From Clostridium sp. (GTDB lineage: Bacteria; Bacillota; Clostridia; Lachnospirales; Lachnospiraceae), in NCBI GenBank assembly GCA_023664605.1, contig JAMPFF010000001.1:337714-401713 (forward strand): DNA of 64,000 nt, written 5' to 3'. Positions 1 through 64,000 of the stretch are shown piece by piece (position 1 is the stretch's first letter; each line of letters starts with the position of its first letter). Both the position numbers and the translations under genes were made by a program. A model generated the notes under the pieces. It had not been told where the DNA came from and did no database searches. It saw nothing but the letters and a program-made list of their open reading frames with translations.

Positions 1-2
1 AG

Positions 3-146
3 GTGGAGATGTTTGTCAATGCGATTGAAGAATCTGCCAAAAACCGTCCTGAACGTACTCCCATAGCTGCAAAGTTTATAAGGGGAGAAGTGGAAATGCT
101 AAAATTTATGGAACAATGGGAGAAGTCGAATGTCAATAACGGATAA
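3..146 (+). CDS. C-terminal end of a small protein upstream of a GNAT acetyltransferase (5' truncated by window)
   Basis: An open frame enters from the window edge and ends at TAA 144-146, giving 47 visible residues that are charged and probably helical (it begins VEMFVNAIEE and ends EKSNVNNG). It overlaps the start of the next gene by 17 nt, which implies translational coupling. A small protein overlapping a GNAT gene resembles antitoxin-toxin pairs of the acetyltransferase type, but no DNA-binding motif is visible in the part that can be read. I do not recognise the family. The true start lies outside the window. Confidence 0.55.
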   Translation: MEMFVNAIEESAKNRPERTPIAAKFIRGEVEMLKFMEQWEKSNVNNG

Positions 147-741
147 ATATCAGGTTACGAACATTCGTGAGTATTTGGGAAATGAAAATCCGAGGATTGG
201 GGAGGAAAGGCTTATTCAAATCCTCTCCAATTTTTCTTGTCCAAAGAATCCGGATGTTGAAAGGTTTTTAAAACAAAGTTCCATAGAGTTTGCAAAAAAG
301 AATCAGTCGGTTACATATCTGGTTTTCTCTACGGAAGATTTTAAATTGCTTGGCTATTTTACTATTGCATTAAAACCGTTGACAGTCAGGGGTGAAACAG
401 TAAGTAATACAACGAAAAAGAAGCTTTTGCGTATCAGCGAGTCAGATAAGAAGTCCGATACCTACACCATGTCTGCATATTTGATTGCACAGCTTGGCAA
501 GAATTATACGGATGGCAGAAATAGCAAAATTACTGGAAAAGACCTTATTGAACTGGCATGGATGGTTATTGAAGAAATGCAGTATATGGGGGGTGGTATG
601 GTAACATTTTTGGAAGCGGAAAATGCGGAAAAGCTTTTATCGTTCTATCATAATAACCGTTTCTCGCAGTTTGATACCAGACAGACAGCGTCAGGTACAG
701 ATGAGCCGCATGAGCTGGTACAACTATTGCGCCTACTTTAA
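130..741 (+). CDS. GNAT-family N-acetyltransferase (possible toxin of a TA pair)
   Basis: This 203-residue protein has a GNAT-like C-terminal half. A helix-loop segment (GKDLIELAWMVIEEMQ) is followed by a strand-helix block, GGGMVTFLEAENAEKLLSFY then HNNRF, which matches the usual GNAT motif B ending (neka..fY...GF). The N-terminal 60 residues are not typical of housekeeping RimI enzymes. The ATG overlaps the preceding small frame by 17 nt, so the pair is probably co-translated. The length and the small upstream partner fit GNAT toxins that acetylate aminoacyl-tRNA, but that is inference from context. An ordinary acetyltransferase cannot be excluded. Confidence 0.7.
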   Translation: MSITDKYQVTNIREYLGNENPRIGEERLIQILSNFSCPKNPDVERFLKQSSIEFAKKNQSVTYLVFSTEDFKLLGYFTIALKPLTVRGETVSNTTKKKLLRISESDKKSDTYTMSAYLIAQLGKNYTDGRNSKITGKDLIELAWMVIEEMQYMGGGMVTFLEAENAEKLLSFYHNNRFSQFDTRQTASGTDEPHELVQLLRLL

Positions 742-780
742 CGACAATGGTCTACAGTAACGGCAATAATTTAATAGTAA

Positions 781-891
781 CTGAAAGGTGTATGGACGGG
801 AAAAGCATCTGAACAGATAGCGAAAATTGTTGAAAAGAGCGTCAGCAAAGAAGAAGCTGTCATTCAGAAACGAGAGCCTATACTGGCATAA
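781..891 (+). pseudogene. Coding remnant: C-terminal tail of an unidentified protein
   Basis: After an in-frame TAA, an open stretch of 36 codons reads like real protein (it contains GKASEQIAKIVEKSVSKEE and ends EPILA, then TAA). It has no start codon with a ribosome binding site. It may be the decayed end of a gene, left between the GNAT gene and the terminator at 922. I cannot name the parent family. The rest of 742-1021 shows nothing else coding. Confidence 0.3.
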
Positions 892-921
892 TCGCACGGT
901 AACTTAATAATAGAAACAGTA

Positions 922-968
922 AAGCAATGAACTAAGTCTTTATAAAATGGTTCATTGCTTTTTCTGTT
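922..968 (+). terminator. Rho-independent terminator
   Basis: A perfect 11-bp inverted repeat (922-932 with 950-960, AAGCAATGAAC/GTTCATTGCTT) has a 17-nt loop and runs into a T-rich tail. It ends the GNAT transcription unit before the polymer operon. Confidence 0.85.
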
Positions 969-1023
969 TTCAGGAAGAAAGACAGCGCGTTGCAAACATA
1001 AAATATCAACCTGAAATAAAAAT

Positions 1024-1056
1024 GCTATTGAAAATAGCATAAAAAGTGAGTATAAT
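1024..1056 (+). promoter_or_regulatory. Sigma-A promoter of the surface-polymer operon with overlapping palindrome
   Basis: The -35 TTGAAA (1028-1033) and -10 TATAAT (1051-1056) are separated by 17 nt. A perfect palindrome GCTATTGAAAATAGC (1024-1038, extendable by AT on each side) covers the -35 box, the right place for a repressor operator. An almost identical 15-mer occurs at 15417-15431. The promoter lies inside the first codons of a longer possible ORF, which shows that the next gene starts at 1082. Confidence 0.85.
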
Positions 1057-1081
1057 ACTATTAAAAATGCAGGAGGACAGG

Positions 1082-1807
1082 ATGAATATAGGTGTTATTT
1101 TTGCAGGCGGAGTGGGAAAAAGAATGCATACAAAAGAATTGCCCAAACAATTTTTGCAAGTCTATGGTAAGCCTATTATTATACATACATTGCAGATATT
1201 TGATACGCATCCCGATATAGATGCGGTTGTAGTTTCCTGTGTAAAAGAATGGATTTCATACCTGAATGAATTGACAGAGCAGTATAATCTGCGGAAAGTC
1301 AGGACAATAGTAACTGGAGGCGCAACGGGGCAGGAATCCATCTACAATGCGCTGATGGCGGCCAAGGCGATTGCCTATGAAGAGGCGATTGTTTTGATAC
1401 ATGATGGCGTAAGGCCGTTTATTGACCACCATGTCATTGATGACAATATCAACAGTGTAAAAAAATATGGTTCCGCCATTACAACTTCTAAAGTGACAGA
1501 GACAATTTTGGTAGTGGAAGATAATAACCTGATTCGGGAAGTGCCGGACAGGAGCTGCTCCAGAATAGCGAAAGCGCCGCAGAGTTTCTGGCTGGAAGAT
1601 ATTTTAAAGGCGCATGAAAAGTCCATCAAAGAAAATAAATTAGATTTTATAGATTCCTGTACCATGATGCAGTATTATGGACATCAACTGTATTTGATAG
1701 ACGGACCGGTAGAAAATATCAAAGTTACGACTCCCGAGGATATCTTTACCATGCGTGCCGTACTGGAATCCAAAGAAATACTGAATATGCAGGGTAAATA
1801 TGATTAG
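1082..1807 (+). CDS. IspD/TarI-family cytidylyltransferase
   Basis: This 241-residue nucleotidyltransferase uses CTP to make a CDP-activated alcohol. The N-terminus carries the CTP-binding loop FAGGVGKRM (residues 7-15) followed by LPKQF; HDGVRPF (107-113) is the second family signature. The fold is shared by IspD (CDP-methylerythritol, isoprenoids) and TarI (CDP-ribitol, wall polymers). Being first in a teichoic-acid-type operon argues for a polymer role, with CDP-ribitol or a related alcohol as the likely product. The start at 1082 has AGGAGG five bases upstream; an in-frame ATG at 1046 lies before the -10 box and would not be transcribed. The stop overlaps the next start by 8 nt. Confidence 0.88.
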   Translation: MNIGVIFAGGVGKRMHTKELPKQFLQVYGKPIIIHTLQIFDTHPDIDAVVVSCVKEWISYLNELTEQYNLRKVRTIVTGGATGQESIYNALMAAKAIAYEEAIVLIHDGVRPFIDHHVIDDNINSVKKYGSAITTSKVTETILVVEDNNLIREVPDRSCSRIAKAPQSFWLEDILKAHEKSIKENKLDFIDSCTMMQYYGHQLYLIDGPVENIKVTTPEDIFTMRAVLESKEILNMQGKYD

Positions 1808-2927
1808 AAAAATAGAAAAAATGATAAGGGGATTTATCAAACATGCGCTTCTATGCCTGCCGATAAATCCTCGTATCATGATGTTTTATGCGCATGACAG
1901 GAGAGGGATATGCTGTAATCCCAAGTATATTATGTATGGGTTGATTAGGGAGCAAAATAGAAAATACCGTTTATATTGGGTAAGCGATTATCCCAAAACC
2001 GTACCAATAAGTAAAGATTACAGGGTGATAAAAAGACGCAGTTTCTTATATTATTATATCTTTGCCAGAACCAGAATATTTATAACCAACGATATGCTGG
2101 ATGAGCTTCTCATTAAGAAAAAAGGACAGATTATCATTAATACATGGCATGGTGGAGGCGCATTTAAAAAAGCGGGATATGACCTACCGGAAGCGGATGA
2201 GCGTAAAGAACTTTTGGATAAATGGTATGGAAGAACGGATTACATGATAGCGTCCAGCGAATATCTGGCGCATATATTCATGAAAGCGTTTCACTTACAG
2301 GAAAGCCGGATTTTAAAAACGGGAATGCCAAGATGCGATATATTTTTTAAAGACAATTCTTTCTATAGGGAAATAAGGGAACGCTACCGCTTAGACATAA
2401 AAGTAAAGATACTGCTATACGCGCCGACATACCGTTATGAAAAATATGAACTTTTGAACAGTGAGGAAATAGAAAAAGCGTTGGACGCGCTTAAGGATAA
2501 GACCGGAGAGGATTGGGTATGTCTGTTCAGGGCGCATCAGTTTGACAGGCAGAACAACTTAAGGGACTCGGATAAGCGGATATTAAACTGCAGCGATTAC
2601 ATAGACGTGCAGGAATTATTGTGTGCAACAGATTTATTGATATCGGATTATTCGTCGCTTTTATGGGAATTTTCATTACGCCATAAACCCGTTATCAGTT
2701 ATGCGAAATCCCCCAGACAGTATGCAGATAAAGAAAGACCGTTTTATATGCCATATGAAAAATGGCCCTATATAAAAGTGAAAAATATAGACGAATTGCT
2801 GCAAGAAATTACGCGTCTTGATGATAAAAAATATATAAGCGATATGGAAGAGTTTAATCGTTTTTTAGGAACTTATGAGGATGGGCAGTCAACGCAAAGG
2901 GTTCTTGCATTTTTGGAAAGCATTTGA
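1800..2927 (+). CDS. CDP-glycerol glycerophosphotransferase family protein (TagF/TagB-like)
   Basis: This protein of 375 residues is predicted to transfer glycerol- or ribitol-phosphate from a CDP donor to a membrane-anchored wall polymer. Family motifs are visible in order: NTWHGGG (114-120), TGMPRCD (174-180), LYAPTYR (206-212), RAHQ (244-247) and SDYSS (282-286). The histidines in WHG and RAH are the residues usually linked to catalysis and phosphate binding. It lacks a long N-terminal extension, so it is a single-domain member. Its start overlaps the cytidylyltransferase gene, which fits supply of the CDP donor by that neighbour. Whether it is a primer or a polymerase cannot be read from the sequence. 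Confidence 0.9.
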   Translation: MIRKIEKMIRGFIKHALLCLPINPRIMMFYAHDRRGICCNPKYIMYGLIREQNRKYRLYWVSDYPKTVPISKDYRVIKRRSFLYYYIFARTRIFITNDMLDELLIKKKGQIIINTWHGGGAFKKAGYDLPEADERKELLDKWYGRTDYMIASSEYLAHIFMKAFHLQESRILKTGMPRCDIFFKDNSFYREIRERYRLDIKVKILLYAPTYRYEKYELLNSEEIEKALDALKDKTGEDWVCLFRAHQFDRQNNLRDSDKRILNCSDYIDVQELLCATDLLISDYSSLLWEFSLRHKPVISYAKSPRQYADKERPFYMPYEKWPYIKVKNIDELLQEITRLDDKKYISDMEEFNRFLGTYEDGQSTQRVLAFLESI

Positions 2928-2958
2928 CGCAGGCTGTAGGAAAGGTAAGGTCGTTAGT

Positions 2959-4258
2959 ATGTACAGACAGGTATATGATGATGAGACGCAACAGATAAAA
3001 ATAGAAAAAGACGGATACCGGGGAAAGGTATTTATTGGATTGGCAGAGGGGAATGCCTTGCGCAAAATAGGCAGCCATTTTCGGACATCATTAAGGACAA
3101 TGATACAAAGCATGGATGAGTTTATGGGTACCGTGCTGAGGTTTATCTTATTTTCCGGGGTGGAAATTAATAGAAAAAGGATTGTATTTGCTACTTTTCA
3201 GAATACTTATACCTGTAATTGTAAGTATATTGCACAAGAGCTGCTAAAAAGAAAATTGGATTATGAAATCATATTTATTGTCGATAAGATATGTTTTGAC
3301 AATAAGGATTTATCTGCAGTTCCTGAAGGAGTAAAGCTGGTAAAGAGAGATTCTTTTGAAAGTTTTTTTGCATTGGCGACAGCACATTTTTGGGTGGATA
3401 ATGCGTTGAACTGCATCTGGAAAGCCATGCCTAAGAAACGCGGGCAGATATATCTGAATACCTGGCATGGTTCTTTGGGAATCAAAAAACTGGATGGAGA
3501 CGCTAAGTGGAAGAAAATAGCTGGAAAAGGAAATAAGTTAATTGACTTTTTTATTACTAACAGTGAGTTTGAAGAAGATGTATTTAAAAATTCTTTCTTT
3601 CCTGACGTAAACTGTTTAAGATATGGACATCCGAGAAACGATATGTTTTTCGATGCAGAAAGGATGCTGGAAATGAAATGGAAAGTCTATGCGCATTATG
3701 GGATAGATGAAAACGCCAAAACGGTATTATATGCACCAACATTCCGTGATGACAAAAATGATATAAACGCCATTAAAATAAACTGCAAAACGTTATTAAA
3801 TTCATTGAAAAGCGTATCGGGGGGGGGTAAAATGGATTGTTTTGGTGCGCTTTCATTTTCATAATAAAAATAACAGGAATGCCAAAAACCTGTTCGTTAA
3901 TAAGGATTCTGTCATAGATGTAAGCGAATATGCGGATATGCAGGAGTTAATGGCGGCGTCTGATATAGGGATAACGGATTATTCAAGCTGGATATTTGAT
4001 TTTATGCTGACAAGGCGCCCTGCGTTTATTTATGCAGAGGATATCAATAAATATATCCACTCCAGAGGTTTTTATTATTCCATACAGGAGACGCCGTTTT
4101 TGATAGCTGATAGTAATGAGGCGTTAAACCATAATATTATCAACTTTGATGAAAAAACTTATTTACGAAAGGTTGATTTATTTTTGAAAGAGAGAGGGTG
4201 TTATGAAACAGGAAATGCAAGCGAACGTTTAACGGAATTTATAATAGAAAATACATAA
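2959..4258 (+). pseudogene. CDP-glycerol glycerophosphotransferase family protein, frameshifted at a G9 tract (phase-OFF state)
   Basis: A second TagF-like transferase is split by a +1 shift at a run of nine Gs (3819-3827). As given, translation stops at 3862-3864 after 301 residues. Removing one G restores one continuous frame to 4258; the joined segment (SGGVKWIVLVRFHFHN) aligns with SLAVRFGG..KVLMRFHLHN in the paralogue at 4357. Upstream motifs include NTWHGSLG and YAPTFR; RFHFHN and TDYSSW lie beyond the tract. The start at 2959 has AAGG upstream; an earlier in-frame ATG at 2875 lies inside the preceding gene. Every other part looks intact, so this is more likely a switchable gene caught OFF, or a homopolymer sequencing error, than a decayed one. 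Confidence 0.85.
3819..3827 (+). repeat. Poly-G tract (G9), putative phase-variation switch
   Basis: Nine consecutive Gs followed by TAAAA sit within the glycerophosphotransferase frame. Eight Gs would give a full-length protein; ten Gs would bring the following TAA into frame; nine Gs give a truncated product. The tract is of a length prone to slipped-strand mispairing. Confidence 0.85.
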
Positions 4259-4356
4259 TCCATGGTCTGAATTTTCCTGAAGATAATCGCAGATATCATT
4301 AAGAAAGCATATAAACAATCATGCCATGGATATGTTGTGAGGGCAGGTAAGTAAAT

Positions 4357-5730
4357 ATGTGGAATGATATTGTATATGCGGTAATGGAAGGCAGGTTTCT
4401 ATGTACAACGGCAGATTATATCAAAAGAAAGATGAAGCTTATCTTTTTGACGCCTGTTTATAAAATGGATTATGCGATAGGCAAGATAATCAGGACCATC
4501 TGGTCCAATCATCAAAAGATAACAGATAATAAAATCGTATTAACGGCGGTCGATGGAAGGTATGACTGCAATCCAAAGTATATTGTGCAGGAAATCTTAA
4601 ACAGGGGTTTGCCGTATGAGTTGGTCTGGCTTGTAAAAGATGATAAGGAGATGGCTGGCGGAAATTTTCCCAAAGAGCTGACGCTTATAAAAAAGGGAAC
4701 ATTTGAAGCGTATCAGGCAATGGCGACGGCGCGGATTTGGATTGAAAATGAATTAAAATATTTAAAGCCATATGCGTTGTTGAAAAAAGAAGGGCAGGTC
4801 TACATACAGACATGGCATGGTTCGTTAGGCTTTAAGCGGATAGGGAAAGCGAATCAGCATAACCGGTCGGGAAAGAAGAAACGTTATATTAACAAAGTCG
4901 CTGAAAAATGCAACAGGGTGACGGACATCTGTATATCCAATAGCGTCTTTGAAACCAATGTTTTCAGAGAAGCATATTGGAACGATACGCCCATATTGGA
5001 ATATGGACATGCCAGAAATGACGTTCTTTTTTTGCATGATGCGGAACAATATAGGAAATTAAAAGAAGCCGTGCTGACGGATTTAGAAGTCATAAAAAGG
5101 CTGCCGGATGATTTTGAAAAACTGGCGGAGAATGAAAAAAATGCCATTATGAAAAAAAGAAACAAAGCCTTAAACACAAAATATATCCTATATGCACCGA
5201 CATATCGGATAGACGGTTCATTGGACTATTTCAATGTTGATTTTAAGCGGTTAGTGGATTCTTTGGCTGTGCGGTTTGGGGGGAACTGGAAAGTGCTTAT
5301 GCGGTTTCATCTGCACAATAGAAAAGCAGGGAAAAATATGATGGAGAGTTCCTATCTCGTCAATGCCACGGCGTATCCGGATATGCAGGAGTTATTATGT
5401 ATAGCCGATGCGGGATTGTCTGATTATTCCAGTTGGCTGTGCGATTATGCGCTGACTGCAAAACCCGCGTTTATTTATGCGGTGGATTTTGACTCCTATG
5501 GACATGACAGGGGATTTTATTATCCCTTGGAGACAACCCCGTTTCCGATATCACGCAATAATGACGAATTAAATGAAAGCATTATACATTTTGATGCGCA
5601 GAAATACGAGGAGAAGCGCAGGCTGTTTTTGGAGGATAAAGGCTGCATGGAAGACGGACATGCCGCAGGACGGATTGTAGACAAAATCGAACAGATTATT
5701 AATAATAAGGGCGTCTTTACCATGGAATAA
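4357..5730 (+). CDS. CDP-glycerol glycerophosphotransferase family protein (third paralogue)
   Basis: This 457-residue transferase is closely related to the frameshifted gene before it. It has TWHGSLG (152-158), YAPTYR, RFHLHN and SDYSSW motifs in the usual order. It has an insertion of about 40 residues, rich in Lys and Glu, between the second and third motifs. A G6 run (5278-5283) falls at the same codons as the G9 tract of the paralogue (RFGG) but is in frame. It probably adds polyol-phosphate units to the same polymer with another specificity. The 98-nt gap before it contains an 8-bp inverted repeat (4258-4265 with 4324-4331). No strong Shine-Dalgarno precedes the ATG, so 4387 is an alternative start. 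Confidence 0.88.
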   Translation: MWNDIVYAVMEGRFLCTTADYIKRKMKLIFLTPVYKMDYAIGKIIRTIWSNHQKITDNKIVLTAVDGRYDCNPKYIVQEILNRGLPYELVWLVKDDKEMAGGNFPKELTLIKKGTFEAYQAMATARIWIENELKYLKPYALLKKEGQVYIQTWHGSLGFKRIGKANQHNRSGKKKRYINKVAEKCNRVTDICISNSVFETNVFREAYWNDTPILEYGHARNDVLFLHDAEQYRKLKEAVLTDLEVIKRLPDDFEKLAENEKNAIMKKRNKALNTKYILYAPTYRIDGSLDYFNVDFKRLVDSLAVRFGGNWKVLMRFHLHNRKAGKNMMESSYLVNATAYPDMQELLCIADAGLSDYSSWLCDYALTAKPAFIYAVDFDSYGHDRGFYYPLETTPFPISRNNDELNESIIHFDAQKYEEKRRLFLEDKGCMEDGHAAGRIVDKIEQIINNKGVFTME

Positions 5731-5770
5731 AGCACTTTGACACACAGATACTGCAGACCGGGAGAAAGGC

Positions 5771-6886
5771 ATGGTTATTAAAATGAGAAAAGACTTGGAT
5801 GTATGGAAACGGGATTTAGAATTGCTTTGTCAACAGGAATATATACCATGGGAATTGTTGAAAAATAAAAATATTCTGGTTACTGGCGCAACAGGACTGA
5901 TTGGCTTCACCATGATTAAGGCATTGGCGTATGTAAATCGCACCAGGCAGTTAGATATAAAAATTTTGGCGCTGGTACGCTCTTTGGAGAGGGCGGGAAC
6001 ACAGTTTGCACAACTGCTGCAAGATACGGATGCACTCATTTTCATGGAAGGAACCGTGGAGCGTCTTCCGACAATAGCATATCCGGTTCATTATATCATA
6101 CATGGGGCAAGCCCGACTGCCAGCGAGTATTTTATCACAAAACCTGTGGAAACGATAAAGACGGCGGTTATCGGTACGATTAATTTATTGGAGCTTGCCA
6201 AAGAGAAGAAAGTGGAGAGTTTTGTCTATTTATCAAGCATGGAAATCTATGGTTCTCCCAGAACCGAGGATAAATTAACGGAACAGGATTTGGGTTATAT
6301 CAATCCCCTGATAGTAAGAAACTGCTATCCGGAGGCCAAAAGGCAGTGCGAATCATTATGCGCTTCTTATGCGGACGAGTTTGATGTCCGTTGCATGAGT
6401 ATACGGCTTGCACAGACCTTTGGCCCGGGAGTGGGCAGAGAGGATGTCCGGGTATTTGCGGAATTTGCCAGATGCGCGCAGGAGGGAAAGGATATCGTAC
6501 TGTTGACAGACGGGGGCAGCAAAAGGTGTTATCTTTATACATTTGACGCGGTCAGCGCAATACTGACCGTTCTTCTGAAAGGGGAAAAAGGAAAGGCGTA
6601 TAACGCCGCCAATTCGGAAACATATTGTTCAGTCTTAGAGATGGCGAACAAAGTGGCGCAGGAATTGGCGAAAGAAAAAATTGCCGTAAAATTTGCAGAC
6701 AATAAAGAAAGAAGTCTGAAATTTCCCCCCCCACATTTTTATAATCTGGATATCGATGAATTATTACAATTAGGTTGGAAACCAACCAAAAATTTACTGG
6801 AAATGTACCAAAACATGATGTGTGCAATGGAAGGAGAAAACGGAAAAAATGAATATAGACGTGAAGAGAGAAAAAAAGAACCATGA
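5771..6886 (+). CDS. NAD-dependent epimerase/dehydratase (extended SDR)
   Basis: This nucleotide-sugar enzyme has 371 residues. The Rossmann signature GATGLIG is at 39-45, the active-site serines at YLSSMEIYG (153-161) and the catalytic Tyr-Lys pair at Y186-P-E-A-K190. This pattern is typical of UDP-glucuronate decarboxylases, GDP-mannose and dTDP-glucose dehydratases and related epimerases; the exact substrate cannot be told. The start at 5771 has GGAGAAAGG upstream. It probably makes an unusual sugar for decoration of the polymer. A C8 run near the 3' end (6725-6732) encodes Pro-Pro-Pro; slippage there would replace about the last 50 residues. Confidence 0.88.
   Translation: MVIKMRKDLDVWKRDLELLCQQEYIPWELLKNKNILVTGATGLIGFTMIKALAYVNRTRQLDIKILALVRSLERAGTQFAQLLQDTDALIFMEGTVERLPTIAYPVHYIIHGASPTASEYFITKPVETIKTAVIGTINLLELAKEKKVESFVYLSSMEIYGSPRTEDKLTEQDLGYINPLIVRNCYPEAKRQCESLCASYADEFDVRCMSIRLAQTFGPGVGREDVRVFAEFARCAQEGKDIVLLTDGGSKRCYLYTFDAVSAILTVLLKGEKGKAYNAANSETYCSVLEMANKVAQELAKEKIAVKFADNKERSLKFPPPHFYNLDIDELLQLGWKPTKNLLEMYQNMMCAMEGENGKNEYRREERKKEP
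6725..6732 (+). repeat. Poly-C tract (C8) inside the SDR gene
   Basis: Eight Cs at codons for three prolines are in frame in this sequence. One base gained or lost would alter the C-terminus of the SDR protein and change how translation runs into the overlapping acyltransferase gene. Confidence 0.7.
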
Positions 6887-7931
6887 AATAAATATAGCAA
6901 AATTTATTTTTGCCGTCATCATAGTATTATTCCATTCCCAATACTTCTTCCCCAAAGAACTGCGCAGCAATGAAGTGATTCTTTTTTATAATGGCAGCAT
7001 TGCGGTAGAATTCTTTTTTATTGTATCGGGGTACTATTTTGCCAATTCCTGCCTGGGGGGGGGTAAAACACCCCAGGGCCTTATGGCGCATAAAATTAAA
7101 GCGTTCCTGCTGCCGGTATGGTGTTCCTGGATAATCGCCTTTGTCGGAACGCATATTGTACAAGGCAGACTTGGCGTAACGGAAATTGCCAAAGGCGTTA
7201 TGAAAGGCATATATGAACCGTTGTTGATTAGAAACGGTGGTTTTGTAGGAGAAGATTATAATGGCGTGGTATGGTACATTTCCGCGATGTTATTGACGAT
7301 GGGGCTGATTATCATACCGCTTTATAAATATAAGGAAAAATATATTTATATCATTGCGCCGGTTATCGCAGTTTTCTGCCTGGGATATCTGAGCCATAAA
7401 TATAAGTCATGCAGGAATGTCACGAAGTGGGACGGCATTATGTATAAGTGCCAGATTAGGGCGATAGCGGAAATCAATCTGGGGATTTTTCTATACGGAT
7501 TAAAAAAATGCCTTGATGGCATAGAATTGACGAAATTAGGGAAAGGGCTTCTCACGGTTTTGGAGGGCGGCATTTATCTGTCCGTGATATTGTTTATGCA
7601 TTTTAGGCATATATCCGGGATGGATTTTGCAGTCATCATTTTAATCGCCATTGCGGTTTTATGCAGCATGACGCAGAAAACGTATCTGGCGGATTTGGCC
7701 TGCCATATACCATCTGTGGCGGATTTTTTAGGCAAATACAGTTTCTATCTGTATTTGAATCATGTAGTATGCCGGGTGGCAGTAGAAGAAATATTTACCG
7801 AGAGGACATACGCCTTTAAACTGATACCGTATATCTGTTCCGCGCTTATGCTTGCCTTTATCGTCATGCGCCTTGTGGATGTTCTGACAAAGCAGGGTCC
7901 GCGGGTGCGCAGACTTTTCATAAAAACATAA
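6849..7931 (+). CDS. Acyltransferase 3 family membrane protein (O-acetyltransferase)
   Basis: This integral membrane protein of 360 residues has about ten hydrophobic segments. The N-terminus has the acyltransferase-3 pattern: a first helix with FHSQYF (the conserved His), then a second with VEFFFIVSGYYF. Such proteins O-acetylate sugars or polyols of surface polymers, moving the acetyl group from cytoplasmic acetyl-CoA across the membrane. AAGGAG lies 12 nt before ATG 6849; a GTG at 6822 is less likely. It overlaps the SDR gene by 38 nt. A G9 tract after the second helix (7055-7063) is in frame here, so O-acetylation is predicted to be ON and switchable. Confidence 0.88.
   Translation: MNIDVKREKKNHEINIAKFIFAVIIVLFHSQYFFPKELRSNEVILFYNGSIAVEFFFIVSGYYFANSCLGGGKTPQGLMAHKIKAFLLPVWCSWIIAFVGTHIVQGRLGVTEIAKGVMKGIYEPLLIRNGGFVGEDYNGVVWYISAMLLTMGLIIIPLYKYKEKYIYIIAPVIAVFCLGYLSHKYKSCRNVTKWDGIMYKCQIRAIAEINLGIFLYGLKKCLDGIELTKLGKGLLTVLEGGIYLSVILFMHFRHISGMDFAVIILIAIAVLCSMTQKTYLADLACHIPSVADFLGKYSFYLYLNHVVCRVAVEEIFTERTYAFKLIPYICSALMLAFIVMRLVDVLTKQGPRVRRLFIKT
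7055..7063 (+). repeat. Poly-G tract (G9) inside the acyltransferase gene, in-frame state
   Basis: Nine Gs encode Gly-Gly-Gly and are followed by TAAAAC, the same junction as at 3819. With ten Gs the TAA becomes an immediate stop codon; with eight Gs the frame shifts. Confidence 0.8.
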
Positions 7932-7956
7932 ATTATTTTATCAAAGGAGCGACGTT

Positions 7957-9045
7957 ATGTTTAATTTCGCGATTCTCTTCCTGCCGCCCATATTGGCATG
8001 GGCGATACATATTTTTTTGCATCGGGATACCATGGACGGTAAGCGGAAAGTGGTCTTTGGGTTATTCTACTTTGTCCTGGTCAATGCTTTTACCTATGCG
8101 GTCTCCAGTATACGCGGCGTCAAGGGGTTACGATTCCAGGGGATGACTATGACCTATAAGTTTAAATATCTGTGTCTGGGCTGTGCATGGGCAGTCATCT
8201 TTCCTTTTTTTGTCGGCCTTTTTAGCGGGAGGAGAGAAAACGGACAGGGCGTTGGGGATGTCATGGGTAAGTTTGTGCATGACATTAAAAATTATACGCA
8301 TTATGCGTTCTGGTCGGCTAAGGCTGACCTGAACGCCGAAGTGTCCAATGCGTATCTGGACTGGCTTTGGTGGTTGATAGAGCCGGTTTGTATGATGTTG
8401 ATTTATGCGGTCATGTTTGGCATGGTATTTAAGGCGTCGGAACCGTATTTTCCCGTTTTTATTTTTATCGGGCTGACAATGTGGAATTTCTTTTCCCGAT
8501 GCGTGTCCAGCAGTGTGAATCTGATTCGCGCTAACCGCTCTATCGTTACCAAGATATATATGCCGAAGTTTATTCTGCTGTTTTCCCGAATGCTGGTGTG
8601 CGGTTTTAAGATGATGGTTTCTTTTGGCGTTGTGGCGGTTATGATGATTATATTCAAGGTGCGGTTCACAATCAATATTTTGGGCATGATACCGGTTTTG
8701 GCAGTGCTTTTTTTGTTTACTTTCGGATTGTGCAATATTTTTATGCACTATGGTGTCTATGTGAACGATTTGTCCTATATCGTGGGAATTGTGCTGCGGA
8801 TGCTGATGTATCTGACAGGGGTGTTTTATGACGTTGGAAAGCGGATTCCCGCGCCGTTTGGAGAATTAATGGAGCGGTATAATCCGATTGCCTTTCTGGT
8901 TTCTTCCATGCGCGGCGCGCTTTTGTACGGGCAGACGCCCGACTGGATGATGCTTGGCATGTGGACGTTACTATCGGTATTGCTGATTATCATAGGCATA
9001 TCTACGATTTACCGCAATGAAAATGCGTATGTAAAAATGATATAA
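7957..9045 (+). CDS. ABC-2 type polysaccharide/teichoic acid exporter permease (TagG-like) with N-terminal membrane extension
   Basis: The 362 residues fall into two parts. Residues 1-95 hold about three hydrophobic helices not found in ordinary TagG/Wzm permeases. Residues 110-362 form the usual six-helix ABC-2 permease, beginning with a cytoplasmic amphipathic segment (NYTHYAFWSAKADLNAEVSN), then YLDWLWWLIEPV, and including the RANRSIVTKIYMPKF loop. Together with the ATPase that starts 12 nt downstream it should flip a lipid-linked polymer or glycan across the membrane. AAGGAG sits 8 nt before the ATG. The N-terminal extension has no evident partner motif. Confidence 0.88.
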   Translation: MFNFAILFLPPILAWAIHIFLHRDTMDGKRKVVFGLFYFVLVNAFTYAVSSIRGVKGLRFQGMTMTYKFKYLCLGCAWAVIFPFFVGLFSGRRENGQGVGDVMGKFVHDIKNYTHYAFWSAKADLNAEVSNAYLDWLWWLIEPVCMMLIYAVMFGMVFKASEPYFPVFIFIGLTMWNFFSRCVSSSVNLIRANRSIVTKIYMPKFILLFSRMLVCGFKMMVSFGVVAVMMIIFKVRFTINILGMIPVLAVLFLFTFGLCNIFMHYGVYVNDLSYIVGIVLRMLMYLTGVFYDVGKRIPAPFGELMERYNPIAFLVSSMRGALLYGQTPDWMMLGMWTLLSVLLIIIGISTIYRNENAYVKMI

Positions 9046-9056
9046 GGAGCAGAAGA

Positions 9057-9788
9057 ATGTCGGAGAAAAGCAAAGCTGTTGAATTAAAAGATGTTTGTAT
9101 TAATTATCGTATCTTGAATACCACCAGTGTGCAGAAAAGCTTATTTCATAAAAAGCAGAGGGAAATCATATTTGAGGCGGTCAAACATGTTTCTTTTAGT
9201 GTGGACGAGGGTGGAATTCTGGGGATTATTGGCAGAAACGGAAGTGGGAAATCGACGTTATTACGCTCTATTGCAGGCGTGTTTTCGCCCAATGCGGGAG
9301 AGATAGATTTGAAAGGGCATTCCGTATCGTTAATGGCTTTAGGCGTCGGATTTAAAAATACGTTGACAGGCAGGGAGAATATTATGCTTTCAGGGATGCT
9401 TTTAGGCTTTACTGAGAGGCAGATTAGAGAAAAGCTGGATGAAATTATTGCCTTCGCCGAACTCGGAGAGTTTATTGACCGCCCGGTGCGCACCTATTCC
9501 AGCGGTATGCACTCGAAACTCGCCTTTGCTATCACGGCGATGCTGGAGACGGATATCATGTTGGTGGATGAGGTGTTAAGCGTTGGGGATGAACGATTCA
9601 AGAAGAAAAGCCTGGAGAAGATGAAGTCGTTGATTTTGGACAAGAGACGGACGGTTATTATTGTCTCGCACAACAAAGATACACTGCAGGAACTTTGCGA
9701 CCGGGTGTTATGGATCCATGATGGCGAAATGAAAGAAATCGGCAGGCCGGACGAGGTACTGGCGCATTATGTGGAGTTTATGAAATGA
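9057..9788 (+). CDS. ABC exporter ATP-binding protein (TagH/Wzt-like)
   Basis: This ATPase has 243 residues with Walker A GRNGSGKST (59-67), signature SSGMHSK (148-154), Walker B ending LVDE (169-172) and the H-loop IIVSHN. The SSGM form of the signature is characteristic of TagH and Wzt polysaccharide exporters, as opposed to importers. It ends after the nucleotide-binding domain and lacks the C-terminal glycan-binding domain of Wzt, so export is probably not coupled to recognition of a terminal residue by this subunit. It pairs with the permease just upstream and overlaps the next glycosyltransferase (ATGA). Confidence 0.92.
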   Translation: MSEKSKAVELKDVCINYRILNTTSVQKSLFHKKQREIIFEAVKHVSFSVDEGGILGIIGRNGSGKSTLLRSIAGVFSPNAGEIDLKGHSVSLMALGVGFKNTLTGRENIMLSGMLLGFTERQIREKLDEIIAFAELGEFIDRPVRTYSSGMHSKLAFAITAMLETDIMLVDEVLSVGDERFKKKSLEKMKSLILDKRRTVIIVSHNKDTLQELCDRVLWIHDGEMKEIGRPDEVLAHYVEFMK

Positions 9789-10861
9789 GAGATACAGAAC
9801 TTGCCCTTACATTTATCATTCCTGCCCATAATGCAGAGAAAACGCTTGGCAGGACGCTTGAGAGCATCCTGTGGCAGACGGATGACAGATACCGCATTAT
9901 CATAGTGGACGATGGCTCTATGGACAGGACGGCGGAGATTGGACATAGTTATGCCGGGAAATATCCTAAGAAGATACGCTATATTTACCAGAAGAAGAAA
10001 CAGTGCGGCGGCGCCAGGAACACGGGGCTGCGGATGACAGAAACGGAATATGTGTCTTTTCTGGACAGCGATGACTGGCTGATGTCGGACTATGTGGAGC
10101 AGATATTGGGAGAGATTGAAAAGGCGCTGCAGCCTCCGGAAATGGTTATGACGCTTCCGGTCATCTATCATGAACAGAGCCATATCGTCAGAGACTGGTA
10201 CGATAAAAAACTGTTTGAACAGGTGTTTTCCCGGAGTGGAGCGATAGTCGAGCCGCAGCGGGAGAAATGTTTGTATCAGTTTGAAGTGAATGCCTGTCGT
10301 AAAGTCCTTAGCATGGAATTTGTACGCAGGACAAAGTTTGCCTTTCGAGAAGAAGTCAAATGGGAAGATGTTTATCCGCATTTTTATCTGCTGTCAGAGT
10401 GCCGTAGCTGTATGGGCGTTTATGTCGGTTTCTATTACCGCATCGGAGAAAGCACGCAGACAACAGCCGCTACAGGGAGTGAACGTTTGGATATTCTTCC
10501 TGTTTTTGAGGATTTACTGCATTTTATGGAGCGGCAGGATAGGGATGAGCTGGTTTTTCCCATCATGCGCATCATACTGCGCTTTTCCTTTTGGTGTATC
10601 CGCATGGCGGATATAGATACGAGAAAAACGCTGGTGTATAAGATACAGCGCTTTTTTAGGAGAATACCGAAAAAATATATTCGTATTTTGGCAAGGGAGA
10701 GCATCCAGCAGTATGCGCTAAAGGACGCCTTACAGTATATGTTATTGTCCATGGCGCTGCGTTCTCGGATAGGAAGTGTCGTATTTTACGATTATCTGTT
10801 TCAGGAAGTTTGTGAAAAAATAATCAAGAAAGTATTGAAAGCGGAGAATAAAGTGGCATGA
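9785..10861 (+). CDS. Family 2 glycosyltransferase
   Basis: This 358-residue protein has a GT-A fold: ALTFIIPAHNAEKTLGRTLE at the start, then IIVDDGSMD and a DXD motif in SFLDSDDWL. The C-terminal 150 residues are basic and rich in Phe, Trp and Tyr, suggesting peripheral membrane contact. There is no transmembrane helix. It starts by a 4-nt ATGA overlap with the ABC ATPase, so exporter and glycosyltransferases are translated together. Acceptor and sugar cannot be deduced. Confidence 0.9.
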   Translation: MRDTELALTFIIPAHNAEKTLGRTLESILWQTDDRYRIIIVDDGSMDRTAEIGHSYAGKYPKKIRYIYQKKKQCGGARNTGLRMTETEYVSFLDSDDWLMSDYVEQILGEIEKALQPPEMVMTLPVIYHEQSHIVRDWYDKKLFEQVFSRSGAIVEPQREKCLYQFEVNACRKVLSMEFVRRTKFAFREEVKWEDVYPHFYLLSECRSCMGVYVGFYYRIGESTQTTAATGSERLDILPVFEDLLHFMERQDRDELVFPIMRIILRFSFWCIRMADIDTRKTLVYKIQRFFRRIPKKYIRILARESIQQYALKDALQYMLLSMALRSRIGSVVFYDYLFQEVCEKIIKKVLKAENKVA

Positions 10862-12198
10862 GACAGTTGCAAAGTTATCTTGACAGGCAAAGCCGGATAG
10901 GGAATGTGCTTATTTTGGGAGCCGCGGTGCATATGCAGAGGGCTTCCAGCGTTACCCTGACGCAGGAAAAAGAGCCGGAAAAGCTGCGCAGTATCATAAA
11001 AACGGCGCATATAGATTCCATTCTGTTCATGGAGGGATGGACGGAAACCATGAAACAGATTGCAGATATTCCCTTACGGTATCTGATTGGACAGACTGGA
11101 GAGGAAGAGGATTATTTCGGGCTGTGGGAGCGGTACCGTATGCAGGCGGAACATATCTATATTCTCAGAAATCGCACAGGCAGGCTGATGCGGGATATGG
11201 ACAGATATGAAATATTGGAGTGGGAGCGGACAGATGCTCCGCTGGAACTATCAATCATCATTCCCGTATATAATGTATGTGAGTATTTGGCGCAGTGTCT
11301 GGAATCTCTGACAGAGTGGAAAGCGCCCTATGTGGAATATCTTTTTGTGGACGATGGTTCTACGGACGGTTCGGCGAAGCTGCTTGAGGATTATGCGGCA
11401 AAGGATGGACGTATCAGGCATCTACGCAAAAAAAACGGCGGCTGTGCGTCCGCGAGGAATCTCGGTCTGCGCGAGGCCAAAGGGAGATACATCGGGTTTG
11501 TGGACGGGGATGATTTTACAGCCCCGGAGATGTTTAAGAAACTATTGAAACGCGCCCTTATGGGCGGCTATGAGCTTGCGTACTGTGGTTATCAGGAATA
11601 TGATGAGGCGACGAAAAGCGCAAGGGAAGTCAGAAACGATTGTATGGCGCAGCCCTATTTGAGCGGAACTTACAGGGCGGATCAGGTGCAGAAGCTCATG
11701 ATAAAAACACGGGTCGCTATCTGGCGCTGCATTTATAAAAAAGAACTGCTTGAAAGGGAGAAGATTGCTTTCCATGAATCGCTTCCGCGTTTTGACGACC
11801 TTCCTTTTAAGATAGAAAGCGGGTTCCATGCCAAAAGCGCGGTATGTGTGCCGGAGTATCTGTATTACTACCGGATGGGAAGACAGGGGCAGGATGTGTC
11901 CTGTACCGATGAAAGATTGTTTGTACATTTTGAGATTTTCCATATTCTGGACGAGTGGGTAACTGCCATGAAAGACCGGCGGCTGCTCGATTATCTGCAG
12001 GTTATAAAATTACATACGCATGGGTATGCGCTGGGTAAGATTGACAGGAAATATTATCGGAAATATTTAAAAAAGGCAGGCACGCAGATGGATGTAACGG
12101 CGAAAACCATGCGGACGCTTGTTTTAATGTTTTTCTATGGCGGAAAGAGCAATCTGTGGTGGTATTTGAAAAGCAGAAAGGTGTGGTTGAACGGATGA
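10858..12198 (+). CDS. Family 2 glycosyltransferase with N-terminal accessory domain
   Basis: This is a 446-residue protein. Residues 130-250 form the GT-A domain: LSIIIPVYNVCEYLAQCLES, FVDDGSTDGS, GGCASARNLGL and the DXD motif in FVDGDDF. The first 125 residues form a separate Rossmann-like domain of unknown function (NVLILGAAVHMQ, DSILFMEGW, RYLIGQTG) without a recognisable motif. The start overlaps the previous gene by 4 nt (ATGA). The gene continues the three-gene glycosyltransferase block and probably adds side chains or the linkage unit of the polymer. Confidence 0.88.
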   Translation: MRQLQSYLDRQSRIGNVLILGAAVHMQRASSVTLTQEKEPEKLRSIIKTAHIDSILFMEGWTETMKQIADIPLRYLIGQTGEEEDYFGLWERYRMQAEHIYILRNRTGRLMRDMDRYEILEWERTDAPLELSIIIPVYNVCEYLAQCLESLTEWKAPYVEYLFVDDGSTDGSAKLLEDYAAKDGRIRHLRKKNGGCASARNLGLREAKGRYIGFVDGDDFTAPEMFKKLLKRALMGGYELAYCGYQEYDEATKSAREVRNDCMAQPYLSGTYRADQVQKLMIKTRVAIWRCIYKKELLEREKIAFHESLPRFDDLPFKIESGFHAKSAVCVPEYLYYYRMGRQGQDVSCTDERLFVHFEIFHILDEWVTAMKDRRLLDYLQVIKLHTHGYALGKIDRKYYRKYLKKAGTQMDVTAKTMRTLVLMFFYGGKSNLWWYLKSRKVWLNG

Positions 12199-13274
12199 AT
12201 CCGAAACTGTCCATTGTCATTCCTATTTATAATGTCGTTTCTTATCTGGAGCAATGCCTGGAGAGTGTGGCGCGCCAGCTTGATGTGAGCGGAGAGGATA
12301 AGATAGAGATAATCCTGGTGGATGACGGCTCCACGGACGGTTCCGGTCAGATAGCGGAGCGTTTTGCAGACGGCCGCTTTTATGTGCAGCTAATCCGCCA
12401 GAAAAACAGCGGAGTGGCTGCGGCGAGAAATCGGGGTATGGAAAAGGCGCGGGGAGAATGGTTGTATTTTATGGACGCGGACGATTGGCTGTCAGGGGAT
12501 GGTATAAGGCTGCTGTGCGAAGCGCTGCATAAATGCAGAGAGTCTGATATCATTCTTTTGGACGCTTATCAGGAATGCGATGGAATAAGCCTGCCGTGGG
12601 AACATTTCCATTCTGCTTGTGAATGGAGGGAAAAAACGGAGATTAACAGGCTGCAGAGGGCGGTTTTATACTATCCTATGGATTTTCCCGGGATGAAAGC
12701 GCCGCTTGCGGCTCCGTGGGATAAGCTCTACCGCAGGGATTTTTTGCTGCGGCATGGAATAGCGTTTTGTGAAAACCTGGCTGTTTTGGATGATATGGTA
12801 TTTAATATGGAAGCTTTTGGCAAGGCACGGATAATTTCTTATGAGACGAGCAAGGTCTATCATTACCGCCGCGTTGCGGACTCGATTACGAACGGTTATA
12901 AGGCGGACCGTGTGGCGCAAGATGGCAGGGTTTGGCGTTACATTGAAGACTACCGTGAGAGGGCGCAGGCAGAGGGCTTGTGGAGCCATGAGGAAAAGGC
13001 GTCTTTTCTACAGGCCTATTATTGCAGAATAATACGCTCTTTTACAATCTGTGGCAGATTGCATTTTTTTCATCAAGAAAATACAAAATCACATCAGGAA
13101 AAACAACGCTATGTAAAACAGGTATTGTGCAGCAATCCTTATCGAACGGCGTTTAAAGAAGTCAGGCTGCGCCATCTGGAATGGAGGCTTAAGATAGTTA
13201 CGCTGCTTGTCAGAAGCGGGCTGTATAGGGGATTATATCTGCTTTATCTGGCGCAGTATCATTTAGCAGGGTAA
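12195..13274 (+). CDS. Family 2 glycosyltransferase
   Basis: The 359 residues start with KLSIVIPIYNVVSYLEQCLE, followed by ILVDDGSTDGSG, GVAAARNRGME and the DXD motif YFMDADDWL, a canonical inverting GT-A set. The ATG at 12195 gives the same ATGA overlap as the two preceding junctions; a GTG at 12156 is possible but lacks a ribosome binding site. The last gene of the polymer operon, it ends tail to tail with the opposite-strand glycosyltransferase, overlapping it by 12 nt with no clear terminator. Confidence 0.9.
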   Translation: MNPKLSIVIPIYNVVSYLEQCLESVARQLDVSGEDKIEIILVDDGSTDGSGQIAERFADGRFYVQLIRQKNSGVAAARNRGMEKARGEWLYFMDADDWLSGDGIRLLCEALHKCRESDIILLDAYQECDGISLPWEHFHSACEWREKTEINRLQRAVLYYPMDFPGMKAPLAAPWDKLYRRDFLLRHGIAFCENLAVLDDMVFNMEAFGKARIISYETSKVYHYRRVADSITNGYKADRVAQDGRVWRYIEDYRERAQAEGLWSHEEKASFLQAYYCRIIRSFTICGRLHFFHQENTKSHQEKQRYVKQVLCSNPYRTAFKEVRLRHLEWRLKIVTLLVRSGLYRGLYLLYLAQYHLAG

Positions 13275-14249
13275 ATCCCCGAAGAAACGCAGGATAGCGT
13301 CTGAAATGGCCTTGGAACTGCCGGACGGCACAAAAACCGTATTTTTATCGGCGCTAAAAAGCTCATGGTTAGCAGGCGTGTCGCCAAGCAGCATAGGTTT
13401 TTCCATGGCACGGTAGATATAGGCCTTGCCGGGGATGGTACGTTTGGCTTTTTCGATATCACCGGCAAAATGCCCCGCAATGCAAAGGTCCGAAAAAGCG
13501 ATGTGACGCGCCAGTTCTTCCTGCATGAGCCAGTCGCGCAGGAAGAGATTGGGAATATCCTGCACCTGGTGTTTTAAGGAAGCCGGAAGGGGGCCGATAA
13601 AATAAAAACAGTAGTCCGGACGCTCTTTTAAAAGACAGAAAGCGTCCAAAACCAGTTCATAGCCTTGTAGGGGAAGCATACTGCCGAAAAACAAAATCAC
13701 TTTCTTTTTTTTCACCGCCTTTGGCTTGTCAACTTGCATCGGGTAATATATGGAAGGGTCGGCTTCCAGATAGAGCAGGTGAAGCTTTGACCTGTCTGCG
13801 TGAAATTCTTCTGCAAAATATTCGCCATGCTGTCTGGTATCACAGATAATAGCGTCCGCATGTTTTATGGTACAGGCGTCCAGCAGATAGAGCAGGCGAC
13901 CCAACGCTCCGTGTGGATTGACACAGCGTTTATCATAGCAAAAGGTATCATAGAGAGAAATAAAAAAGTCAATGATTCTGTATTTTTTCCAAAATTTCCA
14001 TCTAAAAAAGGGAAGAATAAGCTGTGGCGCAAATCCAATCAACACGGCGTCAAAGCGTCTGACGGAAGTGAAGAAGAGCTGTCGGTATACCTGGATGAGC
14101 CGAAAAAAATAGGTCTTTTTATCGGAGCCGATAATGCGATAGTTTTCGGCATATTGCTTTAGCAGGCGGATTTCCTGTGTGTTTCTGATATAATCAAGTC
14201 TTTTCGTCGTAATGAACAGAACATTTTTATTTTTTATGTATGCTATCAT
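13263..14249 (-). CDS. Glycosyltransferase, GT4/GT1-like (GT-B fold)
   Basis: This 328-residue protein is shorter than most GT4 enzymes. The N-terminal half is basic and resembles a truncated acceptor domain (NVLFITTKRLDYIRNTQEIR). The C-terminal half has ILFFGSMLPLQGYELVLDAF, YFIGPLP, NLFLRDWLMQEEL and a sugar-nucleotide site around PGKAYIYRAMEKPMLLGDTPA. GAGGAAAA lies upstream of the ATG on the minus strand. It converges with the polymer operon and may have its own promoter; two AATAGC half-sites occur at 14283-14296. The substrate is unknown. Confidence 0.8.
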   Translation of the reverse strand: MIAYIKNKNVLFITTKRLDYIRNTQEIRLLKQYAENYRIIGSDKKTYFFRLIQVYRQLFFTSVRRFDAVLIGFAPQLILPFFRWKFWKKYRIIDFFISLYDTFCYDKRCVNPHGALGRLLYLLDACTIKHADAIICDTRQHGEYFAEEFHADRSKLHLLYLEADPSIYYPMQVDKPKAVKKKKVILFFGSMLPLQGYELVLDAFCLLKERPDYCFYFIGPLPASLKHQVQDIPNLFLRDWLMQEELARHIAFSDLCIAGHFAGDIEKAKRTIPGKAYIYRAMEKPMLLGDTPANHELFSADKNTVFVPSGSSKAISDAILRFFGDLPC

Positions 14250-14314
14250 CAGTATATTTTCCTCGTTATAAAATATAGTAATAATAGCATAATAGCAAAT
14301 AAAAACTATTTTGA

Positions 14315-14494
14315 CTAGCGAAAATGGGATATTTTTTCAGAAAGAAAACAAAGAATATCCTTACGGTCGCGTTCATCCAGCTTTCTGTAATATTGGAGCA
14401 GGAGTTTTTCATCCGCTGATAAGAGTCCATATGCAGCCCCGCGCTCTGCGCGGAGCGTTGTCTTATGTAGTTTGGAATGTTTTCGTTTGTGCAT
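14315..14494 (-). CDS. 59-residue protein matching the C-terminus of the neighbouring XRE regulator
   Basis: This minus-strand frame of 59 codons starts MHKRKHSKL and ends SEKISHFR. Residues 26-52 (SADEKLLLQYYRKLDERDRK) resemble the tail of the XRE regulator at 14846 (EHNEKLLLYYYQLLDQRDQE), which shares the pattern EKLLLxYYxxLDxRDxxDxLxFL. It has no helix-turn-helix. A TAATAT box lies a few bases before the ATG and there is no ribosome binding site, so it is either leaderless or the leftover end of a regulator. It could act as a dominant-negative multimerisation piece of the XRE family, but that is speculation. Confidence 0.5.
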   Translation of the reverse strand: MHKRKHSKLHKTTLRAERGAAYGLLSADEKLLLQYYRKLDERDRKDILCFLSEKISHFR

Positions 14495-14526
14495 AATTAT
14501 ATTATCCGATACATTTTTCTTTTTGT

Positions 14527-14547
14527 AATTAAGGTAATGCCTTAATT
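14527..14547. promoter_or_regulatory. Palindromic operator candidate in a divergent intergenic region
   Basis: A perfect 8-bp inverted repeat AATTAAGG-(5 nt)-CCTTAATT lies between the minus-strand 59-codon gene and the plus-strand HTH gene. Its symmetry, short spacer and position fit a dimeric HTH regulator site. Confidence 0.5.
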
Positions 14548-14600
14548 TATAGTAGTATTTTTTGGTATATTACTAAGAAATGGATGTAGGAGGGTGAAAA

Positions 14601-14840
14601 ATGGTATATCCGGTGGTAGATATGCAGAGAACGGGAGAACATATAAGGGATTTAAGCAGGGAAAAGAATACATCAGTAAGGGAAGTCAAGGAGTATCTTG
14701 CGCTTGCTTCGGTACAGTCAATATATGATTGGTTTCATTCCAGGACGCTGCCTTCTGTGGACCATCTGCTTGCGTTGGGATATCTTTGGAATATACATAT
14801 AGAAGATATTCTGGTTATAAATACAATAGAACGGCCGTAA
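14601..14840 (+). CDS. Small XRE-like helix-turn-helix protein
   Basis: This 79-residue protein is made almost entirely of a helix-turn-helix domain (GEHIRDLSREKNTSVREVKE, then SVQSIYDWFHSRTLPSVDHLL, then IHIEDILV). It resembles the short HTH proteins of Lachnospiraceae in which the recognition helix reads QSIYxW. AGGAGGG precedes the ATG by a few bases. It converges on the XRE regulator at 14846, and the last 10 bases of the two genes contain a weak inverted repeat. It probably controls itself or neighbours through the palindrome at 14527. Confidence 0.8.
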   Translation: MVYPVVDMQRTGEHIRDLSREKNTSVREVKEYLALASVQSIYDWFHSRTLPSVDHLLALGYLWNIHIEDILVINTIERP

Positions 14841-14845
14841 TCGAA

Positions 14846-15307
14846 TTACGACCGCTCCTGCCTGCGGTTTTCATATTTTACTTTCAAAAACGTCAGTACG
14901 TCTTCCTGGTCGCGCTGGTCTAACAACTGATAGTAGTAGAGAAGTAATTTCTCGTTGTGTTCAAGGGGTTTGAACTTTTTGCTTTGTTCCGGACGGTTGA
15001 TATAGGACATGAATTCGCTTAAATTGGCCGCTGGTTCCTGTGAAAGTAAAGACGTTGGTTTTTTTACAAAATCCGAGTTGATATTATAAGTGACAAGGAA
15101 TTCCATAAAATTTTCAACGGGAATGCCGTAGAGCGCCGCAAGATTGTACAGAGAATTGACGGGCGGCGTGATACGTCCGGTTTCATAGTGGGAGTATGTC
15201 TGTCTTGTGATATTCAGATGGGAGGCAACGAACTCCTGCTGATAACCATGCGATTTTCTAAGTTCTTTTAGGTATTGCGCCAGTCGAAGGTTGGTGGTTT
15301 TATCCAT
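14846..15307 (-). CDS. XRE-family transcriptional regulator
   Basis: This regulator has 153 residues. Residues 8-62 are a Cro/CI-type HTH (YLKELRKSHGYQQEFVASHL, NITRQTYSHYETGRITPPV, SLYNLAALYGIPVENFMEF). A linker follows, then a charged C-terminus (EHNEKLLLYYYQLLDQRDQE) that probably mediates oligomerisation. AAAGGAG is 8 nt before the ATG at 15307; an ATG 30 nt upstream lacks a site. It is divergent from the secreted-protein gene, whose promoter region carries the 15-bp palindrome, and a GCTATT half-site also precedes this gene. It is therefore a candidate for the regulator that binds that palindrome. Confidence 0.88.
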   Translation of the reverse strand: MDKTTNLRLAQYLKELRKSHGYQQEFVASHLNITRQTYSHYETGRITPPVNSLYNLAALYGIPVENFMEFLVTYNINSDFVKKPTSLLSQEPAANLSEFMSYINRPEQSKKFKPLEHNEKLLLYYYQLLDQRDQEDVLTFLKVKYENRRQERS

Positions 15308-15378
15308 GTTATCAGCTCCTTTCTGCAAAATATTCAATCAATAGCTGTTTCTATATAAAATTTTAGTAAAAATAGTAC

Positions 15379-15431
15379 TTGAAATTATATTAATAATAGA
15401 GTATCATATGATAAAAGCTATTAAAAATAGC
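15379..15431 (+). promoter_or_regulatory. Promoter of the secreted-protein gene with downstream palindrome
   Basis: The -35 TTGAAA (15379-15384) and -10 TATCAT (15402-15407) are 17 nt apart. The palindrome GCTATTAAAAATAGC (15417-15431) lies at or just after the expected transcription start, an operator position. It differs by a single central base from the palindrome at 1024-1038. Confidence 0.75.
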
Positions 15432-15455
15432 TAAAACAATAGAGGAGGAAAAACA

Positions 15456-16136
15456 ATGAAAGCAAATATTGTTAAACGAGTACTGGTTGGTACGTTGTCA
15501 GCCGTTCTCTTGGTTGCATCTTCTACAAGCGTACTTGCATCGAGCGCTGGCTCGAAAGCTATCAGTGAAAGCAGCAAGAGCAGTAGTAGCAGTGAAGTTG
15601 TCAGCAGCAGTAATTCTGGCAGCGGCGGAGGTTCTTCATCCGAATCCGCTCCGGCTCCTGTAACAAGTTCAGTGGCAGGTGTTAAAACATCTTTGTCGGG
15701 TGTTTATCTTGCAACGAATGTAAACGGCACCGCTATTACGACAGGCCTTAAGACTATTTCTGATGGTTACGTGCTTGCTAATGGTGAGACGCCTTATGCA
15801 AGAATCTACAACATGAGCGCTAAGAAGAGTCCTGCTGCACAGGCATGCATCAATGACGCAGCGGCAGCGATGGGCGCAACGGTTGGTCCGGCAATCAATG
15901 TGGAAATCGGCAAGAAAAAGGGCGGAAAGTTCAGCCTGCTTCCTGCAGACGGAGCAACAATCAGCTTAAAGGTAGGCGTACCGAAATCTTTTGCACAGGA
16001 AGGAAAGACGTTTGCCATTGTTGCTGTTCGTCCGGGCGGAGCTGTATCGATTTTGACAGATACTGATACAAACCCTGACACAGTTACTTTTGACACAACA
16101 GCAGGCCAGGCAGCGTACGCGCTGATTAAATATTGA
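15456..16136 (+). CDS. Secreted Ser-rich protein of unknown function
   Basis: The 226 residues start with a Sec signal peptide (a basic n-region, then VLVGTLSAVLLVASSTSVLA, cut near residue 29). A low-complexity Ser/Gly linker of about 40 residues follows, then a compact domain of about 150 residues with no cysteine active site (GKKKGGKFSLLPADGATISL, FAIVAVRPGG). I do not recognise the family. The Ser-rich linker suggests passage through the wall or glycosylation. The promoter is strong, AGAGGAGG precedes the ATG and a good terminator follows at once, so the protein may be abundant. The palindrome at its start site links it to the polymer operon. Confidence 0.8.
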   Translation: MKANIVKRVLVGTLSAVLLVASSTSVLASSAGSKAISESSKSSSSSEVVSSSNSGSGGGSSSESAPAPVTSSVAGVKTSLSGVYLATNVNGTAITTGLKTISDGYVLANGETPYARIYNMSAKKSPAAQACINDAAAAMGATVGPAINVEIGKKKGGKFSLLPADGATISLKVGVPKSFAQEGKTFAIVAVRPGGAVSILTDTDTNPDTVTFDTTAGQAAYALIKY

Positions 16137-16153
16137 GTAAGGCGCATGATAGG

Positions 16154-17932
16154 ATGAGGGTTAGGAAAAGGAGAACTTTTCCTAGCCTTTTTCTGTTGTT
16201 TCCATTTCTTATTTTTTGTATTTTTCAATATCATATTCACGGAATTTACGGAATGGTCTACTATCCGGATGAGTTTGGCTACTGGGCTAATGCGGCGGAA
16301 TGGGTCGGCTATGACTGGAGTAATCTGACGGCGCTTAATTCCTATTATTCCTTTGGCTACAGTCTTCTTCTGGCGCCGATTCTGTGGATATGGCAGGGCG
16401 GAGTTTCGGCTTACCGCGCGGCCATTGCCCTTAATGCGGCGTTGCAGGCAGCGGCGGTATTCCCGCTTTATGCTATTGTGCGGGAGCTGTTTACAGAGTC
16501 GGGAGAACAGGAACGCGCCTGCGCCGTAGGAATTTCCCTGTTCTATCCGGTATGGCTCTTCTATGGACAGACTACTCTGACAGAAGGACTTCTGTTTTTT
16601 TTATATATTCTGATAGTTTATTTGATGGTATGTGTGGCGCGGCGGGCGCGTCTGGGAACGATAGCGTTCCTTATGTGTATGCTGCTTTATCTTTGCTTCG
16701 TGCATATGAGGACTGTAGGCGTTGCGGCAGCGGCAGTCTTGGTATTGCTGTGCCGACTTTGGAGCAAGCCTGCCTATCGGAGCAGGATGCTTATGGTATG
16801 CGCTGTGCTGCTGGCAGGACTGGCTCTGGGAGGCGGCATTCGCTTTGCGCTGCTGCAGTCGGTCTATGCGAATACGGATGGTGAAATGCTTGCGAGGACA
16901 GATATAGCAGGACAATTTGCGAGAGTGCTGGCAGTTTGTTCTAAAGAGGGATTCGCCAGATTTTTTTGTGGTTGTGTCGGTAAATTTTTTTATCTGGGCG
17001 CGTCCTCTTTCGGGCTGCTGTATTATGCGCTTGCCTATGCGGCGGCTGGCAGTAGGAGCGTATGGTATAAACTGCGTCGAAAAATGTCCGTATCCGCAGC
17101 GGAATGGACAGGCTTGTTTTTGCTCCTATCATTTCTCGGACAGTTTTTGGTGGCGGCGTTCTATATGAATAACCCAAGGCGGCTGGATGAGATAGTATAC
17201 GGCAGATATAATGATTACCTGTTGCCGCTCTGTATGGCAATCGGTTTTATGCGGATGTGGAAAAATGGCCGCCTTGTCCGAAACACGGTGGGTATCATAG
17301 CGGTACAGTTTCTGATGTTTCCGGCGGTGTTGTATGCGGAGCGGTTATATGGCGGTCATGAAATGCAGGGATATTTTATGGCCGGAATCAGTTATTTGGT
17401 GGATGATTTGCATTTTGACATTGTCTCGGATATGGCGGTTGTTTTTTTGTTCAGTAATCTTATTATTTTATTATTTTCCCTATGTGTGTGGATAAGCGGA
17501 AAGAAGAATCTGACAGTCTCTTTTCTGGCGTTGGCTGTTTTGGCGGAAATCGTGATGGGAAGCGTACTGGATCATAAATATACGGAGAAGTTTCATAACC
17601 TGCTCTATAAGGAATTGCAGATTAGTGACTATATTGACCGAAAGGACAGGAATGCGCCGATTACCTATTTATATGGCGATGGGATAACATATATTGACAA
17701 TGTCCAGTTTAATCTGCCGGATAAGGAGATTGTGGTGATAGGTGAGGAGGAATTTAATGCCTGGTGGACGGCTGTGAAAGAAAACGGCAGCGCCGTGGAC
17801 GAAGCTGCCAGCATGGATGGGTACTTAATCCTGGATATTGACAGCGCATACAGGGAACAAATAGAACAGTATCAGAAACCGTGTGTGGAGAGTGCATATT
17901 TAGTACTTTATGATATGAAAAGCTTTTCTTGA
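16154..17932 (+). CDS. GT-C-like polytopic membrane glycosyltransferase
   Basis: This membrane protein of about 592 residues has some 12 hydrophobic segments and a C-terminal extracytoplasmic domain of about 120 residues. After the first helix comes YYPDEFGYWANAAEW, an acidic pair typical of the first loop of GT-C enzymes (PMT, ArnT and related families) that use polyprenyl-phosphate sugars. It could glycosylate the secreted Ser-rich protein just upstream or a wall polymer; that is inference from adjacency. The start is uncertain: TTG 16133 or ATG 16154. The first codons encode the upstream gene's terminator hairpin (16159-16192). Confidence 0.72.
   Translation: MRVRKRRTFPSLFLLFPFLIFCIFQYHIHGIYGMVYYPDEFGYWANAAEWVGYDWSNLTALNSYYSFGYSLLLAPILWIWQGGVSAYRAAIALNAALQAAAVFPLYAIVRELFTESGEQERACAVGISLFYPVWLFYGQTTLTEGLLFFLYILIVYLMVCVARRARLGTIAFLMCMLLYLCFVHMRTVGVAAAAVLVLLCRLWSKPAYRSRMLMVCAVLLAGLALGGGIRFALLQSVYANTDGEMLARTDIAGQFARVLAVCSKEGFARFFCGCVGKFFYLGASSFGLLYYALAYAAAGSRSVWYKLRRKMSVSAAEWTGLFLLLSFLGQFLVAAFYMNNPRRLDEIVYGRYNDYLLPLCMAIGFMRMWKNGRLVRNTVGIIAVQFLMFPAVLYAERLYGGHEMQGYFMAGISYLVDDLHFDIVSDMAVVFLFSNLIILLFSLCVWISGKKNLTVSFLALAVLAEIVMGSVLDHKYTEKFHNLLYKELQISDYIDRKDRNAPITYLYGDGITYIDNVQFNLPDKEIVVIGEEEFNAWWTAVKENGSAVDEAASMDGYLILDIDSAYREQIEQYQKPCVESAYLVLYDMKSFS
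16159..16192 (+). terminator. Rho-independent terminator overlapping the start of the GT-C-like gene
   Basis: A 12-bp stem (16159-16170 with 16176-16187, one G-T pair) with a 5-nt loop is followed by TTTTT. It ends the secreted-protein transcript 20 nt after its stop codon, yet it lies within the first codons of the membrane protein, so that gene would depend on read-through. Confidence 0.8.
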
Positions 17933-17956
17933 AAAACCCCAAGAAAAGAGTATAAT
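17929..17956 (+). promoter_or_regulatory. Sigma-A promoter of the MCP gene
   Basis: TTGAAA (17929-17934) and TATAAT (17951-17956) are separated by 16 nt, overlapping the end of the GT-C-like gene. A 9-bp inverted repeat (CTTTTCTTG/CAAGAAAAG) spans the -35 box and spacer. Confidence 0.7.
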
Positions 17957-17992
17957 AAGATATATGAATGTTGCACGAAGGAGGCATAAAAA

Positions 17993-19816
17993 TTGGGTAA
18001 GGTAGATAAAAACAATGATAGCAGTACGGTAAAGCGTTCAAGCAGTATTGCGACAGTTCTTGTTTTAGTTGTTTTCTGTATGATAGCGGTGACGGTTCTG
18101 GTGCTGGGTGCGCTTGGCATTTCTTTTTTAAACCGTTCCATGAACCAAAATCTACAGACTTATGAGGACACCATGTATCAGGGGTATGCATTGGAAATCA
18201 AGTCGGAAATTCAGACTTGCATTGTCGTTTTGCAGAACTATTACGACCGCGCTCAGGCGGGCGAAATGACGGAAGAGGAGGCAAAGGAACTGGCAAAAGA
18301 GGCTATCCGCGGTATGCGTTACCGTGACGATTCCTCGGGGTATATGTGGATTGATGATACGGATTATAATCTGGTCATGCACCCGATTCTGCCGGAGCAG
18401 GAGGGTAATAACCGTTATGATTTGACCGACCCGAACGGCGTTAAGATTATCCAGAGCATTATGAAAACTGCCGACGAGGGCGGCGGATACAACCAGTTTT
18501 CCTTTACGAAAGCGGATGGCGTAACGGTTGCGCCAAAACTTGCCTATTCGGAGAAATTTGAGCCTTGGAACTGGGTTGTAACAACGGGCAATTACATGGA
18601 CGATATGACAGCAGAGATTGCCGCGAAAGAAATAGAGATAAAGCAGCAGTTTTTCCAAATGTTAATCGCTTATGCGGCAAGCATTGCGGTTATTGTAATA
18701 GTGATTCTTATTATCTCGATTTTCTTTGGCAAACGTCTTGCAAGAGGCATTCAGAAAGTGGAAGCCAATCTGCGGAAGATAAAAGAGGGAGACCTTTCTT
18801 TTGAAATCGACCCGAGACTGACGAGCCGTTCCGATGAAATCGGAAAGATTGCGCAGTCGTTGAATCAGGTCAAGACTTCGCTGGCGGATATGATTGGGGA
18901 AGTCAGCAATGCCAGCACGCAGTTAAAAAAGAGCAGTGAGGATTTCAGCCAGAAATTCGGCGATATTACAAGCAGTATTCATGATACGAACCGCGCCGTT
19001 GACGAAATGGCAAAAGGTACGGCGAGTCTGGCGGAGGAAACGGAAGTTGTCAATGAAAAAGTGCAGAAGTTAGGCGATGTTATTGATATTGAGAATGATG
19101 AAATGAGTAAACTCGGCGTCTCTGTAGATACAATGATGAAGTTCTCCGACGGCGCATCTGAAAGTATTAAGAAGCTTTATGAGATTACGGAAGTTACGAC
19201 CGGCGCGATTCAGATAGTGTCGGAGCAGACGAACCAGACAAGCGAATCGGCGGTACATATTAACGAAATGGTGGAAATTATTAAGAGTATGGCATCCCAG
19301 ACGAATCTGCTTTCGTTAAATGCCAGCATTGAGTCTGCGCGTGCCGGAGAAGCCGGAAGAGGATTTGCGGTTGTTGCAGAGGAAATCCGTGGTCTGGCGG
19401 AGAAATCAGCGGAAAGCGCGGCAGGAATTGAATCCGTTGTAAGGGAATTGACAACAAATGTAGAAATTTCTACCAACAGAATGCGGGAAGTAATGGAAAG
19501 CGTTGCGGAGCAGCAAAAGCAGCTTCAGGAAACGCAGGATGCTTTCAACAACCTGTATAAAGAGATTAACATTGTGGATGAAGTTGCCAACACCATCAGC
19601 AAGCAGACAGACGTGCTGAATGAGTTAAAAGATGTCGTATCGGATTCCGTTTCTAATTTGAGCAGCGTCGTGGAAGAAAATTCCGCGTCCGCAGAGGAAA
19701 CAAGCGCAGGTATGCAGGTTGTCGCAGACGCCATCAAGGGCTGTTATGAAGATACGCAGATGTTAGTGGAATTAAGCGATAAGCAGAGCGAAACGACAGA
19801 AAAGTTCGTTTTATAA
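17993..19816 (+). CDS. Methyl-accepting chemotaxis protein with sCache domain
   Basis: This chemoreceptor has 607 residues. It has TM1 at about 20-46, an extracellular single Cache domain at 50-215 ([20 protein letters not shown], then [10 protein letters not shown], and [15 protein letters not shown]), TM2 at about 218-243, a HAMP domain to about 300 and a long coiled coil. The signalling tip [20 protein letters not shown] begins near residue 436. It should bind a small ligand outside the cell and control CheA. Start is TTG at 17993 with AAGGAGG 8 nt upstream. It is a single-gene unit; no other chemotaxis gene is adjacent except the distant CheY-like protein at 53070. Confidence 0.95.
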
Positions 19817-19837
19817 ACGATAAGATTGAAAAATGTC

Positions 19838-19866
19838 TTGACAGAAGCAGTAAAAAAAGTTAAAAT
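19838..19866 (+). promoter_or_regulatory. Promoter of tRNA-Leu
   Basis: A consensus -35 TTGACA (19838-19843), a 17-nt spacer and -10 TAAAAT (19861-19866) precede the tRNA by 11 nt. Confidence 0.85.
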
Positions 19867-19877
19867 AGCATTTGTTC

Positions 19878-19961
19878 GCAGGAATGGCGGAATTGGCAGA
19901 CGCGCACGGTTCAGGTCCGTGTGATAGCAATATCATGAGGGTTCAAGTCCCTTTTCCTGCA
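19878..19961 (+). tRNA. tRNA-Leu (anticodon CAG)
   Basis: This is a class II tRNA of 84 nt. The acceptor stem GCAGGAA pairs with TTCCTGC, with discriminator A at 19961. The anticodon stem CACGG/CCGTG holds the loop TTCAGGT, giving anticodon CAG. A long variable arm and a T-arm with GTTCAAGTC are present. CCA is not encoded. Confidence 0.95.
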
Positions 19962-19981
19962 CTGACGCTATTTAAGAAAAG

Positions 19982-20002
19982 CACCGGTTTCCGGTGTTTT
20001 TT
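19982..20002 (+). terminator. Terminator after tRNA-Leu
   Basis: Stem CACCGG/CCGGTG with a TTT loop is followed by six Ts. Confidence 0.85.
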
Positions 20003-20100
20003 GTTTTGGAAATCCGGATTTGCTTTTTTGATATGAGTATGATAGAATATACCCGACTTGGAGAGATTGTGATATCGTGATAAGTCGCGGAGGGAAAGTT

Positions 20101-20769
20101 ATGAAAAAAAATAAGAAACCGGCGGCATTTTTATTGCCTTTGGCGCTATGTGTTCTGGCGGCCTGCGGAAATATGTCACAGGAAGTGAGTGCGGTAGAGG
20201 GCGAATTGTCGGCGGATGCGCCTACCAATGAAGAAATTCTGATAGATTCCTTAGAATATTTATTACAGGAGGATGAAGAAGCGCAGCATACACAACTGCC
20301 TGAGATAGATAAAGAGGCTGACAAAGAAGAGGAGCTTTTGCAGACGGACGTTATGATATATTATGGCAACGGTGCGTCTGATGAACTGAATACGGAAGTT
20401 TCAAAGATGGAGCAGGTTACTGCGGAGAATCTGATAGAGGCCTTGTTAAGACATAATATTGTATCGTTGGGAACGAAAGTAAATTCTTTTGAAGAGGAAG
20501 AAAACGGCGGTGTCAGGACGCTGCATCTTGATTTATCCCAAACGTTTCATGAGTACTTAAAGACAATGACAAAAGAGGGAGAAAATATTATTATGTGTTC
20601 CGTCGCCGCTACTTTTTTAGAGGCGTATGACGCGGATGAGATTGCGATTACGGTCGAGGGGAAAGTGTTAGAGACAGACCATGCGACTTATGAAGAGCCG
20701 CTTCGGATTAAGGCACAGCAGTTGATTTCTTCACCGAATGCGCAGCAGTCCGCAGGGAAAGGGGAATAA
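20101..20769 (+). CDS. GerMN-domain lipoprotein
   Basis: This lipoprotein of 222 residues has a signal peptide ending in the lipobox LAAC. A Glu/Asp-rich linker of about 60 residues follows, then a GerMN-like domain: DVMIYYGNG, AENLIEALLRHNIVSLGTKV, LHLDLSQTFHEYLKTM and ATFLEAYDADEIAITVEGK. GerMN domains occur in spore-germination and sporulation envelope proteins. ATG 20101 has GGAGGG six bases upstream; an earlier frame start at 20077 lacks a site. It is followed after 3 nt by the DUF4125 gene. Confidence 0.85.
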   Translation: MKKNKKPAAFLLPLALCVLAACGNMSQEVSAVEGELSADAPTNEEILIDSLEYLLQEDEEAQHTQLPEIDKEADKEEELLQTDVMIYYGNGASDELNTEVSKMEQVTAENLIEALLRHNIVSLGTKVNSFEEEENGGVRTLHLDLSQTFHEYLKTMTKEGENIIMCSVAATFLEAYDADEIAITVEGKVLETDHATYEEPLRIKAQQLISSPNAQQSAGKGE

Positions 20770-20772
20770 GAG

Positions 20773-21396
20773 ATGGCGGAAATATCAGAGCGAGAGAAGC
20801 TGATTTTTGATGTTGCGCAGGCGGAATGGGAAATGTTCCAGCACGTTTATAATACGGGCGGACGCGCTTCCTGTCAGGATGACCCGGAGACTTTTTTCCG
20901 TATGCGGATGAGCCAGTGGATGGTCTATTCGGACGAATTACTGCATTCTTATATGGAGGACTGTAGGTGTGCTTACAGGGAAGGCAGGAATCTTATTTTT
21001 GAGAAGTACGGCAGGATGATGGAGACGACTTATCCCGAGGAATATGAGAAAATAAAAGAATATCTTCCGGATGTGGAAGAAAAAAAGGAAACGGTGGAGC
21101 GGATTGTAAAAGTGCATCTGGAGTGGGATGCGCAGATGTTAGCCGATTATCCGAACATCCGTAAGAGAGGAAGGGCGTTGACGAGCGATGAGGACAATGC
21201 CGTAAACGGTTCTTCCGCAGAAAGTTATCTGCGGGCGGAACTTTTCACTTATTCCATGAATACGTTAAATCTGCTTTGGCAGGAAACCAAGGAAGCTTAC
21301 GATAAGAAAGAAAGCCTGCTCAAACAGATTATCACGAACGAGACTTTATTTTATGGCTATCAGTCGTTAGAGGATGCTGAAGCAAAACAACAATAG
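20773..21396 (+). CDS. DUF4125 family protein
   Basis: This soluble helical protein of 207 residues has no signal peptide. The N-terminus ([20 protein letters not shown], then [17 protein letters not shown] and QWMVY) and the block [20 protein letters not shown] are what I associate with DUF4125, a Firmicutes family without known function. It is cotranscribed with the GerMN lipoprotein (3-nt gap) and followed by a terminator. Confidence 0.8.
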
Positions 21397-21423
21397 AAGT
21401 GTCAGCAATGGCTGCCACATCTA

Positions 21424-22128
21424 TCAGAAATACAGACGTCTGCGTACTTCGTTGCGCAGGCGTTTTTTTGATATAATGGTAATTAAGGTAATGTCGATAA
21501 TGGCGCAGACCGTTAATACAACGGCCGACCATGTGATACAGAGCGGACTCTGCAAAAAGCGCCGGATTAACAGCTCTAACGTTACGCATAAAGCGGGAAT
21601 TTCAATAAAAAGGTAAAGCGAAGCAGTCAATATATGAAAAGGAAACTTGCGCGACAAAAGAGTAAACAGCTCGATAAGGAGCGTTACGGTAACGACGATA
21701 GGAAGAGCAAGCTGCCAGAACCATCTGTTGGAAGAAGTCAGATAGGTGATTAAATATAAATATATCCCCACAGCAATGCCGTCGGCCAAAAGGCTTAAAT
21801 AAATGGGCGTTTTGGTATAAATGACCGCCGGGAAAGCGAAGAAAAATAAGCAGATACAGATACCGATGACGAGAACGGACCAGAGTATGCCCTTGAAAAC
21901 AAGAAGATTCAAAAGCAGGCAGGTAATGCTGGTCGCCGATAAAACGACGGATAATAAAAGCCCCAAATCTTTTCTTTTAACGACTTCCACCTGTCCGCGG
22001 GACGGCGGATAAGGGGCGGCCTTTACTTCCGGTTCGGGATGATTGGGATTGATGACGGGCGTATTGCAAAGCGGGCAGGTTTTTAAGGACGATTCCAGTT
22101 TCACTCCGCAGTTTACACAGTATGACAT
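21424..22128 (-). CDS. DUF6320-like zinc-ribbon membrane protein
   Basis: The 234 residues start with a zinc ribbon (CVNCGVKLESSLKTCPLC, two CxxC pairs), followed by a proline-rich linker and about six transmembrane helices from residue 55 to 225. This arrangement resembles DUF6320 proteins; the function is unknown. It lies 26 nt downstream of the condensation-fold acyltransferase gene on the same strand, so both are one unit. AAAGGAG precedes the ATG. Confidence 0.75.
   Translation of the reverse strand: MSYCVNCGVKLESSLKTCPLCNTPVINPNHPEPEVKAAPYPPSRGQVEVVKRKDLGLLLSVVLSATSITCLLLNLLVFKGILWSVLVIGICICLFFFAFPAVIYTKTPIYLSLLADGIAVGIYLYLITYLTSSNRWFWQLALPIVVTVTLLIELFTLLSRKFPFHILTASLYLFIEIPALCVTLELLIRRFLQSPLCITWSAVVLTVCAIIDITLITIISKKRLRNEVRRRLYF
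21436..21469 (+). terminator. Terminator of the GerMN-DUF4125 unit
   Basis: A 9-bp stem (ACGTCTGCG with CGCAGGCGT, one G-T pair) is followed by seven Ts. It overlaps the 3' end of the minus-strand gene that follows. Confidence 0.8.
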
Positions 22129-22154
22129 AATGATTTCTCCTTTATCGTTATTTT

Positions 22155-23474
22155 TTAACGGATAGCATCTCTGTTGCTTTCAATGGTGACATGAATGCCG
22201 TCTTCCACCAGTTTGGTAAAAAACCCCCGTTCAACATCCGTTTCGACAATGCTGCTTGCAAAGTTTATTGTCAGAATATCTTCAAAGCTGATGATGGCAC
22301 AGTTAGTGCGTGAAGAAAAAGGCTGCCCCATATAGATATCGAAACGTTCAATATAAGGTTTCATATCTTCCGGCACTTTCAGCGCGCCCATATTGGTAAG
22401 GCCTGCCGAGGAATTTTTATCCTGGACTTTGGTATAAAAAGTGCGGACAACGAAATCCTTAATAAAAAGCGGTACGACGCGGATAACGGGATTGCGCTGC
22501 GTAGAGGCGTTTGTCGTAATATCCCCCCGTAGAAACTTTTCATTAATATAGTATTTCATATAATGATGCACATGCGTTACGATTTCTTCAAAGGTGTAGT
22601 TGCCTAACCGCGGGTCGATGGCGGGATAGACCATCGTAATAAAGTTGCGCAGCGTTCTGGATGGAAAGAAGCGGCGCAGATTCACCGGCATGGCAATTTT
22701 TACGGGCCGAAGATGCAGGGGAACGTCGGCTTCCTGCTTTTTTAAGAGTGCATAGAGCAAAACGGCGTTTAAATATTCCGTCAGCGTGGCGTCATATTTT
22801 CGCGCAACTGCCATGACTTCTTTAACAGACATAATACCGTCGATGATATTTAAAGTATAAAAAGGCTCTTTCGTACCCCTTACACGGTAAGTTTTTTCAC
22901 CGGGGCGCGGCGGTTTGACGCGGGCATTGGCGTAACGCATATAAGCGTCTTCCAATTCGCCGGGGTCGGGCGCGGCGTGTATGTCCAGTACAAATCCGGA
23001 CGGCGTAACAGGATGTCCTAAAAGCCCAAGATATACGGCGGTCAACGTCTGTAATACGCACATACCGCCCGTGCCGTCGCCCAGACAGTGATGCGCTTCA
23101 AGGGCAATGCGCCTGCCGTAATAATAGACACGGAGTAAATACCGGTTATTTGCTTTAAAGGGCATCGGCATACATGGGTTTTTAATATCAGGCGTAACAA
23201 AAGGACCGGGTCTGTTATTCGGTTCTAAGTAACGCCAGAAAAGCCCTTTACGGATAGCGACCTTATAAGTCGGAAAACGGGGAAGCGTCATATCCAGCGC
23301 TTTCTGTAAAAGTTCCGGGTTGATTTCTTCCTTTAAAACAACGGATAAACGGTATACGGAGGAAAAATCCTTTCGCTGCAATGTCGGATAGACAATGGCG
23401 GATAAATCCAGTTTATACCAGACTTCTTTTCTGTTTTTTAACGGTATATTGCTTCTTTTCCCGGAATAAGACAC
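22155..23474 (-). CDS. Condensation-domain-like acyltransferase
   Basis: This 439-residue protein carries HHCLGDG (128-134), the HHxxxDG active site of the CoA-dependent acyltransferase/condensation superfamily that includes alcohol acetyltransferases and NRPS condensation domains. The second His would act as the general base. No carrier protein or adenylation domain is nearby, so it is a stand-alone enzyme. The start is GTG 23474 with AAAGGAGG seven bases upstream. Its neighbours are a zinc-ribbon membrane protein and a divergent HSL-type esterase, which suggests making and hydrolysing an ester. The substrate is unknown. Confidence 0.82.
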   Translation of the reverse strand: MSYSGKRSNIPLKNRKEVWYKLDLSAIVYPTLQRKDFSSVYRLSVVLKEEINPELLQKALDMTLPRFPTYKVAIRKGLFWRYLEPNNRPGPFVTPDIKNPCMPMPFKANNRYLLRVYYYGRRIALEAHHCLGDGTGGMCVLQTLTAVYLGLLGHPVTPSGFVLDIHAAPDPGELEDAYMRYANARVKPPRPGEKTYRVRGTKEPFYTLNIIDGIMSVKEVMAVARKYDATLTEYLNAVLLYALLKKQEADVPLHLRPVKIAMPVNLRRFFPSRTLRNFITMVYPAIDPRLGNYTFEEIVTHVHHYMKYYINEKFLRGDITTNASTQRNPVIRVVPLFIKDFVVRTFYTKVQDKNSSAGLTNMGALKVPEDMKPYIERFDIYMGQPFSSRTNCAIISFEDILTINFASSIVETDVERGFFTKLVEDGIHVTIESNRDAIR

Positions 23475-23565
23475 AGCCGTTCCTCCTTTATCGTAATTAG
23501 TATATCACACAATAGGCTTTTTATGGTAAAATAAGTTGAAAATCATAGATTATGGGGAGGGTAAT

Positions 23566-24462
23566 ATGGCGATATTGGAAAAACACAACCAGAATCTGAT
23601 GAATCTGATTAAGAAAGTACATGGCATTGTGGAAAATACGGATTTGGAAAAGCACAGGCAGTCACAGGACCATTTCGGCGTTTTGTTAGGAAGCAGCAAG
23701 GAAGTGGAGATAAGGGAACTGGAGATAGAAGATATTCATGGGGAATGGATTTCCGTCAACAGGGCGCATATGAAAAAATATATTATTTTATACTGTCACG
23801 GGGGCGGTTATTCCACGGGCAGCAGCGTTTATGCGCGTACCCTGACGACTAAGTTTGCAACTTCCACTTCCATGGACGTGCTTTGCTTTGACTACAGGCT
23901 TGCGCCGGAGCATCCCTATCCGTCGGCGACGCAGGATGCCATGAAAGTATGGGATGATTTGATGCTTTTAGGATACGGCGCGAGGGATATCATTGTGGCG
24001 GGTGATTCCGCAGGCGGCAATCTGGCGTTATCGTTAGTCCTTAAATTGAAGGAAGAAGGGCGTCTTCTGCCAAGAGGGCTGATTTTAATGTCGCCATGGA
24101 CGGATTTGACGGCTTCCGGAAAATCCCATACGACAAGAGCCGATATTGACCCGGTATTAAATGCCGCCTATTTACAGGAAATGACGTCGAATTATGCCGC
24201 GGGGCAGGATTTGAAAAATCCCCTTATTTCTCCCTTGTTTGGCGATTATGCGGGATTTCCGCCCACTTATATTCAGGTCGGCGATAATGAAATCTTACTC
24301 AACGATGCAACGATGCTGCATAAGAAAATGGTGAAAGCGAATGTTTCGGTGAAAATGGATGTTTTTAAAGGAATGTGGCATGTTTTTCAAATGTCGCCGT
24401 TTAAGACCGCCTATGAGGCGATGGATAAAAATGCGGAATTTATTTATGATATCTGCAGATGA
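23566..24462 (+). CDS. Alpha/beta hydrolase of the hormone-sensitive lipase family
   Basis: This esterase has 298 residues with the oxyanion-hole motif HGGG (78-81), nucleophile elbow GDSAG (146-150, Ser148), a likely acid in VGDNEILLND and catalytic His in MWHVFQ. It has no signal peptide. The start 23566 has GGGGAGG five bases upstream; a TTG 30 nt earlier is unlikely. It is divergent from the condensation-fold acyltransferase and is probably functionally linked to it. Confidence 0.9.
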   Translation: MAILEKHNQNLMNLIKKVHGIVENTDLEKHRQSQDHFGVLLGSSKEVEIRELEIEDIHGEWISVNRAHMKKYIILYCHGGGYSTGSSVYARTLTTKFATSTSMDVLCFDYRLAPEHPYPSATQDAMKVWDDLMLLGYGARDIIVAGDSAGGNLALSLVLKLKEEGRLLPRGLILMSPWTDLTASGKSHTTRADIDPVLNAAYLQEMTSNYAAGQDLKNPLISPLFGDYAGFPPTYIQVGDNEILLNDATMLHKKMVKANVSVKMDVFKGMWHVFQMSPFKTAYEAMDKNAEFIYDICR

Positions 24463-24559
24463 TGACAGCAATTTTTTGTAGGAGAAAAAAAGGATTTTTG
24501 GGAAAGAAGCAGAATATTATAAGCAGGACTGTTGTTTTTCAAAGAAGAAAGGCATTTCT

Positions 24560-25564
24560 ATGAATATACGGGAAAGTTTGGAGCAGTGGGAGAAAGAATA
24601 TTTAAGCCCTTACGCGATGCTTAGTATGAAATCCAAAGGCAGGAACAAACCGGAAGAGCAGTGCGATATCAGACCTGTGTTTCAAAGAGACAGAGACAGG
24701 ATTCTACATAGCAAATCCTTTAGGAGGCTGAAAGATAAAACACAGGTATTTTTGACGCCGGAGGGAGACCATTACAGAACCCGGCTGACACATACATTGG
24801 AAGTCAGTCAGAATGCCCGTACAATCGCTAAGGCATTGCAGTTAAATGAAGATTTGGTAGAAGCAATCGCATTAGGACATGATTTAGGGCATACGCCTTT
24901 TGGACATGCAGGAGAGCGCGCCTTAAACAGAGTATGCCCGTATGGATTTAAGCATAATGAACAGAGTGTCAGAACGGTAGATATTTTGGAAAAAGACGGT
25001 CAGGGCATCAATCTGACTTACGAAGTAAGAGACGGTATTTTGAATCATCAGACCTCCGGGCTGCCGGAGACGTTAGAAGGCAGGGTGGTCAGATTTTCCG
25101 ATAAAATCGCCTATATTCATCATGACATGGATGACGCCATCCGCGGCGGTATTTTGAAAGAATCGGATGTGCCGAAAGAAATCGGCGAGGTTATCGGTTA
25201 TAGCTGCGGACAGCGGCTGGATTTTTTTATTCATGATATTGTGACGACGAGCTACGGTAAAAATGATATTCAGATGTCGCCGGACGTGGCGGACGCCATG
25301 CGCAAGCTCCGGCAGTTTATGTTTCAAAATGTGTATCAGAACCCGGTTGCCAAAAGTGAAGAGGGCAAGGCGGAAGAACTAATCGAAACGCTGTATGATT
25401 ATTATTTAAAGCATATGGACAAGCTTCCGGCATTCCTCTTAAAGCTGTTGGAGACGGGAGAACCGATTGAAAAGGTGGTATGCGATTATGTCGGTTCGAT
25501 GACGGACAGATTTGCGATTGCCACCTATCAGGAAATCTATATTCCGAAAACGTGGCACGGCTAA
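24560..25564 (+). CDS. dgt: dGTPase-like deoxyguanosinetriphosphate triphosphohydrolase
   Basis: This HD-domain phosphohydrolase has 334 residues. R-x-H at RLTH (H78), HD at 107-108 in LGHDLGHTPFGHAGE and a later Asp in VRFSDKIAYIHHDMDDAIR form the metal site. The family splits dNTPs into deoxynucleoside and triphosphate. The short clostridial form commonly sits next to dnaG, as here. Its stop codon forms part of the hairpin element at 25564. Confidence 0.92.
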   Translation: MNIRESLEQWEKEYLSPYAMLSMKSKGRNKPEEQCDIRPVFQRDRDRILHSKSFRRLKDKTQVFLTPEGDHYRTRLTHTLEVSQNARTIAKALQLNEDLVEAIALGHDLGHTPFGHAGERALNRVCPYGFKHNEQSVRTVDILEKDGQGINLTYEVRDGILNHQTSGLPETLEGRVVRFSDKIAYIHHDMDDAIRGGILKESDVPKEIGEVIGYSCGQRLDFFIHDIVTTSYGKNDIQMSPDVADAMRKLRQFMFQNVYQNPVAKSEEGKAEELIETLYDYYLKHMDKLPAFLLKLLETGEPIEKVVCDYVGSMTDRFAIATYQEIYIPKTWHG

Positions 25565-25630
25565 GTCGAAAATCGTAGATTTTCGACTGCGAGTTTGAGC
25601 GGCTGTCAAGCATCCGACTCAAACATCGCG
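25564..25630 (+). repeat. Two-hairpin intergenic element (copy A)
   Basis: Hairpin 1 has 11-bp arms (25564-25574 with 25578-25588, starting AGTCGAA) and a 3-nt loop. Next comes GCGA (25589-25592), hairpin 2 (GTTTGAG 25593-25599 with CTCAAAC 25618-25624) and TCGCG (25626-25630). The copy at 41328 has the same arm length, loop length and flanks but different stem sequence. Confidence 0.7.
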
Positions 25631-25656
25631 GATATTATGGGAGTAATGATGGAGTT

Positions 25657-27429
25657 ATGTATTATCCGGATGAATTGATAGAAGAAGTCAGGGCAAAAAA
25701 TGATATCGTGGATGTAATTTCCGGCTATGTCCGTATGCAGAAAAAGGGCAGCAGTTATTTTGGGCTGTGTCCTTTTCACAATGAGAAGTCACCGTCCTTT
25801 TCGGTATCGGCGGACAAGCAGATGTATTACTGTTTCGGCTGCGGTGCGGGCGGGAATGTTTTTACTTTTTTGATGGCGTATGAGAACTGCACTTTTCCCG
25901 AGGCAATTAAGGAATTGGCGGACAGGGTCGGTGTTGCACTGCCGGAAATGGAATATTCCGAAGAGGTCAAAAAGCGGGAAAGTAAAAGGGCAAAACTGTT
26001 GGAGGTCAATAAAGAGGCTGCTAAATATTTTTATTATCTGCTGCGTTCTCCGAAAGGTTCCATAGGGCATCAGTATTTATCGGGCAGAAATTTAAGTGAA
26101 GAGACGATGAAAAAATTCGGGCTTGGTTTTGCCAGCGTTTCCAGTAATGAACTGGTAAATTATCTGCATTCCAAAGGGTATGTGGATGAACTTATCAAAG
26201 AAGCGGGGCTGGCAGGTTTTGATGAAAAGTATGGAATGCATGATAAATTCTGGAACCGGGTAATGTTTCCGATTCAGGATATTAACCATAGAGTGATAGG
26301 TTTTGGCGGCAGGGTAATGGGAGACGGGAAACCGAAATATCTCAATTCGCCGGAAACGATGATTTTTGATAAGAGCCGGAATTTATACGGCTTGAATTTT
26401 GCAAGAACTTCCCGTAAAAATAATATTATTCTATGCGAGGGCTATATGGATGTGATAGCGATGCACCAGGCGGGATTTACACAGGCGGTAGCCTCTCTTG
26501 GCACTTCTTTTACGGTAGGACAGGCTAATCTTTTGAAACGCTATACAAATGACGTGCTGTTGGCCTATGACAGCGACGGTGCGGGCGTAAACGCGGCGCT
26601 TCGGGCAATCGGCATATTGCGGGAGAGCGGGCTGCGGGGAAAGGTTATCAATATGGAGCCGGCGAAAGACCCGGACGAGTTTATTAAGGCAAACGGGGCA
26701 GAAGCTTTCCAGGAGAGAATTGATAAGGCGGAAAACAGCTTTTTCTTTGAACTGCGTATTTTGGAAAGAGATTATGATTTAAACGACCCGGATGCCAAGA
26801 CGGGATTTTATAAAGAGATAGCCAAAAAGCTATGCAATTTTGAGGAAGAGGTGGAACGGGAAAACTATATCGAGTCCGTGGCGCAAAAATATCATATCGG
26901 TTATGAAAATCTGCGCAAACTGGTCGTTTCCCATGCCGCCAAGACAGGATTTGTCAAGCCGGTGGAAAGACCGAAACCTACGGTATCAGCCAAAACTACG
27001 CCGCAGGAGAATACAAAAAAATCACAAAAACTGTTGCTTACATGGATAACGGAAGAACCGGAATTATACCCGAAGATTAAAAAGTATATTCAGGTGGAAG
27101 ACTTTACAGAGACGCTTTATCAGGAAGTGGCGCGTAAATTGTTTGCAGATTTGGAAGAGGGGAATTTTAATCCGGCGGCGGTTATCAGTATGTTTCAGGA
27201 TGAAGAGGAACAAAGAGAAGCAGCGTCTTTATTTAATACGAAGTTACAGGAGGTAACGACGGACGCGGAGAGGGAAAAAGCGTTCCATGATATTGTGTAT
27301 ACGGTCAAACGTAACAGTTTTGAATATTATTCCAGCAGGCTGGGCGCGGATATGAATGCCTTAAATCAGGTGGTTTCGGCGAAAAAAGCGCTGGAAGAAC
27401 TTAGCAAAACGCATATTTCCCTGCGTTAA
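25657..27429 (+). CDS. dnaG: DNA primase
   Basis: DnaG of 590 residues makes RNA primers for replication. The zinc-binding domain has C38, H41, C59 and C62 (CPFH...CFGC). The TOPRIM core has LCEGYMDVIAMHQAG and AYDSDGAG, the acidic residues that hold Mg2+. The C-terminal 150 residues form the helicase-binding domain. It lies between dgt and rpoD, the usual macromolecular-synthesis context of clostridia. Confidence 0.97.
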   Translation: MYYPDELIEEVRAKNDIVDVISGYVRMQKKGSSYFGLCPFHNEKSPSFSVSADKQMYYCFGCGAGGNVFTFLMAYENCTFPEAIKELADRVGVALPEMEYSEEVKKRESKRAKLLEVNKEAAKYFYYLLRSPKGSIGHQYLSGRNLSEETMKKFGLGFASVSSNELVNYLHSKGYVDELIKEAGLAGFDEKYGMHDKFWNRVMFPIQDINHRVIGFGGRVMGDGKPKYLNSPETMIFDKSRNLYGLNFARTSRKNNIILCEGYMDVIAMHQAGFTQAVASLGTSFTVGQANLLKRYTNDVLLAYDSDGAGVNAALRAIGILRESGLRGKVINMEPAKDPDEFIKANGAEAFQERIDKAENSFFFELRILERDYDLNDPDAKTGFYKEIAKKLCNFEEEVERENYIESVAQKYHIGYENLRKLVVSHAAKTGFVKPVERPKPTVSAKTTPQENTKKSQKLLLTWITEEPELYPKIKKYIQVEDFTETLYQEVARKLFADLEEGNFNPAAVISMFQDEEEQREAASLFNTKLQEVTTDAEREKAFHDIVYTVKRNSFEYYSSRLGADMNALNQVVSAKKALEELSKTHISLR

Positions 27430-27480
27430 AGGAAAAAATAAAATTGTTTAACCCGGAAACAAGGAAGGATGGGCGAAGTA

Positions 27481-28593
27481 ATGGACGAAAATGTACAGGC
27501 AAAGTTTGAAGAGCGGTTAAAAGAACTCTTAACTGTTGCTAAGAAGAAAAAAAATGTTTTGGAATATCAGGAAATCAGTGATTTTTTTCATGATTTATCA
27601 CTGGAGGAGGAGCAGTTTGACAAAATTCTGGAAACATTGGAGCAAAACGGTGTAGATGTCCTGCGGATTACGGAGGGTGATGATGTAGACGACGAAGAAA
27701 TTATTTTGACGGAAGAGGATGACGTCGATGTGGAGAATATCGACTTATCTGTACCGGACGGCGTCAGCATTGAAGACCCGGTCAGGATGTATTTAAAAGA
27801 AATCGGTAAAGTGCCGCTTTTAAGTGCGGAAGAAGAAATAGAACTTGCCAAAAAGATGGAAATGGGAGACGAAGAGGCCAAGAAGCGTCTTGCGGAAGCG
27901 AATCTTCGTCTGGTTGTCAGTATCGCGAAAAGATATGTGGGGCGCGGTATGCTTTTTCTTGATTTGATTCAGGAGGGAAACCTGGGTCTGATTAAGGCCG
28001 TGGAAAAGTTCGATTATCGAAAAGGATATAAATTCTCTACTTATGCAACATGGTGGATTCGTCAGGCGATTACAAGAGCGATTGCGGACCAGGCGAGAAC
28101 TATCCGTATTCCGGTGCATATGGTAGAAACGATAAATAAATTAATCCGTGTCAGCAGACAGTTATTGCAGGAACTTGGAAGGGAACCTACCCCGGAGGAG
28201 ATTGCCGAGGAAATGAATATGCCGGTGGAAAGAGTCAGGGAAATTTTAAAAATTTCCCAGGAGCCGGTTTCTTTGGAGACTCCGATTGGCGAAGAGGAAG
28301 ACAGTCATCTGGGTGATTTTATTCAGGATGATAATGTACCGGTTCCGGCGGATGCTGCGGCTTTTACCCTGTTAAAAGAGCAGTTGGTGGAAGTGCTTGG
28401 CACGTTGACGGAAAGAGAACAGAAAGTGCTGCGCCTTCGTTTCGGGCTGGATGACGGCCGCGCAAGAACGCTTGAGGAGGTCGGCAGAGAATTTAATGTC
28501 ACCCGTGAGCGAATCAGGCAGATTGAAGCCAAGGCGTTAAGAAAACTGCGTCATCCGAGCAGAAGCCGTAAGTTAAAGGATTATCTGGACTGA
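27481..28593 (+). CDS. rpoD: RNA polymerase primary sigma factor (sigma-A/RpoD)
   Basis: This housekeeping sigma factor has 370 residues. An acidic region 1.1 leads to [20 protein letters not shown] (region 1.2), then region 2 with [20 protein letters not shown] (-10 binding), region 3 [12 protein letters not shown] and region 4 with [20 protein letters not shown] (-35 binding HTH). An in-frame ATG at 27469 sits too close to AAGGAAGG, so 27481 is preferred; it also fits the family's usual start. It overlaps trmK by one base. Confidence 0.96.
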
Positions 28594-29363
28594 TGAAAGA
28601 AATGATAGTCCTTTCCGACAGGTTAAAGGCTGTCGCGTCCATGGTATCGGCCGGAGGAAGGGTCTGCGACGTAGGCTGCGACCACGGATTTGTGCCGATA
28701 TATCTTGTACAGCAGGGCATCTGCCGCGGTGCAATCGCCATGGATGCAAAAACGGGGCCGCTGCAGCAGGCGAAGGAGCATATTGCGGCATGTGGACTGG
28801 AAGCATACATAGAGACAAGACTTTCGGACGGACTTCGTGCATATCGGGAAAACGAAGCGGATTCCATGATTTGCGCCGGGATGGGCGGAAAACTGATGCG
28901 GCGCATTCTGGAAGAGGATATGGCAAAGACGGATTCTTTTCGGGAACTGATTTTACAGCCGCAGTCGGAGATACCACAGTTTCGCGCTTTTCTGCGTGAA
29001 CAGGATTATCTGTTTGCAGACGAGAATATGATAGAGGAAGACGGTAAGTTTTATGTGATGATGCGGGTGGTAAAAAGGGATGAAAAAAACGTGGCTTGCG
29101 ACGAAACTATAACACAATGGGAGAGTTTTGAAGCTACCCGGCGTCAGGAGATGGAAGATAAATACGGCGCGTTATTGCTGCAAAGGCGTCATCCCGTATT
29201 ATACCGCTATCTGGAACGGGAAAAGCGCATCTGTGAAGAAATTATGGAGCAGTTGCAAGAGCAGGGGCTTTCCGGGAAAAAACAACAGAAACGTCATCAG
29301 GAAGTAAAGGCACAAAGAGAAGATTGTTTGTGTATTATGGAGGAATGGTATGGTAAGTATTAA
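28593..29363 (+). CDS. trmK: tRNA (adenine(22)-N(1))-methyltransferase
   Basis: This SAM-dependent enzyme of 256 residues methylates A22 of tRNA. The SAM site is VCDVGCDHGFVPIYL, followed by AMDAKTGPLQQA; GMGGKLMRRIL is the family's catalytic-loop block. A C-terminal coiled coil of about 60 residues is rich in Glu, Lys and Gln. The TGATG junction with rpoD shows coupling, and it overlaps the nucleoside kinase gene by 14 nt. Confidence 0.93.
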   Translation: MKEMIVLSDRLKAVASMVSAGGRVCDVGCDHGFVPIYLVQQGICRGAIAMDAKTGPLQQAKEHIAACGLEAYIETRLSDGLRAYRENEADSMICAGMGGKLMRRILEEDMAKTDSFRELILQPQSEIPQFRAFLREQDYLFADENMIEEDGKFYVMMRVVKRDEKNVACDETITQWESFEATRRQEMEDKYGALLLQRRHPVLYRYLEREKRICEEIMEQLQEQGLSGKKQQKRHQEVKAQREDCLCIMEEWYGKY

Positions 29364-31002
29364 AATTGACGGAAAAGAGAAACTATATGAAGAGGGCATT
29401 AAATATGAGATTATCGCAAAGGAGCATCAGCATTTATATGAAAATCCCATCGCGCTTGTTATTGTGAACGGTAAAATCCGGGAATTGATGAAAAGGGTTG
29501 ACAGGGATTGTGAATTGGAGTTTGCTACTTATGGAGACGCTATCGGGCATAAAACGTATGTGCGTTCCGCCATTATGCTGTTGATGAAAGCGATTAAGGA
29601 TGTGGCGGGTTTTGAAGCCGCAGCGGCGACAAAGGTAGAATTTGCCATAGGAGCCGGTTATTATTGCAGCTTTAAGAAAGAAGTGTCTTTGGATGAAAAG
29701 CAGATTGTACAGGTCAAGGAGAGAATGCAGGAATTGGTGGAGGCGGATTTGTCCGTAACCAAAAAGGCTTATCCTGCAACAGAGGCGGTTGCGCTATTTG
29801 AAAAATATGGTATGACGGATAAGGTAAAGCTGTTCCGTTACCGGAGAAGTTCTACGATTAACGTATATTGCCTGGGCGATTATTTTGATTATTATTATGG
29901 ATATATGCTGCCGAGTACGGGATATATCAAACATTTTGATTTGATGAAATATGAAGACGGTCTTATTTTATTGCTGCCGGAGCAGGAAGCGCCGGATAAG
30001 TTACCCGTGTTTGAACCAAGGAAAAAGTTATTCCAGACGATGGTGCAGGCAGGCAAATGGGGAGAGCAGATTGGCATCGATACGGTAGGCGATTTAAACG
30101 ACCAAATCTGTGAAGGGAATATTGCAGATATGATTCTGGTACAGGAGGCGCTTCAGGAAAGAAGAATCGGCGAAATAGCCAGAGACATTGCGCGTAAAGA
30201 GGGCGTTAAATTCGTTATGATAGCAGGCCCTTCCTCCTCCGGAAAGACGACGTTTTCGCACCGTTTGTCGATACAGCTTAGAACCTACGGTATGCACCCG
30301 CATCCGATTGGACTGGATAATTATTATGTAAACCACGATAAAACGCCTCTGGACGAGAACGGCAATCCGGACTTTGAATGTATAGAAGCGTTGGACGTAG
30401 AGCAGTTTAATAAAGATATGACCGATTTATTGGCGGGCAAAAGCGTACAGCTTCCGACATTTAACTTCAAAACGGGCAGACGAGAGTACAGCGGCAAGGT
30501 GACAACGTTAGGTGAGGATGATATCCTTGTTATTGAGGGAATCCATGGACTGAATGAGAAAATGTCGCATTCTCTTCCGGCGGAAAGCAAGTATAAAATT
30601 TATATCAGCGCATTAACCTGTTTGAATGTTGACGAACATAACAGAATCCCCACTACGGACGGCAGGCTGCTGCGCCGTATGGTAAGAGATGCCCGGACAA
30701 GAGGCGCCAGCGCCAAAAAGACAATAGAAATGTGGCCGTCGGTCAGACGCGGGGAGGAGAAATATATTTTCCCGTTCCAGGAACAGGCGGATGCGATGTT
30801 TAACTCGGCGCTTATTTATGAACTGGCGGTGTTAAAGCAGTATGCGGAACCGCTCTTGTTCAGTATTCATAAAGGGGAACCGGAATATCACGAAGCAAAG
30901 AGGCTGTTAAAGTTTTTAGAGTATTTTCTGGGCGTCAGCAGCGAAAATCTACCGGGCAATTCCCTGTGCAGGGAGTTTGTAGGCGGAAGCTGTTTTGAGT
31001 AG
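29350..31002 (+). CDS. Uridine kinase-like nucleoside kinase with threonyl-tRNA-synthetase-like N-terminus
   Basis: This is a 550-residue protein. Residues 1-60 resemble a TGS domain and 60-250 the second additional domain of ThrRS; residues 280-500 form a P-loop kinase with GPSSSGKTT (about 293-301), LDNYYVNHDKTP and VIEGIHGLN. This fusion is widespread in Clostridia and Thermotogae and acts, as far as known, on nucleosides. It closes the rpoD-trmK unit and is followed directly by rnpB. Confidence 0.88.
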   Translation: MVSIKIDGKEKLYEEGIKYEIIAKEHQHLYENPIALVIVNGKIRELMKRVDRDCELEFATYGDAIGHKTYVRSAIMLLMKAIKDVAGFEAAAATKVEFAIGAGYYCSFKKEVSLDEKQIVQVKERMQELVEADLSVTKKAYPATEAVALFEKYGMTDKVKLFRYRRSSTINVYCLGDYFDYYYGYMLPSTGYIKHFDLMKYEDGLILLLPEQEAPDKLPVFEPRKKLFQTMVQAGKWGEQIGIDTVGDLNDQICEGNIADMILVQEALQERRIGEIARDIARKEGVKFVMIAGPSSSGKTTFSHRLSIQLRTYGMHPHPIGLDNYYVNHDKTPLDENGNPDFECIEALDVEQFNKDMTDLLAGKSVQLPTFNFKTGRREYSGKVTTLGEDDILVIEGIHGLNEKMSHSLPAESKYKIYISALTCLNVDEHNRIPTTDGRLLRRMVRDARTRGASAKKTIEMWPSVRRGEEKYIFPFQEQADAMFNSALIYELAVLKQYAEPLLFSIHKGEPEYHEAKRLLKFLEYFLGVSSENLPGNSLCREFVGGSCFE

Positions 31003-31010
31003 GACAATAG

Positions 31011-31369
31011 CTAAGTAGAATAAATAATCGCGCCTGCTTTATGCAGGTGAGGAAAGTCCGGGCTTCATAGGGCAGGATGCCGGATAACGTCCGGTGGAGG
31101 CGACTCCAAGGATAGTGCAACAGAAATGATACCGCCTTGATAGGATCCGTATCAACGGATTCTATCAGGTAAGGGTGGAATGGCAGTGTAAGAGACTACC
31201 GCTTTTCTGGTAACAGAAGAGGCTGTGTAAACCCCATCCGAAGCAAGACCAGACAGAGAGCAACAGGCTTGCCCGGCCTGCTTTCAGGTAGGTCGCTGGA
31301 GATTACCGGCAACGGTAATTCGAGATAGATGATTATTCACGACATAACCCGGCTTATCGTTCTGCTTAG
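31011..31369 (+). ncRNA. rnpB: RNase P RNA
   Basis: The catalytic RNA of RNase P, which matures tRNA 5' ends. Conserved blocks are visible: GAGGAAAGTCCGGGC near the 5' end, ACAGAAATGATACCGCC, AAGGGTGGAATGGCAG, AGAGACTACCGC, and the 3' block GACATAACCCGGCTTATCG. The ends are set by P1 pairing of CTAAGTAGAA (31011-31020) with TTCTGCTTAG (31360-31369). Confidence 0.96.
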
Positions 31370-31421
31370 ATTAAACAACGGATGTCACGCTCTGCGGGGC
31401 ATCCTTATGTTGGTTAATATA

Positions 31422-31446
31422 AATCTCTCCTATATGGGGAGATTTT
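31422..31446 (+). terminator. Terminator after rnpB
   Basis: A 9-bp stem AATCTCTCC/GGGGAGATT (one T-G pair) with a TATAT loop ends in TTTT. A weaker GGATG/CATCC hairpin lies just upstream near 31380-31403. Confidence 0.65.
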
Positions 31447-31512
31447 CACTTCTATTATTGGAAATGATGCTGAATGGATGATTTCAAGTATGATGAAGAA
31501 AGAGGTTTTGCT

Positions 31513-32394
31513 ATGAAGCATAACAGATTGTCAGATGGCGTGCCAATTTGTACAAAGATAATAGCTGCGTTGATTGTTGCGGCGGCAGCGTCAGCGCCAT
31601 TACCGGCGCAAGCCATGACGGAGCCGCAGCCTGTTTCAGTTTCTGACGGGAAAATGCAGCCTGCTTCGGCTTCCGACGGAAAACCGCAGCCGCATCTGAT
31701 TCAGACGGTAACGGAAAAGGATATCTTTGAAGGGCTGCTGGCATATGGCTTTCTGGAATGCCGAATATTGGAAACGGATGACTGTGAAGCCGCCTATGAA
31801 AATGTCAAGGACGGCATTGTGCTGCTGCGTATGCAAAACGCTTACGGAAGCGGCGTTGTGTTTGAGATGACGCCTGAGCGGATTGTCATTGCGACCAATA
31901 AGCATGTGTTGGAATACTGGGAGGATGGCATAAGCTATGTGCAGTTTCCGCAGGGGTATTTTACGGAAGCTAGGTTACTGGCGGTATCGGGAGAATATGA
32001 TATCGGATTTTTAACGGTTGACTGCGCGCAGTTCGACTATTCGCAGCTGGAGCAGATACGTTATGTGCATTATGATGAGGAGGCGTATCAGGCGCTTACA
32101 ACAGGGGATGCGATGTTCTGCGCCGGAGCCGGAGACCCCTTATCGGCGCAGACAACGGCGGATTTTTTTCAGGGCAGTATCGGCGATACTTGGCGTTATA
32201 TTGAAGAGTTTGAAGAGTATATGCTCTATGGTTACGGGTATGCCAGAGAGGGGATGTCGGGCGGTGGCAGTTTTGATGCGAAAGGAAATTTAATCGGTAT
32301 TATTTCCGGCGCAACCATGAGCGGTGAAACGGCAAGCGTGCCGCTGCCGCTTATTATAGAAACATATGAAAGTATAGGGGAGGCGGCGAGGTAA
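31513..32394 (+). CDS. Secreted trypsin-like serine protease
   Basis: This 293-residue protein has a signal peptide cut after AQA (residue 34) and a short duplicated linker (VSVSDGKMQP / ASASDGKPQP). The protease domain has a complete triad: H131 in ATNKHVLEYW, D163 in YDIGFLTVD and S249 in GMSGGGSF, the last with the GxSGG form of trypsin and HtrA proteases. There is no PDZ domain. It may process surface proteins. ATG 31513 has AAGAGG seven bases upstream; ATG 31474 has no site. The next gene starts 5 nt later. Confidence 0.85.
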   Translation: MKHNRLSDGVPICTKIIAALIVAAAASAPLPAQAMTEPQPVSVSDGKMQPASASDGKPQPHLIQTVTEKDIFEGLLAYGFLECRILETDDCEAAYENVKDGIVLLRMQNAYGSGVVFEMTPERIVIATNKHVLEYWEDGISYVQFPQGYFTEARLLAVSGEYDIGFLTVDCAQFDYSQLEQIRYVHYDEEAYQALTTGDAMFCAGAGDPLSAQTTADFFQGSIGDTWRYIEEFEEYMLYGYGYAREGMSGGGSFDAKGNLIGIISGATMSGETASVPLPLIIETYESIGEAAR

Positions 32395-32398
32395 TTTT

Positions 32399-33346
32399 AT
32401 GTTAAAGATAGAAGTAAAAGAGGGGCTGCTCCCATGGGTGGTTGGAATTGGCACCATTTTTATAGGAATTTTTCTGGCAGTGGAAGCGGCGTTGCATCCG
32501 GATGATTCTGCAAGAGTCATGCTGTGCATTTATCTGGTAATTCTTATTATGATTGGCGGGGGTGTGCTGCTGTGTATGGATGCCAAAAACAGAAAAATGA
32601 CGGTGGAGGATGTGAACCTTTGCTATACAAACAGTTTTGGGAAAAAGAAAAACTTTACGCTGGCGGATATCGGATATTGCAAAGCGGTAATGGAAAATAA
32701 AGGAGCGAAAGAAGATATCTGCCTCTATGATATTCATGGTAAAAAGTTATGTAAACTTGAATTTAATATGAAAGACAGTCTGCTCTTTTTACAATACCTT
32801 CTTGATAATCAGATAAAAGTGGAGTGTTCTCCAAAGTCTGACCGATACTTAAAAAACATTATTTGCGAGACGTCAGTTTGTATGGAGGAAATACCCGATA
32901 AAGTAAATCAGGCCTACGAGGAAATAAAGACGCTTGTAAGCCAATGGGAAACAGGGCATAAAAGGTTTGGCGTAGAGTGGAAAACAGGAATTACGGCTTA
33001 TCTGCAAAATGACTTATCGGAAAAGAAGCAGCTATGGGAGGAAAAGGCTTATACCGGACAGGCTGATTTTCTTCTGGAGGGCTTTCTCATCGGAATAGAA
33101 GGTTATCTGCAAAAAGACGGGCAGTTTGTATGTGATAAAAAGAATCGGGCCGTGATGTTTTATGTGCCGCTTATTTCCGTTAAGAAATCATGGCAGATAG
33201 GAGAAGAACTGAAAATCTGCTTCTGGGGAAGCGGCGCTTTGGAAGAACTTTCCTGGCAGTTGGAAATCTGGGCGGAACGGTTACCGAAAAACAAATATCA
33301 TACCGAGGATATCATATTGCAGCATGAGTTGAAAAAGGAGATATAA
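32399..33346 (+). CDS. Membrane-anchored protein of unknown function
   Basis: The 315 residues have two hydrophobic helices at about 13-30 and 40-58, then a soluble part. Residues 60-130 look like a PH-like beta domain (NRKMTVEDVNLCYTNSFGKK); residues 180-300 resemble another beta-rich domain. I do not recognise the family. It is probably cotranscribed with the protease (4-nt gap), and the soluble part should face the cytoplasm if both helices span the membrane. Confidence 0.75.
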   Translation: MLKIEVKEGLLPWVVGIGTIFIGIFLAVEAALHPDDSARVMLCIYLVILIMIGGGVLLCMDAKNRKMTVEDVNLCYTNSFGKKKNFTLADIGYCKAVMENKGAKEDICLYDIHGKKLCKLEFNMKDSLLFLQYLLDNQIKVECSPKSDRYLKNIICETSVCMEEIPDKVNQAYEEIKTLVSQWETGHKRFGVEWKTGITAYLQNDLSEKKQLWEEKAYTGQADFLLEGFLIGIEGYLQKDGQFVCDKKNRAVMFYVPLISVKKSWQIGEELKICFWGSGALEELSWQLEIWAERLPKNKYHTEDIILQHELKKEI

Positions 33347-33354
33347 CGCGGCCA

Positions 33355-33382
33355 TTGACAGGTAGGAAAATTATTGTATAAT
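33355..33382 (+). promoter_or_regulatory. Near-consensus sigma-A promoter of the MBOAT-SGNH pair
   Basis: TTGACA (33355-33360), a 16-nt spacer and TATAAT (33377-33382) lie 50 nt before the MBOAT start codon. Confidence 0.85.
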
Positions 33383-33432
33383 GCAGGTATGAGAAGAATT
33401 TACCGTATATGGAATATTCTTGGAGGAAAAAT

Positions 33433-34887
33433 ATGCTATTCAATTCTTACATATTTATATTGTTCTTTCTGCCTGTGTGTCTGTTAGGATATTACGGATT
33501 AAATCATTTCAAAAAATATAATTTGGCGCAGATGTTTTTGGTAGGAATGTCATTGTGGTTTTATGCTTATTTTCATATAGCTTATCTTTTCATTATTATA
33601 AGCAGCATTCTTCTCAATTACGGTATCTACCTGATTCTGTAAAATACGGCTAAGACTAATGTTCGGAAAATAGCGGTATTTTTCGGAATAACAGTAAATA
33701 TAGGCATTTTAATATACTATAAGTACATGGATTTTTTCATTCTAAATATCAATAAGGTTTTTCATAAAGAGTATGCGCTGTGGGGAATCCTGCTTCCTTT
33801 AGGAATCAGTTTTTTTACTTTTCAGCAAATCTCATTTATTGTTGATACATATAAAAAAGAAGTGGACAGCTATAATCTTTTATATTATGCGTCTTTTGTT
33901 ACGTTCTTTCCCCAGTTGATAGCAGGGCCTATTGTTACACATGATGAGTTGGTAGTGCAGTTTTTGGATGAGAAAAGAAAAAGCGTCGATTGGGAATATA
34001 TGGCTTGCGGCATCTATATTTTTGCGCTGGGTCTTGCGAAAAAAGTATTGCTGGCGGATACGTTTGGCAATGCGGTAAACTGGGGATATGAGCATTTAAT
34101 AGGGTTAGATTCCACGAATACGTTAGTGGTGATGCTTGCCTATACCATACAAATATATTTTGATTTTAGCGGATACTGCGATATGGCGATAGGAATCGGC
34201 AAAATGTTCCATATTGATTTGCCGATTAACTTTCATTCCCCTTACAAAGCGGTCATGATAACAGAGTTTTGGGAGCGGTGGCATATTACCTTAACGCGCT
34301 TTTTTACCAAATACGTGTATATTCCCTTAGGAGGGAGCAGACGCGGCAGAGGCAGAACCTATATTAATACCTTACTTGTTTTTTTGGCAAGCGGCTTCTG
34401 GCATGGAGCAAGCTGGAGTTTTGTTTTCTGGGGAATGTGCCATGGCATTTTTATGATTATTACAAGGCGCTTTCATAAGTTTTTTGAAAGGCTTCACCCG
34501 GCGTTTAGCTGGTTTATTACCTTTGGATTTGTCAATGTCATGTGGGTATTTTTCAGGGCTGATTCGTTTAGCGAGGCGCTGCGGTTTTTTAAAATAATGG
34601 CGTCATGTAATTTTGGAGCAGTCGATGCGGATATCCTGGATTGCTTTAACTTGCCTGAAATAACTTTTTTCCTGCAAAAAATGCCAATAGAGTCGATATA
34701 TCCATATTTTACCATAACAATATTCTTTGTGCTGTCCATGGCGGTTATATTAGGGTGTAAAAATGCCTATGAAAAGATGAATGAATTTAAGCCGTCCGCC
34801 TTCAAAGTGGCAGCGTCAGCATTTTTAATGCTTTTGTGCATTTGTAGTTTTAGCGGTATTAGCACCTTTTTATATTTCAATTTTTAG
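33433..34887 (+). pseudogene. MBOAT-family O-acyltransferase (DltB/AlgI-like) with one in-frame stop codon
   Basis: A membrane-bound O-acyltransferase of about 484 codons is interrupted by TAA at 33640-33642, after residue 69. The reading frame is the same on both sides and the protein continues without loss (GIYLIL, stop, NTAKTNVRK, then ILIYYKYMDFF). Later parts are intact: PLGISFFTFQQISFIVDTY, FVTFFPQLIAGPI, ERWHITLTRFF and GFWHGASWSF with the catalytic His. GGAGG precedes ATG 33433. A second start at 33727 would lack the first helices. Either this is a recent null allele or the stop is read through. In this family the enzyme O-acylates exported polymers. Confidence 0.85.
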
Positions 34888-34899
34888 GAGAGCGAAATC

Positions 34900-35967
34900 A
34901 TGCAGGCCAGTTATAAAAAATGGGTTATATCCTTTTTGATTGTTTTTGGCGTCCTGTTGTTGGGAACAGGAGCTTTAACAGTCATTATCGACCCGTGTTT
35001 TCATTATCATAAGCCGTTAAAGGGCATACAATATCCAATGTCCAATCAGCGATATATCAATAATGGCATTATCAAGAATTTTGATTATGATGCCATGATT
35101 ATAGGCACATCCATGACGGAAAATTTTAAAACTTCAGAGTTTGATGAACTTTTTGGCGTAAATTCCATTAAAGTGCCGTTTCCCGCCGCTACCTATAAGG
35201 AAATTAATGACAATATAGCGACTGCCGCCGCGTATAATCCGAACCTGAAAGCGGTTTTGCGGTGTCTGGACTATAATAAAATATTGACTACGGCGGATGC
35301 CATGTCTTATGCTGCGGAAGATTATCCGCAATATTTATATGACGATATCCTTTACAATGATACGAAGTATATTTTTAATAAAGCGATATTGTTTGATGAA
35401 ACACTGGAGGTTATCCGATATACTTTTAACGGAGGGATAACGCCTGATTTTGACAGCTACGCTAGTTGGAGTAATTATGACGCCTATGGGAAGGACGCTG
35501 TCCTTGCCGGGTACGACAGACCAGAAAAAAACGGGGAGATACTGGCAATAACAGATGAAGATTATCAGAATATTACGGAAAATATCACGCAGAACATAAT
35601 ATGGATAGCTAAGGAGCATCCGGAGATAGAATTTTATTTGTATTTTTCACCATACAGCATTTTCTATTGGGATATGCTGAATCAGGAAGGAAATATAAAG
35701 CGCAATTTAGATGCGGAGAAATATATCATAGAATTATTGCTGCCATATGATAATATTCATCTTTTTTCCTTTTTTACAAATTATGAACTGATTTGCGGAT
35801 TAGAAAATTATAAAGATATTTATCACTATGGAAAACCGATTAATTCTCAAATTTTGCTTTGGATAAAAGAAGGAAAATACGAGATAACAAAAGAAAACTA
35901 TGAAAATTACTGCGCGCAGATGAAAGAGTTTTATATGAACTATGATTATGATAGTTTGTTTGAATAG
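34900..35967 (+). CDS. SGNH/DltD-like accessory protein of the MBOAT acyltransferase
   Basis: This membrane-anchored protein of 355 residues has one N-terminal helix (9-30) and an extracellular SGNH-hydrolase-like domain. GTSM (69-72, Ser71) is the nucleophile block and DIYHYGKPIN near the C-terminus supplies the Asp-x-x-His pair. Such proteins work with MBOAT enzymes (DltB-DltD, AlgI-AlgJ/X) to move acyl groups onto polymers. It lies 12 nt after the MBOAT gene. It has no stop or frameshift, so its retention suggests the MBOAT null state may be recent. Confidence 0.82.
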   Translation: MQASYKKWVISFLIVFGVLLLGTGALTVIIDPCFHYHKPLKGIQYPMSNQRYINNGIIKNFDYDAMIIGTSMTENFKTSEFDELFGVNSIKVPFPAATYKEINDNIATAAAYNPNLKAVLRCLDYNKILTTADAMSYAAEDYPQYLYDDILYNDTKYIFNKAILFDETLEVIRYTFNGGITPDFDSYASWSNYDAYGKDAVLAGYDRPEKNGEILAITDEDYQNITENITQNIIWIAKEHPEIEFYLYFSPYSIFYWDMLNQEGNIKRNLDAEKYIIELLLPYDNIHLFSFFTNYELICGLENYKDIYHYGKPINSQILLWIKEGKYEITKENYENYCAQMKEFYMNYDYDSLFE

Positions 35968-35977
35968 ACATCTTTAC

Positions 35978-36006
35978 TTGGAAAACTTTTCATTATGTTA
36001 TATAAT
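35978..36006 (+). promoter_or_regulatory. Promoter immediately before the 23-bp palindrome array
   Basis: TTGGAA (35978-35983), a 17-nt spacer and TATAAT (36001-36006) place the start site inside the first repeat unit, so the array would form the 5' leader of the aldose-epimerase mRNA. Confidence 0.65.
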
Positions 36007-36008
36007 AA

Positions 36009-36146
36009 ACGCAAACTTAATAGTTAGCGTTACGCAAACTTAATAGTAAGCGTTACGCAAACCTAACAGTAAGCGTTACGCAAACCTAACGGTTAGCGTT
36101 ACATAAGCCTAGCGGCTAACGTTATAAGAATTGTAACGCAATTCTT
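36009..36146 (+). repeat. Hairpin element copy B: five tandem 23-bp palindromic units plus terminal hairpin
   Basis: Units start at 36009, 36032, 36055, 36078 and 36101. The first four begin ACGCAAAC and end AGCGTT; each unit is an imperfect palindrome around TAAnnGTTA-like centres, and the fifth is more diverged. A hairpin AAGAATTG (36126-36133)/CAATTCTT (36139-36146) follows. The element at 60342 has the same unit length and the same terminal hairpin. Confidence 0.85.
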
Positions 36147-36180
36147 GATGAAATATTGACAACAGAGAATGGAGAATGTG

Positions 36181-37056
36181 ATGGCGCTATTTCAAATCGG
36201 CAACGATAAACTTACCATACAAGTTGATAGTATGGGAGCAGAACTGAAATCGTTAAAAAAGATTGCCACTGGGGTAGAGTTTATGTGGAACGGGAATCCC
36301 GCTTTTTGGAAGCGGACTTCACCGGTTCTGTTTCCCTTGGTGGGCGCATTAAAAAACGGTGAATACCGTCTGAACGGACAATGCTATCAGATGGGGCAGC
36401 ATGGTTTTGCCAGAGACATGGAGTTTCAATTAAAGAGCCAGACAAACCGTGAAATATGGTTTTCCTTGGAATCCTCAAAAGAGACTTTGGCGGTCTATCC
36501 CTATGCGTTTTTGTTAGAACTTGGATATGAATTGCAGGATGATACACTTAGCGTTAAATGGAAAGTAACGAACCGCGCCAAAGAGGATATGTATTTTTCC
36601 ATCGGCGGGCATCCGGCTTTTTGCTGTCCGATTTTGGAAGATACGAAACAGACGGCTTACCGCATTCGATTTGATACGAAAGAAAAAGTGAGCGCGGGTA
36701 TTTTGCAGGACGGTTTGATGAGTGATAAAAAAGAAACCTATTCTCTGGAAAATGGAGAGATGCAGATTACGGAGCATCTGTTTGACAAAGATGCGCTCGT
36801 CATCGAGAACAATCAGGCGCATCAGGTTTCTTTGATAAAGCCGGACGGTACGCCTTATTTGACGGTGGATTTTGACGCGCCGCTTTTCGGCGTCTGGTCG
36901 CCGCCGGGCAAAAATGCGCCGTTTATCTGCATCGAACCGTGGTATGGCAGATGTGATGCGTCAGACTATACAGGAACGTGGGAAGAGAGAAAATGGGAAC
37001 AGCATCTGGAGGCGGGAGGCATTTTTGAGGCGTCTTACCGGGTGCAGGTTTCTTAA
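36181..37056 (+). CDS. Aldose 1-epimerase family protein (LacX/GalM-like)
   Basis: This beta-sandwich protein of 291 residues is predicted to interconvert the anomers of an aldose or sugar phosphate. The block SIGGHPAFCCPI holds the conserved His, and FGVWSPPGKNAPFICIEPW matches the LacX-type ending. It lacks a signal peptide. GGAG lies 6 nt before ATG 36181; an ATG at 36169 has no site. Its mRNA would carry the hairpin array as leader. Confidence 0.88.
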   Translation: MALFQIGNDKLTIQVDSMGAELKSLKKIATGVEFMWNGNPAFWKRTSPVLFPLVGALKNGEYRLNGQCYQMGQHGFARDMEFQLKSQTNREIWFSLESSKETLAVYPYAFLLELGYELQDDTLSVKWKVTNRAKEDMYFSIGGHPAFCCPILEDTKQTAYRIRFDTKEKVSAGILQDGLMSDKKETYSLENGEMQITEHLFDKDALVIENNQAHQVSLIKPDGTPYLTVDFDAPLFGVWSPPGKNAPFICIEPWYGRCDASDYTGTWEERKWEQHLEAGGIFEASYRVQVS

Positions 37057-37095
37057 CTGCTAAGTGATAAAGATAAGAAAGGAACATGGTGAAAA

Positions 37096-37794
37096 ATGGA
37101 ACCGATTGTACAGTGTATGGGGCTTACAAAGTCATATGGCGGTAAGCTGGCGTTAAATCAGATTTTTCTGAATTTAGAGCGCGGTAAAATTATCGGATTG
37201 TTAGGTCCGAATGGAAGCGGCAAGACGACGCTTATTAAAATCATGAACGGTTTATTACGACCTACGGCAGGAGAGATTTTTATTGCCGGTGACAGACCGG
37301 GAATTGAAACAAAATACAGAATTTCCTATCTGCCGGAGAGGACTTATCTGCATCCGGGCATGAAAGTGATGGAGATGGTGCAGTATTTTCAGGATTTTTA
37401 TCCTGATTTCAGAGTAGAGAGAGCGTTTGATATGCTGCACAGGCTGCAGATTCCGCCGAATGAGAGACTGAAAAATCTCTCCAAAGGAACGAAAGAAAAA
37501 GTGCAGCTTATTCTGGTTATGAGCAGGGATGCGGATTTATATGTCCTGGATGAGCCGATTGCAGGCGTAGACCCGGCGGCAAGGGATTTTATCCTGCATA
37601 CGATTGTCAGCAATTATAACAGAAACGCTACGGTTTTGTTATCGACGCATTTGATTGCTGATGTGGAAAGCATTTTAGACGAGGTAGTTTTCATTAAATA
37701 TGGAAATATCATCTTGCAGGCGCCGACCGAGCAGATACGGCAGAATGAGGGTAAGTCAATAGACCGTTTCTTCAGGGAGGTGTTCGCATGTTAG
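37096..37794 (+). CDS. ABC transporter ATP-binding protein
   Basis: This ATPase has 232 residues with Walker A GPNGSGKTT (37-45), signature NLSKGTKEKVQL, Walker B YVLDEP and H-loop STH. The short size and LSKG signature resemble YtrB/BcrA-type exporters with a small ABC-2 partner. It overlaps the permease gene by 7 nt. The cargo is unknown; no regulator is adjacent. Confidence 0.9.
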   Translation: MEPIVQCMGLTKSYGGKLALNQIFLNLERGKIIGLLGPNGSGKTTLIKIMNGLLRPTAGEIFIAGDRPGIETKYRISYLPERTYLHPGMKVMEMVQYFQDFYPDFRVERAFDMLHRLQIPPNERLKNLSKGTKEKVQLILVMSRDADLYVLDEPIAGVDPAARDFILHTIVSNYNRNATVLLSTHLIADVESILDEVVFIKYGNIILQAPTEQIRQNEGKSIDRFFREVFAC

Positions 37795-38585
37795 GAAAAT
37801 TGATGAAATATGAATGGAAAGCGACATGGAAACTGCTTTTGCCGATGAATGCCTTTATTGTGTTAATGTCCATACTGGTATTTATGACGGTGCGGATGTC
37901 TTTTTTTGATTCCAATAGCGTCTTCGTGATGATAACGGGATTTATTATAGTGTTCACTTATATAATCAGTATGTTTGTGATTGCCATAGGAACGGTTATT
38001 TACCTGATATACAGATTTTATACGTCTGTTTATGGAGATGAGGGGTATCTTCTGCATACGCTTCCGGTGGATAAGCACCATATTATTATTGCAAAAACTC
38101 TGATAAGCGCTGCATGGCTGATAATTAACTCGATTGTGATTTTTTGTTCCATATTTTTCACTTTCACCTTTGCACAGGCAGAGTTTATGGAAATAATGAT
38201 GGATGTGGGAGAATCTTATGTCGAGTTAATGAATGATGCTGACTCGATTACAGGTTTTGGCATTGTAATGACGTATGTTGCGTCCCTTTTGTCAGTGTTT
38301 GCACGCATTTTAAAGATTATGGCATGTGTCTCACTTGGGCAGATGGCGTCCAATCATAAAGTTTTGGCGTCGTTTGGTTTTTATTATGGCATTTATTTTG
38401 TGCAGCGGATATTTGGAATGCTTTCTCTTGCTATTTTAGGATTGATATACAGAGCGATAGGCGACAGTCCGATTGGTTTATTTTCTATCAGTTGGGAAAC
38501 ACAATTAATATCCGGTTTGATTTATTGTGCGCTGTTCTATTTCCTGACATGGTACATGATGGATAGAAAATTAAATCTTGATTAA
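37788..38585 (+). CDS. ABC-2-like transporter membrane protein
   Basis: This membrane protein of 265 residues has six hydrophobic segments. The loop SVYGDEGYLLHTLPVDKHHI is shared by small ABC-2 permeases of Firmicutes that pair with YtrB-like ATPases. Its start overlaps the ATPase gene. It forms a two-gene exporter unit. Confidence 0.85.
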   Translation: MLGKLMKYEWKATWKLLLPMNAFIVLMSILVFMTVRMSFFDSNSVFVMITGFIIVFTYIISMFVIAIGTVIYLIYRFYTSVYGDEGYLLHTLPVDKHHIIIAKTLISAAWLIINSIVIFCSIFFTFTFAQAEFMEIMMDVGESYVELMNDADSITGFGIVMTYVASLLSVFARILKIMACVSLGQMASNHKVLASFGFYYGIYFVQRIFGMLSLAILGLIYRAIGDSPIGLFSISWETQLISGLIYCALFYFLTWYMMDRKLNLD

Positions 38586-38688
38586 AGAAAAATAGAATTT
38601 TTGCAATCCCGGAGAGCGGGGTATGCAGGTTGACAGAATCAAAAAATGAGAGCAGAATATAGATTATTAAAAGAAAGAAGGCGGTAAC

Positions 38689-39843
38689 ATGACAAAAATT
38701 GATATTGTGTCCGGCTTTTTGGGAGCCGGGAAAACGACTTTGATAAAAAAGCTGTTAAAAGAAGCTCTGGAGAGTACAAAGGTTGTCCTGATAGAAAATG
38801 AGTTTGGAGAAATCGGCATTGACGGCGGTTTTTTAAAAGAGGCGGGAATTGAAATTAAAGAAATGAATTCCGGCTGTATCTGCTGTTCTTTGGTAGGCGA
38901 TTTTGCGGCTTCCTTAAAGGAGGTTCTTGCGACTTATACACCGGAGCGGGTTTTAATCGAGCCGTCCGGAGTCGGTAAGCTTTCCGACGTTATGAAAGCG
39001 GTGCAGGGAGCCATGGAAAAAGAGGATGTTATCTTAAACAGCGCGGTTGTCGTAGTGGATGCCTGCAAGTGTAAAATGTATATGAAAAATTTCGGAGAAT
39101 TTTTCATCAACCAGATAGAATATGCGGGTACGATTATTTTAAGCAGAACGGACAAATTGAGCGAGGAAAAATTATCGGACTGCGTTGCCATGTTAAAAGA
39201 ACACAATGACAAGGCGACAATCATTACAACGCCGTGGGATGATTTAAACGGCGAAGATATTTTAGAGACAATAGAGGGTGCGAAAGATTTAGAGGCGGAA
39301 CTGATGAAAGAAGTAATGGCGCGCCATGATGATGACGAACACGAGCATCATCACCACGACCACGACGAGCATGAGCATCATCACCACGACCACGACGAGA
39401 AACACGAACACCATCATCACCACGACCATGATGACGAGCATGAACATCACCACCACCACGACCATGACGAGGAACATGAGCATCATCACCACCACGGCCA
39501 TGATGACGAACACGAACACCATCATCACGACCACGACGAACATGGACATCACCACCATCATCACGCGGATGAAGTATTTACAAGCTGGGGAATAGAGACA
39601 CCGGCGTCTTACATGCAGGATGAAATAGAGAAACGGCTGCAGAAGCTGGATAATGAAGAAGAATTTGGCATTGTGCTTCGCGCCAAGGGCATGGTTCCGG
39701 CGGGAGACGGCACCTGGGTTTATTTCGATTACGTTCCGGAGGAATGCGATATCAGAACCGGCAAACCGGACGTAACCGGTAAAATCTGCGTCATAGGTTC
39801 TAAATTGAAAGAAGAGAAGCTTGCCGCATTGTTTCAAAAGTAG
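38689..39843 (+). CDS. CobW/ZNG-type GTPase with long His-rich metal-binding segment
   Basis: This G3E-family metallochaperone has 384 residues. The P-loop is GFLGAGKTT (9-17); CICC (63-66) is the metal-transfer motif; EPSG and SRTDK are the further GTPase motifs. Residues 215-292 are a low-complexity stretch with about 47 histidines among Asp and Glu, followed by a CobW C-terminal domain. Members insert or deliver metals, most often zinc or cobalt. The His stretch suggests metal storage or sensing. It forms a pair with the GTPase gene 32 nt downstream. Confidence 0.92.
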   Translation: MTKIDIVSGFLGAGKTTLIKKLLKEALESTKVVLIENEFGEIGIDGGFLKEAGIEIKEMNSGCICCSLVGDFAASLKEVLATYTPERVLIEPSGVGKLSDVMKAVQGAMEKEDVILNSAVVVVDACKCKMYMKNFGEFFINQIEYAGTIILSRTDKLSEEKLSDCVAMLKEHNDKATIITTPWDDLNGEDILETIEGAKDLEAELMKEVMARHDDDEHEHHHHDHDEHEHHHHDHDEKHEHHHHHDHDDEHEHHHHHDHDEEHEHHHHHGHDDEHEHHHHDHDEHGHHHHHHADEVFTSWGIETPASYMQDEIEKRLQKLDNEEEFGIVLRAKGMVPAGDGTWVYFDYVPEECDIRTGKPDVTGKICVIGSKLKEEKLAALFQK

Positions 39844-39875
39844 GCAGGCTTGTTGCGAAAGGAGCATGGTAGACT

Positions 39876-40805
39876 ATGAAACCGGTATATGTCATCAATG
39901 GTTTCTTAGAGAGCGGTAAAACGGAGTTTATTGCCTATACGCTGGCGCAGCCCTATTTTCAGGTGCGGGGAAAGACGCTGCTTTTGCTATGCGAAGAGGG
40001 CGAAATCGAATATGATGAGGAACTGCTAAAGCAAAGCAGGACAGTAATAGAGATAATTGATGCGGAAGAGGACTTTAACTCGTCACATTTGATTGAACTG
40101 GAAAAAAAGCATAAGCCGGAACGTATTATCATTGAATATAATGGAATGTGGAATTATAAAAACATGAAGCTTCCCTGGCATTGGACGATAGAGCAGCAGG
40201 TGACGACGATAGACGCTTCTACGTTTCCGATGTATTTTACAAATATGAAATCCCTGCTTGCGGAAATGATACGCAAGTCGGAACTGATTATCTTTAACCG
40301 CTGCGATAATGTAGAGGATTTAAGCAGCTATAAGAGAAATGTAAAAGCGATTAACCCGAAAGCGGAACTTGTATTTGAAGACGCCAACGGGGAAGTCAAT
40401 GAGATTATGGAGGACGATTTACCTTACGATTTGTCCGCGCCGATTATTGAACTTGACAATGAAGGATACGGCATCTGGTATCTGGATTCCTTAGACCATA
40501 TCGGACGCTATGAGGGCAAGACCATACAGTTTACCGCAATGGTGCTTGTACCGAAGAACTTTCCCAAGGGTTATTTCGTGCCGGGCAGAATGGCAATGAC
40601 CTGCTGCGCGGAGGATATGGCGTTTTTGGGATTTGCCTGTGAGTATGATAAGACAAATACCCTGACAGACAAACAATGGGTTAAAGTAACAGCGAAAGTA
40701 TCGAAAGAATATTTTGCGGACTATAACGGCGAAGGACCCATACTGCACGCAATCAGCGTGGAGCAGACAAAAAAACCGAAAGAGGAGATTATCAGCTTTA
40801 CATGA
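39876..40805 (+). CDS. CobW-like GTPase with TIGR03943-like C-terminus
   Basis: This 309-residue protein opens with a G3E-type P-loop (VINGFLESGKTEF) but has no CxCC motif. The second half contains GRMAMTCCAEDMAFLGFACE, matching the end of the TIGR03943/DUF1980 proteins that are partners of metal-related permeases. It is thus a fusion of a GTPase-like domain with a metal-related C-terminal domain. It is the second gene of the metallochaperone pair and overlaps a tiny membrane ORF by 4 nt. Confidence 0.82.
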   Translation: MKPVYVINGFLESGKTEFIAYTLAQPYFQVRGKTLLLLCEEGEIEYDEELLKQSRTVIEIIDAEEDFNSSHLIELEKKHKPERIIIEYNGMWNYKNMKLPWHWTIEQQVTTIDASTFPMYFTNMKSLLAEMIRKSELIIFNRCDNVEDLSSYKRNVKAINPKAELVFEDANGEVNEIMEDDLPYDLSAPIIELDNEGYGIWYLDSLDHIGRYEGKTIQFTAMVLVPKNFPKGYFVPGRMAMTCCAEDMAFLGFACEYDKTNTLTDKQWVKVTAKVSKEYFADYNGEGPILHAISVEQTKKPKEEIISFT

Positions 40806-40915
40806 GGAAGATTTGGCACAGGATGCCTGTCATGATGATGGCAGGCATCTTTCTTATAGGCGTGTTGCTGTCCGGCGTCTGGCGGATATTGGAGTGGGTT
40901 GACGGAGAAGACTGA
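40802..40915 (+). CDS. 37-residue single-helix membrane protein
   Basis: This short frame starts by an ATGA overlap with the CobW-like gene. It encodes RKIWHRMP, then a hydrophobic helix (VMMMAGIFLIGVLLSGVW) and an acidic tail, ending at 40915. The Met-rich helix and the tight coupling support a real small protein, perhaps a membrane anchor or regulator for the metal GTPases. There is no family assignment. Confidence 0.5.
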   Translation: MRKIWHRMPVMMMAGIFLIGVLLSGVWRILEWVDGED

Positions 40916-40981
40916 CAGATGGCATTTTGTGGTTCTCACACGACTTTAAGTAAATTATAAAAGATTAAATGTAAAATATAA

Positions 40982-41010
40982 TTGACACAAAGTAATATAT
41001 ATGGTAATTT
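40982..41010 (+). promoter_or_regulatory. Sigma-A promoter facing two terminators
   Basis: TTGACA (40982-40987), a 17-nt spacer and TAATTT (41005-41010). Transcription starting near 41017 would meet a complete terminator at once. Confidence 0.7.
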
Positions 41011-41044
41011 AATGATAACGCAGTACACGGCGTTATCATTTTTT
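41011..41044 (+). terminator. First leader terminator upstream of the HTH regulator
   Basis: Perfect 10-bp stem AATGATAACG (41011-41020)/CGTTATCATT (41031-41040) with a run of Ts. It begins right after the -10 box of the promoter at 40982, so part of the left arm may precede the start site. Confidence 0.75.
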
Positions 41045-41079
41045 GTGAATGGAAGCTTGCTGTAATCGTGGTAGGAACT

Positions 41080-41109
41080 AAGCGCAAGCCGCTGGGGTTG
41101 CGCTTTTTT
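41080..41109 (+). terminator. Second leader terminator upstream of the HTH regulator
   Basis: Stem AAGCGCAA (41080-41087)/TTGCGCTT (41098-41105) continues into six Ts, 20 nt before the regulator start codon. Confidence 0.8.
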
Positions 41110-41113
41110 GTGC

Positions 41114-41121
41114 GGGGGGGG
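41114..41121 (+). repeat. Poly-G tract (G8) at the ribosome binding site of the HTH regulator
   Basis: Eight Gs followed by TAAA end nine bases before the TTG start codon and are the only plausible Shine-Dalgarno sequence. A change in tract length would alter ribosome binding or spacing. It shares the GTAAA junction with the tracts at 3819 and 7055. Confidence 0.65.
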
Positions 41122-41130
41122 TAAAGCGGA

Positions 41131-41340
41131 TTGGCACGAAACATAGCAATTAAAGTTGCACGGGTACAAAAAGATATGACACAGAAAGAGCTGGCGGATG
41201 CAGTCGGCGTATCCAGACAGACCATCAACGCCATCGAGCAGGGAGAGTACAATCCTACGATTAAGCTGTGCCGCTCTATCTGCCGCATTCTGGAAAAGAG
41301 TCTGGACGAATTGTTTTGGGAAGAAGAAGTTGAAGATTAG
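41131..41340 (+). CDS. Small XRE-family regulator
   Basis: This 69-residue protein is a single Cro/CI-type HTH (VARVQKDMTQKELADAVGV, SRQTINAIEQGEYNPTIKL, ILEKSLDELFW). This compact type normally sits before a small membrane protein gene that it regulates, as here. The start codon is TTG 41131. Expression appears to be limited by two leader terminators and a G8 ribosome binding site. The stop codon is within hairpin element C. Confidence 0.88.
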   Translation: MARNIAIKVARVQKDMTQKELADAVGVSRQTINAIEQGEYNPTIKLCRSICRILEKSLDELFWEEEVED

Positions 41341-41382
41341 AAATCTTCAACTGCAAATTTGTGAGAAGCACACAAATTCGCG
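41328..41382 (+). repeat. Two-hairpin intergenic element (copy C)
   Basis: Hairpin 1 has 11-bp arms (41328-41338 with 41342-41352, starting AGTTGAA) and a 3-nt loop. GCAA follows, then hairpin 2 (ATTTGTG with CACAAAT) and TCGCGG. The layout matches copy A at 25564 although the stem bases differ. Confidence 0.7.
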
Positions 41383-41403
41383 GGCTGAGAAAGGAGTATC
41401 ATT

Positions 41404-41892
41404 ATGAAAAATCATAAAAATAGACTGGATGAAATGCAGGAGCAGAAATTACTGCATATCGAACATAACGGCTGCTGGCTCGCCTTTTGGGGGATGTTGG
41501 CGGCAATGTTAGTACAGTTATTTGTCTATGGACGGGAAGAAGCCGCTGACAGGATTATCGGAGAATGGATTGTTTTTATGTGTCTGGCGGTATATATTGT
41601 AGTGGACTGTCTTAGAAACGGCATCTGGGATAGAAAGAGCGCTCCCACGCCGAAAGCAAATGCGTATTACAGCCTGGCGGCGGGCATTGCCGTCGGTGTG
41701 ATTTATTTGGTCGTTACCTATCAGAAATATCATGTTTTTGCCGGTTCTATTGCTACGGCAGTTTTTATGGGAGGGATGGCGTTTGCCATATGCTTTGTGG
41801 GCATGACACTTTTAGCAGCCTGGCATGTCAGACGGGAAAATAGGATAGAAAATGCAGAGGAGAAAGAAGAGAGGAATCCGAACGATGAGTGA
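41404..41892 (+). CDS. DUF6773-like membrane protein
   Basis: This membrane protein of 162 residues has four hydrophobic segments and a charged N-terminus (RLDEMQEQKLLHIEHNGCW) that resembles DUF6773, commonly found behind small XRE regulators. AAAGGAG precedes the ATG. The last codons overlap the ABC ATPase gene, so regulator, membrane protein and exporter probably form one unit. The function is unknown. Confidence 0.75.
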   Translation: MKNHKNRLDEMQEQKLLHIEHNGCWLAFWGMLAAMLVQLFVYGREEAADRIIGEWIVFMCLAVYIVVDCLRNGIWDRKSAPTPKANAYYSLAAGIAVGVIYLVVTYQKYHVFAGSIATAVFMGGMAFAICFVGMTLLAAWHVRRENRIENAEEKEERNPNDE

Positions 41893-42673
41893 AATGAAAG
41901 AGAATAGGATTATAGCGCATAATCTGGTAAAAACATTTACGAAAAATGAAAAGAAAAATAAAAAAGTGGATATCAACGCCGTTGACGGTATTTCCCTGTC
42001 GGTAAAAGAGGGAGAAATTGTAGGTATTTTAGGGCCAAACGGCGCGGGAAAGACCACGCTTTTGCGTATGCTTTCCAAACTGATGAAACCGACAGAGGGC
42101 ATGGTCAGCATCCGGATAGGAGATAAGGAAATTTCAGACGATATCGAAGTCAAAAGGCATATTGGCTATTTGTCTAATAATACGAAACTTTATGGAAGGC
42201 TTTCCGCCAGAGAACTGCTGCAGATGTTAGGCACGATTTACGGAATGCCGAAAGAGGATACGGAACAAAAAATCGAGGAAATCAGTAAAGTGCTTTCTTT
42301 GGAAAGCTTTATCGATAACCGGATTGAGAAATTATCAACCGGACAGACGCAGCGGGCGTCCATTGCCAGATGCCTTGTGCATGACCCACAGGTATATATC
42401 TTTGACGAACCGACGCTCGGACTGGATATTCTAAGCAGCGCCGCCATTATTGAGTTTATGAAAAGCGAGCGCGAAAGGGGAAAGAGCATTCTATATTCGA
42501 CGCATTATATGGAGGAAGCGGAATATCTGTGCGACAGAATTATTATGATTCATCACGGAAAGATTATCAGTGAGGGTACGCCTGGTTCCTTAAAGGAAGA
42601 GACGGAAAAAGAAAATCTGCGCGGTGTTTTTTCGGAATTGATAGTGAGGGAGGGCATTTTGGATGAACACTAA
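41885..42673 (+). CDS. ABC transporter ATP-binding protein (NatA-like)
   Basis: This 262-residue ATPase has Walker A GPNGAGKTT (50-58), signature KLSTGQTQRASIA, Walker B YIFDEP and H-loop STH. The start 41885 follows GAGAGG; a frame start at 41852 lies inside the preceding gene. Its partner is the NatB-like permease that overlaps it by 11 nt. NatAB systems export sodium or other small molecules. Confidence 0.9.
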   Translation: MSEMKENRIIAHNLVKTFTKNEKKNKKVDINAVDGISLSVKEGEIVGILGPNGAGKTTLLRMLSKLMKPTEGMVSIRIGDKEISDDIEVKRHIGYLSNNTKLYGRLSARELLQMLGTIYGMPKEDTEQKIEEISKVLSLESFIDNRIEKLSTGQTQRASIARCLVHDPQVYIFDEPTLGLDILSSAAIIEFMKSERERGKSILYSTHYMEEAEYLCDRIIMIHHGKIISEGTPGSLKEETEKENLRGVFSELIVREGILDEH

Positions 42674-44708
42674 AATCATACGGACATTGATGAAAAAGGA
42701 AATACTGGATGTTTTTCGCGATAAAAAGACGGTTATTATGATGTTGGTGGTGCCTGTTATATTATATCCGCTTATTTTTATTGGCGCAATGCTTGTTACC
42801 TCGGCTATTTCCTCCAGTATGGATGAGCAGAATTACCGGATTGCGGTAGAGGCGGAGGATGACGGCGCATTTTTACATACCCTGATGGAAAAGAATGCGG
42901 AGGATGGAACGGATAAAGAAGAGGACAATACTTATCGGATGACGATATATGATGCCGCAGGCGATGATTCCACGGATTATATGACGAAGCTGCGGGAAGA
43001 GGAGATAGACGCTTATGTTGTCGGGAAAATGCAGGATAACAAAATGCGTTACGACGTATATTATTTATCATCCGTTGCCAATTCTTCCCATGCGGGCAGT
43101 ATCGTGATGGATGTTTTAGAAGAGTTCAAGGAAGAGATGACCAAGAATAAAATCTGGCAGGCGGGGCTGCATACCAGCGATATTTTAGAGCCGATTTTAT
43201 ATGAGGAACAGGATATTGCAACGGATGAGCAGTCGATTGGCAGTATTATGGGTATGGTTTTACCGTTTATGCTGATTATCAGCCTGTTGATGGGGACGAT
43301 GTATCCGGCGATTGACACCACGGCGGGAGAGCGGGAAAGAGGCACTTTGGAAACAATATTGACTTTGCCGGTCACCAATAAACAGTTAATCATATCAAAA
43401 TTTTTAACGGTGGCAATCATCGGTATGATATCCGCGTTTCTCAATATTCTATCCATGGGAGGCATCGCTTATTATATATATCAGATTATGGAATTGGAGA
43501 CGGAGGTGCAGTCATTTGATTTGACAGGATTCATCCCGGCAATTTTGGTAAGTATTCTGGCAGTTTTTGTATTTTCCTTATTCATCAGTGCGATAACAAT
43601 GTGCGTGACTTCCTTTGCCAAAAGTTACAAGGAGGCGAATAACTATATCACGCCGCTGATGCTGGTGATTATGTTTACAGGATATATCGGGTTTATTCCG
43701 AATATTGAACTGACGCAGACGATGGCGATGGTTCCGGTTGCCAATATCTGCCTGTTGATTAAAAATATGCTGGTCTTTAAAATAGATTATACGATAATTG
43801 CGGCAGTGCTTTTTTCCAATGTTGCCTATGCGGTGTTAGCGATTTTATTTTTAAGCAAAATCTATGACAGCGAAGCGATTTTATTCGGGGACGCCAAAGG
43901 CGGCATGCAGCTTTTTGAAAAGCGCAGCAATTTACAAAAAGGCGGCGTACCGACTATGTCCGATGTCTGGTTTGTGGCGGCGGTGACGATTGTACTCATC
44001 TTATATGCGGGCAGCATCTTACAGGTAAAATATGGACTGGCTGGCGTATTTGGCACGCAGATGATTATTCTGCTGGTGCCGCTTGGCGTGATACTATATA
44101 CGAAGAAAGATATTGTTAAGACATACGGTTTTCAAAAGACGGGAGCGAAAAATTATCTGGGCGGGTTTTTTGTTATTACCGGTATGTTTTTTATCAACTT
44201 GGTTATTTCCGCCGGATTAATCAGCCTGTTTCCGAACAGTGCGGACAAGGTGACAACGACGTTTTCCGAACTGCTGGATGGCAATGTATTTGCCTTGTTA
44301 TTGGTAATAGCCATCGCGCCTGCGATTTGTGAAGAACTGTTTTTCCGCGGCATGGTTTTTCACGCCATGAAAGAAAGATACCGTATCATCACGGCTCTTT
44401 TGGGCGTTGCCGTGTTGTTTGGACTCTTCCATATGAGCATGGTAAAATTTATTCCGACCACATTACTGGGATTTGTTTTATGTTATGTCGTATATGCGAC
44501 GGACAGCATCTATCCGGCAATGCTGATGCACTGTGTCAATAACGCGTTCAGCGTGCTGATATCCTGCTTTACAAAGCAGTTAGAAGCGGTTATGCCGGTA
44601 TTGTATCAGGAAACCCTGAAAGTTTCCGATGTTCTGCTTTTGCTGGGTATAGGACTTATATTAGTCAGTATCGGGCTGGGGCTTTTGCCGAAGAAGAGGA
44701 TATCATAA
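42663..44708 (+). CDS. NatB-like ABC permease fused to a CPBP intramembrane protease
   Basis: This fusion has 681 residues. Residues 1-400 are an ABC-2 permease: a first helix, a large extracytoplasmic loop, then five helices after MGMVLPFMLIISLLMG. From about residue 430 a CPBP (Abi/Rce1) protease follows, with EELFFRG (Glu pair near 557), FGLFHMS and MLMHCVNN supplying the metal-site His residues. The protease half may process or regulate the transporter or an exported peptide. This fusion is found in Firmicutes. Confidence 0.9.
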   Translation: MNTKIIRTLMKKEILDVFRDKKTVIMMLVVPVILYPLIFIGAMLVTSAISSSMDEQNYRIAVEAEDDGAFLHTLMEKNAEDGTDKEEDNTYRMTIYDAAGDDSTDYMTKLREEEIDAYVVGKMQDNKMRYDVYYLSSVANSSHAGSIVMDVLEEFKEEMTKNKIWQAGLHTSDILEPILYEEQDIATDEQSIGSIMGMVLPFMLIISLLMGTMYPAIDTTAGERERGTLETILTLPVTNKQLIISKFLTVAIIGMISAFLNILSMGGIAYYIYQIMELETEVQSFDLTGFIPAILVSILAVFVFSLFISAITMCVTSFAKSYKEANNYITPLMLVIMFTGYIGFIPNIELTQTMAMVPVANICLLIKNMLVFKIDYTIIAAVLFSNVAYAVLAILFLSKIYDSEAILFGDAKGGMQLFEKRSNLQKGGVPTMSDVWFVAAVTIVLILYAGSILQVKYGLAGVFGTQMIILLVPLGVILYTKKDIVKTYGFQKTGAKNYLGGFFVITGMFFINLVISAGLISLFPNSADKVTTTFSELLDGNVFALLLVIAIAPAICEELFFRGMVFHAMKERYRIITALLGVAVLFGLFHMSMVKFIPTTLLGFVLCYVVYATDSIYPAMLMHCVNNAFSVLISCFTKQLEAVMPVLYQETLKVSDVLLLLGIGLILVSIGLGLLPKKRIS

Positions 44709-44710
44709 CT

Positions 44711-45481
44711 ATGTCAGAAACAACCGAAAAAGAACTACAGCAGTTAAAAAAACGCCTGTTGGAACTGGCGGAAAAATCATATAACAGAAGTATTTATACT
44801 TATACGCCTTTTTTAAGCCTTTCGCAGCAGCAGGCGTTTTACGCGGTAGAGGACGAGATTTCCTATGCCGGATATGCCATGGAGGGCGGATCTCCCATCT
44901 GCGAGCGCAAAATGATACGTTTTGGCTCCCCCGAAAATCTTGGCTATGAGGAAAGCTTCCCGATTGCCTGTCTTAAAATGCAGCCGGTAACGCCTAAGTT
45001 TGCGGACGCTTTGACGCACAGGGATTTTCTGGGCGCCATCATGAATCTTGGTATTGAACGCGCCACGATAGGAGATATTTTTGTACAGGAAAAAAGCGGC
45101 GTCTTATTCTGTCAGGAAGCAATCGCGCCCTATCTGTTAGAGAATCTCCGTCAGGTAAAACATACGAATATGACCTGCTATATCATGGAAGATACGGCGG
45201 ATATACAAAACCCTGAGCCGACAGAAGTTTCACTGGCGGTTTCGTCCGCAAGGATTGACAGCGTGGTTGCAAAGATTTATCATATTTCAAGGAGCGATAG
45301 TCTGGATTTATTCCTTGCGGGCAGAATTTTTGTAAACGGCGTCACGATGGAAAATAATAGTTACCAGTTAAAGGAAAAAGATGCCGTGACCGTGCGCGGA
45401 TACGGGAAGTTTCTGTATTATGGGAAGTTCGGCGAGACACGCAAAGGAAAAGAGAGGGTAACGGTCGGGATATTCGGCTGA
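44711..45481 (+). CDS. YlmH-like S4-domain RNA-binding protein
   Basis: This protein of 256 residues has an N-terminal YlmH domain (YTPFLSLSQQQAFYAVEDE, GIERATIGDIFVQE) and a C-terminal S4 domain from about 180 (SSARIDSVVAKIYHISRSDS, LDLFLAGRIFVNG). YlmH proteins are linked to ribosome rescue or cell division clusters. Here the gene is outside a division cluster and 2 nt after the ABC permease. Confidence 0.88.
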   Translation: MSETTEKELQQLKKRLLELAEKSYNRSIYTYTPFLSLSQQQAFYAVEDEISYAGYAMEGGSPICERKMIRFGSPENLGYEESFPIACLKMQPVTPKFADALTHRDFLGAIMNLGIERATIGDIFVQEKSGVLFCQEAIAPYLLENLRQVKHTNMTCYIMEDTADIQNPEPTEVSLAVSSARIDSVVAKIYHISRSDSLDLFLAGRIFVNGVTMENNSYQLKEKDAVTVRGYGKFLYYGKFGETRKGKERVTVGIFG

Positions 45482-45514
45482 TGCTTTCTTAATACACGAC
45501 GGGGGAAAACGGAT

Positions 45515-46429
45515 ATGTCTTACTACAGCATGACGCAATGGCTATTTTTCTTTTATTTTTATTCCTTCTGCGGATGGTGCTTTGAATCCGCATATGTTTC
45601 CATAAAAGAGCGTAAATGGGTCAACCGCGGTTTTATGAGGGGACCTTTTTTACCGTTATATGGAAGCGGCGCGCTGATGATGTTTGTTGTTTCCATGCCG
45701 TTTCAGGACAATGTGGTTTTAACCTATTTTGCGGGTTGTATCGGGGCGACTGCCTTAGAGTATGTGACCGGCGTGGTGATGGAAACGCTTTTTAAAATCC
45801 GCTACTGGGATTATTCCGATAAGAAATTTAACTTTCAGGGGCGCATCTGCCTGACTTCCACGATCGCATGGGGGTTTTTAACGATTGGCATGACAAGGAT
45901 TGTGCATAGGCCGGTTGAACAGTTTGTACTGGCGATACCGAAAGATATTTTGGGATATGTGACTTTTCTTTTGACAATTTTTATCGTCGCCGATTTTGCG
46001 CTTTCTTTTAAAGCGGCTCTGGATATCTATGATATCCTTGTAAAAATGCAGAGAGTCAAAGAAGAAATGGTGCGTATGCAGAAAAGGCTGGATGTTATTG
46101 CCGCTTTTAACAACGAGGAGAAAGAGCAGAAAAAGCTGGAGCGCGAAATCAGGCTGGACGAGCTGGCGGAAGAATTGGAACAGCGTTTAGGCAGTATTAA
46201 AGAGACCATCCAGAATATGCCTGACAGCTATGTGGACAATGTGCGCGACGAGATTGCGGATTTGCGCGCGCGCTATAACTTATATATGGAGAGCCGGAAG
46301 CAGTATAAAGAACCCTTGGACTTCTATCAGCGGGATATGCTCCGTAACAATCCGGGTATGAAGTCCGGCAGGTTTAAAGACACGCTGGATGAATTAAAGA
46401 GCGTAGTCACGGATAAATCAGATTCCTAG
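45515..46429 (+). CDS. DUF1113-like putative ABC-transporter type IV membrane protein
   Basis: The 304 residues start with WLFFFYFYSFCGWCFESAYV, then VNRGFMRGPFLPLYGSGAL, the hallmark of the family once named ABC-transporter type IV. Five or six hydrophobic helices run up to about residue 170, and a coiled-coil tail of 120 residues follows. The biochemical role is unknown. It converges with the PHP gene. Confidence 0.85.
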   Translation: MSYYSMTQWLFFFYFYSFCGWCFESAYVSIKERKWVNRGFMRGPFLPLYGSGALMMFVVSMPFQDNVVLTYFAGCIGATALEYVTGVVMETLFKIRYWDYSDKKFNFQGRICLTSTIAWGFLTIGMTRIVHRPVEQFVLAIPKDILGYVTFLLTIFIVADFALSFKAALDIYDILVKMQRVKEEMVRMQKRLDVIAAFNNEEKEQKKLEREIRLDELAEELEQRLGSIKETIQNMPDSYVDNVRDEIADLRARYNLYMESRKQYKEPLDFYQRDMLRNNPGMKSGRFKDTLDELKSVVTDKSDS

Positions 46430-46432
46430 CTT

Positions 46433-46462
46433 ATAAATCGAGTGCGGAAGCGCTCGATTTAT
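46433..46462. terminator. Bidirectional hairpin between convergent genes
   Basis: A perfect 10-bp stem ATAAATCGAG (46433-46442)/CTCGATTTAT (46453-46462) separates two convergent genes. There is no long T run, so the terminator role is likely but weak. It overlaps the last codons of the PHP gene. Confidence 0.5.
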
Positions 46463-47280
46463 GCCAGAGTAATATATTTGGTTTTATGCCGATGGACAGG
46501 CGGCAGAAGTTTACTTTTCGCCAGTTCTAACTCTCTTGCCCTGCTTCTGTAAGCGGCGAGAAATTTGTTGTAAAACCAGAAAGAATAAACCAGTACGTTG
46601 TTAATTTTGCCAAGCTTCTGCTTTGTGGTATGAAAATAGTGGGAGCCGCCGGCAACAATCGGCGCGCCGTTTTTGATGCACTGTATCAATTCGGATTCAT
46701 TTTCTACTTTATCGGGCAGGATGGTATACCCAAGACCCACGCAGTCGGGTTTATGGGAATCGCTGCCGCCGATGCCCGGCAGGTGATATCTGGAAGCGAG
46801 CGCTTTCGCGCAGTCATTGGATATATCTTCCTCGCAGGCATTGAAAATTTCTATAAAATCAAATTTGCGGATTAATTTTTCTTTTAACCGTTTTCCGCTC
46901 CGCGTATTAAAAATACTTAAAAATTTTTCTCCGCAAGGGTGCGCGGGTCCTAAAATGCCGCCGTAGCGGTGTACAATCTCAATCAGAATCAGTACCGGCA
47001 GCCCCCGCATTTCCAAAAGCCTCGGATGGATGCCGGACGGCATAATGATAAGGATATGTCCGGCGTCTAACGTGTCGTATTCGATGCCGCACAGTACGGC
47101 AAAATTTTTCGGTTTGTTTTTTAACTTTTTATAATAGCGGTACGCTTTATAGGAGTTGTGGTCGGTAATCAACATGCCGTCGAAACCGTTCTGTTTTAAG
47201 ATAGCGATATTATCGAGAAGCGCCGTCTTTCCATCGGGAGAACCCTCTTTCGTATGACAGTGCATGTCCAGTTTCATCAT
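46459..47280 (-). CDS. PHP-domain metal-dependent phosphoesterase
   Basis: This 273-residue protein has all PHP metal motifs: DMHCHTKEGSPDG near the N-terminus, ITDHNSY, GIEYDT, LGPAHPCG and GGSDSHKPD. The fold hydrolyses phosphoester bonds with two or three metals (nucleoside bisphosphate or RNA 5'-end activities in relatives). AAAGG precedes ATG 47280; an upstream frame extension of 39 residues is hydrophobic and lacks a site. Confidence 0.88.
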   Translation of the reverse strand: MMKLDMHCHTKEGSPDGKTALLDNIAILKQNGFDGMLITDHNSYKAYRYYKKLKNKPKNFAVLCGIEYDTLDAGHILIIMPSGIHPRLLEMRGLPVLILIEIVHRYGGILGPAHPCGEKFLSIFNTRSGKRLKEKLIRKFDFIEIFNACEEDISNDCAKALASRYHLPGIGGSDSHKPDCVGLGYTILPDKVENESELIQCIKNGAPIVAGGSHYFHTTKQKLGKINNVLVYSFWFYNKFLAAYRSRARELELAKSKLLPPVHRHKTKYITLA

Positions 47281-47344
47281 GATAAAATAACCTTTCTGTT
47301 TGTGTTGATATAAACAGTATACCAGATTTTTTGAAAAAATAGTA

Positions 47345-47373
47345 TTGACAATTTGTAACAGATGGATTATTGT
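47345..47373 (+). promoter_or_regulatory. Promoter of the T-box leader
   Basis: TTGACA (47345-47350), a 17-nt spacer and TATTGT (47368-47373) stand about 35 nt before the start of T-box stem I. Confidence 0.7.
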
Positions 47374-47407
47374 GTAATAAATTAAAATAAGAATCAAACC
47401 TGTGAGA

Positions 47408-47676
47408 AAGAGTAGTAAGTATAAGAAAACCGTTACAGAGAGCCATTGGTGGTGGAAAATGGCAGGGAGCTTATACCGAATGGACTTTTGAGGCCGGACT
47501 GAAAACAGATGTTGAGTAAGCTCCGGCGGGAACCGTACCCGTTATCAATCCGGCATATATCATGCGTATATGATAAGAGTGGGCTGTGAATGGATTTTCG
47601 GCAGTCAATTTGAGTGGTACCGCGATAATAAGTTAGTTATTACCGTCTCAAGCATACATGCTTGGGGCGTTTTTTT
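47408..47676 (+). promoter_or_regulatory. T-box riboswitch, probably tRNA-Trp responsive
   Basis: Stem I contains AGAGAGCC and a purine-rich loop; a UGG triplet followed by A (47481-47484) lies in the expected specifier position, indicating tryptophan. The T-box sequence TGAGTGGTACCGCG is at 47611-47624. The terminator CGTCTCAAGCAT/ATGCTTGGGGCG (47644-47669) ends in seven Ts. Uncharged tRNA-Trp should stabilise the antiterminator and switch on the ABC importer. Confidence 0.9.
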
Positions 47677-47683
47677 ATGCACA

Positions 47684-47761
47684 GGGCTGCATATAGTATT
47701 TTGCTGCTTTGCAGCATGCAGCCCGCGCGGCGAGCAGGGGAGAAAAGCCTTCCCCTACTCG
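47684..47761 (+). other. Two strong hairpins between T-box terminator and start codon
   Basis: Hairpin 1 pairs GGGCTGCAT (47684-47692) with ATGCAGCCC (47716-47724), with a nested GCTGC/GCAGC. Hairpin 2 pairs CGAGCAGGGGA (47731-47741) with TCCCCTACTCG (47751-47761), with one mismatch. Neither has a T run. They may be processing or stability structures, or an inserted repeat. Confidence 0.6.
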
Positions 47762-47800
47762 ATTGTAATTTTAAGGTAATAGGAAAAGGAGGAAATTATT

Positions 47801-48895
47801 ATGAAGAAAAAAACAATGGCTTTATTACTGGCAATGACAACGGTGGCGGCGATGGTGACAGGCTGCGGCAGCACAGGGGATAGCGGTGCGGATACCGCGT
47901 CCACAGGAACGCAGACGGATGATGGCGGCGATTCTGCGGCAGGCGGGGCTTATAAGGTAGGTATCGTACAGTATGTGGACGACGCTTCTTTGAACCAGAT
48001 TGTAGCCGCGGTGCAGGCACAGCTTGACGCTAAGGGAGCAGAGCTGGGTGTTACGTTCGATTATAAGGACTATACCTACAACGGCCAGGCGGATTCCACG
48101 ACCATGAACCAGATTGCCACGGATTTAATCGCATCCGAGGTGGATATTATCATTCCGGTGGCGACGCCGACCGCTATGGTAATGCAGAATGCAACGGCGG
48201 AAAATCCAAAAGCGGATGGAAGCCTTATCCCGATTGTCTTTTCCGCGGTATCAGACCCGGCAGGCGCAGGGCTTGTGAATAGCATGGACGCGCCGGGCTC
48301 CAATATCACGGGAACGTCAGACGCTTTAAATACGGACGCCGTTTTTGATTTGATGTTTGCGGCAAATCCGGATATTGATACGGTAGGGCTTTTATATGAT
48401 AAGAGCCAGGATTCCTCTACGGCGGCGATTGCGGCGGCAAAAGCCTACTGTGAGGCAAAAGGCGTTACGGTGGTAGAAAAGACCGGTACGAATAACGGAG
48501 AAATCTCCCTGGCGGCGGACGCGCTTGTGGCGGCAAACGTACAGGCGATCTTCACGCCTACGGACAACAACGTCATGACGGCGGAACTTGCCATCTATGA
48601 GAAATTTATCGACGCGGGCATTCCGCATTACTGCGGCGCGGACTCCTTTGCATTAAACGGCGCGTTTTTAGGATACGGCGTAAACTATGAACAGCTTGGT
48701 ACGGCGACTGCGGATATGGCGGTGGAAATCTTAGTAAACGGCGCGGATCCGGCGAATATGGCGGTCGTTACCATGGATAACGGCATTGCGACGGTCAATA
48801 CGGAGACGGCACAGGCAATCGGCTTAGACTATGGCATGTTTGCGGATATGTGTACGGATTTAGTGGAAATCCAGACCGCGGAATCATTTAATTAA
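47801..48895 (+). CDS. trpX: ABC transporter substrate-binding lipoprotein (TrpX-type)
   Basis: This lipoprotein of 364 residues has signal peptide and lipobox VTGC, then a Gly/Ser/Asp-rich linker. The type I binding fold has YKVGIVQYVDDASLNQIVAA, PIVFSAVSDPAGAGLV, TVGLLYDKSQDSSTAAI and a late YGVNYEQLGT. This is the ABC_sub_bind family. The tryptophan T-box upstream points to tryptophan or a precursor as ligand. AGGAGG precedes the ATG. Confidence 0.88.
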   Translation: MKKKTMALLLAMTTVAAMVTGCGSTGDSGADTASTGTQTDDGGDSAAGGAYKVGIVQYVDDASLNQIVAAVQAQLDAKGAELGVTFDYKDYTYNGQADSTTMNQIATDLIASEVDIIIPVATPTAMVMQNATAENPKADGSLIPIVFSAVSDPAGAGLVNSMDAPGSNITGTSDALNTDAVFDLMFAANPDIDTVGLLYDKSQDSSTAAIAAAKAYCEAKGVTVVEKTGTNNGEISLAADALVAANVQAIFTPTDNNVMTAELAIYEKFIDAGIPHYCGADSFALNGAFLGYGVNYEQLGTATADMAVEILVNGADPANMAVVTMDNGIATVNTETAQAIGLDYGMFADMCTDLVEIQTAESFN

Positions 48896-48919
48896 GAATA
48901 AGAACAGGATGGGAAATTT

Positions 48920-49861
48920 ATGGCTTCCATATTTACATTATCCATTTTACAAAGCGCATTGGAATTAGGATGTATTTATTCCCTGGTGGCGTTAGCGTTG
49001 TTTATTTCGTTCAGCATACTAAATATTGCGGATTTATCGACGGACGGCTGTTTTACCCTAGGCTGTGCCGTCGGCGCAATGGTGACGCTTTCCGGGCATC
49101 CCTTTTTAGCGTTGTTCGCAGCGATGGGCGCGGGAATCTGCTCCGGCTTTATTACCGCATTTTTACAGACGAGAATGGGGGTTCCCTCTATTCTTGCCGG
49201 AATTATCGTCAATACGGGACTGTATACGGTCAATATCGCCGTGATGGACTTTACCTCGACGGTAAACCTGTTTGCTTGCGATACAATTTTCAGCCTGGCA
49301 AAAGGAAAAATCGCGGCGTCGTGGTATGATGACTGGTATAAGTTTTTGATTGTCTTTGTGATTGTATTGCTTATCGGCATCGTGCTTGCCTGGTTTTTAA
49401 ATACAAGGCTCGGGCTTTCCATCCGTGCGACGGGCGACAATGAATATATGGTGCGGGCGTCCAGCATTAACCCGCTTTTTATGATTACCGTGGGCTTATG
49501 CGTGGCAAATGCGTTGACCGCGCTCTCCGGCGCTATTTTAGGACAGTATCAGAAATCCTGCGATATCAACCTCGGAACCGGTATGGTGACGATTGCGCTT
49601 GCCAGCCTGATTATCGGCGAGACGCTAATCGGCAAAGGAAGCGTGCTAAGGAAAGTGGCGGGCGTGGTGCTTGGCAGCTGCTTATACCGCTTTATCGTGG
49701 CGGTCGCGCTGCGGCTGAATGTACCGGCGGAGGCTTTAAAGTTAGTGTCAGCGGTGATTGTAGCGGTGGCAATTTCTTTCCCGTATTTAAAGGAAAAATT
49801 CGGCTTTTACAGGCAAAAGAACAGACTGCTGAAAAAGAAAGGCGGTGGAAACGTATGTTAA
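48920..49861 (+). CDS. ABC transporter permease (TrpX system)
   Basis: This permease of 313 residues belongs to the BPD_transp_2 family with about eight hydrophobic helices. The cytoplasmic coupling segment GLSIRATGDNEYMVRASSIN is typical of LivH- and RbsC-type permeases. It follows the lipoprotein gene by 24 nt and overlaps the ATPase gene by 7 nt. A single permease gene implies a homodimer. Confidence 0.9.
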   Translation: MASIFTLSILQSALELGCIYSLVALALFISFSILNIADLSTDGCFTLGCAVGAMVTLSGHPFLALFAAMGAGICSGFITAFLQTRMGVPSILAGIIVNTGLYTVNIAVMDFTSTVNLFACDTIFSLAKGKIAASWYDDWYKFLIVFVIVLLIGIVLAWFLNTRLGLSIRATGDNEYMVRASSINPLFMITVGLCVANALTALSGAILGQYQKSCDINLGTGMVTIALASLIIGETLIGKGSVLRKVAGVVLGSCLYRFIVAVALRLNVPAEALKLVSAVIVAVAISFPYLKEKFGFYRQKNRLLKKKGGGNVC

Positions 49862-50658
49862 TACTGCAAAATATTTCCAAGACATTTAACGCCGGAACGG
49901 TCAATGAGAAAAAGGCTTTGGACAGTGTCAGTCTGCACTTGGCGGACGGAGACTTTGCGGCTATCGTGGGAAGCAACGGCGCGGGTAAATCCACGCTGTT
50001 TAATGCGATTACGGGCAATTTTTATGTGGATGAGGGAGAAATCATTCTCGACGGGGAGGACATTACCTATCAAAAGGAGCATATCAGAAGCAAGGTGATA
50101 GGGCATCTGTTTCAGGACCCGTTAAAAGGAACCGCGCCGCATATGACGATAGAGGAAAATATGGCGCTTGCCTATCTTCGCGCTTCCACGGCAAGACACG
50201 CATATTTCAGCCGTATAAACAGCAAAGAAAAACAGAAGTTCAAAGAACAGCTTTCGTTACTGAATATGGGTCTGGAAGATAGGATGAAACAGCCGGTGGG
50301 ACTGCTTTCCGGCGGACAGAGACAGGCGCTTACCCTGCTTATGGCAACGATGGTAACGCCTAAAATCCTGCTTTTAGACGAGCATACGGCGGCGTTAGAC
50401 CCCGCTACGGCGGATAAGGTGTTACAGCTGACAAGCCAAATAATCGCCGAAAGAAAAATTACCTGCCTGATGGTAACGCATAATATGAATCAGGCATTGG
50501 AGTTGGGAAACCGCACGTTGATGATGGACGGCGGCAGTATCGTCTTTGATGTGCAGGGAGAAGAAAGAGAGAAACTGACGGTGGACGATTTATTACAGCA
50601 GTTTAAAATATGTGCGGGGAAACGTCTGGATAACGACAGAATATTGTTATCTAAATAA
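49855..50658 (+). CDS. ABC transporter ATP-binding protein (TrpX system)
   Basis: This ATPase has 267 residues with Walker A GSNGAGKST (39-47), signature LLSGGQRQALT, Walker B ILLLDEH and H-loop VTHN. The ATG at 49855 overlaps the permease stop; the long upstream open frame is the permease gene read in another frame. It completes the T-box-controlled importer. Confidence 0.92.
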   Translation: MLILQNISKTFNAGTVNEKKALDSVSLHLADGDFAAIVGSNGAGKSTLFNAITGNFYVDEGEIILDGEDITYQKEHIRSKVIGHLFQDPLKGTAPHMTIEENMALAYLRASTARHAYFSRINSKEKQKFKEQLSLLNMGLEDRMKQPVGLLSGGQRQALTLLMATMVTPKILLLDEHTAALDPATADKVLQLTSQIIAERKITCLMVTHNMNQALELGNRTLMMDGGSIVFDVQGEEREKLTVDDLLQQFKICAGKRLDNDRILLSK

Positions 50659-50677
50659 ATGTAGGAGTAAAAAGGCT

Positions 50678-52933
50678 ATGCTGGAAGAATTTTTATATCA
50701 TATCAAAAATCCATCCGAGGAATTTACGCCGATTCCGTTTTGGTTTTTTAATGATGAACCGGACGAAGAAAAGATAAAAAAACAGCTTATGGATTATATG
50801 GATAAGGGCGTAAACGGTATTGTTCTTCATCCGAGAATCGGCATACCAAATCAGATTGCCTATCTTTCCGAAGCCTATTTTCAGGCGGTAAAATATATCG
50901 TCAAGGCCGCAGAAGAGATTGGCATGAAGATTGTGCTGTATGACGAGGGCATGTATCCGTCCGGTTCCGCCCATGGAATGGTGGTCTCACAGAATGCGGA
51001 TTATGCCTCGAAAGGGATTACGCTATCGGATAGTGCGGATGGCGGAGAGGTGATTACGCGCTTTTCCGACGGACGATACCTGTTATATACTTTTACCTGC
51101 GGCACCATCCGCGGCATTCATTTTGGCGAGGACGATGGGGAGGAGGGTGCGCCGCTGTCTGCGGATATTTTAAATCCGGAGGCGGTGGACGCTTTTATCC
51201 GCTTGACGCATGAACGCTATTACCGGGAGTTAAAAGAGTATTTTGGCAGTACGGTAATAGCGTTTTTTACGGACGAACCCTGCCCGCTTGGCAGGAATGC
51301 GGAAAGGTTTAGGGAATGGGCGTCCGGCATGGAAGGGGAAATCATTGAAAACGGTGGCAGATTAGAGGACTTGGAGGCGCTTTTTAGCGGGAAAGAAAAT
51401 GAGACGACGCGCATTTACCATAAACTCATTAAAAAACATCTGCGGGAAATTTATTATGCCCGCCTCTCTCAGTGGTGCGCTTCCCACGGCATTTCCCTGA
51501 TGGGACATCCTGAGGCGAGCGATGACGTGGAAGAAGAGTTCTATTTCCAGATTCCGGGACAGGACTTGATTATGAGGCGGGTCGCGCCCGAAAACGGCGG
51601 TATGGAGGGAATCGATTCCGTGCAGGCAAAGCTTGCGGCGGATATTGCGCGCTGTTTAAACCGTAAAAGAAATGCCAATGAGTGTTTCGGCGTATGTAAC
51701 CGTGGAAATATTCCGTGGTACTTTACGGGGTATGACATGAAATGGTATATGAACTGGCTGGGCATTCGGGGCGTGAATCTCTTTGTTCCCCACGCCTTTT
51801 ATTATAGTATAGCGGGAGCAAGAAAAGAGGAGCGTCCGCCGGATGTGGGACCTAATAACATCTGGTGGCGGCACTACCGCATGTTTTCCGATTACATGAA
51901 GCGTATTTCCTACCTGATGACGGATTCGTTAAGCCATGCAGATATAGCCGTGCTTTGCGATAACAACCATGTACCGGCAAAAGAAATAGCGGGGCTTTAT
52001 ACGCACCAAATCGCATTTCATTATCTGCCTGTGGCGCTGCTTGCAGACTGTAAAATGAGCGGCGGCCGTCTCTGTATCGGACAGTGCAGTTTTACTACGG
52101 TAGTTGATTTACATGGATATCGGACGAAAGAAGCGTATGCCAAATATCTTGCGGACGTGCGCGTCGTAACCGGGGCGGAAAGTTTATATACGGAGGACGC
52201 CGCTTCCCGGTTGTGTCATGAGGACGGCGGCTTTCGGATACTTGTGACGGAACATGACTGCCCGGACTTAAGAGCTGTGCATATGGAGAAAGAGGGTGTT
52301 TCATGGTACCTGCTTTCCAATGAGGGAGAAGAAACGATTACAACAACCCTTTCGGTAAAAGAAGCGCAAGACGCTAAAATGCCTTTTTTTATCAACCTGT
52401 GGGATATGTGCGCGCAGGATGGCGGCTTTGCTGAAAGCCGCGCCGCTCAGGGAAAAGTTTTGGATAATCAGCATGGTATCAGATTAAAGCTGGAACCTTG
52501 TGAAATGAAGCTGCTGCTTTTCCTAGAGGAAAATGAAATGGAAACCGCCAAAAAGTACTGTGCGGATTTTATTTCCGCGCAAGAGTTAAAAGAGGCGTTT
52601 TTAGGGGATTGGACGGACAGGTTTATATCGGCTGATTTAGAATGTTTTGCGCCCTGCGCCATGAATGAGAATACCGCCTGTTATTATTATGCGTATGACG
52701 TGCCGGAGGAAAAAATAGTTACCGGCAGGGAGTATTTTGTAGTCCGTGGCGAGGAAATGGCGGAATGCATCTGTAACGGCATATTAGCGGGCGTCAGCTT
52801 TTATACCCCTCATAAATTCCGCATTGGGCATCTGTTAAAGGGCGGGAAAAATGAAATTTATCTGCGCTTTACGGGGAATGCGGCGAATTTATATGGAACG
52901 GAAAAAGTGGCGTTTGGGTTGGATGGTTATTAA
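50678..52933 (+). CDS. Putative glycoside hydrolase (rhamnosidase/GH106-like)
   Basis: This 751-residue cytoplasmic protein has no signal peptide. The N-terminal barrel opening (FTPIPFWFFNDEPDEEKIKK, GVNGIVLHPRIGI, IGMKIVLYDEGMYPSGSAHG) resembles large bacterial glycosidases related to GH106. A jelly-roll-like C-terminus follows (EYFVVRGEEMAECICNG, FRIGHLLKGGKNEIYL). The acid in LYDEGMYPSG and the ones in FFTDEPCP may be catalytic. AGGAG precedes ATG 50678. It is 19 nt after the ATPase gene and may be read from the same transcript. Confidence 0.72.
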   Translation: MLEEFLYHIKNPSEEFTPIPFWFFNDEPDEEKIKKQLMDYMDKGVNGIVLHPRIGIPNQIAYLSEAYFQAVKYIVKAAEEIGMKIVLYDEGMYPSGSAHGMVVSQNADYASKGITLSDSADGGEVITRFSDGRYLLYTFTCGTIRGIHFGEDDGEEGAPLSADILNPEAVDAFIRLTHERYYRELKEYFGSTVIAFFTDEPCPLGRNAERFREWASGMEGEIIENGGRLEDLEALFSGKENETTRIYHKLIKKHLREIYYARLSQWCASHGISLMGHPEASDDVEEEFYFQIPGQDLIMRRVAPENGGMEGIDSVQAKLAADIARCLNRKRNANECFGVCNRGNIPWYFTGYDMKWYMNWLGIRGVNLFVPHAFYYSIAGARKEERPPDVGPNNIWWRHYRMFSDYMKRISYLMTDSLSHADIAVLCDNNHVPAKEIAGLYTHQIAFHYLPVALLADCKMSGGRLCIGQCSFTTVVDLHGYRTKEAYAKYLADVRVVTGAESLYTEDAASRLCHEDGGFRILVTEHDCPDLRAVHMEKEGVSWYLLSNEGEETITTTLSVKEAQDAKMPFFINLWDMCAQDGGFAESRAAQGKVLDNQHGIRLKLEPCEMKLLLFLEENEMETAKKYCADFISAQELKEAFLGDWTDRFISADLECFAPCAMNENTACYYYAYDVPEEKIVTGREYFVVRGEEMAECICNGILAGVSFYTPHKFRIGHLLKGGKNEIYLRFTGNAANLYGTEKVAFGLDGY

Positions 52934-52945
52934 CGGAAAGGCTGG

Positions 52946-52975
52946 TTGGACATGGTAAGCTCTGCGTGCTATAAT
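52946..52975 (+). promoter_or_regulatory. Promoter of the CheY-like gene
   Basis: TTGGAC (52946-52951), an 18-nt spacer and TATAAT (52970-52975) put the start site at about 52982, the first base before the leader helix. Confidence 0.7.
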
Positions 52976-52983
52976 ATTATCAT

Positions 52984-53054
52984 GGAGCGTTACAAATATG
53001 TCTTGATGGCAGACGCAAAGCTGCGATTGGCATTGTCCGTTGTGAAAACGCTCC
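52984..53054 (+). promoter_or_regulatory. Structured 5' leader, possible c-di-GMP-I (GEMM)-like riboswitch
   Basis: The 71-nt leader is closed by helix GGAGCGTT (52984-52991)/AACGCTCC (53047-53054), extended by ACAA/TTGT. Inside, TGTC-TTGAT-GGCA can form a short hairpin, followed directly by GACGCAAAGC, a string identical to the conserved core of GEMM aptamers; CGAT/ATTG can form a further small stem. The GGCAAACC segment of GEMM is not matched. The closing helix ends 5 nt before the GGGG ribosome binding site. Confidence 0.45.
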
Positions 53055-53069
53055 GGAATGGGGATTAAC

Positions 53070-53429
53070 ATGAAAAAGATTTTATTTATTGACGATAGTA
53101 AAATGCAGCTGCAGGTATTGCGGGGACTGTTAAAAAACGACTACGAAGTCTTTACAAGCGAGTCGGGGCTGGACGGGATAGACGTCGCCAAAAAACAGCA
53201 GCCGGACCTGATTTTTTTAGACTATGGAATGCCTGTTATCAGTGGCACGGAAACACTGGAAAAACTGCGGATGAATGAAAAAACCAAACATATCCCTGTT
53301 GTTTTCCTGACCGGAGTGGACGATAAGGACGAGGCTACGGCGGCGTTGAAACTCAAGCCGCAGGGCTATCTTCTAAAACCCGTTACGCGGGATAGGCTGG
53401 AGGATGTTATCAGAAAACTGACGAATTGA
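53070..53429 (+). CDS. Single-domain response regulator (CheY-like)
   Basis: This 119-residue receiver domain has the acidic pair IDDSK near the N-terminus, phospho-acceptor Asp in LIFLDYGMP, Thr in VVFLTG and Lys in LLKPV. It has no output domain, so it acts through protein binding. GGGG precedes ATG 53070; an ATG at 53058 is possible. No histidine kinase is adjacent. The leader suggests RNA-level control. Confidence 0.92.
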   Translation: MKKILFIDDSKMQLQVLRGLLKNDYEVFTSESGLDGIDVAKKQQPDLIFLDYGMPVISGTETLEKLRMNEKTKHIPVVFLTGVDDKDEATAALKLKPQGYLLKPVTRDRLEDVIRKLTN

Positions 53430-53456
53430 GTGGAAAAAGGACAATGAGGATACATT

Positions 53457-54794
53457 ATGGAACAGCTCACAATATTTGACGCCATGCCGGACGGCGCAGC
53501 GGAAACGATTCCTTTAGCAAGCCGTCTGCGTCCGCAGACATTAGAGGAATTTATCGGGCAAAAACACCTGCTCGGACAGGGGAAAATGTTAAGGCAGCTT
53601 ATTGAGAAAGACCAGATTTCTTCCATGATATTCTGGGGACCGCCGGGCGTCGGTAAGACAACGCTTGCCGGTATTATTGCAAAGAGGACAAAAGCCGATT
53701 TTATCAATTTCAGTGCGGTGACAAGCGGTATCAAAGAAATTAAGGAAGTGATGAATCAGGCGGAAATCAGTAGGAAAATGGGGGTGCGCACCGTTCTTTT
53801 CGTAGACGAGATTCACCGCTTTAATAAAGCGCAGCAGGACGCCTTTTTACCTTTTGTGGAAAAAGGCAGTATCCTTTTAATCGGCGCGACCACGGAAAAT
53901 CCGTCTTTTGAGGTCAATGCGGCGCTTCTTTCCAGATGCCGCGTTTTTGTCTTAAAGGCTCTGGAGGAAAAAGATATTGTACAGCTTTTGGAGAATGCCT
54001 TGGCAAATCCGTCAGGCTTTGCGGGGCAGAAAATCGAGATTAGCAAAAAACAGCTTGCGGCGATTGCGGTTTTTGCAAACGGCGACGCCAGAATGGCGTT
54101 AAATACGTTAGAGATGACAGTATTAAACGGAGAAATCACGCCGCAGGGAAGTATTGTGGTAACGGACGAGGGATTGTCGCAGTGCATCAATAAAAAGTCG
54201 CTGCTATATGATAAAGCGGGAGAGGAACACTACAATATCATTTCCGCACTGCATAAGTCTATGAGAAACAGCGACCCGGACGCGGCGATTTACTGGATGT
54301 GCCGTATGTTAGAGGGCGGGGAGAATCCCTTATATATAGCCAGAAGGCTGGTTCGCTTTGCCAGTGAGGATATTGGTATGGCGGACAGCAATGCGCTTTC
54401 GGTGGCGGTTGCCGCTTATCAGGCGTGCCATTTCTTGGGGATGCCGGAATGCGACGTTCATCTGACGCACGCGGTCACTTACCTTGCGATGGCGCCAAAA
54501 TCTAACGCGCTTTATACTGCCTGTGAAAATTGTAAGGCGGACATACGGAACGGGATTGCGGAGCCGGTTCCCTTACAGCTTCGGAACGCGCCGACCAAAT
54601 TAATGCAGGATTTGGATTATGGCGCGGGGTATCAATACGCGCACGATACGGAGGAAAAACTTACGGATATGGAATGTTTTCCGGAATCTATGAAAGACAG
54701 GCGTTATTATTTCCCGACCGTTCAGGGGGCGGAGGCGGACGTAAAAGACAGGCTGGAGAAAATTAGGGCGTGGAAAGAAAAACAAAGAAAGTAA
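53457..54794 (+). CDS. rarA: Replication-associated recombination protein A (RarA/MgsA)
   Basis: This AAA+ ATPase has 445 residues with Walker A GPPGVGKTT (61-69), Walker B FVDEIHRFNK, sensor I GATTENPSF, arginine finger near LLSRCRVF and the C-terminal MgsA tetramer block (HYNIISALHKSMRNSDPDAA). The first residues contain the QLTIFD motif seen in clamp or SSB contacts. It acts at stalled replication forks. Confidence 0.96.
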   Translation: MEQLTIFDAMPDGAAETIPLASRLRPQTLEEFIGQKHLLGQGKMLRQLIEKDQISSMIFWGPPGVGKTTLAGIIAKRTKADFINFSAVTSGIKEIKEVMNQAEISRKMGVRTVLFVDEIHRFNKAQQDAFLPFVEKGSILLIGATTENPSFEVNAALLSRCRVFVLKALEEKDIVQLLENALANPSGFAGQKIEISKKQLAAIAVFANGDARMALNTLEMTVLNGEITPQGSIVVTDEGLSQCINKKSLLYDKAGEEHYNIISALHKSMRNSDPDAAIYWMCRMLEGGENPLYIARRLVRFASEDIGMADSNALSVAVAAYQACHFLGMPECDVHLTHAVTYLAMAPKSNALYTACENCKADIRNGIAEPVPLQLRNAPTKLMQDLDYGAGYQYAHDTEEKLTDMECFPESMKDRRYYFPTVQGAEADVKDRLEKIRAWKEKQRK

Positions 54795-54811
54795 AGAGGA
54801 AGAGTCAAGGC

Positions 54812-54846
54812 GGCAGTTTATTTATGATAAATAAACTGCCTTTTTT
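54812..54846 (+). terminator. Terminator of rarA
   Basis: A perfect 13-bp stem GGCAGTTTATTTA/TAAATAAACTGCC with a TGA loop is followed by six Ts. Confidence 0.92.
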
Positions 54847-54908
54847 ATTTGATAGGAAATTTTGCCAAAGACCGGATAAATCGTGAAGAGATTTTCTTGT
54901 TTATTTCA

Positions 54909-54937
54909 GTCATAACTTGGACAACGTTTCATATATT
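54909..54937 (+). promoter_or_regulatory. Sigma-E-like promoter of the spoIIIA operon
   Basis: GTCATA (54909-54914) and CATATATT (54930-54937) are 15 nt apart, close to the mother-cell sigma-E consensus (ATA-type -35 and CATAnnnT -10). The spoIIIA operon of Bacillus is read by sigma-E, which supports the call. Confidence 0.7.
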
Positions 54938-54956
54938 GAGATAAGGAGGCGATGAG

Positions 54957-55925
54957 ATGCGGCAGGAGGAAATTTTACATATTTTTCCGGATTTTATGCG
55001 CACCAGATGGGTAAATGTGGCAGAACAGGCAGAGAAAGTGCAGGAGATTCGTTTGCGTATCAATCAGCCTGTTACGGTACTGGTGGATAATAAGGAGTGG
55101 TTTCTTACACAAAATGGCAGCCTTACGGGAATGGCAGCCGATGGCGTATGCAGTAACGAAAAGGAGTTAGAGGCAGTCCTTGCGCATGTATGCCATTATT
55201 CCGTATATGCCTTTGCAGATGAAATCAGACAGGGTTTTATGACGATTCCGGGCGGACACAGGATTGGCGTTTCCGGACAGGTTATTACGGAGAATGCAAA
55301 GCAGATTAGAAATATAAAACACATCCGTTATTTAAATATCCGTATCGCGCATGAAATCAAAGGAGTATCCGAAAAAACGCTTCCTTATTTATATGACAGA
55401 GGGGAAATTTTAAATACGTTGATTATCTCGCCGCCGGGATGCGGAAAGACAACCATGCTGCGGGATTTGGTACGTAGTTTTTCACAGGGAAACAGATACG
55501 GACAGGGCAGAAATATCGGCTTGGTCGATGAACGCTCGGAGATTGCGGGAAGCTATCTGGGAGTGCCGCAAAATGATATTGGTATGCGTACGGACGTTAT
55601 GGACGGCTGTCCGAAGAGTGAGGGGATGATGATGTTAATCCGTTCTATGGCGCCGGATGTGCTGGCTGTAGACGAACTGGGGGGCGCGGATGATGTTGAA
55701 GCAATGCACAGGGCGCTGCAATGCGGGTGTAAGATGCTTGCGACCATACATGGTTTTTCCATGGAGGAAGTGGGGCGCAAGGCATATATGCGTCATGTGA
55801 TGGAGGAAAGGCTGTTTGACAGATATCTGCTGTTAGGAAAGAAAAATAACAAGTGTATCGTAATAGGAATATATGATAGAGAGAGGAAATTATGCTTAAA
55901 CTGGCAGGAATCCTGTTGCTCATGA
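54957..55925 (+). CDS. spoIIIAA: Stage III sporulation protein AA
   Basis: This cytoplasmic ATPase of 322 residues belongs to the mother-cell/forespore channel. Walker A is SPPGCGKTT (about 159-167), followed by GLVDERSEIAGSY and VLAVDELGGADDVEA; it resembles secretion ATPases. AAGGAGG is 7 nt before the ATG. It overlaps spoIIIAB by 34 nt. Confidence 0.96.
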   Translation: MRQEEILHIFPDFMRTRWVNVAEQAEKVQEIRLRINQPVTVLVDNKEWFLTQNGSLTGMAADGVCSNEKELEAVLAHVCHYSVYAFADEIRQGFMTIPGGHRIGVSGQVITENAKQIRNIKHIRYLNIRIAHEIKGVSEKTLPYLYDRGEILNTLIISPPGCGKTTMLRDLVRSFSQGNRYGQGRNIGLVDERSEIAGSYLGVPQNDIGMRTDVMDGCPKSEGMMMLIRSMAPDVLAVDELGGADDVEAMHRALQCGCKMLATIHGFSMEEVGRKAYMRHVMEERLFDRYLLLGKKNNKCIVIGIYDRERKLCLNWQESCCS

Positions 55926-56410
55926 CGGGATGTATCGGACTCGGAATCAATAAAGTGGCGGAAGAAAAAAGGCGTATCCGGGAACTTAGGGAGATGCGCC
56001 GGATAGTGCAGAGAATGCAAAGCGAGATGGAATATGGAAAAAGGACGCTGCCGGAAATCTGCCTGTTGTTCAGTCGGTGTATGCATGAACCGTACAGACA
56101 GGCTTTTGGGGAAATCTTTCAAAGGCTGGAGGCAAATGACGGAAGTACGTTAGAAAGCATATGGAATGAGCGGATGGATGCTTGTATGGACAGGTTAGCG
56201 CTTAAGGAAGAAGAGAAGGAGATTTTACGAAATCTGCCGCAGCAGCAGGGAATATTGAACGAGACGATGCAGGCCGCAGATGTCGGACAATCTCTGGATA
56301 TTTTAACCCGGCACATACAGCAGGCACAGGCGGAATACGGAAATAAGAGTAAGGTTATTATGAGCATCAGTGTTATGACAGGATTATTTCTTGTTATTTT
56401 ATTACTGTAG
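55892..56410 (+). CDS. spoIIIAB: Stage III sporulation protein AB
   Basis: This protein of 172 residues has a hydrophobic N-terminal helix (LAGILLLMTGCIGLGINK), a helical middle with ELREMRRIVQRMQSEMEYGK and a C-terminal helix. It resembles GspF-type platform proteins of secretion systems, as is usual for SpoIIIAB. AGAGAGG precedes the ATG. Confidence 0.95.
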   Translation: MLKLAGILLLMTGCIGLGINKVAEEKRRIRELREMRRIVQRMQSEMEYGKRTLPEICLLFSRCMHEPYRQAFGEIFQRLEANDGSTLESIWNERMDACMDRLALKEEEKEILRNLPQQQGILNETMQAADVGQSLDILTRHIQQAQAEYGNKSKVIMSISVMTGLFLVILLL

Positions 56411-56445
56411 AGAAGTTCACAGATTAGAAGGAGCATAGGTGGCAG

Positions 56446-56640
56446 ATGGGCGTTAGTCTTATTTTTAAAATTGCAGCAGTCGGCATTCTGGTAACGATTT
56501 TGACCCAGATTTTGAAACATAGCGGCAGGGAAGAGCAGTCTTTTTTAGTCAGCCTCGCCGGATTGATTTTAGTGCTGACCTGGCTTGTGCCGTATATCTA
56601 TGATTTATTTATGATGATTCAGGATTTGTTTTCCCTGTAG
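56446..56640 (+). CDS. spoIIIAC: Stage III sporulation protein AC
   Basis: This small membrane protein of 64 residues has two helices (LIFKIAAVGILVTILTQILK, FLVSLAGLILVLTWLVPYIY). The length and the KHSGREEQ loop match SpoIIIAC. Confidence 0.95.
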   Translation: MGVSLIFKIAAVGILVTILTQILKHSGREEQSFLVSLAGLILVLTWLVPYIYDLFMMIQDLFSL

Positions 56641-56709
56641 TATACGGTTCATTTGATAATTTGAAATGTATTAAATCACGATTTAATTATGAGAAAGAGG
56701 GCGTTTACT

Positions 56710-57096
56710 ATGGATATTGTAAAAATCGGATTGATTGGACTGGCGGGTGTATTAGTGGCAGCGCCCTTAAAAGGTTATAAGAATGAATATGGCATTTACA
56801 TGGGATTTGCGGTCTGTCTTTTAATACTGACATATTCAGTCAATTATTTTGTCCGCATTTTAAGCGGAATGGAGATGTTAGAACAGTATCTTGGCGATAG
56901 TTTCGAGTATTTGTCCGTTCTCTTAAAAGCGGTAGGCGCCGCCTACGTATGTGAATTTTGCTCCGCTGTATGCAGAGATGCCGGATATATCGGTATTGCC
57001 GGACAAGTAGAGGCAATGGGGAAAATGTATATTCTGTTAATCGGTATGCCGGTATTGTTCGCTTTGATGGAAAGCATTCAGACGCTTGCAGGCTGA
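56710..57096 (+). CDS. spoIIIAD: Stage III sporulation protein AD
   Basis: This membrane protein of 128 residues has four hydrophobic segments, starting MDIVKIGLIGLAGVLVAAPL. AAAGAGG lies nine bases before ATG 56710; an ATG at 56689 would precede the site. The block EFCSAVCRDAGYIGIAGQVE is typical of SpoIIIAD. Confidence 0.93.
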   Translation: MDIVKIGLIGLAGVLVAAPLKGYKNEYGIYMGFAVCLLILTYSVNYFVRILSGMEMLEQYLGDSFEYLSVLLKAVGAAYVCEFCSAVCRDAGYIGIAGQVEAMGKMYILLIGMPVLFALMESIQTLAG

Positions 57097-57122
57097 AAAA
57101 GACAGGCCGTGAAAGGAGCGTA

Positions 57123-58271
57123 ATGATAAATATGACAGGCGGGGTGCGGTTTGTATTTGTGGCAGTAATGACAGTCTGGTTTATCTGGATGCAGCCAATG
57201 AAAGTATGGGCGGCAGGCGGCGCGGATATCTGGCAGGAAATGGATATGGAAGAAGCCGAAAATAACTTCAAGTCTTTATTTCCCGACTACCGCTTCGACG
57301 GAGAACAGGTGTTATCATTAATTATGCAGGGGAAGATAAAAGAGGCCGTACAAACGCTTGTATCAGGATTGGCAGAGTCTGTAAAAGGGGAATGGGGAGA
57401 AATGAAAACCCTCTTTGCCATGATTTTGATTTTGGGAGTTACGGCGGCGCTGTTCGCTAATTTTTCAGATGTATTCCAAAGCCGCCAGGTATCGGATATT
57501 GCGTTCTATTTTATTTATCTGCTGCTGATTGCGGTTTTATTAAAAGTTTTTAACAATGCAGCTGCTACCGTGAAAGAAATGTTAAGCCGCCTTACCGTTT
57601 TTATGCAGATGTTTGTTCCGGCATATCTGCTTGCCGTGGGAACGGCGGCAGGAGCAAGTTCGGCAACGGCGTATTACCAGCTTTTTCTGATGGCGGCCTA
57701 TGTGATTGAAAAATGCTATTTGTCGCTGCTTATGCCGGTTGTATATTGTTTTATTTTACTAAGTGTCATGAACGGCGTTTGGATGGAGGAAAAATTGAAT
57801 CTGTTGTTGGATTTCGTGGAGAAAGCGGTCGGTTATGCAATTAAAATAACGCTTGGAATTATTACGGGGTTCAGCGTTTTGCAGTCTTTGATATCGCCGG
57901 TAGTGGATTCGCTGGAATCTTCCGCGTTAAAAAAGGCGGTTTCCATCATTCCCGGTATCGGCAATCTGACGGAGGGCATGTTTGAAATGGTGGTAGGTTC
58001 TGCAGTGCTTATTAAAAACAGCATCGGCATCTATATTACGATTGTTATGTTATTTATCTGCATTCTGCCTATATTGAAAATTCTGCTGTTATCAGGGGTT
58101 TTGAAAGCGGGGGCGGCGCTTATCGGCATTGTCAGCGATAAGCGCATGACAAACTGCGCCAACCGTGTGGGAGATGGAAGCCTGATGCTGTTAAAAGTGG
58201 CGTTATCCGCCATTGGGCTTTTCATTATCAGCATTGCGATTATAACCTGTACGACGAATCGGGGGATGTGA
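57123..58271 (+). CDS. spoIIIAE: Stage III sporulation protein AE
   Basis: This 382-residue protein has a signal peptide (cut near AGGAD, about residue 35), a short extracellular part and about seven helices. AAAGGAG is 4 nt before ATG 57123; a longer open frame starting at 56958 overlaps spoIIIAD and is not real there. The segments VVDSLESSALKKAVSIIPGI and TEGMFEMVVGSAVLIKNSIG are family hallmarks. Confidence 0.95.
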   Translation: MINMTGGVRFVFVAVMTVWFIWMQPMKVWAAGGADIWQEMDMEEAENNFKSLFPDYRFDGEQVLSLIMQGKIKEAVQTLVSGLAESVKGEWGEMKTLFAMILILGVTAALFANFSDVFQSRQVSDIAFYFIYLLLIAVLLKVFNNAAATVKEMLSRLTVFMQMFVPAYLLAVGTAAGASSATAYYQLFLMAAYVIEKCYLSLLMPVVYCFILLSVMNGVWMEEKLNLLLDFVEKAVGYAIKITLGIITGFSVLQSLISPVVDSLESSALKKAVSIIPGIGNLTEGMFEMVVGSAVLIKNSIGIYITIVMLFICILPILKILLLSGVLKAGAALIGIVSDKRMTNCANRVGDGSLMLLKVALSAIGLFIISIAIITCTTNRGM

Positions 58272-59002
58272 TGGACGCTTTTGTGGAATTGATTAAAAAA
58301 ATCGGTATCTTTATGATTGCGGCACAGGCTGTTGTTCATTTTGCACCGGGATTAAAGTATGAGAAATATATCCGGATGATTGTGGGGGTGATGATATTAC
58401 TGCAGTTTCTGGCGCCGGTATACCGCATGATGGAGCGGACGGTTTCGGAAAAAGAAGGCTGGTATGAGCAACTGTTTTCCATGGAGGGTGAAATCATAGC
58501 GGACAAACAGGCAGAGGATATCCTTAAAAGGATGGAAGGGGTTCATGTTACGGCGGATAGCGTGATAGAACAGATGGAAGATGAAATTAAATCTAAACTT
58601 AATAACGAAATCGAGGCGGAAAACTACCGGGTTATAAACGTAAAACTCACCATGCGGGATAAAAAGAACCAAAGTGGAGACGAAAGGGAGCAGTATGAAC
58701 TGGAAGGTGTGCATGTCGCCGTACGCCGGACGTACCGAACCGATGAAAAAGAGAGTCAGGACAATATGAATCAGCCGGATACGATAGAGAAAGTGCAGAT
58801 TCAGAAAATTGACGTCGCTTTGGAGAGACAGAGCGGACAGGCGCAAGCGGATGAAATGACGGACCCGGACGAGGAAGCGGCTCTTGACGAAAGGGGGAAA
58901 AAGGAAAGGGAATTGAAACAGAGGTTTTGCAGGATATTGGGGATGGACGAGAAGTATATGGAGGTAAGCGTGTATGGATTGGCGGACGAAGATAACGGAT
59001 AA
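58271..59002 (+). CDS. spoIIIAF: Stage III sporulation protein AF
   Basis: This protein of 243 residues has two N-terminal helices (IGIFMIAAQAVVHFAPG, YIRMIVGVMILLQFLAPVY) and a charged soluble domain with a long Glu/Asp-rich insertion. It overlaps spoIIIAE (TGATG); GTG 58268 is an alternative start. The soluble domain resembles ring-building motifs of secretion systems in homologues. Confidence 0.93.
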   Translation: MDAFVELIKKIGIFMIAAQAVVHFAPGLKYEKYIRMIVGVMILLQFLAPVYRMMERTVSEKEGWYEQLFSMEGEIIADKQAEDILKRMEGVHVTADSVIEQMEDEIKSKLNNEIEAENYRVINVKLTMRDKKNQSGDEREQYELEGVHVAVRRTYRTDEKESQDNMNQPDTIEKVQIQKIDVALERQSGQAQADEMTDPDEEAALDERGKKERELKQRFCRILGMDEKYMEVSVYGLADEDNG

Positions 59003-59609
59003 AATAACAAGCGCAACCAAATTGCGGAAAGATCAGCTTTTGATTATGATATTAGCCGGTATTTTATTATGCGTGATTGCACTTCCCGTAAAAAAAGACA
59101 ATTCGGCGTCTTTGCGCAGTCAGTCCAATATAAAGGACAGTGTCAGTGATACAATGGAAGAAAACCAAAAAGCGCAGGCGTCATATAGTGAATACGACCT
59201 TTCCTATACGGATTATTGGGAGAGAAAATTGCAACAGGCGCTTTGCCGTATTGACGGCGCAGGCAGTGTAGAAGTTTTAATTACGTTGAAGGAATCGGAA
59301 GAGAAAGTTTTGGAAAAGGATGTGCCGGAGGAAATAAGCGAGACGTTGGAGACGGACGCGGAGGGCGGGAGCCGGACGATAACGGAGAGAAGGCAGGAGG
59401 AAACTACCGTCTATACGGTTAATGAGGCCGGGCAGAATGTACCTTATGTCAGCAAGGTGATACAGCCTGTCGTAGAAGGTGTTGTCGTAATTGCGCAGGG
59501 CGCAGACTCCGAGATTGTAAAACAGAATATTATTGAGACAATTCAGGTATTATTTGGCCTTGATGCGAATAAGATAAGAGTAGTAAAAGGGAAAACCAAT
59601 AATAATTAA
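58974..59609 (+). CDS. spoIIIAG: Stage III sporulation protein AG
   Basis: This 211-residue protein has one N-terminal helix (LLIMILAGILLCVIALPV) and an extracellular domain with the ring-building motif (GAGSVEVLITLKESEEKVLE, VEGVVVIAQGADS). It forms the large ring of the feeding-tube channel in Bacillus. It overlaps spoIIIAF by 29 nt, with GGAGG upstream. Confidence 0.95.
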   Translation: MDWRTKITDKITSATKLRKDQLLIMILAGILLCVIALPVKKDNSASLRSQSNIKDSVSDTMEENQKAQASYSEYDLSYTDYWERKLQQALCRIDGAGSVEVLITLKESEEKVLEKDVPEEISETLETDAEGGSRTITERRQEETTVYTVNEAGQNVPYVSKVIQPVVEGVVVIAQGADSEIVKQNIIETIQVLFGLDANKIRVVKGKTNNN

Positions 59610-59622
59610 AGGGGAGAATGGT

Positions 59623-60306
59623 TTGAAGAATATGATTAAGAAGAATCAGGTAATGATTACGGCCCTGGCAATTATGATTGCAGTGGCGGGATACCTGAAT
59701 TTCGCAGGAACAAAAGTGACGGATGAAGAAATTATGACAGTGAACGGGGAGATAGCGACGGATGATTTGGGGAATCTGACGCTTGCGGAGGAAGATATTG
59801 ACTATAGCGCGCTTCTGGATATATCAGATGAGGATATGGAACAGGCCGCGGCGGATATACCGAGTTTGGACAGCGATATAGAAGTAACGAGTACGGATAT
59901 GCTGGCCGAAGAGGACGTACCGGGAGAAGCGGTTTTTACGACGGCGACAGGCGTATCGGCATTGTCAAATGCCAAATTGCAGAAAGAGCAGACAAGAGCG
60001 CAGAATAAGGAAACGCTCTTAGAGATTATCAATAACGCCAATATCAGCGAAACGCAGAAACAGGAAGCCGTAAGCAGCATGATTTCGATGACGGATATTG
60101 CGGAAAAAGAGACGGCAGCGGAGATTCTGCTTGAAGCAAAAGGTTTTTCGGACGCCATTGTCAGCATTGACGGCGACAGTGTGGATGTGGTAGTGAATAC
60201 GGAAGAATTGACGGAGGCGCAGCGTGCGCAGATAGAGGATATCGTTATCCGTAAGACGGGCGTGAGCGCGGATGCCATCATTATCAGTACGGTCAGCGCA
60301 AATTAG
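59623..60306 (+). CDS. spoIIIAH: Stage III sporulation protein AH
   Basis: This protein of 227 residues has an N-terminal helix (NQVMITALAIMIAVAGYLNF), an acidic linker and the YscJ-like domain that binds SpoIIQ in the forespore: TRAQNKETLLEIINNANISE, KQEAVSSMISMTDIAEKETA and AILLEAKGFSDAIVSI-like text. The start is TTG 59623 with GGGGAG six bases upstream. It ends the operon. Confidence 0.95.
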   Translation: MKNMIKKNQVMITALAIMIAVAGYLNFAGTKVTDEEIMTVNGEIATDDLGNLTLAEEDIDYSALLDISDEDMEQAAADIPSLDSDIEVTSTDMLAEEDVPGEAVFTTATGVSALSNAKLQKEQTRAQNKETLLEIINNANISETQKQEAVSSMISMTDIAEKETAAEILLEAKGFSDAIVSIDGDSVDVVVNTEELTEAQRAQIEDIVIRKTGVSADAIIISTVSAN

Positions 60307-60341
60307 ATGCACAAGTTGTAAATTCCGTGATATAATAAAAA

Positions 60342-60413
60342 ACGCAAGCTTATCAGCTAGCATTACGCAAGCCTATCGGCTTGCGTTGCAAGAATTGCTT
60401 TGCAATTCTCGCG
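60342..60413 (+). repeat. Hairpin element copy D: two 23-bp palindromic units plus terminal hairpin
   Basis: Units start at 60342 (degenerate) and 60365 (ACGCAAGCC-TATC-GGCTTGCGT, a perfect 9-bp stem). They are followed by GCAA, hairpin GAATTGC/GCAATTC and TCGCG. The element begins just after TATAATAAA, as does copy B. It forms the leader of deoB. Confidence 0.85.
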
Positions 60414-60455
60414 TGGAACTGTGGCGGATTGAAATATAACATTTGGAGGCAAAAG

Positions 60456-61616
60456 ATGAAGAGAGTATTTCTGATTGTATTAGATAGTTTTGGGATTGGG
60501 GAGATGGAAGATGCGGCGGACTATGGCGATAAGGGAACAAATACCCTGCGCTCCGTGTCTTCCAGTTCCTATTTTCACATGCCGAATATGGGCAAAATGG
60601 GGCTTTTTAATTTGGACGGTGTGGACTGCGGCACAAAAGAAGATTATTTCACGGCGATGATTGCCCGCATGAAAGAGGCCTCAAAAGGAAAAGATACGAC
60701 CATAGGACATTGGGAGATAGCCGGTGTTTTATCAAAAAAACCGCTGCCTACCTATCCGAATGGTTTTCCGGATGAGGTATTGGATGCGTTTAGTGCAAAA
60801 ACCGGCAGAGGCGTATTATGCAACAAGCCGTATTCCGGTACGGAGGTCATTAAAGACTATGGAGAGGAACATATCAGGACGGGCAAGCTGATTGTCTATA
60901 CATCCGCAGACAGCGTTTTTCAGATTGCGGCGCATGAGGATGTGGTTCCGGTAGCGCAGCTATATGAGTACTGCCGGATGGCAAGAGAGATTTTACAGGG
61001 TAAGCACGGAGTTGGCAGAGTCATTGCAAGGCCTTTTATTGGTGAAGAAGGAAATTATACGAGGACTCCCAGGCGGCATGATTTTTCATTACAGCCGCCG
61101 GCGGTTACCATGTTAGACCAGTTGTGCGCTGCCGGGAGAGATGTGATTGCCATCGGCAAAATCCAGGATATTTTTGCGGGCAAGGGAATCACGGAATTTA
61201 CTTATACAAAGGGTAATGAAGAGGGAATTGAGAAGACGCTTGCCTATATGGAAAAGGATTTCGAGGGGCTTTGCTTTGTCAATCTTGTGGATTATGATAT
61301 GTTATATGGACATCGGAACGATATTGACGGCTATGCCAAGGCGCTTTCCTACTTTGATGCGAAGCTGCCGGAAATTTGCGGGAAATTAAGAACAGGTGAT
61401 ATTTTAATGCTTACGGCGGACCATGGCTGCGATCCCGGGTATACGGTTTCCACCGACCATTCCAGGGAATATACGCCCTTTATCATGTATGGAAAGGGAA
61501 TCATTCCGAAAAATCTGGGAACCAGAGAGACATTTGCGGATATCGGCGCTACGGTGCTTGATTATTTTGGAATAAAACCGGAGTTTTCCGGAACATCGAT
61601 GCTTTATGGAGGATAA
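60456..61616 (+). CDS. deoB: Phosphopentomutase
   Basis: This 386-residue enzyme interconverts ribose-1-phosphate and ribose-5-phosphate (and the deoxy forms) in nucleoside salvage. The alkaline-phosphatase fold has metal ligands in VLDSFGIGE at the start and in TADHGCDP and STDHSREYTP; the phospho-acceptor Thr lies in GKDTTIGHWE. TGGAGG precedes ATG 60456; the frame extends upstream to 60381 without a ribosome binding site. No other deo gene is nearby. Confidence 0.96.
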   Translation: MKRVFLIVLDSFGIGEMEDAADYGDKGTNTLRSVSSSSYFHMPNMGKMGLFNLDGVDCGTKEDYFTAMIARMKEASKGKDTTIGHWEIAGVLSKKPLPTYPNGFPDEVLDAFSAKTGRGVLCNKPYSGTEVIKDYGEEHIRTGKLIVYTSADSVFQIAAHEDVVPVAQLYEYCRMAREILQGKHGVGRVIARPFIGEEGNYTRTPRRHDFSLQPPAVTMLDQLCAAGRDVIAIGKIQDIFAGKGITEFTYTKGNEEGIEKTLAYMEKDFEGLCFVNLVDYDMLYGHRNDIDGYAKALSYFDAKLPEICGKLRTGDILMLTADHGCDPGYTVSTDHSREYTPFIMYGKGIIPKNLGTRETFADIGATVLDYFGIKPEFSGTSMLYGG

Positions 61617-61620
61617 GAAC

Positions 61621-63213
61621 GTGGGCAATTATGCAGACGAAATTAACAAAAGAAGGACATTTGCGATTATTTCACATCCGGACGCGGGAAAAACAACGTT
61701 GACGGAGAAATTTCTCTTATATGGCGGCGCGATTAATCTGGCGGGCAGCGTCAAAGGGAAAGCGACCGCGAGACATGCGGTTTCCGACTGGATGGAAATT
61801 GAGAAAGAAAGAGGTATTTCCGTTACTTCCTCCGTTTTACAGTTCCAGTACGGCGGTTTCTGCATCAATATACTGGATACGCCGGGGCATCAGGACTTTT
61901 CGGAAGATACGTACCGTACGTTGATGGCGGCCGATTCGGCGGTCATGGTAATCGACGCCTCAAAGGGCGTGGAGGCGCAGACAAGAAAGCTGTTTAAGGT
62001 CTGTGTGATGCGAAAAATTCCGATTTTTACGTTTATCAATAAAATGGACAGGGATGCCAACGATACATTTGAACTTCTGGATGAAATTGAGAAAGAACTG
62101 GGAATTGCGACGTGTCCGATTAACTGGCCGATTGGCTCCGGTAAAGATTTTAAGGGAGTCTATGACAGAGAAAATCAATGTGTTGTCACATATTCCGATA
62201 CGGAAAAGGGAACAAAGGAAGGACATGCAACACAGATTCCGCTTGCCAATAAGGACGAGTTGCTTACTCATATCGGGGAAGCTTTTCATACGCAGCTTAC
62301 GGATGAGATTGATTTATTGGACGGCGCCAGCGCGGAATATGACTTGGACAGGATTCGCGCCGGTGAACTGACGCCGGTTTTTTTCGGTTCCGCTCTGACG
62401 AATTTTGGCGTGGAGATTTTTTTACAGCATTTTTTAAAGATGACAACGACGCCGCTGCCGCGTAAAGCGGATACCGGACTGATCGACCCCGTAGAAAATG
62501 AGTTTTCGGCGTTTGTTTTTAAGATTCAGGCCAATATGAATAAGGCGCACAGGGACAGGGTCGCTTTTATGCGTATCTGCTCCGGTAAATATGAGGCAAG
62601 CATGGAGGTAAAACATGTACAGGGCGGCAAGGTGATGAGGCTTTCCCAGCCGCAGCAGATTATGGCGGATGAGCGTAAAATATTAAGCGAGGCCTATGCC
62701 GGTGATATTATCGGCGTATTTGACCCGGGGATTTTTTCTATTGGCGATACTTTATGTATGCCGAAAGAACAGTTTCAGTATGAGGGCATTCCGACATTTG
62801 CGCCGGAGCATTTTGCAAGAGTGCGCCAGCTTGACACGATGAAGAGGAAGCAGTTTGTCAAGGGCATTACGCAGATTGCGCAGGAGGGCGCCATTCAGAT
62901 ATTCCAGGAATTTAATACGGGAATGGAAGAGATTATAGTGGGCGTGGTCGGCGTTTTGCAGTTCGATGTATTAAAGTATCGGCTGGAAAATGAATATAAC
63001 GTAGAAATCCGTTTGGATAATCTTCCTTATGAGCATATCCGCTGGATAGAGAATAAGGAGATTGACTTAGACGCTTTGACAGGCACGTCGGATATGAAAA
63101 AAATCAAGGATTTAAAAGGAAATCCACTGTTACTATTTGTGAATCAATGGAGTATTAAGATGACAGAGGACAGAAACAGCGGTTTAGTGCTTTCCGAGTT
63201 TGGCAGAAATTAG
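61621..63213 (+). CDS. prfC: Peptide chain release factor 3
   Basis: This translational GTPase of 530 residues recycles RF1/RF2. G1 is SHPDAGKTT (18-26), G3 is DTPGHQDF and G4 is NKMD. The start is taken as GTG 61621, with GGAGG eight bases upstream; ATG 61606 has no site. The Shine-Dalgarno lies in the last codons of deoB, so the two are coupled. Confidence 0.95.
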   Translation: MGNYADEINKRRTFAIISHPDAGKTTLTEKFLLYGGAINLAGSVKGKATARHAVSDWMEIEKERGISVTSSVLQFQYGGFCINILDTPGHQDFSEDTYRTLMAADSAVMVIDASKGVEAQTRKLFKVCVMRKIPIFTFINKMDRDANDTFELLDEIEKELGIATCPINWPIGSGKDFKGVYDRENQCVVTYSDTEKGTKEGHATQIPLANKDELLTHIGEAFHTQLTDEIDLLDGASAEYDLDRIRAGELTPVFFGSALTNFGVEIFLQHFLKMTTTPLPRKADTGLIDPVENEFSAFVFKIQANMNKAHRDRVAFMRICSGKYEASMEVKHVQGGKVMRLSQPQQIMADERKILSEAYAGDIIGVFDPGIFSIGDTLCMPKEQFQYEGIPTFAPEHFARVRQLDTMKRKQFVKGITQIAQEGAIQIFQEFNTGMEEIIVGVVGVLQFDVLKYRLENEYNVEIRLDNLPYEHIRWIENKEIDLDALTGTSDMKKIKDLKGNPLLLFVNQWSIKMTEDRNSGLVLSEFGRN

Positions 63214-63254
63214 ACGGCAGTCGGAGCTGGAGCGCTCTGTCAGAGGGAGACGGT

Positions 63255-64000
63255 ATGAAAAAAACAGTTCTTTTATTGAAAGTTATTTTCATAGGCATTC
63301 TGACAGCGGCTCTCATCAATCTGCCGGCGGTGACGGACTATGTGAAAGATAAAGCAGAAGCCGGAAGCGGACAGGTGAAAAATCCGGGAATAGAAGAGCA
63401 GGCTGTAGAAGTGCAGGCCATAGAAGAGCAGATGGTGATTCTAAATGAAGAACCGGACGCTGTTTCCGAGCAGAAAATAGACAAAAAGCTTCTTTTGCAG
63501 GAGGAACAAAAGGATTCCTATGCTTATCAGCAGTTGTCCGAAAGGGAGCAGACGGTTTATATCGAGATATTGTGGGCGCTTTCGGAATTTCAGGATAATG
63601 TGACGCTTTCGAGCATGGACGAAGAGGAAATCGCCCATATTTTTCAATGCGTTCTAAACGATCATCCGGAGATATTCTATGTGGACGGCTATACCTATAC
63701 GCGTTATACATTGGGAGAGATGTTAAGAAAAATTACCTTTACCGGCAATTATAAGTTAAGCAGGGAAGAAATCGCCAAAAGGCAGACGCAGATAGACGGG
63801 TATGTGGATGTTTGTCTGAACGGGCTGGCGTCGGATGCGGATGAATACGAAACCGTAAAATATGTCTATGAATATATCATCAATCATACGGAATATGACG
63901 CGTCGGCACAGGATAGCCAGAATATCTGCTCCGTATTTCTGGACGGTAAGTCGGTCTGCCAGGGGTATGCAAAAGCGACACAGTATTTATTAAAGCAGGC
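63255..64000 (+). CDS. Secreted transglutaminase-like protein (3' truncated by window)
   Basis: The 248 visible residues begin with a signal-anchor (TVLLLKVIFIGILTAALINL), then a Glu/Gln-rich linker to about residue 80. A domain with ILWALSEFQDNV and HPEIFYVDGYTYTRY leads into a transglutaminase-like core: EYIINHTEYD and VCQGYAKA, where Cys235 would be the nucleophile. The His and Asp of the triad lie beyond the window. GAGGGAG precedes the ATG. Confidence 0.85.
   Translation, partial: MKKTVLLLKVIFIGILTAALINLPAVTDYVKDKAEAGSGQVKNPGIEEQAVEVQAIEEQMVILNEEPDAVSEQKIDKKLLLQEEQKDSYAYQQLSEREQTVYIEILWALSEFQDNVTLSSMDEEEIAHIFQCVLNDHPEIFYVDGYTYTRYTLGEMLRKITFTGNYKLSREEIAKRQTQIDGYVDVCLNGLASDADEYETVKYVYEYIINHTEYDASAQDSQNICSVFLDGKSVCQGYAKATQYLLKQ

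Follow-up and report, generated by a model that had tools for sequence, protein, structure and literature searches.

Introduction

Slipped-strand switching at poly-G tracts is an already known mechanism, and several systems resemble the locus analysed below. In the Campylobacter phasome, G/C tracts of 8-11 are numerous, lie for the most part in reading frames and show a narrow length peak at 9 and 10 (PMC6321876). The same source cites tracts of at least eight as shown to switch in C. jejuni, and the PhasomeIt cut-off is seven or more G/C. Our tract set has the same character, with its peak at 8 in the genome under study and at 10 in a third species of the genus (G038). Campylobacter, however, is Gram-negative and has been well studied in multiple strains, whereas our comparison covers a related pair of species and a more distant third from a single genus, from genomes only. 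In a survey of 99 genomes, poly-G tracts of 7-8 were over-represented in 9 (PMC2831843).

Homopolymeric tracts in surface-polymer genes have been linked to phage resistance. Loss of C. jejuni 06875, a CDP-glycerol glycerophosphotransferase, gave resistance to phage CP39 (PMC8949473). This enzyme of the capsule locus is named after the same family as the gene described here, and one resistant isolate had lost a T in a T8 tract. Unlike our tract, that of 06875 is poly-T, and most mutations are reported there to be scattered over the gene, outside homopolymeric tracts (PMC8949473). Vibrio cholerae O1 likewise carries homonucleotide tracts of about eight bases in the surface-polysaccharide genes wbeL and manA, from which phage-resistant variants arise (PMC3441752). 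Those tracts are poly-A, in a Gram-negative host, and reversal has been shown for manA.

Two systems come from lineages closer in cell type. Bifidobacterium breve, a Gram-positive gut commensal, switches a sortase pilus through a frame split at a G tract (PMC9187656). There the target is a pilin gene and two lengths, G11 and G12, coexist in culture, whereas here a single consensus genome is at hand. Gardnerella, of a Gram-positive-type lineage, has abundant variable homopolymers, with many tracts of at least eight near surface genes, but these lie mostly upstream of genes, and colony variants were studied (PMC11287997). Among the matches listed in the open-access literature (title and start of abstract; subscription papers and preprints not covered), none concerned poly-G switching in Lachnospiraceae, and none poly-G switching of TagF in a Gram-positive gut bacterium. 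Within this literature, the lineage and the Gram-positive-type target appear to be new.

A surface-polymer cluster with a split TagF-like gene

The window, by which we mean the whole 64,000-nucleotide stretch analysed, comes from a draft genome of 3.585 Mb in 78 contigs. It was compared with a sister species (G037), a MAG with the record label 'Bacillus sp.' that was among the 76 other genomes searched in the genus. Profile searches delimit a surface-polymer cluster at window positions 1085-9788, with all genes on the + strand. The first gene of the shared cluster is of the D-ribitol-5-phosphate cytidylyltransferase type (TarI/IspD family, 1085..1807; NCBIfam NF001183, 180.9 bits, cut-off 166; PF01128), and by annotation the cluster makes CDP-ribitol. 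Three adjacent TagF-like genes (PF04464) follow, of which the first (1800..2927; E 3.7e-75) is open in both genomes and the third (4357..5730; E 1.1e-65) bears six in-frame Gs at aligned Gly-Gly codons. Further along are an epimerase/dehydratase gene (5771..6886; PF01370), whose in-frame C8 at 6725-6732 is also C8 in the sister, and an acyltransferase-3 gene (6846..7931; PF01757). The cluster closes with the permease and ATPase genes of an ABC exporter (7957..9788; PF01061, PF00005). The best NCBIfam match of the ATPase is to teichoic acid export, under the cut-off of that model. Two family 2 glycosyltransferases lie 3' of the cluster at 10858-13274.

The middle TagF-like gene is split in two. 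Its upstream piece (2959..3864, stop included) covers PF04464 profile positions 6-224 of 367 with 122 bits, and its downstream piece (3842..4258), in the other frame, covers positions 233-366 with 100 bits, both above the cut-off of 22.1. The downstream piece itself lacks a convincing start, and the TTG at 3842 is only an output of the ORF lister. Exactly where the two frames cross, at 3819-3827, stand nine Gs. Profile coverage in two frames confirms the initial annotation, made from the sequence alone, which had the second of three TagF-like genes breaking frame at this tract. Nine Gs also lie above the PhasomeIt cut-off for a switching homopolymer inside a reading frame. A second G9 tract, at 7055-7063, is in frame within the acyltransferase gene and of equal length in the sister. 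The two tracts are 3.2 kb apart, one in a transferase and one in an acyltransferase, which could allow chain building to switch independently of acylation.

The tract sits at Gly-Gly codons common to most homologues. Across 57 aligned homologues (of 59 sequences given), comprising 55 loci of other genomes plus both paralogues in the window, no G run at this site exceeds six, the length found in the paralogue at 4357, where the aligned Gly-Gly codons agree with the G6 that the initial annotation had placed at the same codons. Each search contributed its best 30 loci, from matches in 143 of 299 family genomes and 40 of 77 genomes of the genus. The sister protein was aligned to S. epidermidis TagF (3L7I), whose H444 and H584 we take to be the catalytic histidines. 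Equivalents of both align in the open sister protein, the first upstream of the tract and the second just after it. In the genome under study they are divided between the pieces, the downstream one bearing the H584 equivalent together with a TDYSS stretch. By this alignment, the OFF product retains the H444 equivalent and loses that of H584. Against the TarF, TarB and TarL equivalogs of NCBIfam, the sister protein scores below the curated cut-off (best 134.7 bits, cut-off 550).

An internal promoter at the tract was considered and rejected. A TTGAAA-17-TAAAAT arrangement spans the tract, and just one among 5576 shorter G-runs of the window satisfies the rule that picks it out. Promoter-like sites in the region, however, are no more numerous than in shuffles (21 against 18.8), and the hexamers around the tract are weaker in the sister than in this genome; the arrangement is a curiosity.

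The sister orthologue is open and both pieces are constrained

A DNA search of the genus found matches in 11 of 77 genomes (own included), at full length in the own genome and the sister only. The sister is collinear with window 1001-18422 and 94.6% identical over 17.4 kb. The 17,421 aligned bases hold 915 substitutions and five indels, of which two are intergenic, two are of three bases and one breaks the frame of a coding sequence, at the G tract. At that position the sister carries eight Gs, and its orthologue is a single open gene of 432 codons. The prediction that eight Gs would restore one intact frame is thereby borne out, and the G8 variant that was to be sought in relatives is present in this species. 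Unrelated frameshifts elsewhere in the gene, which would have spoken against the proposal, are absent relative to the sister, the tract indel being the only frame-breaking one in coding sequence.

Each piece was compared with the sister in its own frame. The dN/dS is 0.096 for the upstream piece (35 synonymous and 16 nonsynonymous changes) and 0.065 for the downstream piece (10 and 3), both inside the range of 0 to 0.22 found for neighbouring genes. Purifying selection on both pieces implies that the break is recent or transient. The genes for MutS and MutL are open in the own genome and in the sister; switching may therefore be slow.

Similarity to the sister contig begins abruptly at window position 1001, and the 20 kb upstream of the window have no match to that contig. 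This abrupt start suggests a recombination boundary of the cluster.

G/C runs are bimodal in length and differ between species

Lengths of G/C runs in the own genome are bimodal, with 12 runs of length 7 (derived from pattern counts), 30 of length 8, 14 of length 9 and one of length 10, giving 45 of at least eight. The sister has 10, 23, 11 and 1 at lengths 7 to 10, and G038 has 2, 6, 5, 23 and 5 at lengths 7 to 11, with its peak at 10. Were lengths 7 and 8 equally likely, the excess of the longer would have a P of 0.004 in the own genome and 0.018 in the sister. Within the window, runs of lengths 3 to 9 number 735, 154, 18, 4, 0, 2 and 2. The four of at least eight compare with 0.16 expected by geometric extrapolation (P ~3e-5). 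The rise after the trough indicates that this is not simple decay. A dinucleotide shuffle of the window gave no excess of G7 words (10 observed; mean 8.3, sd 4.1). Among 100 sampled family genomes, with a median of 1.6 G8 words per Mb, the own genome ranks fourth at 17.0 and G038 first at 33.9. The next two genomes in this ranking belong to other genera, and the trait is therefore not confined to this one.

Tract by tract, 44 of the 45 own tracts were examined, the one on contig C77 (classed as 'other') standing outside the comparison. Half of them (22) had a counterpart in the available sister loci: 12 are equal in length, 8 differ by one or two and 2 are interrupted. Four of the eight length-variable tracts split a gene here that is open in the sister, namely the TagF-like gene, two methyltransferase-type genes and one for a solute-binding lipoprotein, which loses its signal-peptide stretch. 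Of the remaining four, one alters the C-terminus of an AraC-type regulator, one alters the start region of a Pfam-less protein, and two lie outside long reading frames. A fifth split gene, found from the sister side, is of RgpF type and broken here; the sister copy is open to the contig end, 96 bases beyond the tract. The sister's own G9-split gene belongs to no known family. Over 19 other tract loci compared with the sister (49,561 columns), 9 indels fall at tracts and 145 elsewhere, many of the latter resembling gap clutter in poorly aligned stretches; the five indels of the 17,421-base alignment are the clean count.

Runs of eight occur in genes encoding three family 2 glycosyltransferases, a GT61, a pyruvyl transferase, a hexapeptide protein and a DegT aminotransferase. 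They are also found in genes for a further TagF-like protein, an IspD-type protein, an FkbM methyltransferase, two LRR proteins and three solute-binding proteins, as well as two AraC regulators, a response regulator, an antiporter, an ABC ATPase and two iron-sulphur enzymes. Enrichment of surface genes among the tract genes is an impression, and G runs in the glycine-rich linkers after lipoprotein cysteines may be there for other reasons. At 41114-41121, a G8 that is nine long in the sister lies immediately 5' of what looks, by eye, like a short frame for a helix-turn-helix regulator. Elsewhere (L026, G000:C11 470290-473297), a YidC-type and TagF-like fusion with a G8, interrupted in the sister, adjoins a methyltransferase-type gene split at a G9.

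The break could be a recent ordinary loss, in which a single slippage disabled a dispensable transferase in this strain with no selected switching. Long runs slip in every genome, two TagF-like paralogues are still open, and reversal may be rare with mismatch repair genes present. Plain loss does not, however, predict that tracts of at least eight should exceed those of length seven, as they do in three species, and several further genes are split at tracts only. We therefore regard ordinary loss as unlikely.

Long runs at frame junctions

A junction was defined, by one fixed rule for all sets, as a point where one frame ends and another begins. Six of the 15 own runs of at least nine lie at junctions, compared with 1 of 29 own runs of eight, and with 34 of 2000 random positions in the window and 74 of 2000 in the own loci (2-4%). 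The six genes are the split TagF-like gene, a CotH-type gene, a DUF4956 gene and three of methyltransferase type, one of them under the Pfam cut-off. In the sister, 1 of 12 runs of at least nine and 0 of 22 runs of eight are at junctions. Of the 33 tracts of G038, 4 are at junctions and 9 in frame, while 13 are classed as other and 7 lie near an end. All own (15) and sister (12) runs of at least nine were classed; tracts less than 300 bases from a locus end were dropped, after which the classed set held 22 of the 23 runs of eight in the sister and 16 of the 17 A/T runs in the own genome. The 'in frame' class includes open frames on the opposite strand.

These counts bear on the possibility that assembly or sequencing gave the G run a wrong length. 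Such runs are difficult to sequence, and Illumina trouble at G tracts has been described (PMC9187656). Against such an error, A/T runs of at least nine fall at junctions in only 1 of 16 cases in the own genome; in the window, 1 of 49 A/T runs of 7-8 does so, at the boundary of two genes. G runs of eight are similarly rare there, and the G9 at 7055 is in frame with the same length in the sister. From the A/T-run counts and this shared in-frame G9, error as the sole cause is judged quite improbable. The length difference between relatives, the constraint on both pieces, the bimodal runs and the other tract-split genes likewise argue against a lone sequencing error.

Programmed frameshifting, by which one protein would still be made through ribosome or polymerase slippage at the tract, is barely credible: long homopolymers can promote slippage, but the sister gene is open without a shift, the split arrangement is not conserved, and no G run beyond six occurs at the site in the aligned homologues.

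Discussion

Comparison of the sequences indicates that the TagF-like locus is probably a slipped-strand (poly-G) contingency locus in the OFF state, one of a genome-wide set of G8-G10 switches. The contingency locus proposed by the initial annotation gains support from the length difference between relatives, the constraint, the bimodal runs and the other split genes; with one genome per species, this support comes from differences between species, and phase variation proper, with several tract lengths in one clone and reversible switching that alters the phenotype, stays a proposal. The related genomes suggest that G-runs act as random on/off switches for many genes, often surface genes. Several points weigh against the contingency reading. 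The run is short for a fast switch, MutS and MutL are open, the dinucleotide shuffle of the window gives no excess of G7 words, and 12 of the 22 matched tracts are equal in length. The junction excess is also weaker in the sister (1/12) and in G038 (4/33).

In a contingency locus of this kind, the tract would have grown at the conserved Gly-Gly codons of the transferase, and replication slippage would add or drop one G. Gain or loss of a G would shift the frame, and comparison of the two genomes captures an open and a closed state. In the OFF state, translation is predicted to end before the half with the H584 equivalent and the TDYSS stretch. The transferase would then be lost and the phosphopolymer presumably altered. 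The tract set is probably kept because mixed surfaces would help against phages or host factors.

A broader reading, which we consider evenly poised, is that a whole genus of Firmicutes-type bacteria, to judge by gene content perhaps gut Lachnospiraceae, has a poly-G phasome. Dozens of G8-G11 tracts would frame-switch wall-polymer, glycan-modifying, lipoprotein and other genes, and at least one species would also tune the promoters of a secreted-protein family through tracts in -35/-10 spacers, despite mismatch repair genes. If true, this lineage hedges its surface as Campylobacter and Neisseria do, its apparent pseudogenes are switchable genes, and a single consensus genome misstates the surface chemistry of a population. 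The consequences would extend from phage predation and immune recognition to strain typing and metagenome assembly. It also raises the question of how long G tracts stay mutable and are maintained in cells carrying MutS and MutL.

The candidate promoter tracts come mainly from G038. Five of its 33 tracts (L190, L191, L198, L223 and L234), and one in the sister (L158), are inside promoter-like spacers. These spacers, with tracts of G9-G11, are 16-19 long and lie between -35-like (5-6 of 6) and -10-like (4-5 of 6) hexamers, an arrangement that looks like promoter-spacer switching. By eye, L190, L191 and L198 precede proteins with similar signal-peptide starts.

Tracts are also found at the contig ends of G038. 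On contigs C49, C68, C73, C81 and C84 (L218, L229, L230, L231 and L234), five ends lie 3-21 bases from a G/C tract of ten or eleven. The assembly may break there owing to variable tract lengths or badly read G runs.
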